Assembly (NCBI GenBank): GCA_022579005.1
Contig: MU401473.1
Span: forward strand, 124,001 to 188,000
From: Poronia punctata
Taxonomy: Eukaryota > Ascomycota > Sordariomycetes > Xylariales > Xylariaceae
DNA length: 64,000 bases
Direction of reading: 5' to 3'
Position 1 is the first letter of the stretch, and each line of letters starts with the position of its first letter. A program made the translations under genes and the position numbers. The notes beneath the pieces were generated by a model that searched no databases, was not told the DNA's origin, and worked only from the letters and a program-made list of their open reading frames with translations. Below, piece after piece: positions 1 through 64,000 of this stretch.

Positions 1-2388
1 CCATAGTCTGTTTTCCAGCACGCTCAATGCTATGGTGGCGTCCGGAAGCATAGCATATACACGTGCAACTGTGGCCAGGGCATGCAATGACGTTATTAAG
101 GAGTCCCGGAACGCCGTACGTTTTGTAAACGAATATCCGGCCTCGAGCGGCGAGACAAAGGACGTCGGGATTATCATATCATTCCGCATGTTCACATCGA
201 AACTTGTATGTTGCCGGAATTGCATGTCCATATTCCAATTAGCCAAATGATCAACCAGCATAGCCTCTGAAAATCGACTCGACAATAAGCTGGTTAGGGC
301 GTCCGCTGTTAACAAACTAGGCGCTGTCTTCAAGACTAGATCGATGTCACGACCATTGCTTCCCTTGCTTCCCCCAGGGACGAAGAGAGCTGCATTTTCG
401 ACATCGCCAAAGAGATAGACGTACGTCGAAGGCGCCCATCCCTCTTGATCGGTGACACCATGGTTTTGCACCATGTGATTATCAAGCCTCTCGTACCAGT
501 TTATGGTAGCGTGGTCCAAGGTGCACTGCGTGGTGGCTGGGTCGAATTCTTCGCAGTCCTCCCCTTGAGCCCTAATTTTGGACTGCCTGGTATTGAGACA
601 TAAATCATGCCACTGGCGAGCTCCGCAGGTTCGCGAACAGAGTCTTCCCCGGCCCGCACAAGCACAAGATTGGAAGGCACAATCCATGGTACAGGCGCAA
701 CAAAGTTCGATGCCTGGTAATAAGGGGTTCCTGCCTATCCAACGCCGGTGGCGGTTCACCGTCTTGACGTTCCCGGCATGGCCTCTCTTATAACTACGGT
801 GAAGTGGAATTGCGGTCGCGTACTCGACATTTTGCGTGGCATCGTTATAGTACCTTATGATTCCCTTTTCGTATCGACTGCCGAGGGCCAACTTCTGGGT
901 TATTACCCTTAGAGTGTCCACTCTCGCCTCGTTATCTTGTAGCAATGCTACGAGAACAGACGGGTTTGTGAGACCGAAAAAGGGAGTTGGACACTCAGAC
1001 GCAAGGTCTCCCTGCAAGAATGTGGGCCCCCTGCGTCCCTGCAAGAATGTGCGCCCCCTGCGGACTCCGAGGGAGACGAGCTTCTGAGCACGTTTTGATT
1101 CCTCGGACCTCTCGTCCAGGAGGGTCTCTGCGGCCATGGTTAGTAGACTGAGCCAACCTCTGGGAGAGAGGATATCGTCGATCAAAACCTTGGTGCTTTC
1201 GCCCATCAGTGTTCCGGTATTAGTACGGATGGCGCCGAGGACCCCCCATAGCGCTGTAATGAACTTGGCCCCATCTAACTGGTCAAAATGTGGATCGAAG
1301 GCTGGATTCGCCCAGGCAGAGAACAGACTGCCTAGTGCTACGAGGGTGAACTCGCTGAAGGAAACGCGGGATTCATCCATCCTATGCCTCGTCGTATGGA
1401 CCGGATCTCCGTAGTAGTTGAGTTTTGCCAATGATAGAGACCAGTACACACCTTGGGAAGAAAGCGGATCGGCATCTTCCAACCCGAGAGTCAGGCGTCC
1501 GCCACGATGGACGAGACTATCCTTCTGCTGCATTAATCTTGGTTTGGAGCCAAATAGGTCGATATCGGGATAAATATGCCAAGCGGATATTGCGATCAAG
1601 GCGGCGCTGTTGTGGACGCGCTGTGGCATCCCCTTAATCAGATTGTCTAGCGCCGTCATGGCGGTGCTCCATGCTCTGAGGACGCTTGTGAACACGTCGT
1701 CGCTGTTGTCGACGGGCAAAGACAAGCTGAGAAGCACCGACTCCATCCGCTGGTGCTCAGCTGCCTTGACGCGGTCGGCAACCTGGAGCCATGCCCGAGC
1801 ACTCGAATCCCACTCGGCAAGCTCTTTGCGACTGATTTTTTGATCGGCCGCTCTCTTCAAAGATAGGTGCGATGGCTCGTCTTTGTCATATGTCTCGATG
1901 ATTTGGCGTTGTCTGCCTTCAACAAGCTCAACCCAGATGGCCGTAGCCTTGGGAGAGTCCCACAATCTTGCCAGCATACAAGCCAGAAGAACGATGGCGA
2001 TAGCAGACTTGCCAGAAGTAGCCGCCGCCCAGATGGCGGTTCCATCCGCGCCTGCGTGTCTCTCGAAACAACCCGGTCTGCGTGATGACTCGGCTTCGGT
2101 ATTCAGCAACGTCGATATTTCCGATACTCGCTGACCGTAGGCCTTGACAAGATCATCCCCCGGCCTAACCACGGAATCAAACAGTGCGCCCAGCCTCCGG
2201 GCCGTTTGATGGGTCGATCCCTCTTCGGCCTGTTCTCGTCGCAACGGTGACAGGGCTTTGCCGAGCGGTCCATATTCCTCCGGTGGCGTTACTGTGACGA
2301 GTGAGAAATCGAAATTCAGATTAACGAGCGCAATATTGTTCTCTAATTTCTCCTTGATGGCCGCAAATGACAACTGCGAAAGGGCCAT
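1..2388 (-). CDS. Partial uncharacterised fungal protein with CXC-like cysteine cluster (3' end outside window)
   Basis: The minus strand is open from the ATG at 2388 to the left edge (796 codons, no stop), so the C-terminus is missing. I do not recognise a named family; it reads like the long conserved fungal hypothetical proteins without enzymatic motifs. Around residues 560-600 a cysteine cluster with C-x-C, G-x-x-C-S-x-x-C and C-x-N spacing resembles the CXC (tesmin/TSO1-like) zinc-binding domain. Around residues 441-455 an RRG-x-TFLQG unit is repeated twice, from a short DNA duplication near 1016-1070. The same frame stays open upstream of this ATG to about 2670 and encodes a plausible transmembrane helix (FWVYFACKQERRR end), so the true start may lie in an upstream exon, for example the ATG at 2744 spliced through a GTATTC donor. 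The coding call is firm; the start and function are not. Confidence 0.75.
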   Translation of the reverse strand, partial: MALSQLSFAAIKEKLENNIALVNLNFDFSLVTVTPPEEYGPLGKALSPLRREQAEEGSTHQTARRLGALFDSVVRPGDDLVKAYGQRVSEISTLLNTEAESSRRPGCFERHAGADGTAIWAAATSGKSAIAIVLLACMLARLWDSPKATAIWVELVEGRQRQIIETYDKDEPSHLSLKRAADQKISRKELAEWDSSARAWLQVADRVKAAEHQRMESVLLSLSLPVDNSDDVFTSVLRAWSTAMTALDNLIKGMPQRVHNSAALIAISAWHIYPDIDLFGSKPRLMQQKDSLVHRGGRLTLGLEDADPLSSQGVYWSLSLAKLNYYGDPVHTTRHRMDESRVSFSEFTLVALGSLFSAWANPAFDPHFDQLDGAKFITALWGVLGAIRTNTGTLMGESTKVLIDDILSPRGWLSLLTMAAETLLDERSEESKRAQKLVSLGVRRGRTFLQGRRGPTFLQGDLASECPTPFFGLTNPSVLVALLQDNEARVDTLRVITQKLALGSRYEKGIIRYYNDATQNVEYATAIPLHRSYKRGHAGNVKTVNRHRRWIGRNPLLPGIELCCACTMDCAFQSCACAGRGRLCSRTCGARQWHDLCLNTRQSKIRAQGEDCEEFDPATTQCTLDHATINWYERLDNHMVQNHGVTDQEGWAPSTYVYLFGDVENAALFVPGGSKGSNGRDIDLVLKTAPSLLTADALTSLLSSRFSEAMLVDHLANWNMDMQFRQHTSFDVNMRNDMIIPTSFVSPLEAGYSFTKRTAFRDSLITSLHALATVARVYAMLPDATIALSVLENRLW

Positions 2389-3682
2389 GTTTAGGCTGTG
2401 CAGCAGTCCGAGTTCAAGGATGAAGAGTTTTCTCAAACGGACGCAGCTACGCCCGTAGCCTTGTCGACGAATGCAGCCGTCGACGCAACAACAGGCATAC
2501 AATGATGTTATGAGAGTACTGTATTCTAACCAAGTGAGACGACGTCGCTCTTGTTTACAGGCAAAGTAAACCCAAAAGAAGCTTGGGAAGATACACACGC
2601 AGACGTAGAGGAGGATATAAGCTCGAAATATGAAAGACCCGGGCAAGTAAGGGATGGCATTGCGCCTCCCCCTTCTCACACTTTATGGCCCGAGCCAGGC
2701 TAGACGCATCGAATACGTACGTGTAGATGAGGCGCTTCTCGCATAGAGTTGGGTGATGTGACTATGTTAGAGTAGTAGACCGCCGATCAACATGTCGAGA
2801 TCGCCAAACCTGCCTGCTTGCTTTTATGCAGGACTTTTCGCCCGACTAACCTTCATATCTCGCCTCACTCTGATTTCACCACACATGGATGGCTCAAGTA
2901 AGTATTTACTTACTCTTACCTACCTACTTAAAATCTCGAATCAAAATATTCTGAGTCTGTTCATTTGTCTAGATTCTTACCCCTCAATCTTTCTTCTTTC
3001 TCTTCCGTAAGTCGAATGTCCTGTTTACTTTTTGGTGTTTTCCACCATCGACAAGGTAGGGTAGCAATCAACGACCCTTGGGTGTTATATGTACCTAGGT
3101 TACATCCATGAAACCCAAAAAGAAAGCACATTCTCGATTTCTGCACTTTTCACTCGGACAAGGGGTAGTTTAAAAAACGAGCTTGTACACAGCCTACTTT
3201 GAAACCAAGTGAAGCAAAGATATGGATGGATGGGATATTGGCTTTTATTCCAGGTTACACGATTACACATCTTTCTCGGTAATAACATTTCTTTCTTTAA
3301 TAAATGTTGTACAACACACACATCTTTTCTTCTCATCTGCAGCGCCAGCAAGCATTTACTTCTAAGCCTCCACCACCCAGCAGGGATCTCCCTGTCTACA
3401 GTAGCAGTAGCGGTCTGCATCGTCTTCTTTCCGCGAGGTTGTCTTGTGGATGTGGCTGTGGTTGCGACTAACCTAAACCACTCGCAGCACACCATAGCAG
3501 GTCTCTCTAGCTGCTCGGGGTGTAACTGAATAACGGCGATTGGGTCTCGCGCGTCTTCTTCACCCAAGGGTAAAACTGTATTTTACCAATCGGCGCCAGT
3601 AGCTTTTCTTCTTCTGTTGCTGCTGCTGCTGCCGCTGTGGTGAAGTTTCGGCCTGACTCTTTTCAACCCGGTCTGCATTCTC
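2389..3682. other. Intergenic region, possible 5' exon of the left-edge gene
   Basis: About 2389-2670 continues the reading frame of the left-edge gene and probably encodes its N-terminal membrane segment. The rest has no convincing gene. It contains CTTACC/CTACCTA words near 2900-2935 and a CTG-rich microsatellite at about 3615-3640. An open frame of 155 codons on the minus strand (3100-3567) has no recognisable domain and biased composition. Confidence 0.5.
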
Positions 3683-5664
3683 CTAATCATGCCGAACCGC
3701 TTCCTGAGCCAACCGCATATCCATCCTGCTGAGTCTGAGGTCACTGCTATAAGGACCAAACCCTTTAATCACGGCGGCGAGCCCGTCCTTCAGAGCCGTT
3801 AATAGTTCCGTCACTTCGGCACATTGCCTATCTTGGGCCACGTCGGTCCAGTGTGCCGGGAAGCTGTCCCGGAATTTCTCAATCTTCTTGATGACGGCAG
3901 TGAATGTCCGTATAATGGCAGGCACATCCCTTTGCACATTTCCATATATATCCTCGTTAAGACTGCATACGGCCAGCTGTGACAAGGCATACGCCGCGTT
4001 TGCGTAGAGACTGGCCTCGGCATAGGGTGAACCCAGTACGGCCTCGGACAACAATCGGCCGAAGTTTTGCCGGAAGAAGGGCCCGATTAGAGGCCAGCCT
4101 AGCACCCGAAGTGAGGCCGTTTGTAGTAATGACCCCAAGGCACCGGGCTGAACGGCCTCTAGTTGCTGTGGCGTCATGACCTTGTCCACTAGATGCTGAG
4201 CTCCCCTTTTCAGCTCCGGCCCCAATGCTTCTACAGGTGTCTTTCCCGGCGAAGTGATCAGGTTGGCGACTGAAGCCTTTACGAGGGATGACTTGGCAGT
4301 CCGTCTGGGTGCCAGCACGTCTCCGGACTTGAGTGGTTGGGATATGCGCTCGTGCGGCTGTGCCGGAGCCGTCAACGCCGCGGCTTCGGATGGAGGTGCT
4401 GGGCTCGCTCCGTAGTCATCGACTCGTTGTTCGAGTTTCCTGATTGTGTCGAGACAGAGAACCGATATCTGGGACCAGATGGGTCCATCCGGTCGATCGA
4501 TATCTTCGAAAATGGTCTGTCGCCTCGCTGTGTAGTCTCGCGCGATGAATGCTAGCTCCCACATGGCGAATGACTAACACCGTCAGGATATGCTTCACAG
4601 GTGGGAAATGGGATCACTTACAGCTATTCTCGGCTTCTTGCTGCGTAGGCCATTGACCAAGCTACCGTTGGGATCCTTCGATTCCGACGTCAACGGCTGT
4701 CCGTTCTTCAGCGGCTCCCGGGCGAGCTGAGCGCGGAAGACAATATCGGCAAAGTTCCACAGGAGACATAAGAGGAACGACGCCCACATGCTTTGCCACA
4801 GCATCCAAACACTCCAAGGTGCGGTTCCAGGCGGAAGGTTGTATTTCGGAAGGTCGCTGTAACGGAGTCGGAAGAACCACATCGCCCAACTCCAGGCAGA
4901 ATCTCGAATAAAATGGTAGACTAAGACGTAGTTGGCTATCCCGACCGTGATGGCTTGCATACCAGATCGAACAAGCAAAAGAGGAAGCCGCTCGCTGATT
5001 TTCATGTGCCACTGATCCTGAGTATTCGATGAGTCGGACTCGCCCTCGGGTCGTGGTTTGACCGAGCCCAAAAGCAGCCCATTCTGGTCCAGCGTTAAAT
5101 GAAGGATGCCTTGGACGAAGCCCACAAATACCAAGTTGACAGTATAGAACAGCGCCTGTTCATTCAATCGCGTTCGACCGGCGATGTGGTTGATCCAATG
5201 GATGCCTGCGTTCTCAGTCGCGGAATGCAAGTAGATCTGGCTGAACAACCAGCTTGATCCGACGTAGGTTAGGATGGTCTCGAAGGTGGAAAACTCAAAT
5301 AGACTTCGGACGAGTGTATCGAAGGGCGAGCGGGATGTTCGAATTCCCATGTGGGCGTGAGCGATTCGTAATATGATAATTGGGAGGACGCATATGAAAA
5401 TAGCCAGGGCCCGGAGACCGGAAGGGCCGAGTGGAAACCATAGCCAGAAATCTGGAGGGACAGCATGTTAGCAGGCCATGTTCCTCGACTGTGTAAATGT
5501 TCAATCGTGGATATTCTAAGCGTACATGATTCCAAATTCGACAGGATAACAGACTCGGAATAGGCGAGTCCAAGGAGAATGGCGGCGGTGCCGGCAAAGC
5601 GCCTCTGAAGAGCTGGCTGGAGGAAGTCCTTGTACGGCGCCCGTCGCGCACTAGGCTGAGCCAT
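3683..5664 (-). CDS. ndc1: Nucleoporin NDC1 (transmembrane ring of the nuclear pore)
   Basis: Predicted 619-residue protein in three exons: 5664-5526, 5451-4622 and 4573-3683, with introns at 5452-5525 (74 nt) and 4574-4621 (48 nt). The N-terminus has the fungal Ndc1 signature YKDFLQPALQRRF. Six hydrophobic segments follow within about the first 300 residues (roughly 24-42, 55-77, 108-128, 150-172, 212-232, 275-297). After splicing, the soluble half starts with ELAFIARD and RRQTIFEDIDR, typical of the Ndc1/Nup family. Ndc1 anchors the nuclear pore complex in the pore membrane and, in yeasts, the spindle pole body in the nuclear envelope. The long alpha-helical C-terminus should face the pore. 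The model gives no internal stop. Confidence 0.9.
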
Positions 5665-6350
5665 CTTCGCGACTTGATGAAGGTGTCGAAAGGCTCTAAA
5701 TTAGCACATCGTCTGCGTAAAGAAAAGAAATGAGAGCCACCATACGCATATAATGCGCAGAGGTGTAGAAGGGTGCGTTCGCAGTTGGGTCGTCCGGCCT
5801 TTTGGGAAAACAAGCCTTGGAAAAGTAAATAAAGAAAATTGTTGTATTGAGGGCAGAGCTACCTAGTACGATGGATGCATGTGGTCTGGTTGCCCCCCCC
5901 CCCTGCACCTAAGAACTACGCTAACACCACACTAGCGCACTGAAAAGGGCAGCACTGTAGCCTGTAAAGTCGCTCCCTACCCACATAACCGTAGCTGTCG
6001 GGTCAGCAACCGACGTCAGCCTAGCAGTAGAGACGGAAGTGAATGAATGAAGCGCCCACCTGCTAACCTCCCGATTTACCCACCTAACTCTACTTGTAGG
6101 CACACGTCCCTGCATCTCGTCACGACGTTAACCTTGCGGCACCTTATTCTCAAATCTACCAGCACAACTTGGTCAAGCCCATCGTAACTATTTCACCCTC
6201 GCCATTCATTCCATTATTCCATTTCGGGCGTTTTGTTGAACTTAAACCGGGGGTCTCCGTAATCGCTCTAACCGTGCATCCGCCGCACCAGGCCACGCGC
6301 CCACCTGTTTCTGTCCAGGCCCAATTACCGCTTCGCTCCATCCACTCGTC
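5665..6350. other. Divergent promoter region between ndc1 and pep12
   Basis: No gene seen. It must carry the promoters and leaders of the two divergently transcribed genes. A run of about ten C residues lies near 5886-5896, and pyrimidine-rich DNA precedes the pep12 start. Confidence 0.5.
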
Positions 6351-7235
6351 ATGTCCTTCGACCAGCTTTCTTCGGTAGAGACCGGTGGCGGAGGCGGCGG
6401 TCGTCGATCAAACAATGGCGCATACACGGATGATCCCGAGTTCTCCCGGCTGTCGCAAACCCTGATGAACAAGTTGTTTCACCTACAAGGCAACATCTCG
6501 AAGCTGCGATCCGATATTAGCCTGCTCGGTACCAAACGGGATAACCCACGGCTACGTGAGCGAGTCTCTGGTGTGCTGGAGGAAACGACTGTGCAGTTCA
6601 AGGAAGTCGGCGAGGGAGTCAAGAAGATCCAGGGTTGGGGGGACGTGACGGTAAGTGATGCCTGCCGTTAACCGTGCTTATGTCCCCGGACTAACCGCAA
6701 CAAACTACAGCCTACACAGAAGTATTCCCAACAGAAGCTGTCGCGCGAATTCAAGGCAGCACTTGCCGAGTTCCAGTCGCTCCAACGTACCGCACTCGAT
6801 AAGCAACGTGCATCGGTCTCCGCCGCCAAGACCGCCCTCGACCAAGATCCCTCGGCCGACGAAGGGCCCTCCGGACACGGAGGGGAGCAGCTACAACTCC
6901 AGCAGCAAGAGATCCATTTGGCGCCCCAGGATGAGGTCGACTTCCAGGACGCCCTCATTACCGAGCGAGAGGAAGAGATCCGGCATATAGAAGAAGGTGT
7001 GAGCGATCTAAACGTCCTCTTCCAGCAGGTAGCCCAGATCGTTAGCGAGCAGGGCGAGAGTCTGCAGACAATTGAAAACAACGCTATAAATGTGCGTGAG
7101 GACACGCGCGGCGCCGACTATGAACTTCGCAGTGCTGCGAGATATCAGAAGAACGCCCGGAGCAAAGCCTGCTGCCTGCTTCTTGTGCTGGCCGTCATCA
7201 TGACGATCGTCCTGCTCGCCGTATTTCTGGGTTGA
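6351..7235 (+). CDS. pep12: Qa-SNARE syntaxin, Pep12 type (endosomal/prevacuolar t-SNARE)
   Basis: Predicted 274 residues in two exons, 6351-6650 and 6711-7235, with a 60-nt intron (GTAAGT...CTACAG). The opening MSFDQLSSVE and the following DDPEFSRL segment are characteristic of filamentous-fungal Pep12. An N-terminal helical domain (about 28-150) is followed by the SNARE motif at about 180-240, with the central glutamine layer in LNVLFQQVA, and a C-terminal transmembrane anchor at about 253-273. Pep12 drives fusion of Golgi-derived vesicles with late endosomes and the vacuole. A vacuolar Vam3-like role is possible, because filamentous fungi often have a single gene for both. Confidence 0.9.
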
Positions 7236-7644
7236 GGTATTGGCCGCTTGCCTCCCTGTTTGGTTATATATGGGTCACGGAACTGCATGCGTATTGGCGT
7301 CTGGCGTTTTGGTTAAGAGACACCGTCCACTTTGAAGAAAGGTTTCGTTATGTTATTTACAATGTTCCTGACGAGTGTTCGATGAAGCGATACATGTATC
7401 GCTTTAGCCTGTATATGCTGTCCCGTCTTTTATCCGCATGGATACGATAATATACATGTTACTATACAGGTCGTAGACTCCCCTCAAAGAATGCATCCAC
7501 GCAACAGCACGGCGATCAATTGTCGCCTATCCGCAATGGGGAGAGTCACCTTGCTGGATTTTTCAATCGTCTCCCAGAGAAGAAATTTCCTCCAGCCTTT
7601 ATATGACCATCTAGTTGAGCTGAAGACACTAGGCTTTCACACCA
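7236..7644. other. Convergent 3' intergenic region (pep12 / cox18)
   Basis: Short region between the stops of two convergent genes. I see no gene or structured element; it should hold both 3' untranslated regions. Confidence 0.5.
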
Positions 7645-8718
7645 CTAGCTCGTCGACTTGGGCTTGGCTGAGCTTTTCGGTCGTTGTGGCCGTATTATGG
7701 GCAACTCCACCCCTTTACACCTCTCTAGAAACTGCGCATTAATAGGCATAAGTTTCTTAAGAGCCATAGATGTCAAGGCGTTAGTCGCAGAAGAAACCAC
7801 CCAGTACAAATGCAACGCAGCTGGCAGATCCATAGTGAGCGGTCCGACGAGGGTAGCTAGACCAATCAGAGTTAAGTAGAAGGTCGACTGCATCCTTTCC
7901 TTAAATGCTACCTGGGTGTAAATTTCCGTCATATTACTCTGCATACCTCCCGCTTGTCGTCCCGAGGCGATTCGGAACCGATCGATGAGTTGTTGACGTG
8001 TCTCCGGGAGCATATTCCATAGAAGCGTAGCCGATAAAGCGAAAGGTAAAATGTGATATGGATCAGGGGCCGTCAGGTCCGGAAACCAAAGACAGCCCTC
8101 GACCGCTAGAGTCGGGTCGACATGGGTAGCGAGCGTGGCGGCCTTCCCGCCATCACTGTCCGCCCCCGTGATGAGGGAGCCGATTAGGCCGCGCGGACCA
8201 CCGCATAAACGACGAACACCGTCGATGGCAAGAAGCCAGAAGGGAAAACTAAGAAAGCCGCTATACAACTTCCACTGCTGCAGGCCCAACTTGCCGTGGA
8301 CCCGCTTCATAACCTTGTCCAGCCGGGCCTTGACCACGGAAGTTATTTTAGAATCGCTCTGGCCCTTCATCTCCGCGTTCACCTCCTTCATTATTCGAAC
8401 GTTCCACGCCTGGAATATGGGACGAAGCTCAGCGCGACGCTGCATGGTCAGCCGCGTATAATAAGTGAAGGGCAAGCGGAAGACCACGCCCACGCTAACG
8501 GCCACGAGAGGAATGGTCATGAACCATGGTAGATGTGTGGCGGTGTGAAGGCTGACTATGATATCCTGTGTGCCCTCGATGGCGGCGCCGACTGTGGACT
8601 GCCAGTGAAAGGCGCGGCCATGTCGAAGGAAGGGACTTCTTCTGCTGGGGTTGTTGATGAGATGAGATGGGCCAATTCGAGTTGTTCGTAAGAGGTGGAT
8701 GCCCCTGACAGAGCTCAT
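7645..8718 (-). CDS. cox18: Mitochondrial inner-membrane insertase Cox18 (Oxa1/YidC family)
   Basis: Single exon of 357 residues. The basic, Arg/Ser-rich first 40 residues look like a mitochondrial targeting sequence. The core matches the Oxa1/YidC fold: a membrane segment at about 65-90 (PWFMTIPLVAVSVGVVFRLP), the charged loop TRLTMQRRAELRP, and later hydrophobic segments around 150-170, 220-240 and 270-320 (the last reading LPAALHLYWVVSS). Cox18 exports the C-terminal tail of cytochrome oxidase subunit Cox2 across the inner membrane. Length and the loop between the first two membrane helices favour Cox18 over Oxa1. The Lys-rich C-terminus is short, without the long ribosome-binding coiled coil of Oxa1. 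Confidence 0.87.
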   Translation of the reverse strand: MSSVRGIHLLRTTRIGPSHLINNPSRRSPFLRHGRAFHWQSTVGAAIEGTQDIIVSLHTATHLPWFMTIPLVAVSVGVVFRLPFTYYTRLTMQRRAELRPIFQAWNVRIMKEVNAEMKGQSDSKITSVVKARLDKVMKRVHGKLGLQQWKLYSGFLSFPFWLLAIDGVRRLCGGPRGLIGSLITGADSDGGKAATLATHVDPTLAVEGCLWFPDLTAPDPYHILPFALSATLLWNMLPETRQQLIDRFRIASGRQAGGMQSNMTEIYTQVAFKERMQSTFYLTLIGLATLVGPLTMDLPAALHLYWVVSSATNALTSMALKKLMPINAQFLERCKGVELPIIRPQRPKSSAKPKSTS

Positions 8719-9436
8719 CTTGTGAGTGATTTTGGATTTACCCTATTCATCGGTATAACAAGACAGGGTTTATACCGTCAGGCGGATATGATTATGAATT
8801 GTTTGTTGTATTGTAGACATCATTGTCATGATATCTTGTAACTCGTTGTAGGCACTTTATGTTTAACCGGGCGAGCTTAAACTGAAACTACCTACGTGTA
8901 GATGGTCCGTGCACTCGAATCTGTTCAACATCTTGTCATCTTCCAATACTGCCAAGCACCTGGAGGGGCATCAGCTACGAGTAGGTGTCTCATGTACAAC
9001 CTCAACAAGTAGGTTAATTACACCTGGATATACTTGTAAAGTTCTTATTATTTGATATTGTAACAGTCCAGGTCGAATGTTTAATATCTCCATGTTCCAA
9101 AACCTTTTAATTATACGCGTAGTTGCTGGACATTTTATTTGGGGGGCTTTCCAGAACGCTTGCCCACGTCACTTGTCAGCACCTAAGTCAGGACCTTTAC
9201 GGATATATACACGTATTATTCAGTACATCGCTTGACTGCGCATCGTGCCTTCAACAGCTACCTATCGCGCGTGTATCCGCTTCTGTTTCAGATGTACCTT
9301 TATCTACCTGTCTTCAGGAACCTGTAAGGTTACTCTATCATATCATAGGCACCTACCCTTACCTACATCTAGGTCGGTATCTTCACGTACCTGTCCTGAG
9401 GTTTTACACGTTTTGAGGGGCATGCCCCGCTATTCC
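8719..9436. other. Intergenic, left flank of the retrotransposon
   Basis: No gene recognised. Base composition is ordinary, with many TACCTA/TAGGTA words. It is not RIP-mutated, so the AT-rich character begins only inside the repeat. Confidence 0.5.
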
Positions 9437-9441
9437 GTGCA
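9437..9441. repeat. Left target-site duplication
   Basis: GTGCA immediately left of the 5' LTR is repeated immediately right of the 3' LTR (16565-16569). A 5-bp duplication is what an LTR-retrotransposon integrase leaves. Confidence 0.85.
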
Positions 9442-9636
9442 TGTTACGTATACCTATTATACCCTATAGGGTAGGTGGTACCCATAAGGAAGGCAGGGGC
9501 TACCTATAGCGTATTCCAAGTATAAGGATGTATTTTTTAAGGAATCCCTGCATAGGGACTTTTTTCTACTTTACTTTATATTATTTAAATAAATATAATA
9601 TAAAGATTCTTAGTTTTATATTAGCATTTTGCTATA
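9442..9636. repeat. 5' long terminal repeat (195 bp)
   Basis: It begins TGTTACG and ends GCTATA. Its outer (left) half keeps G and C where the 3' LTR has A and T. Its inner (right) half is AT-converted. Confidence 0.87.
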
Positions 9637-12600
9637 AATTAATAGCTAGCTTTTAATTATATTAATAGCTTGATTTTGTTAAATAGCTTAGCAATTTTGC
9701 TTATTTTTTAACTTGCAAAAGACTGCCGGCAAAAGCAACGTTATAATATAATAACTCCTTATTATAAAGATTCTATTAAATCTATTTTTATATTTTTTTT
9801 TTTAAAACTATATTGTACTATAAGGCTGTTAGTTATATTGTTTTTTTGCTATAAAATACCTTAACTTTAAGCTTATTAAGCTAGAGGACCTAGTATATGC
9901 TAAAGTAGTTGCTTTTTTAAGCATAATATATTAAAACAATAACTTAATTTATTATTTAATAAAGTAGCTTAAGTTAACTGCTTAATTTAAAACATTTTTT
10001 TAAAACTAGAAAAAGAATTACTAAACGTAACTGGATTTTTAAGACTACTAGATTTAAAAGTTAAGGTTTAAAAAAGCACTATAGCTAATAACACCTTTTT
10101 AAATTAAAAAAAAACACTTATTTTTAGCACTAGTAAAGCTTTAAAGTAAACTATTTAAATATTTTAAAGCATTTTTACTATTAGTTAGCTAAAAACTATT
10201 ATTTAAAATTAACTTTAATTAAAATATAAAATTATTTTTAAAACCTAGCTTTATAATGTTAAACTTAAATACCTTAACTTTAAAATAGTATAAGCATTGT
10301 TTTTTAACTATAAAAAACGCTGCTATATTGCTTATATTAATATTAAAAAAATATTAGCAAGTTAATAAACTAAACTTTAAAACAAAAAAAATAAAATACT
10401 TTAACTTTATACTAAAAAATAACTAAAGTATAAAAGCTATTTTTTAAAGTAAATAAATAATTTATATAAACATTTAAATATTTACAAACTAACTTTTTAA
10501 TATTAGCTAAAGCTATAGTAAATAAAAAGTTAAAACTATATAAACTACTTATTTTTAAAACATAGTATTAGCTTAGTATACTATAAAGCTAATAAAAAAA
10601 AAACAAAATCTAGTTAAGTTAAAAAACCTTTTAACAAATTTGCAAAAAACTATAAAAACAATTTAAACGTAATTATAGCAAAGCATTAGCTAGTTTTTAA
10701 AGCAGTTAATTTACTTTATAAAATATTTAACAAGGTAAAAAAATTTATTTTTTTGTTTAATAAGTAATTTAAAATAGAAAATCTTATAACTACTTTATTA
10801 AAAACTAGCTACTTATAGCATTTAAAGTATTTAATTTTTAAATATAAGCCTAACTAACTAAACCTACTATTATAACTACTTTTAATTAATTCTTTATATA
10901 AATTAATAATAAAGAAAATATTTTTAAAGCATAGCAAATTAAATATATTAGTTAAATGCCTAAACTAGCAAGCTTTATTTTTAATTTTTTTTTTTTTAAA
11001 TAATAAATAAAACTGTTAGACTAATTATTAATATTAAAATAAAAAAGGTAAAGGTAATTAAAGTAGTTAAAACACTAAATTCTTAAATAACAGATTTTTA
11101 AACAATAGATTTTTAAATAATAAATTTCTAAACAATAAATTTTACGATCTTAAGTTTAATAACTATATGCTTTAATTTAATAACGTATATAACTATAACT
11201 TTTAATATAATTTTTAAAACTAGAAAAGTAAAAAAAACAAAAATAACTATAATTAGAAAAACTATAAAAGCTAAAATTAAAAACAGCAAAATAAACGTTA
11301 AAATAATAACTAAAAATATTAAAAAAACAACTTATTAAATTAAAAAGGTTACTAAAAAAGTTAAAATTAAAAGAAGTATTGCCTACTTTTTAACTAAGAT
11401 TAACCTGCTTTTTAAAAAGCTTACTTTAGTAATAATAAGGCTTTTAAATATAATAAACAAGGTAAACTAAACTTTAATATATAGGATTTTAATAAAAATA
11501 ATTTAAATAATAATTACTTAAAGCAATAGGATCTATTAACTAGTTATAGCAACATTTTTAAGAATTTTGGACTTTTATAAAAGTATAAAAAGAATAAATT
11601 ACTAGACGTAGTTAATTTTAGCACTATAGTATTATATTTAGCTTATTATACTACCTTTTTTTTATTTAAGCAATGCTTTACTTGCTATAAAAACTTTTAC
11701 TTTAATAATATATTATATAACTATATTTAAACTAAATATTTAAAGATATACTATATACCTAGTAATATAGTATATATTATAATAGCTTATAATGTTTTTA
11801 AACCTAAGGACAAGGGTTAATATATAGATTTACAAATAAACTTAAATATAATAGTTAATTAAAAGGATTTTTAAAAACTACTATTTTTATAACCTTAAAC
11901 TAAAAAAAATCTGTTTAATATTTTATTATGTTTTAAAAAGACCTTATTATTTATTATTAAATTAAAGATTAACTTTGTACTAAATATTAAAACGGGATTT
12001 ATATACAAAACCTATACATATTTAAAAGTATATATTATACTATTTTTAAAACTAAAAAAAAAAGTAAAAGTTTGCGCAAATATAAAATATATTTAGACTA
12101 TAGCAAATAAAAATTAAGCTTTAAAGCATTATTTAAAAGCTTAATTGCATACTTAGGCTACTTTTTTAATTATTTAAAAGATTATAAATAATTAGTATAC
12201 TATAGCAAAATATATTATAGTATAGTATTTTTTTAAAAGATTTAATTAAAAGAAAATAGTTATTATAAGCTTTGTTTATAAAATAACTTTAATTAAAAGT
12301 TTGTAAGCTAATTTATTAATAAATATAAATATTTTAAATATAAAAAACATTAACATTATTTTATTTAAAAACATTGTAGTTATTTAGTTTTGCAAGATAG
12401 CAATCTTTATTACTATAATATTTTAACTATAGAAGACGTTAAAGGTTTAAATAGCAAAATTTGTTACTGTACTTAAAAGATTGCAAATAATGTTGCTAGT
12501 TATATATAATAAATTTTTAAAATAAGATTTTATTTTTAAACTAATAACTTACTTTATATTATACTACGTAGTAGTAGTAAAAAATAATACTAAATTAATA

Positions 12601-12847
12601 CTTGTTTAAAATAATATAAACTAAAATATTTATATTTATAAGCATATAAAACTAGGTTATTTGTTACCTTTTATACTAAACTGTAAAAAATATTATATTA
12701 AAAAGGTTTTTTAAAAATTAGCCTTTAGATAACTTGTAAATGCTAAATTTAAAGAGTATAAACTTAACTTTAAGATCTTAAAGGTTATAGTATAAAAAGC
12801 AAATCTAATAGTTTAATTAAAAAATAAAAAAGGTTATAAAAATTAAA

Positions 12848-12936
12848 AAGATTAAAATAATTAAAATAATTAAAATAATTAAAATAATTAAAATAATTAA
12901 AATAATTAAAATAATTAAAATAATTAAAATAATTTT
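12848..12936. repeat. 9-bp minisatellite inside the retrotransposon
   Basis: About ten head-to-tail copies of ATTAAAATA. A period of nine would encode a three-residue repeat, so this may be the RIP-bleached remnant of a low-complexity tract in the element's coding region. Confidence 0.75.
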
Positions 12937-15900
12937 AAAAAACTAATAGATTTTAAAAATCTAGCAGAAAAAAAGCTAAAGAAACTATATAACCTGCTAT
13001 TTTTGCAATATTGCATTTTAATAAAGCTATAAGATGCTATTATATTAGCTTACAATACTATTAAGCACTTATTTAATATGTTAATATATTAAAATAAAAA
13101 TTTAAAAATTATATAAGTATTTTATAACCTAGTTACAAAATTTTAAAATGTATTTTAAAATACTAAATACGCTTGTATACTTTTTAAAAAATAACTTATT
13201 TTTTACTTAGTTTTAGGATAAAAAAACAAAGTTTTTAAAAAATATAAAGTTTATTTTTTTAATGCTAAAAACTAAAAAATTATTAACTATACTTTATTAA
13301 AGCTTTAAGAAAGTAGCAAGATTTATAAAATAAACTATTTTGTTTTTTTTTTATTTTTAGTTTTTGCTATTTAGCAAACATAGCTTAATAAAAAAAAAAA
13401 GGCAAAATAGTAGTAAACGTTTAAGAATTTAATAGCTTAACTATTATAAATATATATTTAATAAAGTCTTAAAAAAATATGCTTAAAAAAATAGCTAAAA
13501 AATAGTATATATTTATTATAAATATATTAGCATTTTATTACTAATAGTTTATTTATTTATTAACTTAAACTATAATAATTATAATAACTATTAAAAAGCA
13601 GTTTACTTTTAATTGTTTAGTTATAAAATATAAAAATAGTAACGCATACGTTTAAAAATGCATAAATACTTTTTTATAATATATTTAGTTAGCAAAATGC
13701 TATTATAATAATATATATATATATATTTATATACGTTTTAAAAATATATAGTAAACCTTTAAAACTTATTTTATGTGCTGCAAGATTATAATATATTTTT
13801 TAAACTATTAAAATTATTTGTTAAATTTTTAAATACAATAGTTTTTAAATAAAAAGTTAATGCTTTTAGTTTATTTATAACTAAAAAAAAATTAAAAGCT
13901 ATTATAAAAATAATTTTTTTAATTTTATTAAAAAACTTAAAAACTTTTTTTAAGCTTATAAAATACTTTTATTATAATGTTTTAAAATATATATAAATTG
14001 TTTAACTTTTAAAGTAATAAAAAACTAACCTTTTTTAAATAAATTTTTAAAAAAGTAATATAAAATTTTAGCAAAAATAATAAGTATTTAATATATTTTT
14101 AAAACAACTTATACAACTAAAATTAAACTTATTTAAAGCTATTAAAATAGTACTAATAAAGTATATAGTATTATATTACTTTTTTAAATTTTATATTTTT
14201 TATATTAACTTTAATATATTTAAAAACAAAATTAGTATATTAGTTTATTATATAACTAATAGTATAATTTTAAAAATTTTATAAAATAGAAAAATTAATA
14301 TATACTTACCTTGTATAGTAATTAAACTAATTGCTTTTTTTTTAAAAACTTTATTTAATGCTAAAAAGAAATATTAGCTAACGGAAATAAAATTATTAAA
14401 ATATATATAGTATTTATAAAAAACAATATATTAAATTAACGTAGCTAAAAAAAAAGTATATATTTTTATAAACTATAAGGCAATTATTAAATTAACTAAG
14501 CATAAGAATTTAGTTAATTTAATAGCTTTAAGCAATAAAAACCTTTGTTTAATTTGTGCACTTAAATTTATTAGTAAATTTAATATTACTATTTTATATA
14601 AGCTAAAAAAACTATATATTATTTTAAACGCTTTATTTAAACTTAAAACTATTAATTTATATTTAAATAATAAAAAAAAAGAATTAGATTTGCTACTAAA
14701 TAATACTAAAAAGCATTAGTTACTTTTTGCTTGCTTTTAGCTAATAAAATATATATTTATTACTAAAGCCTTTTTTATATTATGTTTATTAACTATAGTA
14801 AGCTTTTAAAATAACTTTTTTTTATTTAAAAAATATGCGTTAATTTAAATAGCTTTAAAGTTTAAAACTAAGTTATAAAATAAATATTTAAAAAATAAAG
14901 CTTAAAAACCTATTTTTAATTAAATTAAAGCTAATAAATTACTAAAACTAAATTAAGCTAATATTTTTTTTGTTTTTAAAAACGGTTTTTTTTAAAAGAA
15001 ATTAAATATATATAACTAACTATATATTTTAAAAATAGCAGCACTAGAAATTCTTAAAATGCTGTATAATAAAAGCTATATAAGATCTAATAGATTTTTT
15101 TAATTACTAATTTATTTTGTTATTAATAAAAAAAAATTGCGTAAATATATTAAATTATACTTAAAATGTAATATGTTTAAAAACTAGAACTATAAACTTT
15201 ATAAATTTATATAACTAATTATAAAACTACTATGTTTGTTTTATATAATTACTTTAAATATTGCTTTAGCTTTTTTAAAATTATTTTAAAAATATAATGC
15301 TTTTATAGCACTTATTTATAAGCATTTTAAAAGTACTTAAATTATTTTAAAATAGCATAACTAAATAATAAAAAAATAAACTAATGCTATAATAAACTAA
15401 CTTTTTTTAGTTAATTAAAAAATACTAAAAGTTATGCTAAGTAATAAAAACTTTAAATTTTTATTAGATTTATAAAAATATATTTAAAAAAGGCTTAGAA
15501 CGCGTTTTTTTTATACTATAGCGTATTATTTTAAAACTAATAAACAAATAAAGCAGTTTATTTTTATAATTAAGTTAATTTTATAATACTATTTTTATAC
15601 GTTAAAAAATTTAAAAAATTAAAATAAAGCTATTTTGTATATTTAGTTTAAAATAAATAACGCTAGATTATTTATAACTAGCAAATTACTAAATAAAACA
15701 ATTTATAAATTTACTTTTAACTTTTTAATAAATATGCTTTAAAACTTTAATTAAAAGCTTTTAGCTTATATTAAAATTTATAATACTATTGCTATTGTAT
15801 TTATAATAGCAAAAAAATACTATAACTAAAAATATACTTTTTTATTTTTTAAAGTAAGTTAACAAGTTTTTTTATAGCTATATAAAAAATATAATATTTT

Positions 15901-16369
15901 AAAAGCAGCAGTTTTAAGCTAAAAACTTAGTTAGTAGTATACTAGTTTATTTAAAGTTACTAAATATATTAGCAAACTAGCTTATAAACTAAAATTTTTA
16001 TTATATTTTTGCATTTATAATATAATATTTGTTAATTATTTAAAGCTAGCACTTTTAATAAACGTATTTAGGCAATATTTCCTATATTTTAAAGATATAT
16101 ATTTTAAAAACTATTTTAAAAATTTTTTTTAAAAAAATTTAAAAACTTATTACTACTTAGTAAAATATATTAAATTAAGTTTTAAATACTAAAAATAAAT
16201 AATTAGCAAAGATTTAAGCAAAAAAAAAAATATGTTAATTATAAAATTTAAAGCACAGTAATAAAAAATATAAAAAACAATTTAAAAAATTATATTAATA
16301 GTTAAATTATATATTACTTTTTAAAATATATAAATAATAAAAGCATTGTTATTTTTAAGGGCAGCAACC

Positions 16370-16564
16370 TATTATATATACTTATTATATTTTATAAAGT
16401 AGGTAGTACTTATAAAGAAAGCAAGGGCTACCTATAGCATATCCTAAGTATAAAGATATATTTTTTAAAAAATCCCCGTACAAGGACTTCTCTTTACTTT
16501 ACTTTATACTATTTAAATAAATACAATACAAGGATTCTTAGTCCTATATTAGCATTCTGCTATA
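16370..16564. repeat. 3' long terminal repeat (195 bp)
   Basis: Gap-free partner of 9442-9636. Here the inner (left) half is AT-converted and the outer (right) half keeps C and G, the mirror image of the other LTR. Confidence 0.87.
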
Positions 16565-16569
16565 GTGCA
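16565..16569. repeat. Right target-site duplication
   Basis: GTGCA, identical to 9437-9441, directly after the 3' LTR. Confidence 0.85.
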
Positions 16570-16983
16570 GGTGGACCCCTATGTTTAACTACTGTAGGTA
16601 CCCCCATACGTAATCTAAAAGGTGTCTTCATGCATGTCGAACTCGACCGTCAAACTTGATCATCACGATTCCCACGTATACCTATTCGATCCTACGAGTA
16701 ATTGTCTCTCGCTACTTCTCTACTTCCTACCACCGCCCTGTACCTCATACTCTCATTTGTCTTCATATGGGCAAGAAATAGACTGAACTGGGCTTGTACT
16801 TCTAACCCTTTCTACACTCCTTTGATACAAGTTTGCGGGCGGTTTCAAATACAATATATCGGTACCTCTGACTCTATTTATTACCTAGCCACGCCTTGTC
16901 CCACCTGCGTCTTACGAACAAAATAGCATATAGATGGCCTCGATTGCGTGCATAGCGAATCCCTACGGCTCGATTGTTCAACT
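16570..16983. promoter_or_regulatory. alg11 upstream region squeezed against the RIP island
   Basis: Only about 420 bp separate the retrotransposon from the alg11 start. Composition returns to normal at once. Pyrimidine-rich DNA (CTCGCTACTTCTC, CTCATACTCTC) around 16705-16755 is typical of fungal promoters. No gene seen. Confidence 0.4.
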
Positions 16984-18787
16984 ATGGATCCCACAACGTT
17001 GCTGATTACTGGCGCCGCCATCGGCTTCACGCCATTCGTCGCTCTGGCGCTATGGCATCTCATACCAAATATAATATTTTGGTTCATTGGCATGGTCGCA
17101 TCCAACGTCGGCCTGTATCTAAAGAAGAAGACCAATGACCGCCGCAAACTGATAATACAAGCCACCAAAGATGGGGAAGCGGCTTTACGGGAGAAGGGGA
17201 AAACGGGGCCTATGGATAAGACATCCGGTTCTACAAACGACGATTGGGAAAAGGTAGACGGCGCTGTCGGCTCTACTGGCAATGGGGAGAAGGGTGACCG
17301 AGAATGGGACGGCATTGTTGGCTTCTTTCATCCTTTCTGCAATGCAGGAGGAGGCGGTGAGCGCGTCCTTTGGGCTGCGGTTCGTGCGACACAATGTAGG
17401 TGGCCGAAAGCGATAATTGTTGTCTATACTGGTGACCACAGCGTCACTAAAGATGAGATGTTATCTCGCGTCAAGGTTAGCAAATCCCCCACTGTGTTCG
17501 AACCCCACCAAACCGTTTTGCTGGACCGTGACTGACAAACAAACGCACGTTACAGAATACCTTTAGTATCGACTTACACCCCCCTACTATACATTTCCTC
17601 TACCTCTCGACGCGCGACTTGGTACTTGCCTCGACATGGCCGCACGCGACCCTCCTAGGACAATCTCTAGGCTCCCTTAGGGTGGGACTCGATGCCTTCT
17701 CCCTTCTCGTCCCCGACATTTTTGTCGACACTATGGGTTACGCCTTCACCCTTGGTCTAAGCAAGTTGCTCTTCCCCGATGTGCCCACGGCAGCCTACGT
17801 CCACTACCCTACCATCTCGACCGATATGCTAGACTCTCTCGATCCTAAAAGCGCAGTTGGAAACCAAGGTGTAAATGCTGGCAAAGGGGTCGGGTTCAAG
17901 GGCGCACTCAAACGACACTACTGGCGATGGTTCGCTGGTGTCTATTCACGCATGGGCGCTTCAGTCGATGTTGTCATGACGAATTCGACGTGGACCCAAA
18001 CGCACATAGAGAGTCTGTGGGGTCCTCGTCGCCAAGAAAGGAACCGGAAACACAAGATTGCCGTGGTGTACCCACCATGTGCAGTGAGTGATATTGAAGA
18101 AGCAATAGAAGTTTCGCCCAAGAGCGAGGAGGAGCGTGAGCGATGCATAATATACATCGCCCAATTCCGACCGGAAAAGAATCACCAGCTCATCTTGAAC
18201 TCGTTTGCCGAGTTTGTCAGATCGGGCTCGGAAGCTAGTAAAGACGTGAAGCTTGTCCTCCTTGGTAGTGTCAGGGACGATCACGACGCTAGACGTGTAT
18301 ACAAGCTTCGACTTCTCGTCAACGAACTCAACGTTATCAAAGGCCGGGTTATCTTCAAGCTTGATGCGCCATGGTCCGATGTTCTGGAGTGGCTTGGCAA
18401 GGGGTACGTCGGAGTTAACGGCATGTGGAACGAACACTTTGGCATCGGCGTTGTCGAATACCAGGCCGCTGGTCTCATCTCTGTCGTCCACAACAGTGGT
18501 GGACCCAAGCTGGACATTGTCACGGAAGTGGATGGGGGAATAACAGGTGAGTCAAAACATTGTAGCTACCTACTTACTTATCTTTAAGCTAACAACAGAT
18601 GGGTAATATAGGATTCCACGCCACAACTTCGAAAGAGTATGCCGAAGGGTTCGAGAAAGCATTTTCTCTTCCGGACCCGCTGGCCGTCCGACTGAGAGCA
18701 CGCAAATCATCGAAACGATTTACAGATGAGGAGTTTGCTAGACGATGGCTCACTGAACTGGAGAAACTTGTTCAAACCAGGCTATGA
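16984..18787 (+). CDS. alg11: ALG11, GDP-mannose:Man3GlcNAc2-PP-dolichol alpha-1,2-mannosyltransferase
   Basis: Predicted 552 residues in three exons: 16984-17475, 17556-18546 and 18612-18787, with introns of 80 and 65 nt. A hydrophobic N-terminus (about 5-50) anchors it in the ER membrane. The donor-side motif [17 protein letters not shown] (about 115) and the acceptor-side motif [13 protein letters not shown] (about 460), followed by [11 protein letters not shown], are the hallmarks of Alg11. The enzyme adds the fourth and fifth mannoses to the lipid-linked N-glycan precursor on the cytosolic face. An in-frame ATG at 16948 would add 12 residues; I prefer 16984, which starts directly before the membrane anchor. 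Confidence 0.93.
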
Positions 18788-19367
18788 ATTTCTCGGTCTG
18801 TGTTTCTGCGCGGCAAAGCAAGCACAATAGATGCGACACACATACAATAGGCGATACCCCTGGGATTTGCAATGGGATAGGCGACGGTGATTTGGAGTTT
18901 TTAGCTTTGCATTTTTAAATGAAATATTTATATAAAAAGATGAACTGGTAGCAGAGTTGTGTAAGCATGCATAAACCCAGGAATTATATGTTCTTAAGTT
19001 GAAGAACGTAACCTACAATGAAGCGTTGTCTTTTACATGGATTAATCAATCTGGTGTGGTCAATAGTTGCTGTGTAAACGCAAGTATCAGTAGGTAGTAG
19101 TCGATATGATTATTCTCCTAGTTTGGAGCATAAAGGAGAGTTAGAGGGTAAAAGTTTAATATAATTAATATATTGAAAAACCATACCGTCGCCCTAAGAT
19201 AATATATTATACTTGCTAGTCATGCTTCGTCAAGTCAAGTCTTGGTCTAAGGTCTAACAAACCAGTTCCAATCCCCATCTAATCTAATCCAATCGGTCTA
19301 CAAGTAGGTTACCCTTTCCTTTCTTTCTTTCTTTTCTATACAATCAATCAAACACCCAATCCAGTTC
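18788..19367. other. Convergent 3' intergenic region (alg11 / ggt)
   Basis: AT-leaning DNA between two convergent genes, with short polypyrimidine runs near 19316-19336. No gene or structured element recognised. Confidence 0.5.
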
Positions 19368-21316
19368 TCACAAAGTAAGTCCCCCACTACTCTTCTGTCT
19401 ATTCTCCGAAGCAGCCTCAAACGACCCATCATCCCTCACCAGAATCCCCTGAACGGCACTCGCCGCCGAGCTTATCCAAGTGACATTATGTCCTCTAGCC
19501 AACAATCCGGCCGCAGTCCCGTTATCAAACGAATATTCAACCACGGCCGTATTCGGCATCAACTGATCGTGGATCCGCGGTTGCTTTATCGCATCCTTCA
19601 TCCCCATAGCGTGCTCGAGTATATGCCAGATAACCTGGGTGGTAGAGCTCAGGATGCGCGATCCGCCGGCCGCGCCCACGATTGCCAACAATTTCCCGTC
19701 CGAGGCGCGTTGCGCGATGACGGGCGTGATGGACGAGAGGGGTCTCTTGCCCGCGCGGATGAAGTTTGCCGGGCTGGGTTCGAAGCCGAATTGGTTGCGT
19801 TGGCCCGGGATGGAGAAGTCGTCCATTTCGTTGTTGAGGACGATGCCCGTCTCGGGGACCATGACGAGGTTGCCGAACAAGAGGTTGATGGTTGTCGTGC
19901 TGGAGACTGCGATTCCCGAGGCGTCGGCCGTGACGATGTGCGATGTGCCGTGGCTTTCCGTCGTGTACAGCCTCCCCGCCGAGTAGTTCTCTACGGGCTG
20001 GGTTGTGTTGTCGAGGATGTGGGCCCGTATCGAGGCGGCTCGGGTTGCGTCGAGCATTTTGGATTCGAAATCGTCGATCCCCTCGACGTGGTCCGGGTCG
20101 CCTAGGGATTGTCTTGCGCCGTAGCCGAAGCGGAGGGCTTCGTCGAAGCGGTGCCAGGTGAGGTTCGTGTCGGTGTTGTCTTCTCTGGAGTAGCCTTCGA
20201 GGGTTTTCAGTGTGCTGAGACTTACTGCGCCGCTCGTGGGCGCGCCGGAGGAGAAGAGGGTTACGCCTCGGTAGGTGATGTTTAAGGCGGGACGGATTAT
20301 GGGTTTGTATCCGGCTAGATCTTGGAGGGTCATTGTGCCGTTGTAGCTTCGTAGTGTTGATATCATCGAGGCGGCTATTCAAGTATTAGTATATAGGGGA
20401 AGTTCATCTGATTTATATGGGGAGAGTATGAGTCTGACCTATCTCTCCGGTGTAGAACACATCAGCACCGCCCTCGGCAACCTTTTGGAGTGTACTGTAT
20501 TTATGTTAGCAGGTGGTTTTCCTTTTGTCTAATAAGTTCGGCCAGGTCTTACTCTGCCAATCGCGTCCTGTACATTGTCTCGCCAAGTGCCACGAGAGTA
20601 CCTTGAAGCCAAGTTAGAATGAAGGTTCCCCTTTGGTTGGAAAGGGAGAGTCATATACCATTCGGAGCAAAGTCCAGAGCCCAAGAAGGGTCATCGACCA
20701 AGAAATTCCAGCCCACAGCACGTATGGCGGCCTGCATATACCGCACCGTGTCTTCCGTCACTGTGAAGCCATCCCGAGCCACAACCACAGACGGCTGAAC
20801 GACCTCGCTCCAGGGCAAGACGCCGAATTTCGTATGAGCCACTTCCAGACCGCGCAGTTCGCCAGGTATGCCGGCAGCCAGCCCGCCGAAAATGCTACCG
20901 TTGGGATTCCCCTTATACATATCCTGGAAAGCGGCGGCAGGAGCGGACTCGCGATAGTCGATGACGGTGTACTGACCCGTCCGATCACGGATCAATGCAA
21001 AGCCTCCGCCACCGATCCCCGAATGATACATGCCGATGACACCGACGCATAGCTGGGTGCCTACAAAGGCATCGACTGCATTTCCCTATATCCTGTCTAA
21101 GTCCAAGTCATGGAGCCGGCTGACGTTTCATCGGGGGAAGTGGGGCAAATGCCAACTTACACCACGGGCTAACAAGTCGATGCCGACTTGACTGCAGACT
21201 GTACTTTCGCACGCGACGGCGCCTCTGTGATCAGACGAGACGGACGCGAGAACGGCCTGCTCTTGTGGATGGGGAATAGCGACCGTGGACGAGACTGTTG
21301 CGAGCAAGAGTAACAA
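19368..21316 (-). CDS. Secreted gamma-glutamyltranspeptidase
   Basis: Predicted 564 residues in five exons: 21316-21161, 21085-20659, 20601-20553, 20494-20439 and 20374-19368, with introns of 57-75 nt. The N-terminus MLLLLATVSSTVAIPHPQ is a signal peptide. GNAVDAF and HSGIGGGGF belong to the Ntn-hydrolase large subunit. The catalytic threonine that frees itself by autocleavage is in SHGTSHIVTADASG (about residue 373). PLSSITPVI and GAAGGSRI are conserved small-subunit motifs that bind the gamma-glutamyl group. The enzyme cleaves glutathione and transfers its glutamyl group. The signal peptide, with several N-x-S/T sites, points to a cell-surface or secreted enzyme. Confidence 0.92.
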
Positions 21317-22944
21317 GCTCTGGGGGAGATGGGTGAGGCCTCCTGAGACAGACTATCTGTCAGTAAAAGGGTACTTTTGTAGATGCTCCAGACGACCAGA
21401 CATGTATGATCTTACTCATTGTGTTAACTCTACTGCGGAACTACTGTTTATCTGGATTTGACGTTGAGAGAACATGCACATCAGTGAGATGCATATGCCG
21501 TAATCACGCAACACTACCGACAGGACACTACCGACAGGACAGGCATCCGTCGAGCGCTGATGATACCGAGGAGCGAACCAAATGAGAGGGCGAAATAACC
21601 AAAATTCACCTTGTTCCCGCGACCAGTCCCACAATCACCAAACCTCTGATGGGAAATGGAAACTATAAGTAAAAAAGGAGGTGACTCATGAACGATGATC
21701 TGGAGGATGACCATCAGTCTAGGTTTCTAGTCTACCTACCACATAAGCGCTACGAGTATGGTAGTAGGCTGTAGCAGTAGCTAGTAGTAGTATTAAGATG
21801 AGCACCTATATTGAACAGAATTGGGATTATAGGTACTTTTGGAATGCACTTGGCGGTCATGCACCTACCTGTAAGTTACGAGTACCGACCTATCGTAAGA
21901 AGTAGGTGCTACTAGCGGCTCTTGAAGATGGGGAAACCGATATCCGGGGACCGGGTGCCGGGGAGCGCCACAAACGCCTGGAATTGGAACCCTTGATCTT
22001 TTTGATACGGATTATATAAAAGTATCTTGTTTTGTCCTTTGCTGCTTGCACATGCTAATTATTTGATGAATGTACAATTAGATAACAAGGTTGACAGGGC
22101 TGGGCTTGCCTTACTTGGGGTTTTTATCGCTGAACCCTGCGTTCGCTTATCTACCAGTTTATATCTACTACCTATCATCCGAGGTGGACTTATCAAACCA
22201 GATCTCAAACAATGAACCTCCAGAATCCAAGATGCCTTCCTCGCATGGCCGACTTATGAAGGAAATCGTAAAGAAGTACCTAGTTAGCCAGTTTTATTCC
22301 AGCATATCAGCCGACTAGACAAAAATGAAAATATAAAGTAGCTATCAGCGGCTCAATCTCTTGGTTGCACTATCACCTGTGTTTTGCGTGACGCCGTCTG
22401 CTATGCCGATACTTTGTCTTCTTTTTTGCTCTTACCAATGCGGCATGAGATATGGGATAGAAGCATTACAGCCAGACGCATGACTGACTCTTTCTCTCAC
22501 ATTCTAAAGGATTTGCAGCATACTATGTATATATCGCGATGCCTTGCCCGTAAGACACTTACGCCAAATTTATACTCGTATAGTGAGTCCCTAGTCCAAC
22601 AACTTAAGTAGGACCCTGAAATACACCAGTGGTTCCTTGAAAAACCGCTGTGCTTGTCTGCCCCTCCAACCTACCCTAGATAGTAAGGTAAAGTATGCAC
22701 TTAGACCCATTTAGCGCAGGGACCATCTCAGATAAGTCCACAAATATTCATCAATTCACCAATGAAAACATCAGGAATCCCGATATGCTCTTGTCAGTTC
22801 AACCTTTAACAAAATTCTTATTGGACAAGGCCTGAAAAAAAGTCGCTTGCTGTGTTGCATCTTGCATGAAACTATGTTATAGGTGGGTAGACGTGAAGTT
22901 TGTTCAGTGAGATCTCGTTCATCTAGTTCGATTTCAATCGTATA
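21317..22944. other. Intergenic, 1.6 kb
   Basis: Contains the divergent promoters of the glutamyltranspeptidase and trm2. A 14-bp unit ACACTACCGACAGG is duplicated in tandem at 21511-21538. Around 21730-21910 there are many CTACCTA/TAGTAG words. No convincing gene. Confidence 0.5.
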
Positions 22945-24870
22945 ATGAGGTTCAATGTTGCTGCGGCCAGGATATGGAACACTTCTTCAAAACATTTGAC
23001 AAGTTTCCAGAGAATCCAACCAGCAGCGACTTCGATTACAGCTCGGGGTCATCAAGTGCGATTCTACAACCCATCCCCATTTTTATATCTTCACCACGGC
23101 ACATCCTCGCTTAAGCAAAAGCAGCAGCATTCTAAATTCTCCGCCATGGCTCCAGAAGAAGACAACAATAATAGTAACAACAACAACAACAACAAAGGGG
23201 GAAAGAGACCTATGGAGGGGCAGCAGTCAAAGATGGGCAAGAAGAGACAGATGAAGAAAACCCGCAAGAGAGAACGTGACATGAACAGCGGCTCATCCGA
23301 AGAAGTTCTCGCCTTTGATATCGCCGCTCTCCGCGCTTCTCTGCTAGAAGGGGAGACGAGCACAAACACAAGCGGTGAAGACGAAAATGCTGTAGCGGCA
23401 GCAGGAGCGCCGGAAGAGTTACCTCCCCCCGGAACCGAGATCGAGGTAAAAGTGGTCGAGCTCGCCTCGACAGGCGACGGCTTGGCCGTAAAAGAGGGCT
23501 CGAAACAGATCTACGTCGTCCCCTTTTCCGTCCCCGGCGACGTCGTCAAAGTCAAGGTATACCGCCACCTGACGGAGGAGAGGTACACCGTAGCGGACTT
23601 CATCTCCGTCGTGCAGCCGTCCCGGTTGCGCGACGACAGCCGCATAGGATGCAAGTACTTCGCCACCTGTTCGGGCTGTCAGTTCCAGATGCTCGACTAC
23701 GCCGAACAGCTCCGGCTGAAGAAGCGGATTGTCGAGAAGGCGTTCCGCAACTTCTCCCAGCTCGCCCCCGAGCTCATCCCCGCTATCCAGGATACCATCG
23801 GCAGCCCTATCCAATATGGCTACCGCACGAAACTCACCCCTCACTTCGACGGCCCGCCGGGAACGTCGAGGCGGAGCAAGGCTCCCTTCGCGGAGAGGCC
23901 TGATATCGGCTTCATGCCCAAGGGGAAGCGCACGACGCTAGACATCGAGGACTGTCCCATTGGCACCGACGCAGTGCGCAAAGGCATGCAGTCTGAGCGC
24001 GAGAGGATGACCACCGAGTTTTCCAAGTATAACAAGGGCGCCACCATCCTTTTACGCGAAAGCACAGCGCGCGTCGCCAAAGACGACGGCGGCGAAGCCA
24101 AGAAACCCGAGGAAGTAGGCGGAGTGATCGAGCCGGTCCGCGTAGAAGGAGACGGCCACGTAGACTTCAAGACGTGCATTACCGACAACAACGCCACATC
24201 GACCGAGTACGTCGGGGACTACGTCTTCCACAATCCCGCCGGGTCATTTTTCCAGAACAACAATTCCATCCTCCCCGTCTTCACAGATTACGTCCGTCAA
24301 CACATTCTTCCCAAATCCACCTCCACATCCCAACCCATAAAATATCTCATAGACGCCTACTCCGGCTCCGGCCTCTTCACCATCACCCTCTCCTCTCTAT
24401 TCGAAAAAAGCACAGGCATCGACATAGCGAGTGCATCCATCGATTACGCGACGCGGAATCTGGAAGCCAACAAGATGGATTGGTCAAGGGCGAATTTCAT
24501 CGCCGCCGACGCAGGCGAGCTCTTCAAGAGCGTAACGTATCCGGCCGACGAGACCGTCGTCGTCCTCGACCCGCCGCGCAAGGGCTGCGATGCCGACTTT
24601 TTAAGCCAGCTATTGCGCTTTGGTCCCCGTCGCGTCGTCTACGTCAGTTGCAACGTGCACACACAGGCGCGGGACGTCGGTATGCTTGTGCGCGGCGAGA
24701 CGGGGCTGAAGAGCCAGGGTGAGGGTGAGGGTGAGGGTCAGGGTCAGACATCCGATCTGAACGAGAAGAAGACTCGTTACGAGATTGAAAGTCTTCGTGG
24801 CTTCGACTTCTTTCCACAGACCGGCCATGTCGAAGGCGTGGCTGTGCTAAACCGTGTGGAATCCACATAA
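22945..24870 (+). CDS. trm2: tRNA (uracil-5-)-methyltransferase, Trm2/RumA type
   Basis: Single exon of 641 residues. After an N-terminal extension and an Asn-rich, Lys-rich linker (about 70-112), a TRAM RNA-binding domain spans about 163-222. It is followed by a cysteine cluster CKYFATCSGCQ as in iron-sulfur RumA-like enzymes. The SAM site is DAYSGSGLFTITL (about 470). DPPRKGCDADF and the catalytic cysteine in YVSCN (about 570) complete the class, with the general-base glutamate in GHVEGVAVL near the end. It makes 5-methyluridine at position 54 of tRNAs. An in-frame Met at residue 68 (MAPEEDNN) could give a shorter form; the first 67 residues are basic and Ser/Thr-rich, like a mitochondrial presequence. 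A GEGEGEGQGQ stretch near residue 593 is a coding microsatellite. Confidence 0.92.
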   Translation: MRFNVAAARIWNTSSKHLTSFQRIQPAATSITARGHQVRFYNPSPFLYLHHGTSSLKQKQQHSKFSAMAPEEDNNNSNNNNNNKGGKRPMEGQQSKMGKKRQMKKTRKRERDMNSGSSEEVLAFDIAALRASLLEGETSTNTSGEDENAVAAAGAPEELPPPGTEIEVKVVELASTGDGLAVKEGSKQIYVVPFSVPGDVVKVKVYRHLTEERYTVADFISVVQPSRLRDDSRIGCKYFATCSGCQFQMLDYAEQLRLKKRIVEKAFRNFSQLAPELIPAIQDTIGSPIQYGYRTKLTPHFDGPPGTSRRSKAPFAERPDIGFMPKGKRTTLDIEDCPIGTDAVRKGMQSERERMTTEFSKYNKGATILLRESTARVAKDDGGEAKKPEEVGGVIEPVRVEGDGHVDFKTCITDNNATSTEYVGDYVFHNPAGSFFQNNNSILPVFTDYVRQHILPKSTSTSQPIKYLIDAYSGSGLFTITLSSLFEKSTGIDIASASIDYATRNLEANKMDWSRANFIAADAGELFKSVTYPADETVVVLDPPRKGCDADFLSQLLRFGPRRVVYVSCNVHTQARDVGMLVRGETGLKSQGEGEGEGQGQTSDLNEKKTRYEIESLRGFDFFPQTGHVEGVAVLNRVEST

Positions 24871-25146
24871 CACATGGATGACCACGCATCATGCGATAAT
24901 GGCAATACATGTCGTTACACTACCAATGGGAAAAGGGGGTAAATCGTGCAGGATGGAAAAATACATCCACAGATTTAGGCCTCCGGATGCTGTATACATA
25001 ATAGATGGCGGTAGACACTATCTAGTTCAAGATACCCAGAAGATCCAGAGGGAACAAATAGAAGTTATCCCAGAAAGACGAAAGGGTGGCATCTGGCCCC
25101 ACTTGGCCCTTTTATACGTCTATAAACACTGTGCCAGCAAATCATA

Positions 25147-27357
25147 CTATTCAAGTAAAACCTTCAATGCCTCTGCCGCGAGCTCAACAACTCCCGCACT
25201 ACGACTCTTTTTGGCGCAAGACTGCAAGATGTTTAAACCGTCCTTTCCCTTGACTGCTTCTCGGGCCATCTTGCCTGCATCTCCTTCACACGAAATCATG
25301 TTAAAGATGGCAAACACACCCCGGTGTCGCAAATCCTCCTTGTCCTCGTTACATAATCCCAATAACACATCCACACCCCGTTCTCTCTTGACCACACCCC
25401 GAACAACTTCTTCGTATGCTGTCAACGATGCTAGTGCGCCACCGGCGGCACTGCGCGTCGCCTCGTCCTCAGCGTCAGCCAGTGCTAGCAGGATATGTAG
25501 ACGGTTGGCGGCTTGTGGCGTGTTTTCAGCGAAGAGAGCTATGCCCTCAACCGACTGCACCAGGTTACAGATGAGCTCCGTAGCCGCTTTCGAAACATAA
25601 GCATTCGATGATAACAACTGTTCTTCAATTTCAGGCATGGCATTGCGGATGATGGTCGCTCTTGTGTCGTCGTCCGTCGATGCAAGGTTGGTCAGGGCCA
25701 TCAAACTCTCAAAGGTGGGCAAAAGATCGCGGGTGTCGGCGTTAGCATCTGGTGGGAGTATGGATGTTAAAGGTCGTATGGCGGCCGTCTGTGGACGAGC
25801 TCGTGTCCCTCCAAAGACAAGAGTTGGGTTGGTGCTGATCAATATTCGAGCAAGCGCCTGGGCCGCAGTGCGCTTCGTTTGTACATCGGCCTCTGGCAAG
25901 ACTGACCAAGCGGCGATGAGCAAGTTGACGGCGCCCTGCTGGGCAAGCTGGCCCCTGATACTAGTGGTGACCGAAAGAGAGAATAAGATGGACACGATGA
26001 TGGAGAGGGCTGCGCTAGAAACGTGACGACTGTGTGTGACTAGAACTGGTACTATACCGGCTGCGAAAACCTTTTTACATCGTTCGGTCACACGTTCGTC
26101 ACCGTCCAATGGATTGGGAGGTGGGAGCTTGCCAGCTGCATTCGCATACGCTTTAAGTTGGTTCATCTTCTTCTCCTCTTCGGACTGGACTGGCCGGTAG
26201 CGGGTGAGGTTCGAAAATATACTGAGAGCGCCGTAAGTAAGGGGTGATTTTGGCGGAGCTTCGCCCAAAATCTTAACCAAAATCTTCAGAAGATCCGGGT
26301 TGCGCACGACCTCTTCCTTGATAACAGGCTGGATGGTGGCATATGCCAACCCTTCGATGGAATGTCGTTTCCCACTCTCGGGGTCGGTGAGCAAGGTAGT
26401 AATGAATCGCTTAGACAGGTCCACGATGCTGGTGGTCGCAGGCCGAATCCGACCTTCACCGTCTTTATTCGCTTCCTGGCCTGTTGACGGTACTGCCTGG
26501 AACCATCACATCAGCCGTTGGTGTCCCGTGTGTCCCGGTCTGCCGAATCATTTCCACTCGTAAGAAGACGGTATCCGAAGTGGGAGCTTCAATTTGCCTA
26601 CCATCAGTTTGGCCAGGATGACTGTGGCAAGTTGCTGTACAACCTGGGAGTGCCTGCGCATGGAAATGGAGCCGGCCGTGACCTCTACTTCGGGCTCCGC
26701 AGTATGGATGGCTTTGAAAAGCTCGGCTGGGTCCTGGCCGACAACCTCTTCCAGCCATTCAGTGCAGTACTTCTTGATGGCCTCGCGGCATTGCGGATGC
26801 ATTGAGGCAGCATCCAACATCTCCAGGCAGGCCGTCTCGACCTTGCGGCTCTTCCACTTCCTCCTCATCAAAGGATCGAGACTAGGAAGAAAGCCCTCGC
26901 TGAGGAACATCTCGACCGTAGGCACTGGTGCGATGGGGAACATAGCACCAGCCACGCAAAAGGCAACGATGTAGTCGTCATAAGTGCCCCTCTTGATGCG
27001 GTCGTAGAAGAACTTCTGCAGGGCCGCCCCGCCCTTGTTACCGGCCGCCTTTAGATAGGCTGATGCGGTCAAGATGGCATGTTGCCGGACGGCGTCCGAA
27101 TGCCTCATATCCAGGTAGCCGAGGACGGTGTCGACACACATATCGTCCAGTATGTCGCAGACGGATTCCGACTTGGCGTCCTCGGCGGCGGCATCCTTGT
27201 TGAGCAACTTTGTCAGTCGGTCGAGAGCCTCACAAGTCTCGTCGTCTTCCTGGCCACCTTCCATGAGCTGGGCAAGGATGAGTCGGCCTTGGTCTAGATG
27301 ACCGTAGCTTTCGAGCTTCTGTGGCTCCGAGGCAATGCGAATTGGATGCTCCTCCAT
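25147..27357 (-). CDS. she4: UNC-45/She4-type myosin chaperone
   Basis: Predicted 701 residues in two exons, 27357-26602 and 26496-25147, joined across a 105-nt intron in phase 0. The protein is an uninterrupted array of armadillo/HEAT-like helices, with the UCS-domain signature in its second half (SPLTYGALSIFSNLTRYRP, about 310-330, and SSAALSIIVSILFSLS). As in other fungi it lacks the TPR domain of animal UNC-45. The UCS family folds and stabilises myosin motor heads; fungal members (She4, Cro1) are needed for endocytosis and septation. Confidence 0.9.
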
Positions 27358-29585
27358 GGCGTTGGCTGAATGATAGCGCTGTCTGGGGAGATACAGGTAG
27401 CGTTAATATACCCGAGTAGGTACCACGTTTTGGCTTGACAATTTGAAACTGAGGCACGGATGTATACCAGTGTGAGGAAATGCTTGTAGCAAGTCTACGT
27501 AGTGGCTGAGGAATAGAAAGATTGTCTGGAAGCAATGTCAGATTGGTATCCGAAGATGTGCGGCGTAGGGAAGAGTAGAGGTGGAATCAAAGATGAGATG
27601 GAGAGTTGGGATATAGATATTTATATGTCAAAGGGGTACACCCCCGCCAACGCCAGATACTGTGACACAAATGTTGGGATATTGAAACAGACGGAAAGAG
27701 AGTCCGGCACAATAGGATAGATGTACAGGTTTATCCACGGACAAAATGTACTCAAGGTCCGATGTTTTACAAAGTGCTCGAGGCGGGAACATGTGTAAAC
27801 ACGTATGCTGGAGTGTGCGGACATCCGTAAAAAGCCGATACCCCCTCGGTACCTATTAATAGGTCAAAAGTCGGCCTTTTGGGTCGAACATGATGGATAT
27901 TATACATATAAAGTTTGGATACCAACTAAAAGTAATGCAGAAATGATAAGAAACCCGGAACGAACATGGGATACTGGTTTTTACCTTTCAAACCATCAAG
28001 GCCGTGTCTCATGCGGGGCGAAATCCGTAAGCCGAAAGCACAGCTCGAGGACAAGGACATTTACTCACCTGACAGACAAATCCAAGTGGGAGGCAAACTG
28101 TCCGGTCACGAGCCACTTCACCTTATGAGTAAATGATGTAAGTATGGCATCGACAGTCTCGCATTCCAGGGAGGATGCTCACACGTATTTGTGCACTTGT
28201 ATTGTATGCGACACTTCCTGGTATGGAGGTAAACTCCGCCTCTGACCGAGTTTAAAAGTCGGCTTTGCAAGTAAAATCAAGAGGGCCGATGGGAAAGATA
28301 ACGGGGTATGAACAACTACTTACACACCAACAGAACTTGTAATTGCTCACTGTCCAGGCCGGACCTTCCGTGGTGGACCGATTTAGAATACGAAGGAGCT
28401 CGGAGAGTAACGATGGTGTGGGCAAACAGAGGGATGTGTCTACCAAGTCTATCAAGGTAGGCGCTGCTCAACTTCAGCCAGGTATGTACGTACTACGTAA
28501 GGCAGCTAGCACCCAGAGCAGTTATCTTGGCGCGGCGCTTCAACGCCAAACTCGAGGATACCTAGGAAGAAGAGGACATAGCATCACGTAAGTACCAATG
28601 TTGCTTTGCCCATCAATTGCCTACATTGTAGGTTAAGGTATACGCCTGCCTAGGAAATACCCCTATACACTGGATATGCTTCCTGTTTTACATTGTTTTG
28701 ATTTAGTGTATTTTACATGTACAAAAATATTTCTGTCTGTAACCATAAGAAGAGAAAGGATTGGGATTGGTAACATCTGCAAACATACTTTGGCTTCAAG
28801 CTTCAAGCCAGCTCTGATGCGGGGCATTGAAGGTAGGAGGGGCAGTCAGTCACATGTGCGTAGCATAGAGCATACCTACATCTCATAGATAGTACGTGTA
28901 GGTACCCAACCAACCTACACAAAAAGGCTGATATCCTAAACGCGTCCTATCGGTCCCTAGCGGTTGTACGTAATGCCCAGCATAATACCGTTTCTACTTG
29001 TAGAGACGTATGACGTCGGTTGTACATGAGCAAAGGTGATTAGGAAAAATGGTGTGCTTTGCCAAGGTGTCAGGTTAGCCTACTCGTACAGTACTTCGGT
29101 ACCTAGCACAAACCCCTGTTATCTCCAAGCCAGGCAGCTAGGGTGCTATGGCTGCTAACCAATCAAGTACAATTTTTATCCTCACCATTAATACTTTTCA
29201 CGACGACTTCAACTGACAAGACGCTTTTTTATCATACAGATGTACATATATGTCCTAATATTTGAAACAAGAATTTTTAATCAAACCTCAAAGCCCAGGT
29301 CTAGAAGCACACGTCCATGAATTGCTGCCCCCGCCTAGAATTGCATGGTAACTGAAACATCGTGGTGGCTTTGTTCTCTGGAACATTTTTACTAAGCTGT
29401 AATGCAGCAACGAGGACGGATAATATGAGCGTGTAATGCCTGGGTCGCAACAACCTCCTCAAGGGGTCCTCATACCGGTCCCTGTTTCTTCTCACCTATG
29501 ATTTGAATTTACAGTGATAGGGTTGTTCAGATCTGGGTCTTAGTTGAAGCGGAACAATCAGAGTAACTATTTACTACAAGCCAAA
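27358..29585. other. Gene-poor divergent intergenic region, 2.2 kb
   Basis: Separates the divergent she4 and tfb4 genes. Short open frames (27805-28128, 28343-28591) have no recognisable domain. TACCTA/TAGGTA words recur at about 28470-28490, 28640-28660 and 28870-28920. No RNA gene recognised. Confidence 0.45.
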
Positions 29586-30653
29586 ATGAATCGAATCGAC
29601 GCCTCCGAGCACTACGACGAGAGCGTCTTCGCAAGCCAGTCGCCGTCACTCCTCACCGTGATAATCGACACCAATCCCCGCGCCTGGGCCGCAATACACG
29701 ACCTCCTCCCCATATCCCAGGCCATAGCCAACGTCCTGGTCTTTATAAATGCGCACCTGGCCTATGGCAACGAGAACCAAGTTGCCGTCCTCGCCGCCCA
29801 TACAAACCGCGCCGTCTGGCTCTATCCAGTCCCGCCCGATGTAGGGCCGTCCGGCCGTCACGGCGGCCAACTGGGCACATCACCCAACAAGTATCCCCAG
29901 TTCGCCCAGATCGAATCCACCATCCTCGGCTCTTTGCGATCCCTCATAGACAAGACGACGACCGCCGATCTCGCATCGACGACTACTCTCCTCTCGGGCG
30001 CCCTTAGCCTAGCGCTCTCATATACACACAAGACTTCCCTGGTCTTCGAGCCGCCAAGAAAACCCAACGATCCGGCCCACCCGACCACGACCCCATCCTC
30101 TCAAACCGCCACACCAAACTTACACGCCCGCATTCTCCTTCTGTCCGTCTCACAGTCCCAGCCGAGCCAATACATCCCTACCATGAACGCCGTGTTCGCC
30201 GCCTCGCACGCCCGCATCCCCATCGACACGCTCTCCCTCTACGGCGACCCGACCTTCTTGCAACAAGCCGCCTTCATCACAGGCGGCATCTTCCTCTCAG
30301 CCGCTTCCAACCCCCGAGGCCTCCTATCCTACCTCATGTTCGGCTTTTTATCCGATACCCAAGCGCGCAAGTCCCTCATCGTTCCCACACAGGACTCGGT
30401 CGATTTCCGCGCCGCCTGTTTCTGTCACCGCAAGGTCGTCGACACAGGATATGTCTGCAGCATCTGCCTCAGCATATTCTGCGAAATTCCAGAGAATGCA
30501 GAGTGTCTTACTTGCGGCGAGAAACTAGCCATCGGCAACTACGGCATCAAACCGGCAGTCGTGCCCAGGAGGAAGAAGAAGCGGAAGCGTGTCAATGGTG
30601 TAGGCGGGCGGGAAGAGACAGGTAGTGCCACCGGTACACCGGCGCCATCATGA
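29586..30653 (+). CDS. tfb4: TFIIH subunit Tfb4 (p34)
   Basis: Single exon of 355 residues from MNRIDASEHYDE; an upstream in-frame ATG at 29544 adds 14 unlikely residues. A von Willebrand A-like domain (about 20-260) opens with LLTVIIDTNPRAW and contains IPIDTLSLYG. A C-terminal four-cysteine zinc site (CFCHRK, CSIC, C-x-x-CGEKL, about 275-320) is followed by a Lys/Arg-rich tail. Tfb4 pairs with Ssl1 (p44) in the TFIIH core for transcription initiation and nucleotide-excision repair. Confidence 0.93.
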   Translation: MNRIDASEHYDESVFASQSPSLLTVIIDTNPRAWAAIHDLLPISQAIANVLVFINAHLAYGNENQVAVLAAHTNRAVWLYPVPPDVGPSGRHGGQLGTSPNKYPQFAQIESTILGSLRSLIDKTTTADLASTTTLLSGALSLALSYTHKTSLVFEPPRKPNDPAHPTTTPSSQTATPNLHARILLLSVSQSQPSQYIPTMNAVFAASHARIPIDTLSLYGDPTFLQQAAFITGGIFLSAASNPRGLLSYLMFGFLSDTQARKSLIVPTQDSVDFRAACFCHRKVVDTGYVCSICLSIFCEIPENAECLTCGEKLAIGNYGIKPAVVPRRKKKRKRVNGVGGREETGSATGTPAPS

Positions 30654-31414
30654 GCCCTGGGCGGTCATGATTGACGGCACAATAATAATCATTTAGAGCA
30701 TGAAAAAGCCATGTCCTTTGGGTGCTGTTTGTTGTATTGCTACTGGTGATGCGGAACTATGACCCGCAAGTTAGGGCCGATGAAATATCACGCCCCGTTT
30801 TACCGGCACTCAAGCACTACACCGTCTTTATTTTATGATTTGCCTCCAGCGTTTTCCTGAGCCACATATATGCTCAGTTGCTCTATTAGTGGTGCTCTAT
30901 CAGTGGTCAAGGAATTGAGCGCCAGAGGTTCTAGGGGTTTGCAGTATTAAAGAATATTATAATTACGAAGACGATTGTCTAGACAATGACGAACTAGGCT
31001 GATAACTCATCACAAGAGACCAGACCCGTACATCCTACATTTAGGTCTTAGGGCTCTGCGAGCGAACAACCCCAAGCGCGGGTTGTTATGCTTTAATCCT
31101 TACTCTTGTTCCCTCTCCTTTTTGGATCCTTGCCGAGCGAGGCACTTTTGGCCCAAGACCACACTTCAACCTAGCTCACAAATATAAGATAATACGCCTA
31201 GTGAGAAATCCAAAAAGAGACGCCGTCTGAGGCAATCGATATTTATATTTAGGTGAATGCTGCCGTGATGCTCCGCTATTGATGAGACCTCTACCCCCCG
31301 TTCATGCATTATACAATTTTGCAATGCTGACCATCCAACGACACTGGATTAAGGATTGTCCGACATACCTAACCGCCAGGTATTACCAAGGTATGTCCAA
31401 CCGTGGTATACAGT
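30654..31414. other. Convergent 3' intergenic region (tfb4 / taspase-like gene)
   Basis: No gene or RNA recognised. GTGGTGCTCTATCAGTGG near 30890-30908 partly repeats the preceding bases. Confidence 0.45.
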
Positions 31415-33410
31415 TCAAGCCTGAATCTTGCGCGCCCCCTGTGCGGTTGTGCTACCGCCTTCATTGAGGCGCGACATAACACACGCCGGGTGGCGGTCAT
31501 TGGATCCCATCGAGGCCAGCGCGAATGACTCCGTGTTGTGTGCAAAGTACAGATAGTAGCCACCGGCTGTTTTCTTGACCGCCATAACCCCAATCGCACC
31601 GGTCGAGGAGGATTCCCGAACGCTGGGATGGCCGAGGAAATCGTGTGAGATGAAGCTCCCAAGGATGTTGCCTTCGTCATCTTCCGCCACATCCCTGCCC
31701 CCAGGTCCGCGGACTGTGCCCTGGTAGATACGCTCGGCACAGCGCTGAGAAGCCATCGTTGTTGCCATGTGTTCTCCAGTGCCACTCGTTACTGCCGCTA
31801 CTGAGATCTTGTCTGTATCACCGGGGTCTTCGGGGATGATGGCGCTGCCCACACCAACTAGAGCCGCCGGCCCTACCCGTCCCCGGTGCTTCATGCCAAT
31901 CCCACCTGAAGACGACCCTGCAGCTATATTGCCCGCATAGTCGATGGCAATAGCACCTACAGTGTCGGTGATCAAGTCGTCCGCATCTTCTTCTTCACAG
32001 ACGGTGGTCCCGTGATGGTGTTGATACCCTCTGATGGTAGGGTCTGGGGGTATGTCAAATGTCATGTCATCGTTTGCGCCATCATGGTTGATAAGACAAG
32101 GTGTGTTCGGGCGAGAGGGCGTCGCATCGTGGTTGCACATACTACCGTCAGCGCTTCCATCGCTGTTTTTCTGGAAGTTCTGCTGTCGTTTGCGTGACGA
32201 AGAGCCAGCGAAGCTTGGTGGGCTAGAATCTCGTGGAGGTGAAGACAGGGGCGAGGCCAAAAAGGGGGATCTGTTACTATGGGGAGAGCTAGCATCTGGC
32301 GAATCCGGCTGGCCTTCATTCCAAGTACCAGTCATTATGGCGCTAGTGTGGTCTTTTTGACCTCCCCGGGCATACGAGGCGGCTAGTTTCTCATCGATGG
32401 TTGCCGAGGTTGGTCTATCCCTCGCCTCGGCCTGCTCTGCCCGCTTTAGGTCTTCGCGCCACCGAATAAAGCGGTCACGGGCGTTCTTCGAGATAAGTGC
32501 CCTGTTGGGGATCAGAGCCAGACCTTCATCCTGCGCGAAGTGCTTTGCGCCTTCACCAACGAGCAGATTAGGCGGTACACGGCGGAGGGATAGCGGCTTA
32601 TTGCTGCTCTCCAATATGAGCCGGGCCAGAGTGATTGGGTTCTTTATGTCTATGATGTGTTAGCCCGCCGAGACAGGCAGCTGCGATTGATAGGGGTAGG
32701 AAGGGAGCGGTCGGGGCGCCTACTTCGAACTGCACCGCAAGCTCCGCTTCGCCCAAAATGGTCCACCATGGTAGCGTCACATTCGACATTCCCGTCGAGG
32801 CTTAAATTACTCCCGTAGCCAGCATTTGTTATTTCGTTGTCTTCGAGGAGCTTGATAGCGGCCTCGACGGCCTCGATAGCCGAGCGGCCTGATCTCAACA
32901 CTCTCATGCTCGCGCGTGCAGCTCTGCCCAGAGGTTTATCAGCATCATGTTACGTATGCAGTATTAATCAATCATATACACTTACTCACTGCAAGCTTCG
33001 AGATGAACCCTTTCATTTCCAGTGCTGTGATAGCCAGCTCCGGCATGTATGAAAATTGCAGCAACTGCGCCCCCTTTCAAGCGTTTAGTTGATCTATCAG
33101 CCGTTCCGTCTCCCGATACTAGGTTCCCCCAGCCATTCCGATAGTCTTGCGAAACGCCGGCCCGTTGAGCTTTGTCGGCACTATTTGCAGTAGCAATACC
33201 CACGGGAGAATTAGAGCTGGGATCACTCGCAGAGTAGTTCCCGCTTTCATGGCCATCGTCATCAGATTTTCTCTTGCCAAGAAGACTCTGAATGCGATGG
33301 AAATAGGACCGGACGGGTGTCGGTTCTCGGTAGAGTGACTTCGTACTTTTCTCTTGCTCACCGGCACCGGGGTTATGTTGCGGTTTGTCCGGCATCATGG
33401 CCGAAAGCAC
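31415..33410 (-). CDS. Taspase-1-like threonine peptidase / asparaginase family (Ntn hydrolase)
   Basis: Predicted 619 residues in three exons: 33410-32986, 32923-32724 and 32649-31415, with introns of 62 and 74 nt. IFIHAGAGYHS, NAGYGSNLS, ECDATMVDH and NIKNPITLAR define the asparaginase-2 alpha subunit. The catalytic N-terminal threonine of the beta subunit is in DTVGAIAIDYAGNIAAGSSSGG, with GRVGPAAL and TSGTGEH after it. About 130 residues rich in Ser, Pro and Asp precede the cleavage site, a long disordered loop more like taspase 1 than a plain asparaginase. A 110-residue polar N-terminal extension with an RKRKSD-like basic patch could direct it to the nucleus. A Met at 33398 or 33395 may be the real start. 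Substrate unknown. Confidence 0.88.
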
Positions 33411-35139
33411 GGGATCCCCAATCCGCCCAGCTGGTTGAATTCGAGCTTTGGCTTATTAAATGTAACTCGGTATAGCCAAAAAGCTAAGGTGTTTCGTAGG
33501 TATAATGCAAAGATATATAGCAGTTCGGTTGTCTAGATGGACTAACAGCTAGAACAAGCATCTGAAAACTTCGAGAGTCGGCGGCCTGGGATGAGGAAGG
33601 AGCCTTGCCGCCACAGGGCCAAGCCAGTGCTGGAGCGGGCAGAGCGATCAACGGTACAGACGGCGTATAATTTGTACTGAATAGATTTGACAGAACAGAA
33701 TGCCAATGTCTGAATGTAGGTAATGGACTGGGACTGGCCTCCTTGGGCCACTGTCACGGGAGAGCGGAGTGAGAAGCAGGAGGTAAGCAATAGGTAGGTG
33801 GGCTAAGTCGTGTCCAAGAAGATCTCTGCCTAGGTCCTAGGAGGAGATATCATATGTAAGTGATAAAGTAAGGCACCTTGGTGTGCGAAAGTCAAGCCTG
33901 CATCAAAGTATCAGAAATGTTACAGACCTAAAGCCGTCTTATTTGGGCGAGAAGTTGCGGTCCCCTTGACAGGAGTCACTGGGGAAAGGGGTTTAGAAGT
34001 TGCGATGTCTGAGCGAGCCCTGGGGGCAGCTTCCTTCCGCAGGAAGGAATGTGACGCCTTTGGGACCTGGATATCGGGTTTTGTCCAGTCTCGAGGAAAG
34101 CACTTACGTATGTAGGTATTTGTGTAGGTAGGTACTTTAGCTACATGTAGGTAAGTACCGGGGAGTAGGTATTCACACTTGGAAATGGACCTCACACGAA
34201 AGAGTGTCGGAGCATGCCGCGACTCGCGCTTACCAAGTCCTTATAGGTGAGTGTTCATCTCTACCAAAACCCACGGCTGGCCTTTGTAGCTTGTAATGAA
34301 TCATATAAGCTTAAATGCAAAGTTTTGCCAGCGATTGTCAAGGAAAAAGGAAAAGGTGATAGTGAGATTGGGATTGAGCTTCTCACAGAGGGCTTCATAT
34401 GGTTCAATTGCCGATTACAAACCGTGGGAGCAACATTCAGAGATAGGTATCACTGAGAAAACATGCGCTATTCTAGGATAACAAATGTGCCTAATTAGGT
34501 CTAACACTGACCTACTGAACACATGGGAAAGATTCATACTCACAAGCTTTCGAAATAGGTAGAATTTGCCTGGCCATCTTACACCTAATATGGCTCTTGA
34601 AGTGTCTATTGCAGGAGTACGCTAGGCGTAAAGGCAGGGAGGCAGGTTGAGGCTACCTACACATATCCCAGCCATAATGGAAGTCAGTGTGGCACCTCCC
34701 CGCCAATGTCATAATAAAGCTTAATTACATATTACTCGACTCTCTGAGCGGGGTCTGGGGGAACTTGAAGGTGGCTTAGGCCTCACCCATCGTCATCGCT
34801 CTCATTTGCCCACGAATTGGTCAATTGCGGGCTTGGGAGCTACTACACCTTGGCCACGTTATTACAGGTACCTGCACACCGGCTTTCGTCGCCTGCGCGC
34901 ATCAGGCAATCATATATGCACCGCACCTCGCCGTACAACTAGGCTATCGCTGTCTCTGCCGACTGCTGGGAGGAGACGATTTCATTCCGTCCAACCATCC
35001 AACCGCTTCCAGCATTGCCCGCAGCTCTTAGATACTCCGTATAACGCCGACGTATAGTCGGACCTTACCCCATCTCCTTACCTAGATACCCGGACCGCCA
35101 CGCTACAGGACCTGCGCGACATCGCCTACTATTCTCGCC
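33411..35139. other. Divergent intergenic region, 1.7 kb
   Basis: No convincing gene. It holds the promoters of the taspase-like gene and arp3. The stretch 34105-34160 is dense in GTAGGTA words. An AT-normal, CT-rich leader precedes arp3. Confidence 0.5.
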
Positions 35140-36927
35140 ATGGCGAACCAAACTCCGGCCGTTGTCATGGACAAGTACGTTTGTCGACATCTTGTTTTGT
35201 GCCCTGCAAGTACCTATGATCGGGGACGAGCTATCGTCGTTACTAACTAACTATTATTTGTGGACTGTAGCGGAACGGGTTTCTCGAAGCTTGGTAAGTT
35301 GCTGACACAACGCCTTCGTTTCAACCCCGCGCCCCTTATTGCTCCTCTGTCAACGTCGGCGCATTGTCGTTCATCGGCAGCTTCACTCTGTGCTAACTTG
35401 CTGTTCTCACTGTAGGTTTCGCCGGAAACGACTCCCCTTCTTTCGTATTTCCTACCGCAATTGCGACGAAAGGTGCCACCGGCGGAAGCGGCGGTACCGG
35501 CTCCGGCCGACCCGCCGTTGCAAATAAGCCATCATTCCTCACTGGGGGTGCCGGCCCTACTGGCCACCTGTCGATGAAACGTGGAACCGAGGACTTGGAC
35601 TTTTTCATCGGTGACGAGGCGATAGCTGCTGCGAATGGCCCAGGTACGGACCGATGATGTGCCTATGTCCGATCGCTATAGAGGTCAGGAAGTTGACTTG
35701 TGGTCAGGTTATGGTCTCCATTATCCCATTCGGCACGGTCAGATCGAAAACTGGGTAGGTTGTTAAGTTAGCTGCCGACCCATGACCTGGTAGATGGGGC
35801 TGACGTGTTATGTGTGCATAGGACCACATGGAAAGGTTCTGGTCTAACTCCATTTTCAAATATCTACGAGTCGAACCCGAGGACCATCACTTCTTGTTGA
35901 CCGAACCAGTACGCGTCCCCTCTTTAGGCCGGCTGCAAGATTTCTACTAATACCTGGTAGCCCCTAAATCCGCCAGAGAACCGCGAGAACACGGCCGAAA
36001 TCTTTTTCGAGTCGTTCAACTGCGCAGGTCTTTACATCGCCGTTCAGGCTGTTCTTGCCCTCGCCGCCTCGTGGACATCAACAAAAGTGACGGACCGCTC
36101 CCTAACCGGTACCGTTATCGATTCCGGCGACGGTGTTACGCATGTCATCCCCGTTGCCGAGGGCTACGTTATCGGCTCCTCGATCAAGTCGATCCCGATT
36201 GCCGGCCGAGACCTTACCTACTTTGTGCAGGGTTTACTTCGCGATCGAGGCGAGCCCGACAGCTCTTTGAAGACGGCCCAAGAGATCAAGGAGGAACATT
36301 GCTACGTCTGCCCGGATATCGTCAAGGAATTTGCTCGATTCGACCGTGACCGTAGTCGGTTCCTTAAGCACGTCGTAACTCAGCCCGGCGGCCGCCAAGT
36401 CACCGTGGACGTAGGCTACGAACGTTTCCTCGCCCCCGAAATTTTCTTCAACCCCGAGATCTACTCTTCCGACTTCCTGACACCACTTCCCGTGGTTGTT
36501 GATGGCGTGATCCAATCCAGTCCGATCGACGTCCGACGAGGCCTTTACAAGAATATTGTGCTCTCAGGAGGCAGCACGCTATACAAGGACTTTGGCAGGA
36601 GGTTACAACGAGATATCAAGCACTTGGTGGACGCGCGTATCCGGCAGAGCGAGGTTCGCAGCGGTGGCACGGCAAAGAGTGGAGGGCTGGAAGTACAAGT
36701 AGTCACACATAAAAGACAACGACACGGGCCGTGGTTTGGAGGAAGTTTGCTGGGTCAGACGCCCGAATTCAAGTCATACTGCCATACAAAGGCCGAGGTA
36801 CGTACTTCCGAATCGCATCGGACTGCTGCTGAATCGAGAGACTGACCATTATATTCCTTAGTACCAAGAATACGGACCCGGTATCGTGCGGAGATTTGCT
36901 TTACTTGGTGGCCCTGGTAGTTCATAG
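35140..36927 (+). CDS. arp3: Actin-related protein 3 (Arp2/3 complex)
   Basis: Predicted 440 residues in seven exons: 35140-35174, 35271-35293, 35416-35643, 35708-35754, 35822-35908, 35961-36797 and 36862-36927. The start [23 protein letters not shown] is the Arp3 nucleotide-binding opening after splicing. It continues with [48 protein letters not shown] and [15 protein letters not shown], all conserved actin-fold loops. A Gly/Ser-rich insertion at about 40-65 fits Arp3. With Arp2 the protein forms the pseudo-dimer that nucleates branched actin filaments at sites of endocytosis and tip growth. The two very short leading exons are why its start is easily missed. Confidence 0.95.
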
Positions 36928-38335
36928 CGGGGGGATGCGTAGACGGCAGCTTATAATAGAAGGGCGATAAGACATGGGAGCGTACCATGTAATTATCCAG
37001 GTAGATTTCGGAAAAGGAGTTCGACATTTACGAAGGCGCTGATAACAGTCACCATACTTGATTCCAAACCTACCATGCTGGCTAAGTATTGTTCTGCATA
37101 AGCTCGGGCCGGACCGTTCATTGTAGCTTGCCGTATTTCCAACCTGCTTGGTCGTTCTTTTTCTTTTTTTCAAGGGAGGTAGCAAAGTCGACAGGACAGG
37201 GGACGAAGTACATTTTTTTATGAGGGAGTTAAGGTATTTAAATACGCAACAAGAAGAAAAGCCAATTTTTAAGTGACCATGAAGAGGAAGGGGGTTACAA
37301 CTGGCTGAGACAAGATGAGACGTGACGCGATATGAAGAGGTTGCTTCTTTTAAAGTAGTTTTAAAGTACCCAACCTTGCTAAATAAAGCAACATGCATGC
37401 ACGTTATTAAGATAAGCTACGCTACCCGGGTGTATGGGAAATCTGTCGAAAAATTTAAAGGCATGTCAGTCCGACACACGTGCTAGATAGAACTTGAGGT
37501 GTTTTGCCGTCAGGTAGATATGTAGCCGTTTCCAACTACCAAAGATTGCTTCTCTTGATTATTTACTTGTTACAGTCTTACAGATCACTGCAACACGGAA
37601 TACAAACTCGCTGTCAGATTAAGGATTGTGGTGCGTTTAATTTGCAGGCACTACAGAGGAGGGAGATGTGTGTAAGCCACGATGTGTAACACAAGCCGAT
37701 ATTGGGACTCTGTGTCGTACGCACTCCCTTACGGATTTTACCTACCAGTAGATGTACCTACTCGGAGGCTTTTCCCAATGACACCATCCTTACATGTACT
37801 GGCCCAGTAGTATGGGTCAACTTCTAAGTAAGTCGACATACAATTACTCAAACGGTACTAAGCTAGCCTCTTGGTAGACTTGCCTTTCCCCTTTGCGTTA
37901 GTCTAGTTCAAATCTGACATGACATAACCGGTGATAATTTTCTTCTTTCAGGCAGAAGAAGGCTGTGACTGTGGAGTTGGGAACTTTAAAGGGGGGGCTT
38001 TTGGTGAGAGAAGAGGAATGTCAGCGTCGGATTCATTTTGGCCAAATGACTTCCAAGGCAAACTGCTCGTACCTAACCTAACCTACCCTACCCTTTCTTC
38101 CTCGTCATCGAAGTTATGGGACTCACGACGCCCTCGCAAACCAACTTCACATAGCGCGCGCTCTTTGTACTATTTCCTCTCCTTTTTATAAATCCCTGTA
38201 TAAATCTTTTGGCATACCCTATCATAGATCCTTGGCAAGATTATCTTGGAGGTAGCTACTAGCCTGGTCTTTTTTTTTAATTAGAAAAGAAGAAGAAGCC
38301 TTTTCCTACGCGCTGTCACACATGTAGCTATTAAT
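36928..38335. other. Intergenic, 1.4 kb
   Basis: No gene recognised. CTACC/TAGGT words occur at 37730-37760 and 38070-38095. It should contain the arp3 3' region and the promoter of the glycosyltransferase gene. Confidence 0.5.
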
Positions 38336-39921
38336 ATGACTTTCGTTAGAAGCTTATTACTTGGATTTTTTATTCTGGTGAGTACAAGCTTTTTCAATTT
38401 TCTCCCAACATTTCACAAAACGCAAGCAAGCTCCCGTGGAAGTAATCATTGGACGGGTCTAACCGCATGTTCCGTTATCGCTTCCCCCCCCCCCCCCTCC
38501 CCTGCTTCCCCGGAACGGGAAACAGTCGCACGTGGTCAGGAAGGAAAGGAAGAACGTCGTGGTTGTTAATCGTAGTTGGTTTGGATGAATTACAGTACAT
38601 TCTACTTATCGGCTATATCCGACAAACGTGTTGGCGCGACCCGACATCCCCGTTTTTCCAATCGCGCAAGGCGCATACCTCGACGTACTCGACCCATCGC
38701 ATCCAGCAGGCCGTAGAATTCGCCGACCATGCCACGGTAGAGACCCTGTCGGCCTACCAGGCCAACAGGACGGACCCTCCCGAGCTATGCGTCGGTATCC
38801 CGTCGGTCAAGAGAGCCGGGGTCTCGTACCTGAAACTGACGCTCGGCTCTCTCCAACAGGGATTAAGCCCCGAGGAGAGGATGCGTCTCCGCTTCGTCGT
38901 CCTTCTCGCGCACGTGAATCAGACCGAACATCCGGACTTCAGGGAACCCTGGCTGGCCGGCATGGCGGACGAGCTCCCGTCTTACCAGGATGACGAGGAG
39001 AGATTGAAGCTGGCCAAGAAGATGGAGGCGAAGCGGACGCACGGCACCAAGTCCAAGTTCGACTATGCGATCGTCATGGAGGAGTGCAGGAAGTCCAGGG
39101 CGCCTTATATCCTAATGCTGGAAGATGACGTCGTCTTCCTCGACGGGTGGCTACATAGGACCATGGAAGCTCTGGCTACCGCGACCGCCTTATCCTGGGA
39201 AGCGGGATATACCACCTGTAAAACACACCCACCCCTTCCGTCCCTGTCTTTTACCTGAAATACCCGAATGGAAAATGCTAACTACTCACACCCCGAAAAA
39301 AAAACAGTCCTCTACCTCCGTCTCTTCTACTACGAAGGTCTTCTAGGCTGGAACTCGGAATCATGGCCCACCTACCTCGGCACCTCCCTCCTAATCACCT
39401 CCCTCGTCCTAAGCAGTCTCCATCTAACCCGACACTACGTACCCAAGACCCGGCCCTACCTCACCCGCTGGGTCATCGTCCTCGTCGGCGGGGTCTTCAT
39501 GCCCCTCCTCATAGCCCTATACTTCGCCGCGGGGCGCAACTGCGTGCTACCCCAACGCACGGGCGTCCACCGCATGGACAAATACGCCTGTTGCGGCCAG
39601 GGCCTCGTCTACCCGCGCACGACCGTGTCCGAGAATCTCCTGCCGTATTTCCTCAAACACAGATGGGCCGAGACGCCCACGGACAGTCTGATCGAGCAAT
39701 ATGCCGACGAGACGGGCGCCTTGCGCTGGGCCCTGACGCCCGTCGTCATGCAACATGTTGGTGGACAGAGCAGTCATAGCGGGTCGAGGGGGGGCAGATA
39801 TGGGCCCAAGAGGATTTGGAATTTCGGGTTCGAGGCGAATGAGGCGACTAGGTTGGCGCTTGAACATTCCGAGGTGAATAGTAGGACGATAGATGATTTG
39901 GATACGAGGATTTTGACGTGA
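38336..39921 (+). CDS. PGAP4-like Golgi glycosyltransferase (GPI-anchor side-chain type)
   Basis: Predicted 425 residues in three exons: 38336-38377, 38596-39217 and 39308-39921, with introns of 218 and 90 nt. Splicing of exon 1 onto exon 2 yields one clean N-terminal signal anchor (about 5-22). The GT-A half follows, with a DxD-type motif in YILMLEDDVVFLDGW (about 195-210). Just after it, two further hydrophobic segments interrupt the catalytic domain (LLITSLVLSSLHL and WVIVLVGGVFMPLLIALYF, about 242-295). The domain then resumes with TPVVMQHVGGQSS. A transmembrane hairpin inside the GT-A fold is the unusual architecture known from PGAP4, which adds GalNAc to GPI anchors. The sugar and acceptor in fungi are inference. 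Confidence 0.75.
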
Positions 39922-42900
39922 TAAGGGGGGGGGGGGATATGTAGGATAGGATAAGATATATAAGGAGGGGATTTGGATTTATGATTATATAATGTAATAT
40001 AGCAATGTATATAGGTAAAGTAAATACCTTTTGGATATCAACTCAGGTAACCACCTACCTACATGGACAAATTTACGAATACCCGTTTAAATGGTACTTA
40101 TATATCCTCCCCAGTTTCCGTAGATGATAAGCCGCCCGCCCGCATCACAAGGCTAACATAGGTACACGACAAAAAATTGCACATGACTCGTTGCTCGCCG
40201 TGTGATCAAGTTTGGGTTTGATGACGGATATGTAGGTAGCTTAGGTAATTACCTAGGTATATAGGGCTGACCTGATATGTGCTGCCAAGGACCGAGGTGC
40301 GAGTACATAAAGTAATTACCATACATGTAAAAGTTTATTTTAACCTTAATTTTTAGCTTTGCCTTTTATCCAGGAAAACACGCTGCGTAGCTCAAGTTCT
40401 CCTATACGGTACGGTACTTGTACTCGTACATACATCCATATTACTAACCTAGTTAGAGGCTCTTTCTCATATTTTACTTCCTTTTCCATCTGGTTCTTGC
40501 GTTTGCCATTGCCATTGCCATTGCCATTGCCTCTAGTATTTGACCAATCTAATATAGAAAGCAAGTAGAGGGCTTTGTTTTCTTCTACTACCTACTTTAC
40601 CTAGTACCTGCCTACCTTGCACATACCTACCTACACAAACTATCTCTGATAAACTTAAACCAAATCCTCGACACAATAAATAAGAGGGTGAAGCAGGAAG
40701 TTCATCTTTTTTTGTGTGCCTGTCTTATATACTTTACCTACCGCACCGCCTGTCCCCGGAAAGCTGATTACCCAAACCCTGTGTACCATCCCGTCACCAC
40801 AAACCATTTCCTCTCCTCTCGTCTCCTCTCCTCTCCTCGAGATAAACACGAAGCAAACAGAACGGTCGACAGAGACAAAAGTTCTATTCCAAATCTCTAG
40901 GTTAACCTAGTAAATGTGACAATACCTAGATACCAATTCGTCAAATGACAAGTCAAGATTCAAATAATCCTGGGATTTGTTTCAGCTCCTCCCCCCCCCC
41001 CCTTTTTTTTCTTTTCTGCCTAAAATCTTAATACCCCCCATTCACACCTTCCCATGCACAGTTTTAATAATTGTAGATCATCTCCTGGCTCCATCTACCC
41101 GATTATCTTTTTTTACCGCGCCTTATCTTTCTCTCCAGCAGCTGCGTGGGTTTTCCTCGTTTGTTTTTGCCATGTGGCTCGGAATTAGACTAGATTACGG
41201 TCATGGATACGGCACTACCGAGACGACTTGCCGGGTACCTAGTACCGCTGATGCAACATTGGTCCCTTTTTAAAGCAAAAATTTTATTGTTAACATAGTT
41301 AATAAACTAATAAAGTTTTGTTATATTTATGTTTTGAAACTGTATGAACTTCGTAGGTAGAATAGGTGTTGGTCTAAAACGAACCTCGATTCATCACCTC
41401 CAAGTCTCCAGCCAGAGAGTAAAAACGATTGTAAGTCATAAGCGCAAAAACATACCTCGATCCGGCTTCAGCTGGGACATATTCAACGGTCTAGACTCCA
41501 GATGGTGTCATCATAGCTTGGAAAATAAATGATAGATCTCGCTTCGTAGACTTGCTCAAGTTTACGTGCATAGGGCGACAAGGATACGAATAACACTAAT
41601 GTAGGTAGGCAAGCAGGGCAGGAAATAAAGTAAAGGATCATGATCATGATATGTCCATGCCGACCTGTGGGAATCACACCACTTTTGTTCGACATATATA
41701 CTTTACCTACCTGGACTTACCTAGACGTCATACATAGTCACCGATACTACTCGTAGTCGAATCCAAAGCGATCTTCACAACATGATATAAAACCAACTTA
41801 CCCTCTCCCACATTCCCCCCTTGGTATTTCCCCGGTCTTTATCTTCGTTACTGTACCATAAATAATCCGTCATGTGATGTCCGAAGATAAGCGAACACGC
41901 TTGCTTCGTGGGTTTGCTTGCGTGCTTGAGGTATACCTACATATGTCAGTAGTTTGCTAGGTATATCAAATACCGGGGTGTAAGGAGCGGGCCGAAGTGC
42001 CGCTAACCCGCCGGAACAACAACCGCCACGAGCCTCTGGCCCCGCCACCGCCCAAACCTAACCTTGTTCCATCTCGATTTCGTTGTTTGCGATGAGAGTC
42101 CTACTGTCCCCGTACGCGTGGTGGTTAAGGAAATACATGATCATCGTCCTGCGTAAAGCCAAGCAATTGCTATACAGAACACCAATAATTAACTGAATAC
42201 TAACACACCAAGAGAAAGCGAAAAATAGCTCCGCGAGCAAAGATGAGTTGATGATGACATTGGACAATGACAGAGGCCCGGCATCCCGTTCCAATTGGGT
42301 CGGAAAGATCCGACAAGGGTGCCATGCAATACCTAGCAATAGATATAGATACGGCGGTAAGAAGGTACGGTAAGTGTGTGAGTGTCAGTCTTGGCTGGAA
42401 AGCCGAGAACCGTCCATGACGATATAATATAAAACTCCTGACACTGCAACGCTCCCGATGCGACACGCCTTACTTTTCCATGGCGCCAAGTCCGTTATAT
42501 GGGTCCCGGAAACCCGGATCGATAAGTCCAAAACGTTCATCTACTACCTTTAGCATCTATAAGTGGTATATATCCGACATGTGTATGTACACGTACGTGC
42601 CATAGAAGGCGAGGACTGAGGAGGACTTGGATCAAATGTATCTTCACATAGACATAACATCGTGTTGGCTCGGTAGACGAATAGATGAGGTAGAACCGTA
42701 GAAATCTTACCAAGGAGGGTTGAACTGAATGGCTGAGGCGCTGCCAATCCAGTCTAATCCAATCGAAGGTCCCCGGTGCCTTGCAGCTCCGGACCTTGGC
42801 GCGTCTTACCCCCCTTGCGGATGCAATTCAGCAGTCCATCGCCTAGGTTAACCTAGTCCATCCATTGCTCCAAGAGATGAAAAAATACGCTTGCCTTGAT

Positions 42901-43292
42901 AACCCGGTTTTCTTGCCGAATTTAGGAGACAAACTTTGTTTTAAGATCAGAGTAGGCTGACCTAATTCTCCTTCGTCCCTTTTCTCGAATAATACACACC
43001 TGATCCTCATTTAGCCGAATCTGACCCAAGGCCGGTGGACGGCAGCGAAAAAACACCATGCCATGCCATGGATATCCAGCGCAGGATTGAAAAGGGAAAG
43101 GGAGAAAATCGTGCCTACTCTAGTCGCTCATGCCTCCTGCTGATGTAGGTAGTTTTGCTCCGCAGCATGTAGAGTATATTCGTCAAGAGTAAAAGGTCTC
43201 CCATTTCCCTTTTCTCTTTTTCTTTTTTGTTTCCTCGGCCTGTGCTGTTCTGCTTCCAGTATAATCCGGTATAACATAACCAGCAGAGTGAA
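39922..43292. other. Gene-poor intergenic region, 3.4 kb
   Basis: No convincing gene on either strand. It is rich in CTACCTA/TAGGTA words (40050-40070, 40240-40265, 40590-40640, 41700-41730), has a GCCATT hexanucleotide repeat at 40504-40531 and a C10-T8 homopolymer pair near 40989-41010. Confidence 0.5.
40504..40531. repeat. Hexanucleotide microsatellite (GCCATT)n
   Basis: Over four tandem copies of GCCATT in non-coding DNA. Confidence 0.8.
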
Positions 43293-44902
43293 ATGCATTG
43301 GGGCACAGCATTACCTCTAGGCCTCTTGGTCTCGGGCACCTGGGCGAGTGGTCTAGCCTTTTCCAACAGCACCCTAGCCAAATGTCTTCGCGACGCCGGC
43401 ACGATCTACTCAACCCCGGACTTGAAGAACTGGACGACTTTCAACTCGCCCTTCAATGAGCGCCTCGTGTTCGAACCCGCCGCCATTGCCGTCCCCGAGA
43501 CAGCCGAACAGGCCCAGAAGGCGCTGCTGTGCGGTCGCCAGGAGAACCTCAAGGTGACTCCCAAGTCCGGAGGTCACTCGTACGCTTCACTCGGCTTTGG
43601 AGGTGAGGATGGCCATCTCGTCATCCAGCTCGACCGCATGAACGCCGTTAGCGTCGACGAAGAGACCAATATTGCCACTGTCGAGGCTGGAACTAGGCTG
43701 GGTCATCTTGCGCTGGAGCTGTATGATCAAGGAAAGCGCGCTATTTCTCACGGCACATGCCCTGGGTAAGAATGCGCCCATTTCCCCTTTACTCGCGCAC
43801 CAGCAAGTTTGAAACCCAGAGCTAACGAGTCCACAGTGTCGGTGTATCTGGCCATGTCCTGCACGGTGGCTTCGGCATGAACTCGCACACTCACGGTCTA
43901 GCCCTGGATTGGGTCGTCGGTATAACCGTCCTCCTTGCGGATGGCACCATCGTCGAGACCTCTGCTACAGAAGAGCCAGACTTGTTCTGGGCTATGCTGG
44001 GCGCTGGCTCCAACTTTGGCATTGCCCTGTCCTACAAGTTCAAGACGTATGAGGCGCCCGAAGAAGTGACCGTTTACTCCGCTAGACTGCCCTGGAACAA
44101 GACCACGGCTGCCGGTGGCCTCGAGATTCTGGAAGACTGGGCTAGGAATACCATGCCTGAGAGCCTCAATATGCGACTGGCTGGTGGCAACCGACAGGCT
44201 AACGTGGAGGGTGCTTTTATCGGCGACCACAAGGGTCTCGTCGAGGCGTTAGAGCCCCTTTTGAATGCCACTGGAGGCACCCTCACCTCCAATCAGACTT
44301 TGACTTGGGTCAAGGCTCTGGAGCACTATGCTTACACCGATCTTGAACAGACTTATCCCTACGACGTGGTAAGTTCAACTCATGTATCCTCATGCCCAGG
44401 ACATCCCTGCTAACAAAAGGTTGTAAAATAGCACGAGACGTTCTACTCCAAGAGTCTTGCACTCACTGGGTTGAGCGGACAAGCGGCCGAAGACTTCGCC
44501 GACTACTGGTTCAACAACGCCACCAAGGTAAGCCGCATCTGGTGGTTCCAGCTCGACCTTCAGGGTGGAAAGAACTCGTTCACGGAGAATGAGGATACGT
44601 CCGCGACGTCGTACGCCCATCGCGATAAGCTGTATCTCTTGCAACTGTACGACCGCGTCTTCTTTGGCGACTACCCCGAAGACGGGTTTGACTTCCTTGA
44701 CGACTGGGTGACGACCACTACAAGCTCACTCTCGGCCGACGACTGGGGCATGTACATCAACTATGCCGATGCTCGCCTCGACCGCGATACAGCCCAACAG
44801 GTCTACTGGGGCAATAGCCTTGCCAAGCTCCAGACTCTCAAGGCCCAGTACGATCCCGAGGAGCTCTTCTACTACCCCATCGGCATCGCGCCGGCCGCTT
44901 GA
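43293..44902 (+). CDS. Secreted FAD-linked oxidase, AA7 type (oligosaccharide/berberine-bridge family)
   Basis: Predicted 491 residues in three exons: 43293-43765, 43837-44368 and 44432-44902, with introns of 71 and 63 nt. A signal peptide occupies about residues 1-20. The FAD domain carries both covalent attachment residues: the histidine in PKSGGHSYASLGF (about 100) and the cysteine in HGTCPGVGVSGHVLHGGFG (about 156), the bicovalent arrangement typical of glucooligosaccharide oxidases. The BBE-type C-terminus ends with the flavin-contacting YYP motif. Such enzymes oxidise C1 of sugars or sugar oligomers extracellularly and release hydrogen peroxide. The exact substrate, which could also be a secondary metabolite, cannot be told. 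Several N-x-S/T sites support secretion. Confidence 0.88.
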
Positions 44903-46382
44903 AATAGGAACAGCGCTGTCCTTGTGCACGAGAACTACGTAACATTAGAATATACAGAGCAGAGGAATAAAATTAATAAAATATGTGATTACCATGACTA
45001 GAATGGGGCTTGTGAGCTCGAACACTTATGCGGTCGACAATATGTTTTCCTGAGCATTGACATAGAAAAATGTCAATCAGAGCTAACATCGAAGGCATCG
45101 GGCTCGAGGCTGAGGAGGTATGTGAGGATGTAGCAAGCTGGAAAAGGAAGAGGAGACCACCTTTAGATACATTTCCAATTTGTGGAAAGCGATAAAAACT
45201 GGTATGCTCCCGGCATGCCAAGATAGGACAAATCGAGGCTGTGAAGCCTTGGGTGTCGACTTAAGTGGTCATCATAAGAGAACTGTGGCAAAAATGCCCC
45301 ATTACCAACTTCTTATACAAGTAGAGTACAGCACCTACCTTATATCATCGTATGCAGTTTCCAAAACCCAATAGGTAATTCGAACAACTTGCCACTTTAC
45401 AAACTTGCATTTGGCAGTAAGGGTTGGTACTGCCTAAAGCGCACATCTGCTGTGTGCTGGTGCTTTCCCCCTGTGTCTTTGGTATGCACTTTATGCTGGT
45501 AGTTACCTCCCATTGTAACTGCTAGTTAAGGTAGGTACGGTCTATGCTTTGAGATATTACCTTCTGATTTGCAGCTGGGTACCTAGTTGCCTACCTTAGC
45601 AACAAACGTTTCTATATTCATTCTAACAAAGGACTGGGCACACCGTGACCTACCTAGACAATGCAATCATGCCCTGTTTAAGGTACATGTAGGTAGGGCC
45701 TTGAAAGACGGGCGCCCTGGAGAATTTTTAGACTCCTTACTGAACAGGACATCTTGAAAAGTCGAGTACAAACCATCCTTAAGCAGCAACAGGACAAAGG
45801 TGAGCTGTGACCGCAAGGGATCAGGGCGGGACATGACGCAAATTCAAGGATATAACACAACATTTAGGGCGTTGAGAGACGCAATATTCAGGTACGAACA
45901 GAATTGCAATTAATACTGCTTAATAAAACATCAGTAGTATTTTGAGCTACGTATAGCGGATATCGGTGTGGCAAAGAAAAAGACACAGATGGTCATCCAA
46001 CACCGGCCCAACCACTTTTCAGTTTTCGTGTCGTCTACGAACGGCCACGTTCTTCATCCTTTTAAAAAGGTCTGATGCTACCTCATGTGATTCTCATTGT
46101 TATTCAGAGGTTCAGAGGAATTAGCGTCGGCTCAGAGACAAGAAGTGGCAAAACGACAAGGAAACAGATAGAATAGCCAACCCGGTCGGGACAACGCCAG
46201 GTGCCGACTTGCAAAGAGGTATACGGACACAAAAAACATTACAAAGACAACAATATACACAGAGAAAAGAACACGATCATAGTTGACTCCAGGCTTGGCT
46301 GGGACTACCCTCGAACAACACCATCTTTCATTTTCCAGGCCAACACAACGCAACCCAACGCAGCCGCAGATCAATGCGGACT
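44903..46382. other. Convergent intergenic region, 1.5 kb
   Basis: No gene seen. TACCTA/TAGGTA words are frequent at 45520-45610 and 45640-45700. Confidence 0.5.
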
Positions 46383-49340
46383 TTATCGGGCGCCGCCGAA
46401 AGCGCTAATCCGGGCACCTGAGCCCCGGTGGAGTAGGCTATGTTTGCTGATGACGTTGTGTTCCTGCGGAATCACTTCGCCTTCACTTCGGTCAGCCAGG
46501 TCGTCCTCATCGTCCTCGACGATTTTTGTCGGGATGTCGTTGGCGACGTTGTACTGCAGGCTTGATCGCTCAGGCGTCGTCATCGTGGAAGCGTACGACA
46601 TCGAAGTGCTACTGCGGTTGGGAACCAAATCCGGAGTAGGCGGGATGCTGGAATACCGTCCCGAAGGATGAAGAAGGCTCTCCTCGCCAACCTCCGAGTT
46701 AGCGGTCGAGTGGTCGCTTCTGTCCTCACTCCGGGCGGCTGAGTGGGGGCTATTCCGGCGTGAAGGCCGCGATCGCTCACTCTCGGCATCGTGAGCGAGC
46801 TGCAGACCCTCAACGGCAGCCTGGCACTGCTCAGAAATATTTCGAATAATGTGAGCGATGGCGTCGGTCTTGTCCTTGAGATGTCGGTCTGCAACATCTT
46901 TGAAGCTGGCGGCCGAGAGACGCTTGGCGTTGGCTCGGCTAATGGCGCTAAGACGGCCTGGATAGTAATGTCAGTTTCATACTCGACTAAGAACTTGTGG
47001 GAACGAGGCCACATACCATTATTATGTTCAGGCTCCTCCTCTTCCTGCTCATCTTCCTCATCAAAGGCTTGCTCCAGCTCGCTCATCAGATCATCTGGAG
47101 CGGTGATAGAGCGAACCAGATGTTCCATATGGTGCGATTGACCTCCGATCAAGCTGCGCAGATGCAGCACGACACGGCGAGCCTCGTCTCGCTGTCGGAC
47201 CATAGTCGCGTTCGTCTGTTGCAAAGCAATCAACTCCTTCTTGTTGCGCTTGCGCTCCCGCTCAAGCTCCTCGGCAATTTCTTGTTGGAGCACCAATGCT
47301 TCGAGAGCGTCGTCACGCTGCTTCTCGGTACCGTTCAGGCGAATAGACAGGCGAGCATTATCATCCTTCTGTTGGTCGACGAGACCAGCCAACCGGCGGT
47401 TCTCCCGCTTATGGGCTTCGATCTTGGTCTTGAGATCTTGAGTCTCCTTCGTGAGCTGCTCGGCGAACGCTTGGAATTTGAGGAACTGCACGAATATGTG
47501 AGTATCGGCAAGGATATATTTGTCAGCAAGGAGGAACAAACCTGTTGCTTCCAGCTCTCAAGCTCCTCAACCAAGTAGTTGTTGCGCTTCGTAACCTTGG
47601 CGAGCTCCGTATCCATACGGCCCTTTAGATTGATGAAATCCTGCCATGCTTCCATAGCATCTCGTGAGTACTGGTTGCGCTCCCGAACAATCTCATTGAG
47701 ATGTCTCATAGACACCTTCGTCATGAGTGGTTTCTTGACAGAGCCGCCGAAGACAGCCTTCAACCCAGTATTACGTCCCTAGACGGACATTAGCTTTACA
47801 AAGCGGGGGTTTATAAGCAGAGGGAATGGCATACCATCTTTTCACACACATGGTCCATAACGGACATGACAGCATCCTGGTTCCACCATTCGGGGTCCTG
47901 TACTGATTCGACTTCACCGCGCATGACAATGATCTGGCCCGCAGGCACAAGCTTGCCGCCACCATAAGCAGACCGAAGGTGATTAGGAACTCCAGATGGA
48001 GTAACATCACCATTCAAAGCCTGAGTGAGGCGGGAAACAAACTTGTTGCGTTGGCCGGGGTTTAGAGCGGTCGGTGGGCTGGACGTGAGCACAAAGTTTC
48101 GATCGAGGTCAACAACGAGCGCATCGGTAGGAGCTGTAAACAGAGAGCGGCACTCGGCAGTTATACCCAGGATATATGGACCAGGCTCCTGAACCAGATC
48201 TGTGACATGGCGGGCATGGACCACGGGCACGTACAGACCGCTCCACTCATAAACTCGAACGCAGAATCGGACAGTCTCGGCGGCGACAGTCAGCATAGCC
48301 GGGTAGTGGCTGACAAAGATGATACGTCGTGTCGGGGACATTGCTGCCTCGACCACACCGACGATGTTGGGAACCGACAAACAGCTCCACAACGGCCACA
48401 TGGCAAAGTTCTGAAACCCAGTCGGCGAAGAAGGGAACTGATAGCAAAGAGCATAATCCTTCATATCGATGCGAACCAGATCGTTCAGTCGGGGCGCGGG
48501 GAAACTGAGTATTCTGGACACCTCCTCGGCGTGGAAAAGATTGGTTGCCTTGTTCCAATGGATCCACATTCCTCGAAGATAGTCACCCAACAGGTTGTAA
48601 ATCGGGTACCTCGAGAGGAAAGACAGACAATACGGGATCCAGTATGTCTCGTCTGGATTGTCGTAGAAGTCGGGCTCGGTACGTCTCCGGAGGTCTCGGA
48701 TCGTCTCGGCTCTCTTTTCGTCGGCTCGGGACCAAACACGGAGGCAAATTCCGTATAGCGTATGGGACGAATCCTGTTGAAGGACAAAAGCATGATGAAC
48801 ACAGTGAGGCTGGCTTCGGCCAGTGCAGATCTCGACATCGTGAGGAAAGCACGCCTGGAGGTTGTCAGTTTATTAAAGCTTCAAGATCATGCTTGGGTAT
48901 TTTGGGGCTAGATAAAGAGGAAAAGGCAAATATAGGGGGGGCACACATACGCGCATAGCTGAATGCAGAGCCCTAGCAATGTCGTTATCCTGCTCTAGCC
49001 GTGGACTGCTACCAAGGATCTCCGGCAGCCAAAACTGGCCTACAGCACCCTTCATGTGCCCGATCTTGCCCTGAACGGGAGCAGGAGCCTTCACCCATTG
49101 CGATGGTTCACGACCCACACCACACACCATGTAGGCGTGAGTAAGGGTTTTGGGTGTCCGCTGCTGAGGCTTGCCATTGAGGGTCCCCGGAATGGGCTGG
49201 GTGATGCGCGAGTGTAGAGAAGACGTTCGACTTGGTATGATGAGATTGTTATCCCCCTGATCATGGGTGACAGGGCGCGCCTCGCGGTCGCCGGTGCGCG
49301 GTCGTGTGAAGGACGAGTGGGTGTGAAGTGAGGGCGCCAT
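46383..49340 (-). CDS. DENN (AEX-3) domain protein with C-terminal coiled coil, putative Rab exchange factor
   Basis: Predicted 896 residues in five exons: 49340-48951, 48854-47835, 47778-47542, 47485-47017 and 46957-46383, with introns of 56-96 nt. An uDENN-like start (HAYMVCGVGREPSQW, about 70) is followed by the cDENN core (SRYPIYNLLGDYL, the hydrophobic run PTRRIIFVSHYPAMLTVAA and GPYILGITAECRSLF, about 190-370). The following segment through VMDHVCEKM is a dDENN. Residues about 490-680 are a long heptad-rich coiled coil. The last 200 are Ser/Pro/Asp-rich and probably disordered. DENN proteins activate Rab GTPases in membrane traffic; the target Rab is unknown. Confidence 0.85.
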
Positions 49341-52300
49341 GTTGATTAGATTCTTAGGATACTCTCTCCTGGATGGCGGATGACAGCTAATCTTGCACGG
49401 ATGCTAGACAAGGCTCCCGGACGGCACCAGCCGCGGACTGAAATTAAAACCTGTCCTTCTATCGGCCGTTGCTGGAGGGTTCGGTACAAGGAAGAGATTC
49501 ACTGCCGTATAATCTCACTATCCGACTGTGGGTATCTTCCTCAGAATCACGGCTCTAGCAGAAGATGCGCCACATATCCGGTTGGAAGGCAAACTCAGAC
49601 TTGCTGTAGCTGCTCCAGCTCTCCAAGACCGCTATGGGATGAGGCAAAAATTAGGAAATTAGAATGTGGGATAACGACGGATGGGGCAGGCCAAGTGGGA
49701 GGCCAACCAAAACAGGGACGATTATCTTGACAAGTGATGGATAAAGGGAGTGTACTCGTACGTGCACAAGGACATACAAGACAGGAGGAAAGCTCTTGAA
49801 ACAGAACCAACTACCGGTGCGTACAAATGAGTGGAAAACGGAAAAGAATGTGAGTGAGGAAGATGTTCTTCCCAACGGTGCAGTGTACTTGGTGAATTAT
49901 GGTACTGTAGGACACCTGCATGCACTGTACAGGATAGGGACTTGGGGCGTTATTTACGATTGATCGCAAGGGAGGGGACTAAGGTTAGGTAGATGGAAGA
50001 AGTGACGGTGGAGGGACCAAGTGCGCACCATCAACTATGGAAAAAGCTGTGCACAACACCTCTCCGTCTCGACGGGAATGTCGCGTTGCCTTTGAAATGC
50101 GTAGGATCTGGTCGCAGTGGTCGGGGGGTAAAACCGGGGGCAAGGTCCCAGACTGTCTGTGTTTGAGCTAGCGCGGCATGGGTTAATTGAACCCAAGGCC
50201 AAAAAGGGAAATGGCTGTACAAACCTCTGATTCAGTGTCTCTCTACTGCAATTTCTGATACTAGAGATACATGTTCACCATTGGGCACTTACGAGTATCG
50301 CAAATCAACAATTGTATACCTGCCTGCAGGAGGGGAAGAAAAGCTTTGAGTAGGTAGGTTAGTAACAATGATTACAATAACAAGCGCTGCTTTTTGATTT
50401 GAGCAATCTCCTTGCTAACAGGTACCTCCAAACTTTCAAGGTAGGAGGAGTACAGAGTTGAAGGTACCTGTTTAGCTATGTTCTGGGAGTAAAGGTACCT
50501 CACCAAATAAGTCTCTTTAGTGCAAACGCAGAATATCTGCCGATTGTAGAGAACAGGCCTATGTAGAGAAGCTGTTCTTATCCACCTGAAATCTTACCCA
50601 AACAGCCACCAAAACCCGGGAAGCTCTTCAAGAGAGGTCAGAAACTGGGACCTCCCCGGATACACTAATGCAGGGCACAGGTCAATCCTTGCACAAGAGA
50701 AATTTGAGCCCGCTCCACCAAGAACAGCTGCTAGCCAATGGAATCAGATAAAGTTAGATTACACCCCACCATTGGACGCCTTTCCGGAATATATCATACA
50801 TGCTCAGCAGCTTGATCCCTGTACTGTAGGCTCCGCAGTGATGAAGATAAGAATTGGAGAAAGGGGGTTTTTTGCCCAAAAGGCCCGGAGTCACTACCCA
50901 AAAAGAAATAAGAACTGAAGGGATTGGAAGATTCTCTTCGTGTTGATCGTTTGCTGTAGATTACAAGATATCACACGATACGACCGTTTGCACACATAGT
51001 TAAGCATCATTAAACTTCAGCTGAAGAATACTGAGTATTGCGCTCTTTGCCATAGTAAAAGTCGTTTCCTAATCATACTTGACACTAATCTAGAGATGCC
51101 TTCTGGTTTATCTAGGTCAACTTAACCAGCACTGATGTGTGTGTCTGGCATGAAGATCGAGGCTATGTGCAAACAGCTTTGATCCCTTAGATCAGTACTC
51201 ATAGGTATTCCAAGAGAGCCCGGCCAGTTTCTGGATGGATGATCAAATACACGTAAAGGAAGGGCCACGACATGAACCGCTACCAAATGTCGTGTTGTTA
51301 CTTGTAGCATATGTCAAACAACCCTGTATCACGTGGCTACTTAATCGCGTGCATTGCTGTCGTACTATGTACCCAGGGCCTTTCCTTGTCGTGTTAAATA
51401 TTTAAGGATGGCCGACCCAAAAGATAACAAGTTCCATCGTGCTGGGTAGGTGTGTTTGTTTGTTGTTTGTAAATACCTAGGCAGTCAACCTATTCTATTG
51501 CCTGTCATGTTTGTCTGGTTTCAAGATTCCTGGCGAATTCTTGCGTCCGAGAACAAAGAACTGCAGAGATTCAAACTTGCAAGATATAGGTTATACTCAG
51601 TGTCATCTTAATTACTCTTACAAAAAAGGAATCTACAACTGCGTATTTTCAAAGAGGAGTTTAAGCGTGATGATACATATGCAAGTAATACACGTACTCA
51701 TAATTACCAATTGTAAGGTCCAACGTCTGGACTGGCGTGATTGATATAAGGTATAGCTTAATCCACATTTGATGCATATGCCATATATTTACCAGACCTT
51801 TTCTTGTGGTAGAAGGAAAAATGACTACTGCAGCTTGACATGCACAATCACCTTGGCGCTGGTTTCACATTTGATTATTCCTTTTTTTTTTTTCCGAAAT
51901 GGTCCTGTTTCTTTTTCCTGTCCGTATTGCTCTTCTATACAGCACTACCTAACTTTACCTATATGAGGTCGTGTAGGTATCATGGATGCAAGCCTACAAG
52001 TGTGACTGCTTGCTGTTTGAAGCGCAAGGCAAGTGATCAAGTTTCAACACTGCATATTTTTCATGCTGTCTATAACATTACGCAGCATTCTCAGTAGAAG
52101 CAAACATTGCGCATTCCTTGGAAGAGACTCCTATTTCACTGCCCGATGTCTTGGTTCCAGTATTGGTGTAGCTTGGTATATAATCCTCAGGCAACCCCCA
52201 TTCTTGTAAGTCCGGAGGCTAGGCTGTATCGTCTCAAAGTGTTGAAACAACTCTACCTATACCTGTGATAGTATAGCTAAGCGATATTGTTACCAACAAG

Positions 52301-53469
52301 AGTATGCATGTACCTTTTTGGTGGCAGGCACCACTGTCTGCATGCTTACTAATAAAGGTTTACAAACGTCCAATCATCCGAATTTGCCAATTGCAACGTC
52401 ACGGGGAAAAAAAGGAAACCAAAAAAAGGGTAGCCACATGAGACGGGACGGGCTATAGTTAGGACAACAGCGGCAAGCCTTGTCGGCCCGCGTTGATTGA
52501 TTGCATGCCTGCAACGAGATGGCGCGGTAAGTATCGAAACGAAAGCACTCTGTTTGTGGTGATGATATAATTCATGAATCACAGATTGCTATATTTTCCC
52601 CGCTGGATTGCAATTTAGTTCGTTGCCTTACCCCGCCTTATCTGAATATAAGCTGTCGCTGTCGCTGTCATTATGACTTGGTATCCGAGCCTGAGTCAAG
52701 ACTTGAGAATGATCGTAAATTCCAATGGTAGGTCAACCGGGCTCCAGTATTTGTGTCGCTAATCAGCATAGGCCCGAGCATGAGAATAAGGTAGGTGAGT
52801 GACGGCCTGCGCAGATGTCCTGAATAGACATACAACTAGATATTCTGTCTCCTTCACTTTTTCATGCAGCTACAACGCGCCTTCCTTCTCTATGAAGCTG
52901 TGTTTACCATCCACTTCACAAGGCACCAGATGGTGCATGAGCATGACGCAGACAACCTTAGCTTTTAAGCTAGTTCATTTCCCGCCATGGCAACTGGCTC
53001 TAGGCAATCAGATTTTGACCTTAAACTTGAACTTTGCCCTCGCACACCATATTGTCCGCCCTCGACTGGTTTTTTCGCAGTGACGGTGGCGCAACTAGAC
53101 AACAAGTCTATAAGCCAGAACTAGCAAGGCATTGTTTTACCTAGGAAATAAAACTAGACTCGCTATTGGGTTGAAGTACCTACATGTCCGCCACCGTTTG
53201 GATCGCGCCGAGACCCTTACAGGCGCATCTGAGATCTCCCATATCGTGAAGCATGGACGACCTGGGCCCCTAAAGTTTATCATATCCTGCCTAAACAACT
53301 AACCTAGACTGCTTACATTGTTGGCGGATTGCGAGCCAGCCTCCGTATATGCATGAGCCGTCTAAGAAAGGGGGTTGCCGTCCAGATGATGGGGACCGCG
53401 TTGAACAGTAATGAACAGAGTCAACCATGTACGTACACCAATGCCAACATGTCTCAGGGATTCGACTGC
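49341..53469. other. Gene-free gap of 4.1 kb before the mycosporine-type cluster
   Basis: No coding region or RNA gene recognised on either strand. Short open frames (49380-49730, 51840-52097, 52799-53083) lack recognisable domains and coding-like composition. It includes the DENN gene promoter at its left end. TACCTA/AGGTA words are scattered at 50350-50510 and 51450-51480. It marks the left boundary of the biosynthetic cluster. Confidence 0.5.
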
Positions 53470-56400
53470 CTACACTGAATTTTCTTGTTCCCGGTTCTGT
53501 ATCCAACCCCACATGCGCATCACGTGTTCACGATTTAATGGCTCGAGGTTGCGAATAGACCTTGACACTTGCCGAGTACGTGTTGTTTGGAATGTCGTCA
53601 AGCTTGTCAACAATCGATCAGATTCGTACCGTTGCTCCCACAAACTGGTAAGTGCTTGCCAAGGATGACAGGATGTCGGTTCGGCCGCTATGATCCTCTC
53701 AAGGTGTCCCATCCATGTCTGTACAGAAACCACCTCAGGGCCAAGACTCCCTTGCCCTTCGGAGATCCACTGGAGCATCTGGCGCCACGAGGGTGACATG
53801 TGATGGTTAAGGACGTGGTATACCGGCACTTCATCAGGCTTGAGACCGGGGAAGCTGCTTTTATTGCTTGACAAGGCGATCTCGAGGATCGACTCTGCCG
53901 CTATATCCACTGGGAGCCAATTCAGGTGCTCCCCTGGGAGGTCGGGCAGACAACCGGTTAACTTTGCTGTCGAGAGCATCTGCGGATACGCTTCGTTGAT
54001 GTTCCAGATACCGAACTTGTTACCGCAAAGCTGACCAACCCGAATGATGGATACGCGGGGCTTTTGGTAGGTTGATGTTGGGCATCTGCTGACGGCTTCC
54101 CGATGTGCTGCTGCGCAGACTTGCTCGGCTACCCACTTCGACCTAGAGTAACCCAGCGGAGAAGCATACTGCGGATTTGGGATGACCTTCTCCGGTACTA
54201 CCCCTAACGGCGTATTGCTCACCGCGGCAGTGGAGCTCACGAAGACGACCTCGGTCTGGTTTGGGGAGAAAATGTCTATCAGATTCTTTACGCCTTTAAT
54301 CTGTGGTTCGAAAGATGCGAGACTGAGAGCGAAATTCACGGGCCAGGCTGCGTGGATGATGTGGCTAGCTGTCTCGGTAATTTGTGACAAGTCTTCAGCT
54401 GACAACCCCAGAGTGTCAGAAGACAGGTCACTGGGCAGACAGACGACCCTATCATGGAATAGAGGATTATGTTGGAGTTCCTTTCCCTTCCTCAGATGTC
54501 GTTCAACCAACGAACTTGCTATTCGTTGCTTTACTTGCTCGCGTGTATCTCCACGTGCGAGACAATATACCATGGATATCTCGGGATTGTCCATCAACTG
54601 TGTCAATATATGGGCACCAAGTGCTCCAGTCGCGCCTGTCAAGACCACTACCATTATACGTCTGTTCCATAACCTGTCGGGACCGGAACAGAGACAGGGG
54701 CGGTATTTCTCTGCGAGAAGTCGCATTGAACTCGTTGGGTCTGTACTTATCTGCTCTCTCCTTTCTAGAACCCCTCCATTCCGTATTGTCTTCAAATTCC
54801 TGGCCAGAGAAGTAATGGTGCCAGCATCGTATATTATATTCCTTGGCAGCTTGACCTCTGGCGGCAACAAGCTGGTCTTCAGTGCTGCTGATATGTGCAT
54901 ACAGGCGATAGAATCCACGCCCTGGGCATAAACATCTTGATCTGGGTCGATCGCACGACCGAAGACATCGTCGAATACGTCCGTGATATACGCCACTATC
55001 TGGTCATCCGGTACATGTTGTCCCCCTCGAGTCACCTGGGATCGCGCATAGGCTTCTTCGATTGAATCGGAAAACATCTTCTCAGCTTGATAGCGGAGAA
55101 CAGTGCCTTTGCTACTCTTCGGCAAGGGCTGTTCCCCATCCTTTACCCTGTGTATGAACAACATCGACCGTTGCAACCTGGTGTATGCTGGTGCCGCTGA
55201 ATTCAATCTCCGTATTACCGGCCATACTATTTCAAGCACCTCGCCATCAGAGAGATCTCGGGGCTCAATGAAGAGTAACGCCCCAGGAAATTCCCTGCCC
55301 TCGCCAAAGATAAGCACGCCCCTCAAGACAGTACACGAAGCTCCAAGCTCATCTTCAACCGGCGAAGGATCGAACTTCTTCCCGTTGGAAAGAGTAATAA
55401 GCGCGTCCGCCCTCCCACGATACCTCCAACCGTTCGGGATCAAGGGATGTGACTCGAACAAATCGGCCGTAGCATAGGATCCGTCTGGTCGATTTGTTTT
55501 GAGTCTAAGAGGCCAGTCTCTCTTCACGACTAGTTCCGAAACATCCTTGCCTCTTGGTTCAAAGTCCAATAAGTCGGGAGTGCAAGATATTCTCAGATAT
55601 TGCCACTCCTTGTCATGGGCGTAATCTCGGTGGGAAGACATTAGAAATCCGCACTCGGCACTACCCATGCGCGAAAGTAATTTTACGCCAGAGTCCACAA
55701 GATGGTCGCCAATGATTGGCGTTAGGGGTGCTCCACCGACACCGATGAGATCCATGGACTTGAGAAGCTCGACGCCATCGTCTTCTTCGGCTAGGATTTG
55801 CAGGATATAGGGGACGGAGGAGAAGTACGTGATAGGTATTTCTCTGCTGTTCCCACGAGCGAAGTGGACTGCGTCTTGGATGTTCCGAGAAGTTACCGGC
55901 ATCACGTCTTCGGGAAAGAACCAGATGAGGGCTCCGCTCGTCCAGGCGCGGAGGGCGTCGGCAATGCCGCCGTGGTATAGAGGGGTTGTTGTGAATGTCC
56001 CTTTGGGATTGGTGGCTGTGAATACGGGGAGACAGCCGACGGCGCCCCATTGGGTTTGTCTGATGGGTTTGGGTAATCCGGAGGTAGTGCCCGAGGTACT
56101 GTCGAATCAAGTCAGTATCGCCAAATGACCAAGTACCAAAGTGGGCACGTAGAACTGGCAAAGTGATATGAGTCGGGAATAACATACTGCTGGAAAAACA
56201 CAGCGTCCGAGCTAGTCTTCTTCTCACCCGTCTTTCTTTCTGCGGTCGAGCATTTGCATGACGCATCATAATAATCCGGTATATCCAGTACCCTAACACC
56301 ACCTCGAATCTGGGATATCTGCTCCTTGTGACCTCGATCAACCAGTATCATATCGATACCAGTCTCTTTACAGAGATGTTCAATAGCTTTATTATGCAAT

Positions 56401-56992
56401 TGTGGACTATGTAGGTATATTTTTCACAGAGTTAGCTACCTCTTACTCATCCAAGTCGATTCAGATAGCGATGAAAGGAAGAAGGAAAGAGGAAGAAGGA
56501 AAAAGAAAAACTTACGCAAAAAAGAAGGCAACATGTCCCAAATACGTAAGCCCCAGCCAAGAGAGCACGAGATCAAGACTACTTGAACAAAACAACCCCA
56601 CCACCACCGCACTTTTCCCTCCTTCCCCTCTCTCTTCTTTTTCTGGTCTACTGCTGTTATAAATATGCCCCCGAAGTTTCGACGCAGCTCCTCGGGCATA
56701 TTCATCTAATTCTCCAAATGTGACTAAACAAGGTTCTATCACCAGGTTTTTTTTTTTTCCCCCTACAGTTAATAACCTGGATTTATGTTTTTATGACGAG
56801 GAGGGACTCACTTTTCGCACCCCCACTACTAGCGAACCCTAAAGCCAGGACATCGGGACGAGTGATTGCTCGTGATTGTATAAGGTCGAGAACTGTTTCG
56901 AAAGGATTTTGTCGCTGCTGTGTTTTGAGAGTGGGATTTGTTGTTAAGGCTTCGCCTAGGGTGCATGTGAAGTAGTTTGGTGATGGGGACAT
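53470..56992 (-). CDS. NRPS-like adenylate-forming reductase (A-T-R), predicted mycosporine-modifying enzyme
   Basis: Predicted 1082 residues in four exons: 56992-56812, 56735-56516, 56406-56188 and 56098-53470, with introns of 76-109 nt. The adenylation domain (about 1-560) has the A3 loop QHTSGTTSGLPKP (formed across an intron), YRGRADALITLSNGKKFDP (A8/A10, with the acyl-AMP lysine) and no condensation domain. The carrier domain (about 610-690) carries the phosphopantetheine serine in YAQGVDSIACMH. The thioester-reductase domain (about 720-1082) has the NADPH loop VVLTGATGALGAHIL and the SDR triad: VSSTAAVSN, then GYSRSKWVAE. A terminal reductase releases the acyl thioester as aldehyde or alcohol. 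Next to cyclase, methyltransferase and ATP-grasp genes, I infer it loads a mycosporine-amino acid (or its amino acid) and reduces it to the amino alcohol. A lone lysine-pathway aminoadipate reductase is unlikely, as that enzyme is larger. Confidence 0.9.
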
Positions 56993-57615
56993 GGTTATTG
57001 GTTATTTGTTTGTGTTTATGTGTGAGAATGGGAGTGAGAGGGAAAGTGAGATGTCGATAGTGTAGAGGGGGGAGGTGGTATCTTGATTTACTATTTATCA
57101 TTACTTGTTCACTAGGTATTTTGGGTATGATATCTTATGCATGTGAAGCCGGGGGTGAGGTCAAGTGAGGTGTACAGGAGGTCATGGGATACTTAATATA
57201 CACTGTCATTTCTGTTCGGAAGTGAACGTGTCGGATATGGACCTGCAAACTTATCTAGGTGCCTATCCTACCTGACCATCGTCATCTCTGCTTTTTATAT
57301 TGCAGAGCGGGGTAGGTCGGGTGAAGATTAAGCATGCTGGGCAACATAAGATGCTTAAATCAACATGAGGGTCTTTCCTGGACAACTTCTTCGATACACA
57401 TATGTAAGATACATCATACGTGCTCCCATCGGTGTAGCTAACCAATCTACTGACGAACATACATCCGATTTGGTAGATGGATGTGGCCTACCTCTAGGTA
57501 TAAACGACTTGTACAGCATATACCATACGACATGTAGATATCACACAACAATATCCTTTACTCTCTTTCCCTCCAACGACGTACCTAGGTAATTACCTAC
57601 TCCCCTATCTATCAA
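56993..57615. promoter_or_regulatory. Upstream region of the A-T-R gene
   Basis: 623 bp between the A-T-R start and the stop of the ATP-grasp gene, both on the minus strand. TACCTAGGTA-type words lie at 57250-57275 and 57578-57600. No gene seen. Confidence 0.4.
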
Positions 57616-59100
57616 CTAACAACTAAACATCTTGGTAGTGCTAACATTAACCCGACTCCACCTTCTCCCCCCCCACCAAGCAGACAGGATGGTAAGCGGC
57701 CAATACACATGGTACAAAACCAACGCAGGCAAAGGATCCCAAGACTCGAAAGTTCCTTCCTTCCACGTAAACACATGTTGGAAGAACGTCTTTACGGATT
57801 CGAAATCCATCGAGAGTGTAAAGAGAGGGTGGATGATGAGTGTGATTAGATCGTGGCCGATCCAATATCGCGGTTTGGTGGTGAGGGGAGAGGGGGATAG
57901 CAACTCTTCTTCTTCTTTGCCTTCTTGTTTCCCCCCCTTTTTTGTGTTTGTGTTTGTGTCAAGAACAGAAAGATACCCCTCCACAACCTCTTTGCCGAAG
58001 AGCACAACGGCAGTATGTGCGCGCGGATTACACTCGATGGCGTAAACCCCATCCTCCTCATCCCTTTTCGCCATGAAATCGAAACTCAAATGTCCCGTCA
58101 ACATCTCCTTTTCCCCATTCCCCCATCTTTCCAGAAATCCCTCTGTAAACTTCCTCATCGCTCTCCATCTCGCATCCGTAGGTTGCAAGGGAACGTAATG
58201 CATGAGCAACTCTTGACTCGGACAAGCGACAAAGCACTTGATTTCCCCCCGGACGACGAGCGAATGTGTGCAGTATTCCTCCTTTCCGCCGATATATTCC
58301 TGCAAGATCCACGGACTTGAAGATTTCGAAGACTTTTGGATGGGCAGGGAGCAGATGTAGGCCACGGTTTGGGAAGGCGTGGGTAACGGGAGAAGAGTCA
58401 TGTTTGCTCTGTATATGTCGTTGACGTCTGTTGGTTTGAGGATATATCGCCTCTCTTTTCCCCGTTCTTCCTTTTTCCGTATGGTTAATGATGATAGAAT
58501 TTCCAACACCTCCCCCGCCGAACAAACCCGATGACTCCTCGGAACAGATAATCCCCTCTCAGCACAAACCCTCGTAAATTCGTCCTTGCAATGCAAAGCC
58601 GCCGTAGTCTTCTCATCGAATTGCACGCATTTACACCTCGTCTGAGATTCGATTTCTTTTTTTGCCAGGGCATCTTCAATCGCGCTCGTTACGCCCGAAC
58701 AAGATACCCATAAATCGACGGATTCCTTTTCGACAATCCCGACGAGAAGGGAGATGTAATTCTTTCGTCGTCCGGGTAGGGTGTAAAATCGCGATATACT
58801 CTTTGAAAAACGGCCGGGACAGGGGATTATCCCGTCTTCGAAGTCGGCGCCTATTACGCGGTGGCCGGAGAGGTGGAATGCCCGGGCGAGGGTTAGGCCT
58901 TTGGACATTCCTATTCCTGTCACTAGGATGGTTTTCTTGTCGATGGCACTTTGTGGCTGGGGTTTGTTGGAAGGGTATGGGTTTATGAGTTGGTTTACGC
59001 AAGTGAGGAGGAGGATTGTGAGGGATAGGGGGAGGATGAGGAGGGAGAGGAGGATTAGGGCGAAGCACCGGGTTGTGTCGTGGAAGGTTGAACCTGTCAT
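57616..59100 (-). CDS. Membrane-anchored ATP-grasp ligase, MysC-like
   Basis: Single exon of 494 residues. A strong hydrophobic helix at about 13-37 should anchor it in a membrane. The pre-ATP-grasp domain starts with KTILVTGIGMSKGLTLARAF and GHRVIGADFE. The ATP-binding half includes RYILKPTDVNDI and PWILQEYIGGKEEYCTHS. The metal-binding end is HLSFDFMAKRD and YAIECNPRAHTAVV. A 90-residue tail with WDPLPALVLYHVYWP and WSRVN follows, which I recall as a feature of mycosporine-type (MysC) ligases. MysC couples an amino acid to 4-deoxygadusol through phosphate activation; here that would give a mycosporine-amino acid. A Lys/Glu-rich insert (about 395-415) is low complexity. Assignment rests on fold plus the neighbouring cyclase; the amino acid is unknown. 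Confidence 0.83.
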   Translation of the reverse strand: MTGSTFHDTTRCFALILLSLLILPLSLTILLLTCVNQLINPYPSNKPQPQSAIDKKTILVTGIGMSKGLTLARAFHLSGHRVIGADFEDGIIPCPGRFSKSISRFYTLPGRRKNYISLLVGIVEKESVDLWVSCSGVTSAIEDALAKKEIESQTRCKCVQFDEKTTAALHCKDEFTRVCAERGLSVPRSHRVCSAGEVLEILSSLTIRKKEERGKERRYILKPTDVNDIYRANMTLLPLPTPSQTVAYICSLPIQKSSKSSSPWILQEYIGGKEEYCTHSLVVRGEIKCFVACPSQELLMHYVPLQPTDARWRAMRKFTEGFLERWGNGEKEMLTGHLSFDFMAKRDEEDGVYAIECNPRAHTAVVLFGKEVVEGYLSVLDTNTNTKKGGKQEGKEEEELLSPSPLTTKPRYWIGHDLITLIIHPLFTLSMDFESVKTFFQHVFTWKEGTFESWDPLPALVLYHVYWPLTILSAWWGGRRWSRVNVSTTKMFSC

Positions 59101-59964
59101 TTCTCACTCGGTGATATCAAGGTATCAATGTTTGGAAGGTTGGGTATACCCGTATGTGTGGGTGACGATGGGTATAGTAAAAGTGAGAATGCCTTCACAA
59201 TTCTATTGTAGGGACAAAAAATGGGGTTATACCAGGCCTGGTATAGGTCGAGTAAAAATGCACGATAGACAAACAGCAATACTTTCTTCGAAAGTCGCTG
59301 GCTTCTACCGTACTAGAAAGAAAATACTGGAATGAGAATGAGAGAATTCCACCGCTCATGGTATCAACAAATGTCTTACCGGTAACCTCCCAGTCGCGAT
59401 GTGTTTCGCTTCGTTCCCGGAAGCATAAAGACGTCACCATTCTCGCCCGTCATCGTGTACGAAAGCATTTCTAGGTGTTTAGAATGCCATAACAATTTAC
59501 GATAGATGCATGCAATATACCACAGTAAGTGCAAAATGGGATACATCACAATATGTTCTCTTCGCGTATGTGGTGTATCCGTAGTCGTACATTCATGCAT
59601 GTACAGTGTATGACGCACGGAGCGACTGTTCAAGGGGGACTCTTGTCATTTTTGGCTGCGGGGGCTTGTACATTGCAGTCTCAGACGATAAGAAAAGGGG
59701 GGGAGGGGTGAAGTGTAATTGGATGTACTCGTAGAGAAAACAGGCGATAGATGGCAAAGTTCAAATTATCAGTGAGAAAGTAAGTAGACACCTACTTAGA
59801 TGTTTAGACAATACTCACAGGCCTACGAGTACGATATGGAAATACGGCATTCATTCGTCTAATTATTCTTTGCCCTCTCTGTGTGTATAGGATAGTATAG
59901 TCTGGTCTACGTGTACTGGCCTGAGCCGATAATATACCCCCTTTTTCTTTTCTTTTTCCATCAA
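59101..59964. promoter_or_regulatory. Intergenic between cyclase and ATP-grasp genes
   Basis: 864 bp upstream of the ATP-grasp gene and downstream of the cyclase gene. No gene seen; it should contain the ATP-grasp promoter. A G-run near 59696-59708 is present. Confidence 0.4.
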
Positions 59965-61592
59965 TCACGCCTGAGCCTTGATCTCCTCGGAAACATTCTT
60001 TACCCTCCCCTTATTATTATTATTATTATTACCATTAGTAAGCGCGGCGGCCATACTCCGTTCCGCGGCCCTACTACTAACGGCCAAATCCTCAGCCGCC
60101 AGATCCGTATATCCCGTATCACTACTATCGACATACGCCTCGATACCGGCACCCCCACGCGCATATGTCGCCGCGAGGGCTTTATGCGCGTGTAGCGCTT
60201 CGCGAAGTTCTTGTTCGGTGGCGTCGTTGACGAAAGTGCATGTTCCGAGGGGGCTCGGCACGGCGAGACGGAGGAGACCGTCGCGGGTTTTCAGGATCGC
60301 TGCCGTTCCCCTTTCGAGAACGGATTCGTCGAATTGTGCGTGGTCGATGGATAGGCCGGCGCGAGAGAATAGGTTGAGAAGACGTTCATGTTCGGTGTCG
60401 GCGAGGAGGCCGCGACGGTTGGCGAGGGTGGCGGAGTAGGCCATGTCGATGGAGATGGCGTGGCCGTGACGGAGGGGGGTTTCGGGGATTAGTTCGTGAA
60501 GGGGGGACCAACTACATAAGGTATTTTTTACGCGTTAAATATTATCCATCTAGTACGTAGTTCCCGCAATGTAGAGAAGCTTACGTGTGGCCGTATGCGA
60601 TGACGCGGTCTAGACCGATTTCATGCAGATTGGGAGACTCGAGCTTCAGCATCTCGAAGATACCTTCACGGTTGATCTGTCCTCATAAGTCAGCAACATA
60701 CAATTTACACCAAGAGATAGGCTATGCAAACAAAACGTACGATATCAGCCGCCTTCCGAACCTCCTCCGCCGCTCCATCGTTCCGACCAAACTTGGTCTC
60801 GATCAACTGCTCACAGAACTTATCGAGCAAATCAAAAACTTGCAGATGAGCACAAGACGAGATCTTGACCAACTCTGCAAAGCCATTTCTGACCTGCGAA
60901 GTCGGCAGAGTACGCAAGAAGCCGAAATCGAGAAACGTGTGGAGAGGAGCGTGGTAGGCGCCCAGACGGTTCTTGTATCGGCCGTAGTTGACTGCTACCT
61001 TGATGCTGACGCTGGCGTCGATGAGGCCGATGACGGTTGTCGGAACTCGGATGAAGTTGGTGTTGCGACGGTAAGCAGCACAAGCGAATCTGAAAGGTTG
61101 TTGAGTTTTTTCGCATGTTCAAAGTATGTTTTTGGCATCAAGATTAAACATACCCTGCGACGTCGGTGACCAGACCTCCTCCGACCACAAGCACGGGTTC
61201 CTGCATTTACACGGTAAACAAAGCATATCCATCAACATTCTCTCTCTCAACATTAAACATACCTTTCGGATAATGCCAAAATCAGTCATAGAATCGCAAA
61301 TCTCCAAAAAGGTCTCGATAGTCTTGGCCTTTTCCCCAATAGAAGTCTGATGAACCTTGAGCTCGAGATCGAAACGCTTAAAGTACGTCTCCATCTTCTT
61401 GCCGTAGAGAGCGTAGACATTCTTATCCGTCACGGCGAGGACCCGGCCCCATTTCCTGTAACAGTCGGCCAGGTTCGGGTTCGCCGTGTCAAAGACTCCG
61501 TCTACAAAGGAGAAGTCGTATTCAATCTTCTCGTAACCCTCGACGTGGAACCCGGCCGGGGTCTCTTGGACGGTTGCTTTGAGATCAGACAT
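59965..61592 (-). CDS. Sugar-phosphate cyclase, demethyl-4-deoxygadusol synthase (MysA/DDGS) type
   Basis: Predicted 454 residues in five exons: 61592-61263, 61200-61154, 61089-60741, 60676-60585 and 60511-59965, with introns of 62-73 nt. The fold is that of dehydroquinate synthase. The NAD-binding loop [18 protein letters not shown] is followed by [40 protein letters not shown] and [14 protein letters not shown], where the metal-binding glutamate lies. Metal-ligand histidines follow in AYGHTWSPLHE and RHGHAISID. The [12 protein letters not shown] and NRLGAYHAP segments fit the sedoheptulose-7-phosphate cyclases (EEVS/DDGS) rather than true dehydroquinate synthase, which in fungi is part of the pentafunctional AROM protein. 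The adjacent methyltransferase and ATP-grasp genes favour DDGS. The C-terminus has an Asn run from a TTA microsatellite (60018-60040). Confidence 0.88.
60018..60040. repeat. TTA trinucleotide microsatellite in cyclase coding sequence
   Basis: Tandem TTA on the plus strand reads as an asparagine run on the coding strand, in the non-catalytic C-terminal tail of the cyclase. Confidence 0.8.
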
Positions 61593-62580
61593 TTTTTATA
61601 TATATTTTGGTTGACGAAAAGTACGAGTCTAAGATGTTGAAATCTAGATGATAGGAAAAAGAGACAACAGACAGTATAACAAGATTGTATGAATGACTAG
61701 AAAGTCAGGAATGATAGACCAACAACAAAGTTTGAATTAAATCTATTTTTACTTATTCCCTTCCATTTCCCATCCCCTGACCAGGAAAACAACAATCTCC
61801 CGTCATGCCGTCATTATCTCTCCATCTCACCCAATTACCCCGTATCCGTCCCATTTCGTCCTAGGACGGGATGTCCAAGTCAAAACTGTCTAAGAAGCAT
61901 CGGAGCCGTGTCTTGGGAGGGAAAAGATATGTCAGTTTATCATTCCATTATACGACGCACTCCCGACTCTAGACCGTCCCGGATCCGGTCAAAGGTGCAT
62001 TGCATTGGCATGTCCAACAACTGGTATCCCGTGCGAATGCCTCTGGTTATAGGACGATAGGCTACCGAGATTGGACTGCATGAGATTCGGAAACCATCTA
62101 TGCGAGATGTAGATCTAGGTAGATAATGGTAGATAACCGTTGGGAAAACCAGATACCAGACGACGAGCATTATTATACAAATAGCATGTACGTAAATGAA
62201 TTACATACCCGGCATCCAATCCCATACATATATCATAAGGGATTTCCCGGCCTCGGCGCTCGGAATGCAGGAGCGTGTCGGAAAAGCACAAATTTGAGGC
62301 TTGCCGCTTTGCATCTGCATTTGCATTTGCATTGCATACATGAGCGGGGAAAAGGAAAAGAAAAAGTCATGACAACATTGAACGTTTTAAGCGAAACGAT
62401 ACACGAAACAACTTTTCACCGGTTATCGAGAAGAAGGTGTTTAAACTAGGTAGGTATCAGGAGACCATCCCCCCCCCCCCTTTTTTCCCCCCCATTATTT
62501 CGTCCATTTTTGTCTTCTTTCGAACAAACAAAAGCAAAACAAAACGAAACAAACGACAATACCTAGTGTTAGGCTAGGTA
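61593..62580. promoter_or_regulatory. Shared divergent promoter of the cyclase and O-methyltransferase genes
   Basis: 988 bp between two divergent start codons, the natural place for coordinate control of the first two pathway steps. A (ATTTGC)n-like stretch lies at 62308-62334 and a C10-T6-C6 pyrimidine block at 62469-62493, near the O-methyltransferase start. TAGGTA words lie at 62104-62125, 62445-62455 and 62560-62580. No light- or stress-response element can be assigned by eye. Confidence 0.5.
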
Positions 62581-63584
62581 ATGGCTTCTTCACAAGAAGA
62601 CACGTTCGAGGGAGTGGCGTATCAGCCACAAGGAGATGTATACGTGAGTCTCTTCTTTTCCCAACACAACAACAAACCTCCTTTACATAATTACATACAT
62701 ACCTTGTACCTATTAGATACTGATCGATCGAAAAAGTGGAACGACGGCCGCGAACTCGAGCTCCTACACTTCATCCAGTCCCATCCCTCCCTCCCGGAAA
62801 TAAGAAACAACCCGGGCAAAGTCCTCTCCCTCATCGACGAATACGGCCGGACGAGGAGATACCTCATGAACATTGGCGAATACAAATCCGTCACCGTCAC
62901 CGACCTGATTAAAGAGAAAAAACCAAGAGTCGTGGTCGAGTTGGGCGGATATGTAGGCTATTCCGCCATTGCGTTTGCTGCTGCCTTGTCAGAGGGGGGT
63001 GTGTATTATAGTCTGGAGAGTAATCCCGAGTTTGGCCATGTGATTAATAAGCTCGTGGAGATTGCCGGGTTGAGTGATGTGGTCAAGGTTGTTGTTGGAC
63101 CGAGTTCGGATTCGTTGAAAAAGTTACATGCGGACGGGACTTTGACCAAGATTGATTTGTTGTTTTTGGATCATTATAAGCCGTCGTATACCGACGATTT
63201 GAAGATTTGTGAGGAGTTGGGGTTGGTGGGTGTTGGCAGTGTTCTGGCTGCTGATAATGGTAAGATGATGTTTGAGATGTGATACCTACGGACGGCATTT
63301 TCGACTTACTTACTAACTTGTCATGACAGTTATCAAGCCCGGAAACCCGCCATACCTCGAGTACGTGAGGAGTTCTGTCATGAACAAGGTTCGGAACTTG
63401 GCCGATACTGGACTCAGAGGAAACCCTTACCTCCAGTATGAGAGCAAGTTGGTCAAGGGGTGGGAGCCGACTGGTGTTCCGGTAGGTTTAAACTACTTTC
63501 TTGTCCTTTTTGTTGTACATGGTCACTAATAAGTAGTAGGATGGGATTGAGATTACAGAGTGTGTGGGTGTGATGGAAACATGA
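62581..63584 (+). CDS. COMT-type O-methyltransferase, predicted demethyl-4-deoxygadusol methylation
   Basis: Predicted 260 residues in four exons: 62581-62643, 62737-63259, 63330-63481 and 63540-63584. The first intron (93 nt, GTGAGT to AAAAAG) is an exact multiple of three without a stop, so reading through it is possible. Removing it joins QGDVY to WNDGRELELLHFI, the normal start of fungal COMT-like enzymes. The SAM loop is VVVELGGYVGYSAI. Catechol-methyltransferase metal ligands are seen in LLFLDHYKPSYTDDLKI (Asp, Lys) and VLAADNVIKPGNPPYL (Asp-Asn). The family methylates one oxygen of a vicinal diol or enediol in a magnesium-dependent way, and demethyl-4-deoxygadusol offers such an enediol. 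Position, divergent from the cyclase gene, makes it the MysB counterpart. A general catechol methyltransferase that happens to lie here cannot be excluded. Confidence 0.83.
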
Positions 63585-64000
63585 TCTGAGTTTCTATCAA
63601 GGGGCCATAATTACGGGGTAAGAGTAAGGAACTCGGAGCATCGGGTTGAGCTTGACTAGGAAACACGAAGCATGTGGCCTTGGACAAGGAGGACTCGTTG
63701 AGATTATCTGTCATGGTTTGAATCACGAGGGAATGAGACCTGTAATGCTCCTGCTTTGGGTATACGGAACGAGGATGAAAGCTTAGGCTCGGACGAATGA
63801 CAATATCCCAAAAAATCATGAACATGCAAAGTGGCTTTTCTTGTATATACGACTAGCATATAAGCCGTAAGAATGGTTGTAGATGACATCCATGTGGAAG
63901 GCGGATTACAACAACGCTATGGAAGTAATTGAGTATGACATAATAAAGGCAGGATAGAACAGAAGAAAAGGTGACAACGCTTGATTGTAGACTGTACGCT
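63585..64000. other. Right-edge intergenic sequence
   Basis: 3' flank of the O-methyltransferase gene. No gene recognised in the 416 bases left; the cluster could continue beyond the window. Confidence 0.45.

What the first reader, a model, noticed from the sequence alone, without database searches (positions are those of the whole stretch)
53470..63584. Four-gene fungal mycosporine-type biosynthetic cluster
Sequence shows, side by side, an A-T-R NRPS-like enzyme, an ATP-grasp ligase, an EEVS/DDGS-type cyclase and a class I O-methyltransferase, three on one strand and the fourth divergent. Established knowledge: cyanobacterial mycosporine clusters (MysA, MysB, MysC plus MysE or MysD) use a DDGS, an O-methyltransferase, an ATP-grasp ligase and an NRPS-like or D-Ala ligase-like enzyme. 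Inference: this is the fungal equivalent, making UV-absorbing mycosporines.
Basis: partly seen in the sequence, partly recalled or inferred. Interest (0 to 1): 0.92.

Follow-up and report, generated by a model that had tools for sequence, protein, structure and literature searches.

The report
Fungal sunscreen (mycosporine) gene cluster
A dung-dwelling fungus carries a four-gene set that very probably makes a UV-absorbing mycosporine, and its fourth enzyme may be the reductase that gives fungal mycosporines their amino-alcohol side chain.

Summary
In detail: four genes at 53470-63584, three on the minus strand (A-T-R reductase, ATP-grasp, cyclase) and a divergent O-methyltransferase. The genome is Poronia punctata (Xylariaceae). 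The cyclase is a desmethyl-4-deoxygadusol synthase (DDGS), not EEVS or DHQS: 500 bits to 5tpr (DDGS), 247 to 4p53 (EEVS), at most 119 to DHQS, with DDGS fingerprint residues. The ATP-grasp belongs with bacterial MysC. These functions match the proven Phaffia mycosporine cluster.

Two parts differ from cyanobacteria. The methyltransferase lies nearest catechol OMTs, unlike the one MysB tested. The fourth enzyme is not MysE but an adenylate-forming reductase whose A4 motif, PLYHGG, lacks the amino-acid-anchoring Asp. Cyclase, ATP-grasp and A-T-R hits share a contig in 28 named genomes. Best reading: the A-T-R reduces the carboxylate of a ring-bound amino acid to the amino alcohol of fungal mycosporines. 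That step is inference. NRPS-like 'myc' clusters in Hypoxylaceae are in print, so this is a variant of a known kind. Against universality: Phaffia reportedly makes mycosporine-glutaminol without an A-T-R, and Hypocreales A-T-R relatives show no named cyclase in my capped lists.

The parts
53470..56992 (-). A-T-R adenylate-forming reductase (NRPS-like), exons 56992-56812, 56735-56516, 56406-56188, 56098-53470; 1082 aa (deposited model P0241: 1091 aa, differs at the intron 1 acceptor)
   Evidence: Pfam PF00501, PF23562, PF00550, PF07993; gene model; deposited model P0241, 99% over 100%
57616..59100 (-). MysC-type ATP-grasp ligase with an N-terminal hydrophobic helix, single exon, 494 aa
   Evidence: Fungal-family HMM hits an ORF in 75 of 80 bacterial DDGS loci, best 282 bits; ATP-grasp fold, E 4e-12 to PurK at TM 0.50 by query length; invariant ECNPR motif in 23 of 23 aligned
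59965..61592 (-). DDGS (desmethyl-4-deoxygadusol synthase), exons 61592-61263, 61200-61154, 61089-60741, 60676-60585, 60511-59965; 454 aa
   Evidence: 500 bits to 5tpr vs 247 (4p53) vs at most 119 (DHQS); fingerprint E255/A269/T348
61593..62580 (.). 988-bp divergent intergenic region between DDGS and OMT, candidate shared promoter (inference)
   Evidence: Gene models
62581..63584 (+). COMT-type SAM-dependent O-methyltransferase, exons 62581-62643, 62737-63259, 63330-63481, 63540-63584; 260 aa
   Evidence: PF01596; 141.6 bits to 5zy5 catechol O-methyltransferase

Best explanation
A mycosporine pathway in Poronia punctata. (1) DDGS turns sedoheptulose 7-phosphate into desmethyl-4-deoxygadusol (family assignment shown here; reaction from established knowledge). 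(2) The COMT-type methyltransferase gives 4-deoxygadusol (inferred from position and the Phaffia precedent). (3) The MysC-type ATP-grasp joins an amino acid to the ring, giving an oxo-mycosporine that absorbs near 310 nm (inferred from MysC homology and the Phaffia precedent; which amino acid is unknown). (4) The A-T-R activates the carboxylate of that ring-bound amino acid, holds it as a thioester on its carrier domain and releases it reductively, yielding a mycosporine amino alcohol such as mycosporine-glutaminol or -serinol (inferred). Likelihoods: mycosporine cluster about 0.92; A-T-R part of the same pathway about 0.85; A-T-R makes the amino alcohol about 0.55; acting after rather than before the ATP-grasp about 0.4.
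For: DDGS: scores; E/A/T fingerprint in 120 of 120 listed fungal cyclases and 80 of 80 bacterial DDGS ORFs (sets chosen by similarity), ValA L/D/H. ATP-grasp: family HMM hit to the bacterial ORFs at best E 9e-85, 31-33% identity over 475-491 columns. Some locus tags are near-adjacent: Apiospora marii PG985_009726/9727/9729, Pestalotiopsis fici 12759/12761/12763, Xylaria curta NUW58_g783/g784, Pyricularia pennisetigena 09129/09130. A-T-R residues Y866 and K870 (reductase), S612 (carrier), K543 and K546 (A10 region) are invariant in 22 of 22 aligned sequences (roles recalled). Each letter of A4 motif PLYHGG is kept in at least 90% of 92 sequences. Fungal mycosporines include glutaminol forms in the text and a glutamicol form in a reference title (passages of PMC3083659); serinol forms are recalled.
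Against: Phaffia has no A-T-R in its cluster, and three Phaffia genes in S. cerevisiae reportedly gave mycosporine-glutaminol, judged by HPLC retention and comigration (PMC10057719 section 2.3). That paper has the ATP-grasp ligating glutaminol. A-T-R relatives are common in Hypocreales (45 of 92 tips by my labels), yet no Hypocreales cyclase or ATP-grasp is named in the top-120 lists. Diaporthales and lichen cyclases are listed but no A-T-R is named from them in the top 120. In Xylariaceae sp. FL1272 the A-T-R and cyclase hits lie on different contigs; in Biscogniauxia mediterranea the cyclase and ATP-grasp hits do; 8 of 48 A-T-R rows showed no shared contig. No test here separates two- from four-electron reduction. 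The MAFFT alignment did not align the A4 motifs of MysE and A-T-R directly.
Confidence: 0.6

Rival explanations
1. The A-T-R reduces a free amino acid (for example Gln to glutaminol) first, and the ATP-grasp then joins the amino alcohol to 4-deoxygadusol, as the Phaffia paper draws it.
For: The Phaffia paper states that the ATP-grasp incorporates glutaminol (passages and section 2.3 of PMC10057719).
Against: The A4 motif of the A-T-R is PLYHGG, not FDxS. All 12 NRPS-like ORFs found beside bacterial DDGS have FDxS, 10 of them FDVSV. That the Asp of FDxS anchors the free alpha-amino group is recalled knowledge.
Confidence: 0.3
2. The cluster makes an ordinary mycosporine-amino acid with DDGS, OMT and ATP-grasp only, and the A-T-R reduces an unrelated acid or serves another pathway.
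For: Phaffia works with three genes. A-T-R relatives occur in Hypocreales with no cyclase named in my lists. The genome has 31 PF07993 reductase-domain matches, this one included.
Against: A-T-R shares the contig with the cyclase or ATP-grasp in 40 of 48 transcribed rows; the 35 of these 40 that passed the length filter fall in one clade of 42 tips (support 0.998). Own-genome paralogues are at most 37% identical.
Confidence: 0.15
3. The cluster makes a two-amino-acid MAA of the shinorine type, as cyanobacteria do, the NRPS-like enzyme adding the second amino acid.
For: Same first and third steps.
Against: The enzyme has a reductase domain and no TE hit in Pfam, and no detectable homology to ORFs of the bacterial loci (0 phmmer hits at E<=1e-3). 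Published statement that the fungal cluster lacks peptide-binding enzymes and gives only aminocyclohexenones (PMC10057719 passage).
Confidence: 0.04
4. The cyclase is an EEVS or DHQS and the cluster makes another cyclitol.
For: [quoted passage not shown]
Against: Scores and fingerprint residues. The NCBIfam aroB score of 185 is below its cut-off of 305. One relative is itself named demethyl-4-deoxygadusol synthase (Penicillium diatomitis).
Confidence: 0.02

Closest known systems
Phaffia rhodozyma MYC cluster (DDGS, OMT, ATPG; mycosporine-glutaminol), PMC10057719
   Same: The same three core functions; fungal; gene functions shown there by deletion and expression in yeast (abstract, passages, section 2.3).
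   Different: The Phaffia cluster is described with three genes and no A-T-R; basidiomycete. I did not compare the Phaffia sequences themselves.
Cyanobacterial MysA-MysB-MysC-MysE/MysD cluster (shinorine type)
   Same: DDGS at 53-58% identity in the 80 listed loci and MysC-type ATP-grasp.
   Different: Methyltransferase nearest other members of the O-methyltransferase family. Fourth enzyme is A-T-R with PLYHGG rather than an NRPS-like ORF with FDxS.
'myc' NRPS-like gene clusters of Hypoxylaceae (PMC8403587)
   Same: Same order (Xylariales). That paper reports homologues of MAA clusters in most Hypoxylaceae genomes, products unidentified (passages). My list has Hypoxylon, Daldinia and Annulohypoxylon with all three genes on one contig.
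   Different: In the passages I saw, no role is given to the reductase domain in the myc clusters and no reaction is proposed.
Fungal adenylate-forming reductases and carboxylic acid reductases (A-T-R)
   Same: Domain order and reductase homology (8aep 171 bits, CAR 5mso 80 bits by profile).
   Different: Substrate not known; linked to DDGS.

Membership tests
Fungal mycosporine cluster (Phaffia type) | DDGS-type sugar phosphate cyclase | tested here: met
Fungal mycosporine cluster (Phaffia type) | SAM-dependent O-methyltransferase next to DDGS | tested here: met
Fungal mycosporine cluster (Phaffia type) | MysC-type ATP-grasp ligase | tested here: met
Fungal mycosporine cluster (Phaffia type) | Makes a 310-nm mycosporine that is lost on deletion | not testable with these tools
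   Needs culture and LC-MS
Cyanobacterial MysA-B-C-E cluster | NRPS-like MysE with A-T-TE and an amino-acid-type A domain | tested here: not met
   A-T-R with PLYHGG; no phmmer homology to ORFs of 80 bacterial loci
Cyanobacterial MysA-B-C-E cluster | MysB-like methyltransferase | tested here: inconclusive
   Weak homology (best 52 bits) but different nearest relatives. Fungal OMT: COMT 5zy5 141.6, caffeoyl-CoA OMT 5kva 37.3 bits. One MysB (L074): 3r3h 126.7, 5kva 105.8; soluble COMT 4p7f 42.8, but 2avd, also named catechol OMT, 101.9 bits
Adenylate-forming reductase (A-T-R) | Adenylation, carrier and NAD(P)-binding reductase domains with conserved catalytic residues | tested here: met
EEVS | Leu/Asp/His fingerprint (ValA 267/281/360, numbering recalled) | tested here: not met
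   Glu/Ala/Thr at all three; eLife 2015 (PMC4426668 passage) says two active-site fingerprint sites separate EEVS from DDGS
DHQS / AROM | Best match to DHQS | tested here: not met
   At most 119 bits vs 500 for 5tpr (PDB itself labels 5tpr '3-dehydroquinate synthase', its DDGS identity is recalled); the other PF01761 match of the genome is at C160

The most novel reading that the evidence does not exclude
The A-T-R is a 'mycosporine reductase'. It takes the finished mycosporine-amino acid, loads the whole chromophore onto its carrier through the amino acid's carboxylate and releases it as the amino alcohol. This would explain why fungal mycosporines carry glutaminol, glutamicol or serinol, and would reverse the drawn order in which free glutaminol is ligated.
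Probability: 0.35. Interest if true: 0.72.

Novelty: new variant of a known kind. Interest (0 to 1): 0.52.

Why it matters
Fungal mycosporines often carry amino alcohols (recalled; glutaminol forms), yet in the listings and passages that I saw from my searches no enzyme is named for making the alcohol. A reductase found on the same contig as DDGS and MysC-type ligase in 28 named genomes gives a gene to delete. It would also offer an enzymatic handle for making reduced mycosporines. The different nearest relatives of the methyltransferase suggest that the pathway kept DDGS and MysC but swapped or separately recruited its methyltransferase; that rests on one fungal and one bacterial sequence.

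Tried and rejected
Rejected: EEVS or DHQS identity; MysE orthology. I looked for further cluster genes among long ORFs only (window 34-53 kb, and two 9.9-kb stretches that begin 1 kb before the window's end) and scanned ten of them with Pfam. Beyond the OMT come an ORF with no Pfam hit, a calcineurin-like phosphatase and an E1-E2 ATPase piece; before the A-T-R come about 4 kb with no ORF of 150 aa or more and then a DENN-domain gene. A glycosyltransferase-like ORF exists at 38449-39258 (MGAT4_cons, 46.1 bits, below its cut-off of 51.5), about 14 kb away and beyond the DENN gene; I did not count it in, but a far glycosylation gene is not excluded. Small or intron-rich genes could have been missed.

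Led nowhere or weak: PDB sequence search for the ATP-grasp (no hit). The MAFFT alignment of A4 regions placed a 12-column gap between MysE FDVSV and PLYHGG, so I rest the Asp-to-His reading on the flanking TP...SGA letters, on a weak alignment to oxalyl-CoA synthetase 6qjz (PLFH, 20.3 bits) and on recalled knowledge of the superfamily. In that script 5 of 12 chosen A-T-R sequences were dropped because my motif pattern missed them, and 2 of 12 NRPS-like ORFs (FDLSL) were left out. The cyclase tree has only two outgroups and weak support (DDGS clade 0.356, fungal clade 0.763), so I do not lean on it. The A-T-R structure model is poor (pTM 0.47) and was not searched. The FastTree A-T-R tree used 92 of 120 hits (length 1000-1200 aa), with Hypocreales labels set by me from genus names (one Fusarium, P0320, was left among the unlabelled) and midpoint rooting. 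Paper searches were too broad to settle whether Fusarium NRPS11 sits beside a DDGS; one A-T-R hit (P0298) is named nrps11, whose product is listed as not known in F. fujikuroi (PMC3694855 passage).
Full report
The window lies in a 45.05-Mb, 573-contig assembly, at C20:124001-188000. The cyclase matches a deposited Poronia punctata protein at 100% identity over 100% of its length, on a contig of 304,650 bases, the length of C20. P. punctata is in the Xylariaceae.

Gene models. I enumerated GT-AG introns and fixed the OMT by reading its first intron by hand. The cyclase model (454 aa) agrees with the deposited P0001. The A-T-R model (1082 aa) differs from deposited P0241 (1091 aa) at the first intron's acceptor; this is unresolved. 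The ATP-grasp reads as one 494-aa frame. The deposited P0121 (456 aa) omits three stretches, at least two of which the 23-sequence family consensus keeps, so I prefer the single exon. The OMT has four exons, 260 aa.

Cyclase. Against PDB chains it scores 499.7 bits to 5tpr, 246.9 to 4p53 (the EEVS ValA by recall) and at most 118.8 to dehydroquinate synthases. PDB names 5tpr '3-dehydroquinate synthase'; that it is the Anabaena variabilis DDGS is recalled. Residues E255, A269 and T348 align with E, A and T of 5tpr (positions 254, 268, 347 by recalled numbering), where ValA has L, D and H. The three are constant in 120 of 120 listed fungal cyclases and 80 of 80 bacterial DDGS ORFs, sets chosen by similarity. 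A passage of PMC4426668 says that two active-site fingerprint positions separate the groups, without naming the letters in the text I saw.

ATP-grasp. Pfam and PDB sequence searches find nothing. An HMM from 120 fungal relatives hits an ORF in 75 of 80 bacterial DDGS loci at E<1e-10 (best 282 bits); three of the five misses lie on contigs under 6 kb. Direct identity of the eight best is 31-33%. The model (pLDDT 79.9, pTM 0.84) matches PurK, GAR synthetase and L-amino acid ligases at E 4e-12 to about 1e-10, with TM-scores of 0.4-0.5 by query length.

Methyltransferase. Best chains are catechol O-methyltransferases (141.6 bits to 5zy5), with caffeoyl-CoA OMT 5kva at 37.3 bits. A MysB from Nostoc punctiforme NIES-2108 (L074) ranks them the other way: 3r3h 126.7, 3cbg 126.1 and 5kva 105.8 bits, soluble COMT 4p7f 42.8 bits. 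One chain against a clean split: 2avd, also named catechol O-methyltransferase, scores 101.9 bits with MysB; I recall it as the CCoAOMT-like COMTD1, which I did not test. The fungal OMT still finds ORFs of the bacterial loci weakly (best 52 bits; 78 of 80 loci have a hit at E<1e-3, though not every hit is the MysB). So both belong to one broad family with different nearest relatives. Only one fungal and one MysB sequence were compared this way.

A-T-R. Pfam gives AMP-binding, AMP-binding_C_3, PP-binding and NAD_binding_4. Putative catalytic residues are invariant in 22 of 22 aligned relatives. The A4 motif is PLYHGG, each letter kept in at least 90% of 92 sequences. Of 12 NRPS-like ORFs found by motif in the bacterial loci, 12 have FDxS (10 FDVSV), 11 fit a loose thioesterase pattern and none fits my reductase pattern. 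The loss of the Asp suggests that the substrate is not a free alpha-amino acid, which fits a ring-bound amino acid whose nitrogen is tied up. This rests partly on recalled superfamily knowledge and on an alignment that MAFFT did not give directly.

Conservation. From the top-120 lists I transcribed 70 cyclase, 48 A-T-R and 68 ATP-grasp rows. Several locus tags are near-adjacent. A contig of several megabases alone would not prove a cluster, but 15 of the 28 are under 700 kb. Against this: 8 of 48 A-T-R rows showed no partner; FL1272 has A-T-R and cyclase, and Biscogniauxia mediterranea cyclase and ATP-grasp, on different contigs. The A-T-R rows that I left out are mostly Hypocreales, which form a separate clade (50 tips including five that I had not labelled Hypocreales, support 0.794, against 42 tips, 0.998) and for which no cyclase is named in my lists. 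Those lists show only the best 120 of 3284 cyclases and 1507 ATP-grasps, so absence there is not absence in the genome.

Literature. PMC10057719 (abstract, passages, section 2.3): a Phaffia three-gene cluster tested by deletion and yeast expression, ATP-grasp said to incorporate glutaminol, product identified by HPLC comigration in the section I read. PMC8403587 (passages): NRPS-like 'myc' clusters in Hypoxylaceae with unidentified products, and A-T-R enzymes in PKS clusters called likely carboxylic acid reductases. PMC3083659 (passages): fungal mycosporines with glutaminol; glutamicol in a reference title. PMC5103461 (passages): discovery of the Phaffia cluster. PMC12230676 (one passage): antiSMASH 8 updated its detection rule for mycosporines, so such clusters are already a recognised class. 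PMC3360786 (passages): speculation that a mycosporine-like NRPS product acts in F. fujikuroi sporulation. Passages of PMC11433233, PMC11195213 and PMC12468165 did not bear on the question. The search 'mycosporine' with 'adenylate-forming reductase' found no paper. Many subscription papers are not in that library.

Verdict. The cluster is real and almost certainly a mycosporine cluster. It is a known kind, with a fourth enzyme and a methyltransferase that depart from the cyanobacterial plan. The role of the A-T-R is the open and testable part.

Noticed in passing
window 8001-16000: Very AT-rich stretch (GC 0.29, then 0.14) in a window otherwise at 0.45-0.53, probably a repeat-induced or AT-isochore block.
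   Followed up: no
window 57616-59100: The deposited ATP-grasp model of P. punctata (P0121, 456 aa) leaves out three stretches, at least two of which the family consensus keeps; it is probably mis-spliced.
   Followed up: partly
window 62581-63584: The cluster's methyltransferase is nearest to catechol OMTs while the one cyanobacterial MysB tested is not, which suggests replacement or separate recruitment of this step.
   Followed up: partly
window 38449-39258: ORF with a below-cut-off glycosyltransferase-like match (MGAT4_cons, 46.1 bits against 51.5), some 14 kb from the cluster.
   Followed up: no
window 43293-44413: Two adjacent ORFs that look like exons of a secreted FAD-binding oxidase; PF01565 hit on the first only.
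   Followed up: no
L047, L071, L072, L080, L085: Loci titled Rhodococcoides, Williamsia (two), Nocardioides and Mycobacterium also carry OMT-like and MysC-like ORFs beside DDGS.
   Followed up: no
G000, 31 places: The genome has 31 PF07993 reductase-domain matches including the cluster's own; those matched by the cluster's A-T-R elsewhere are at most 37% identical.
   Followed up: no
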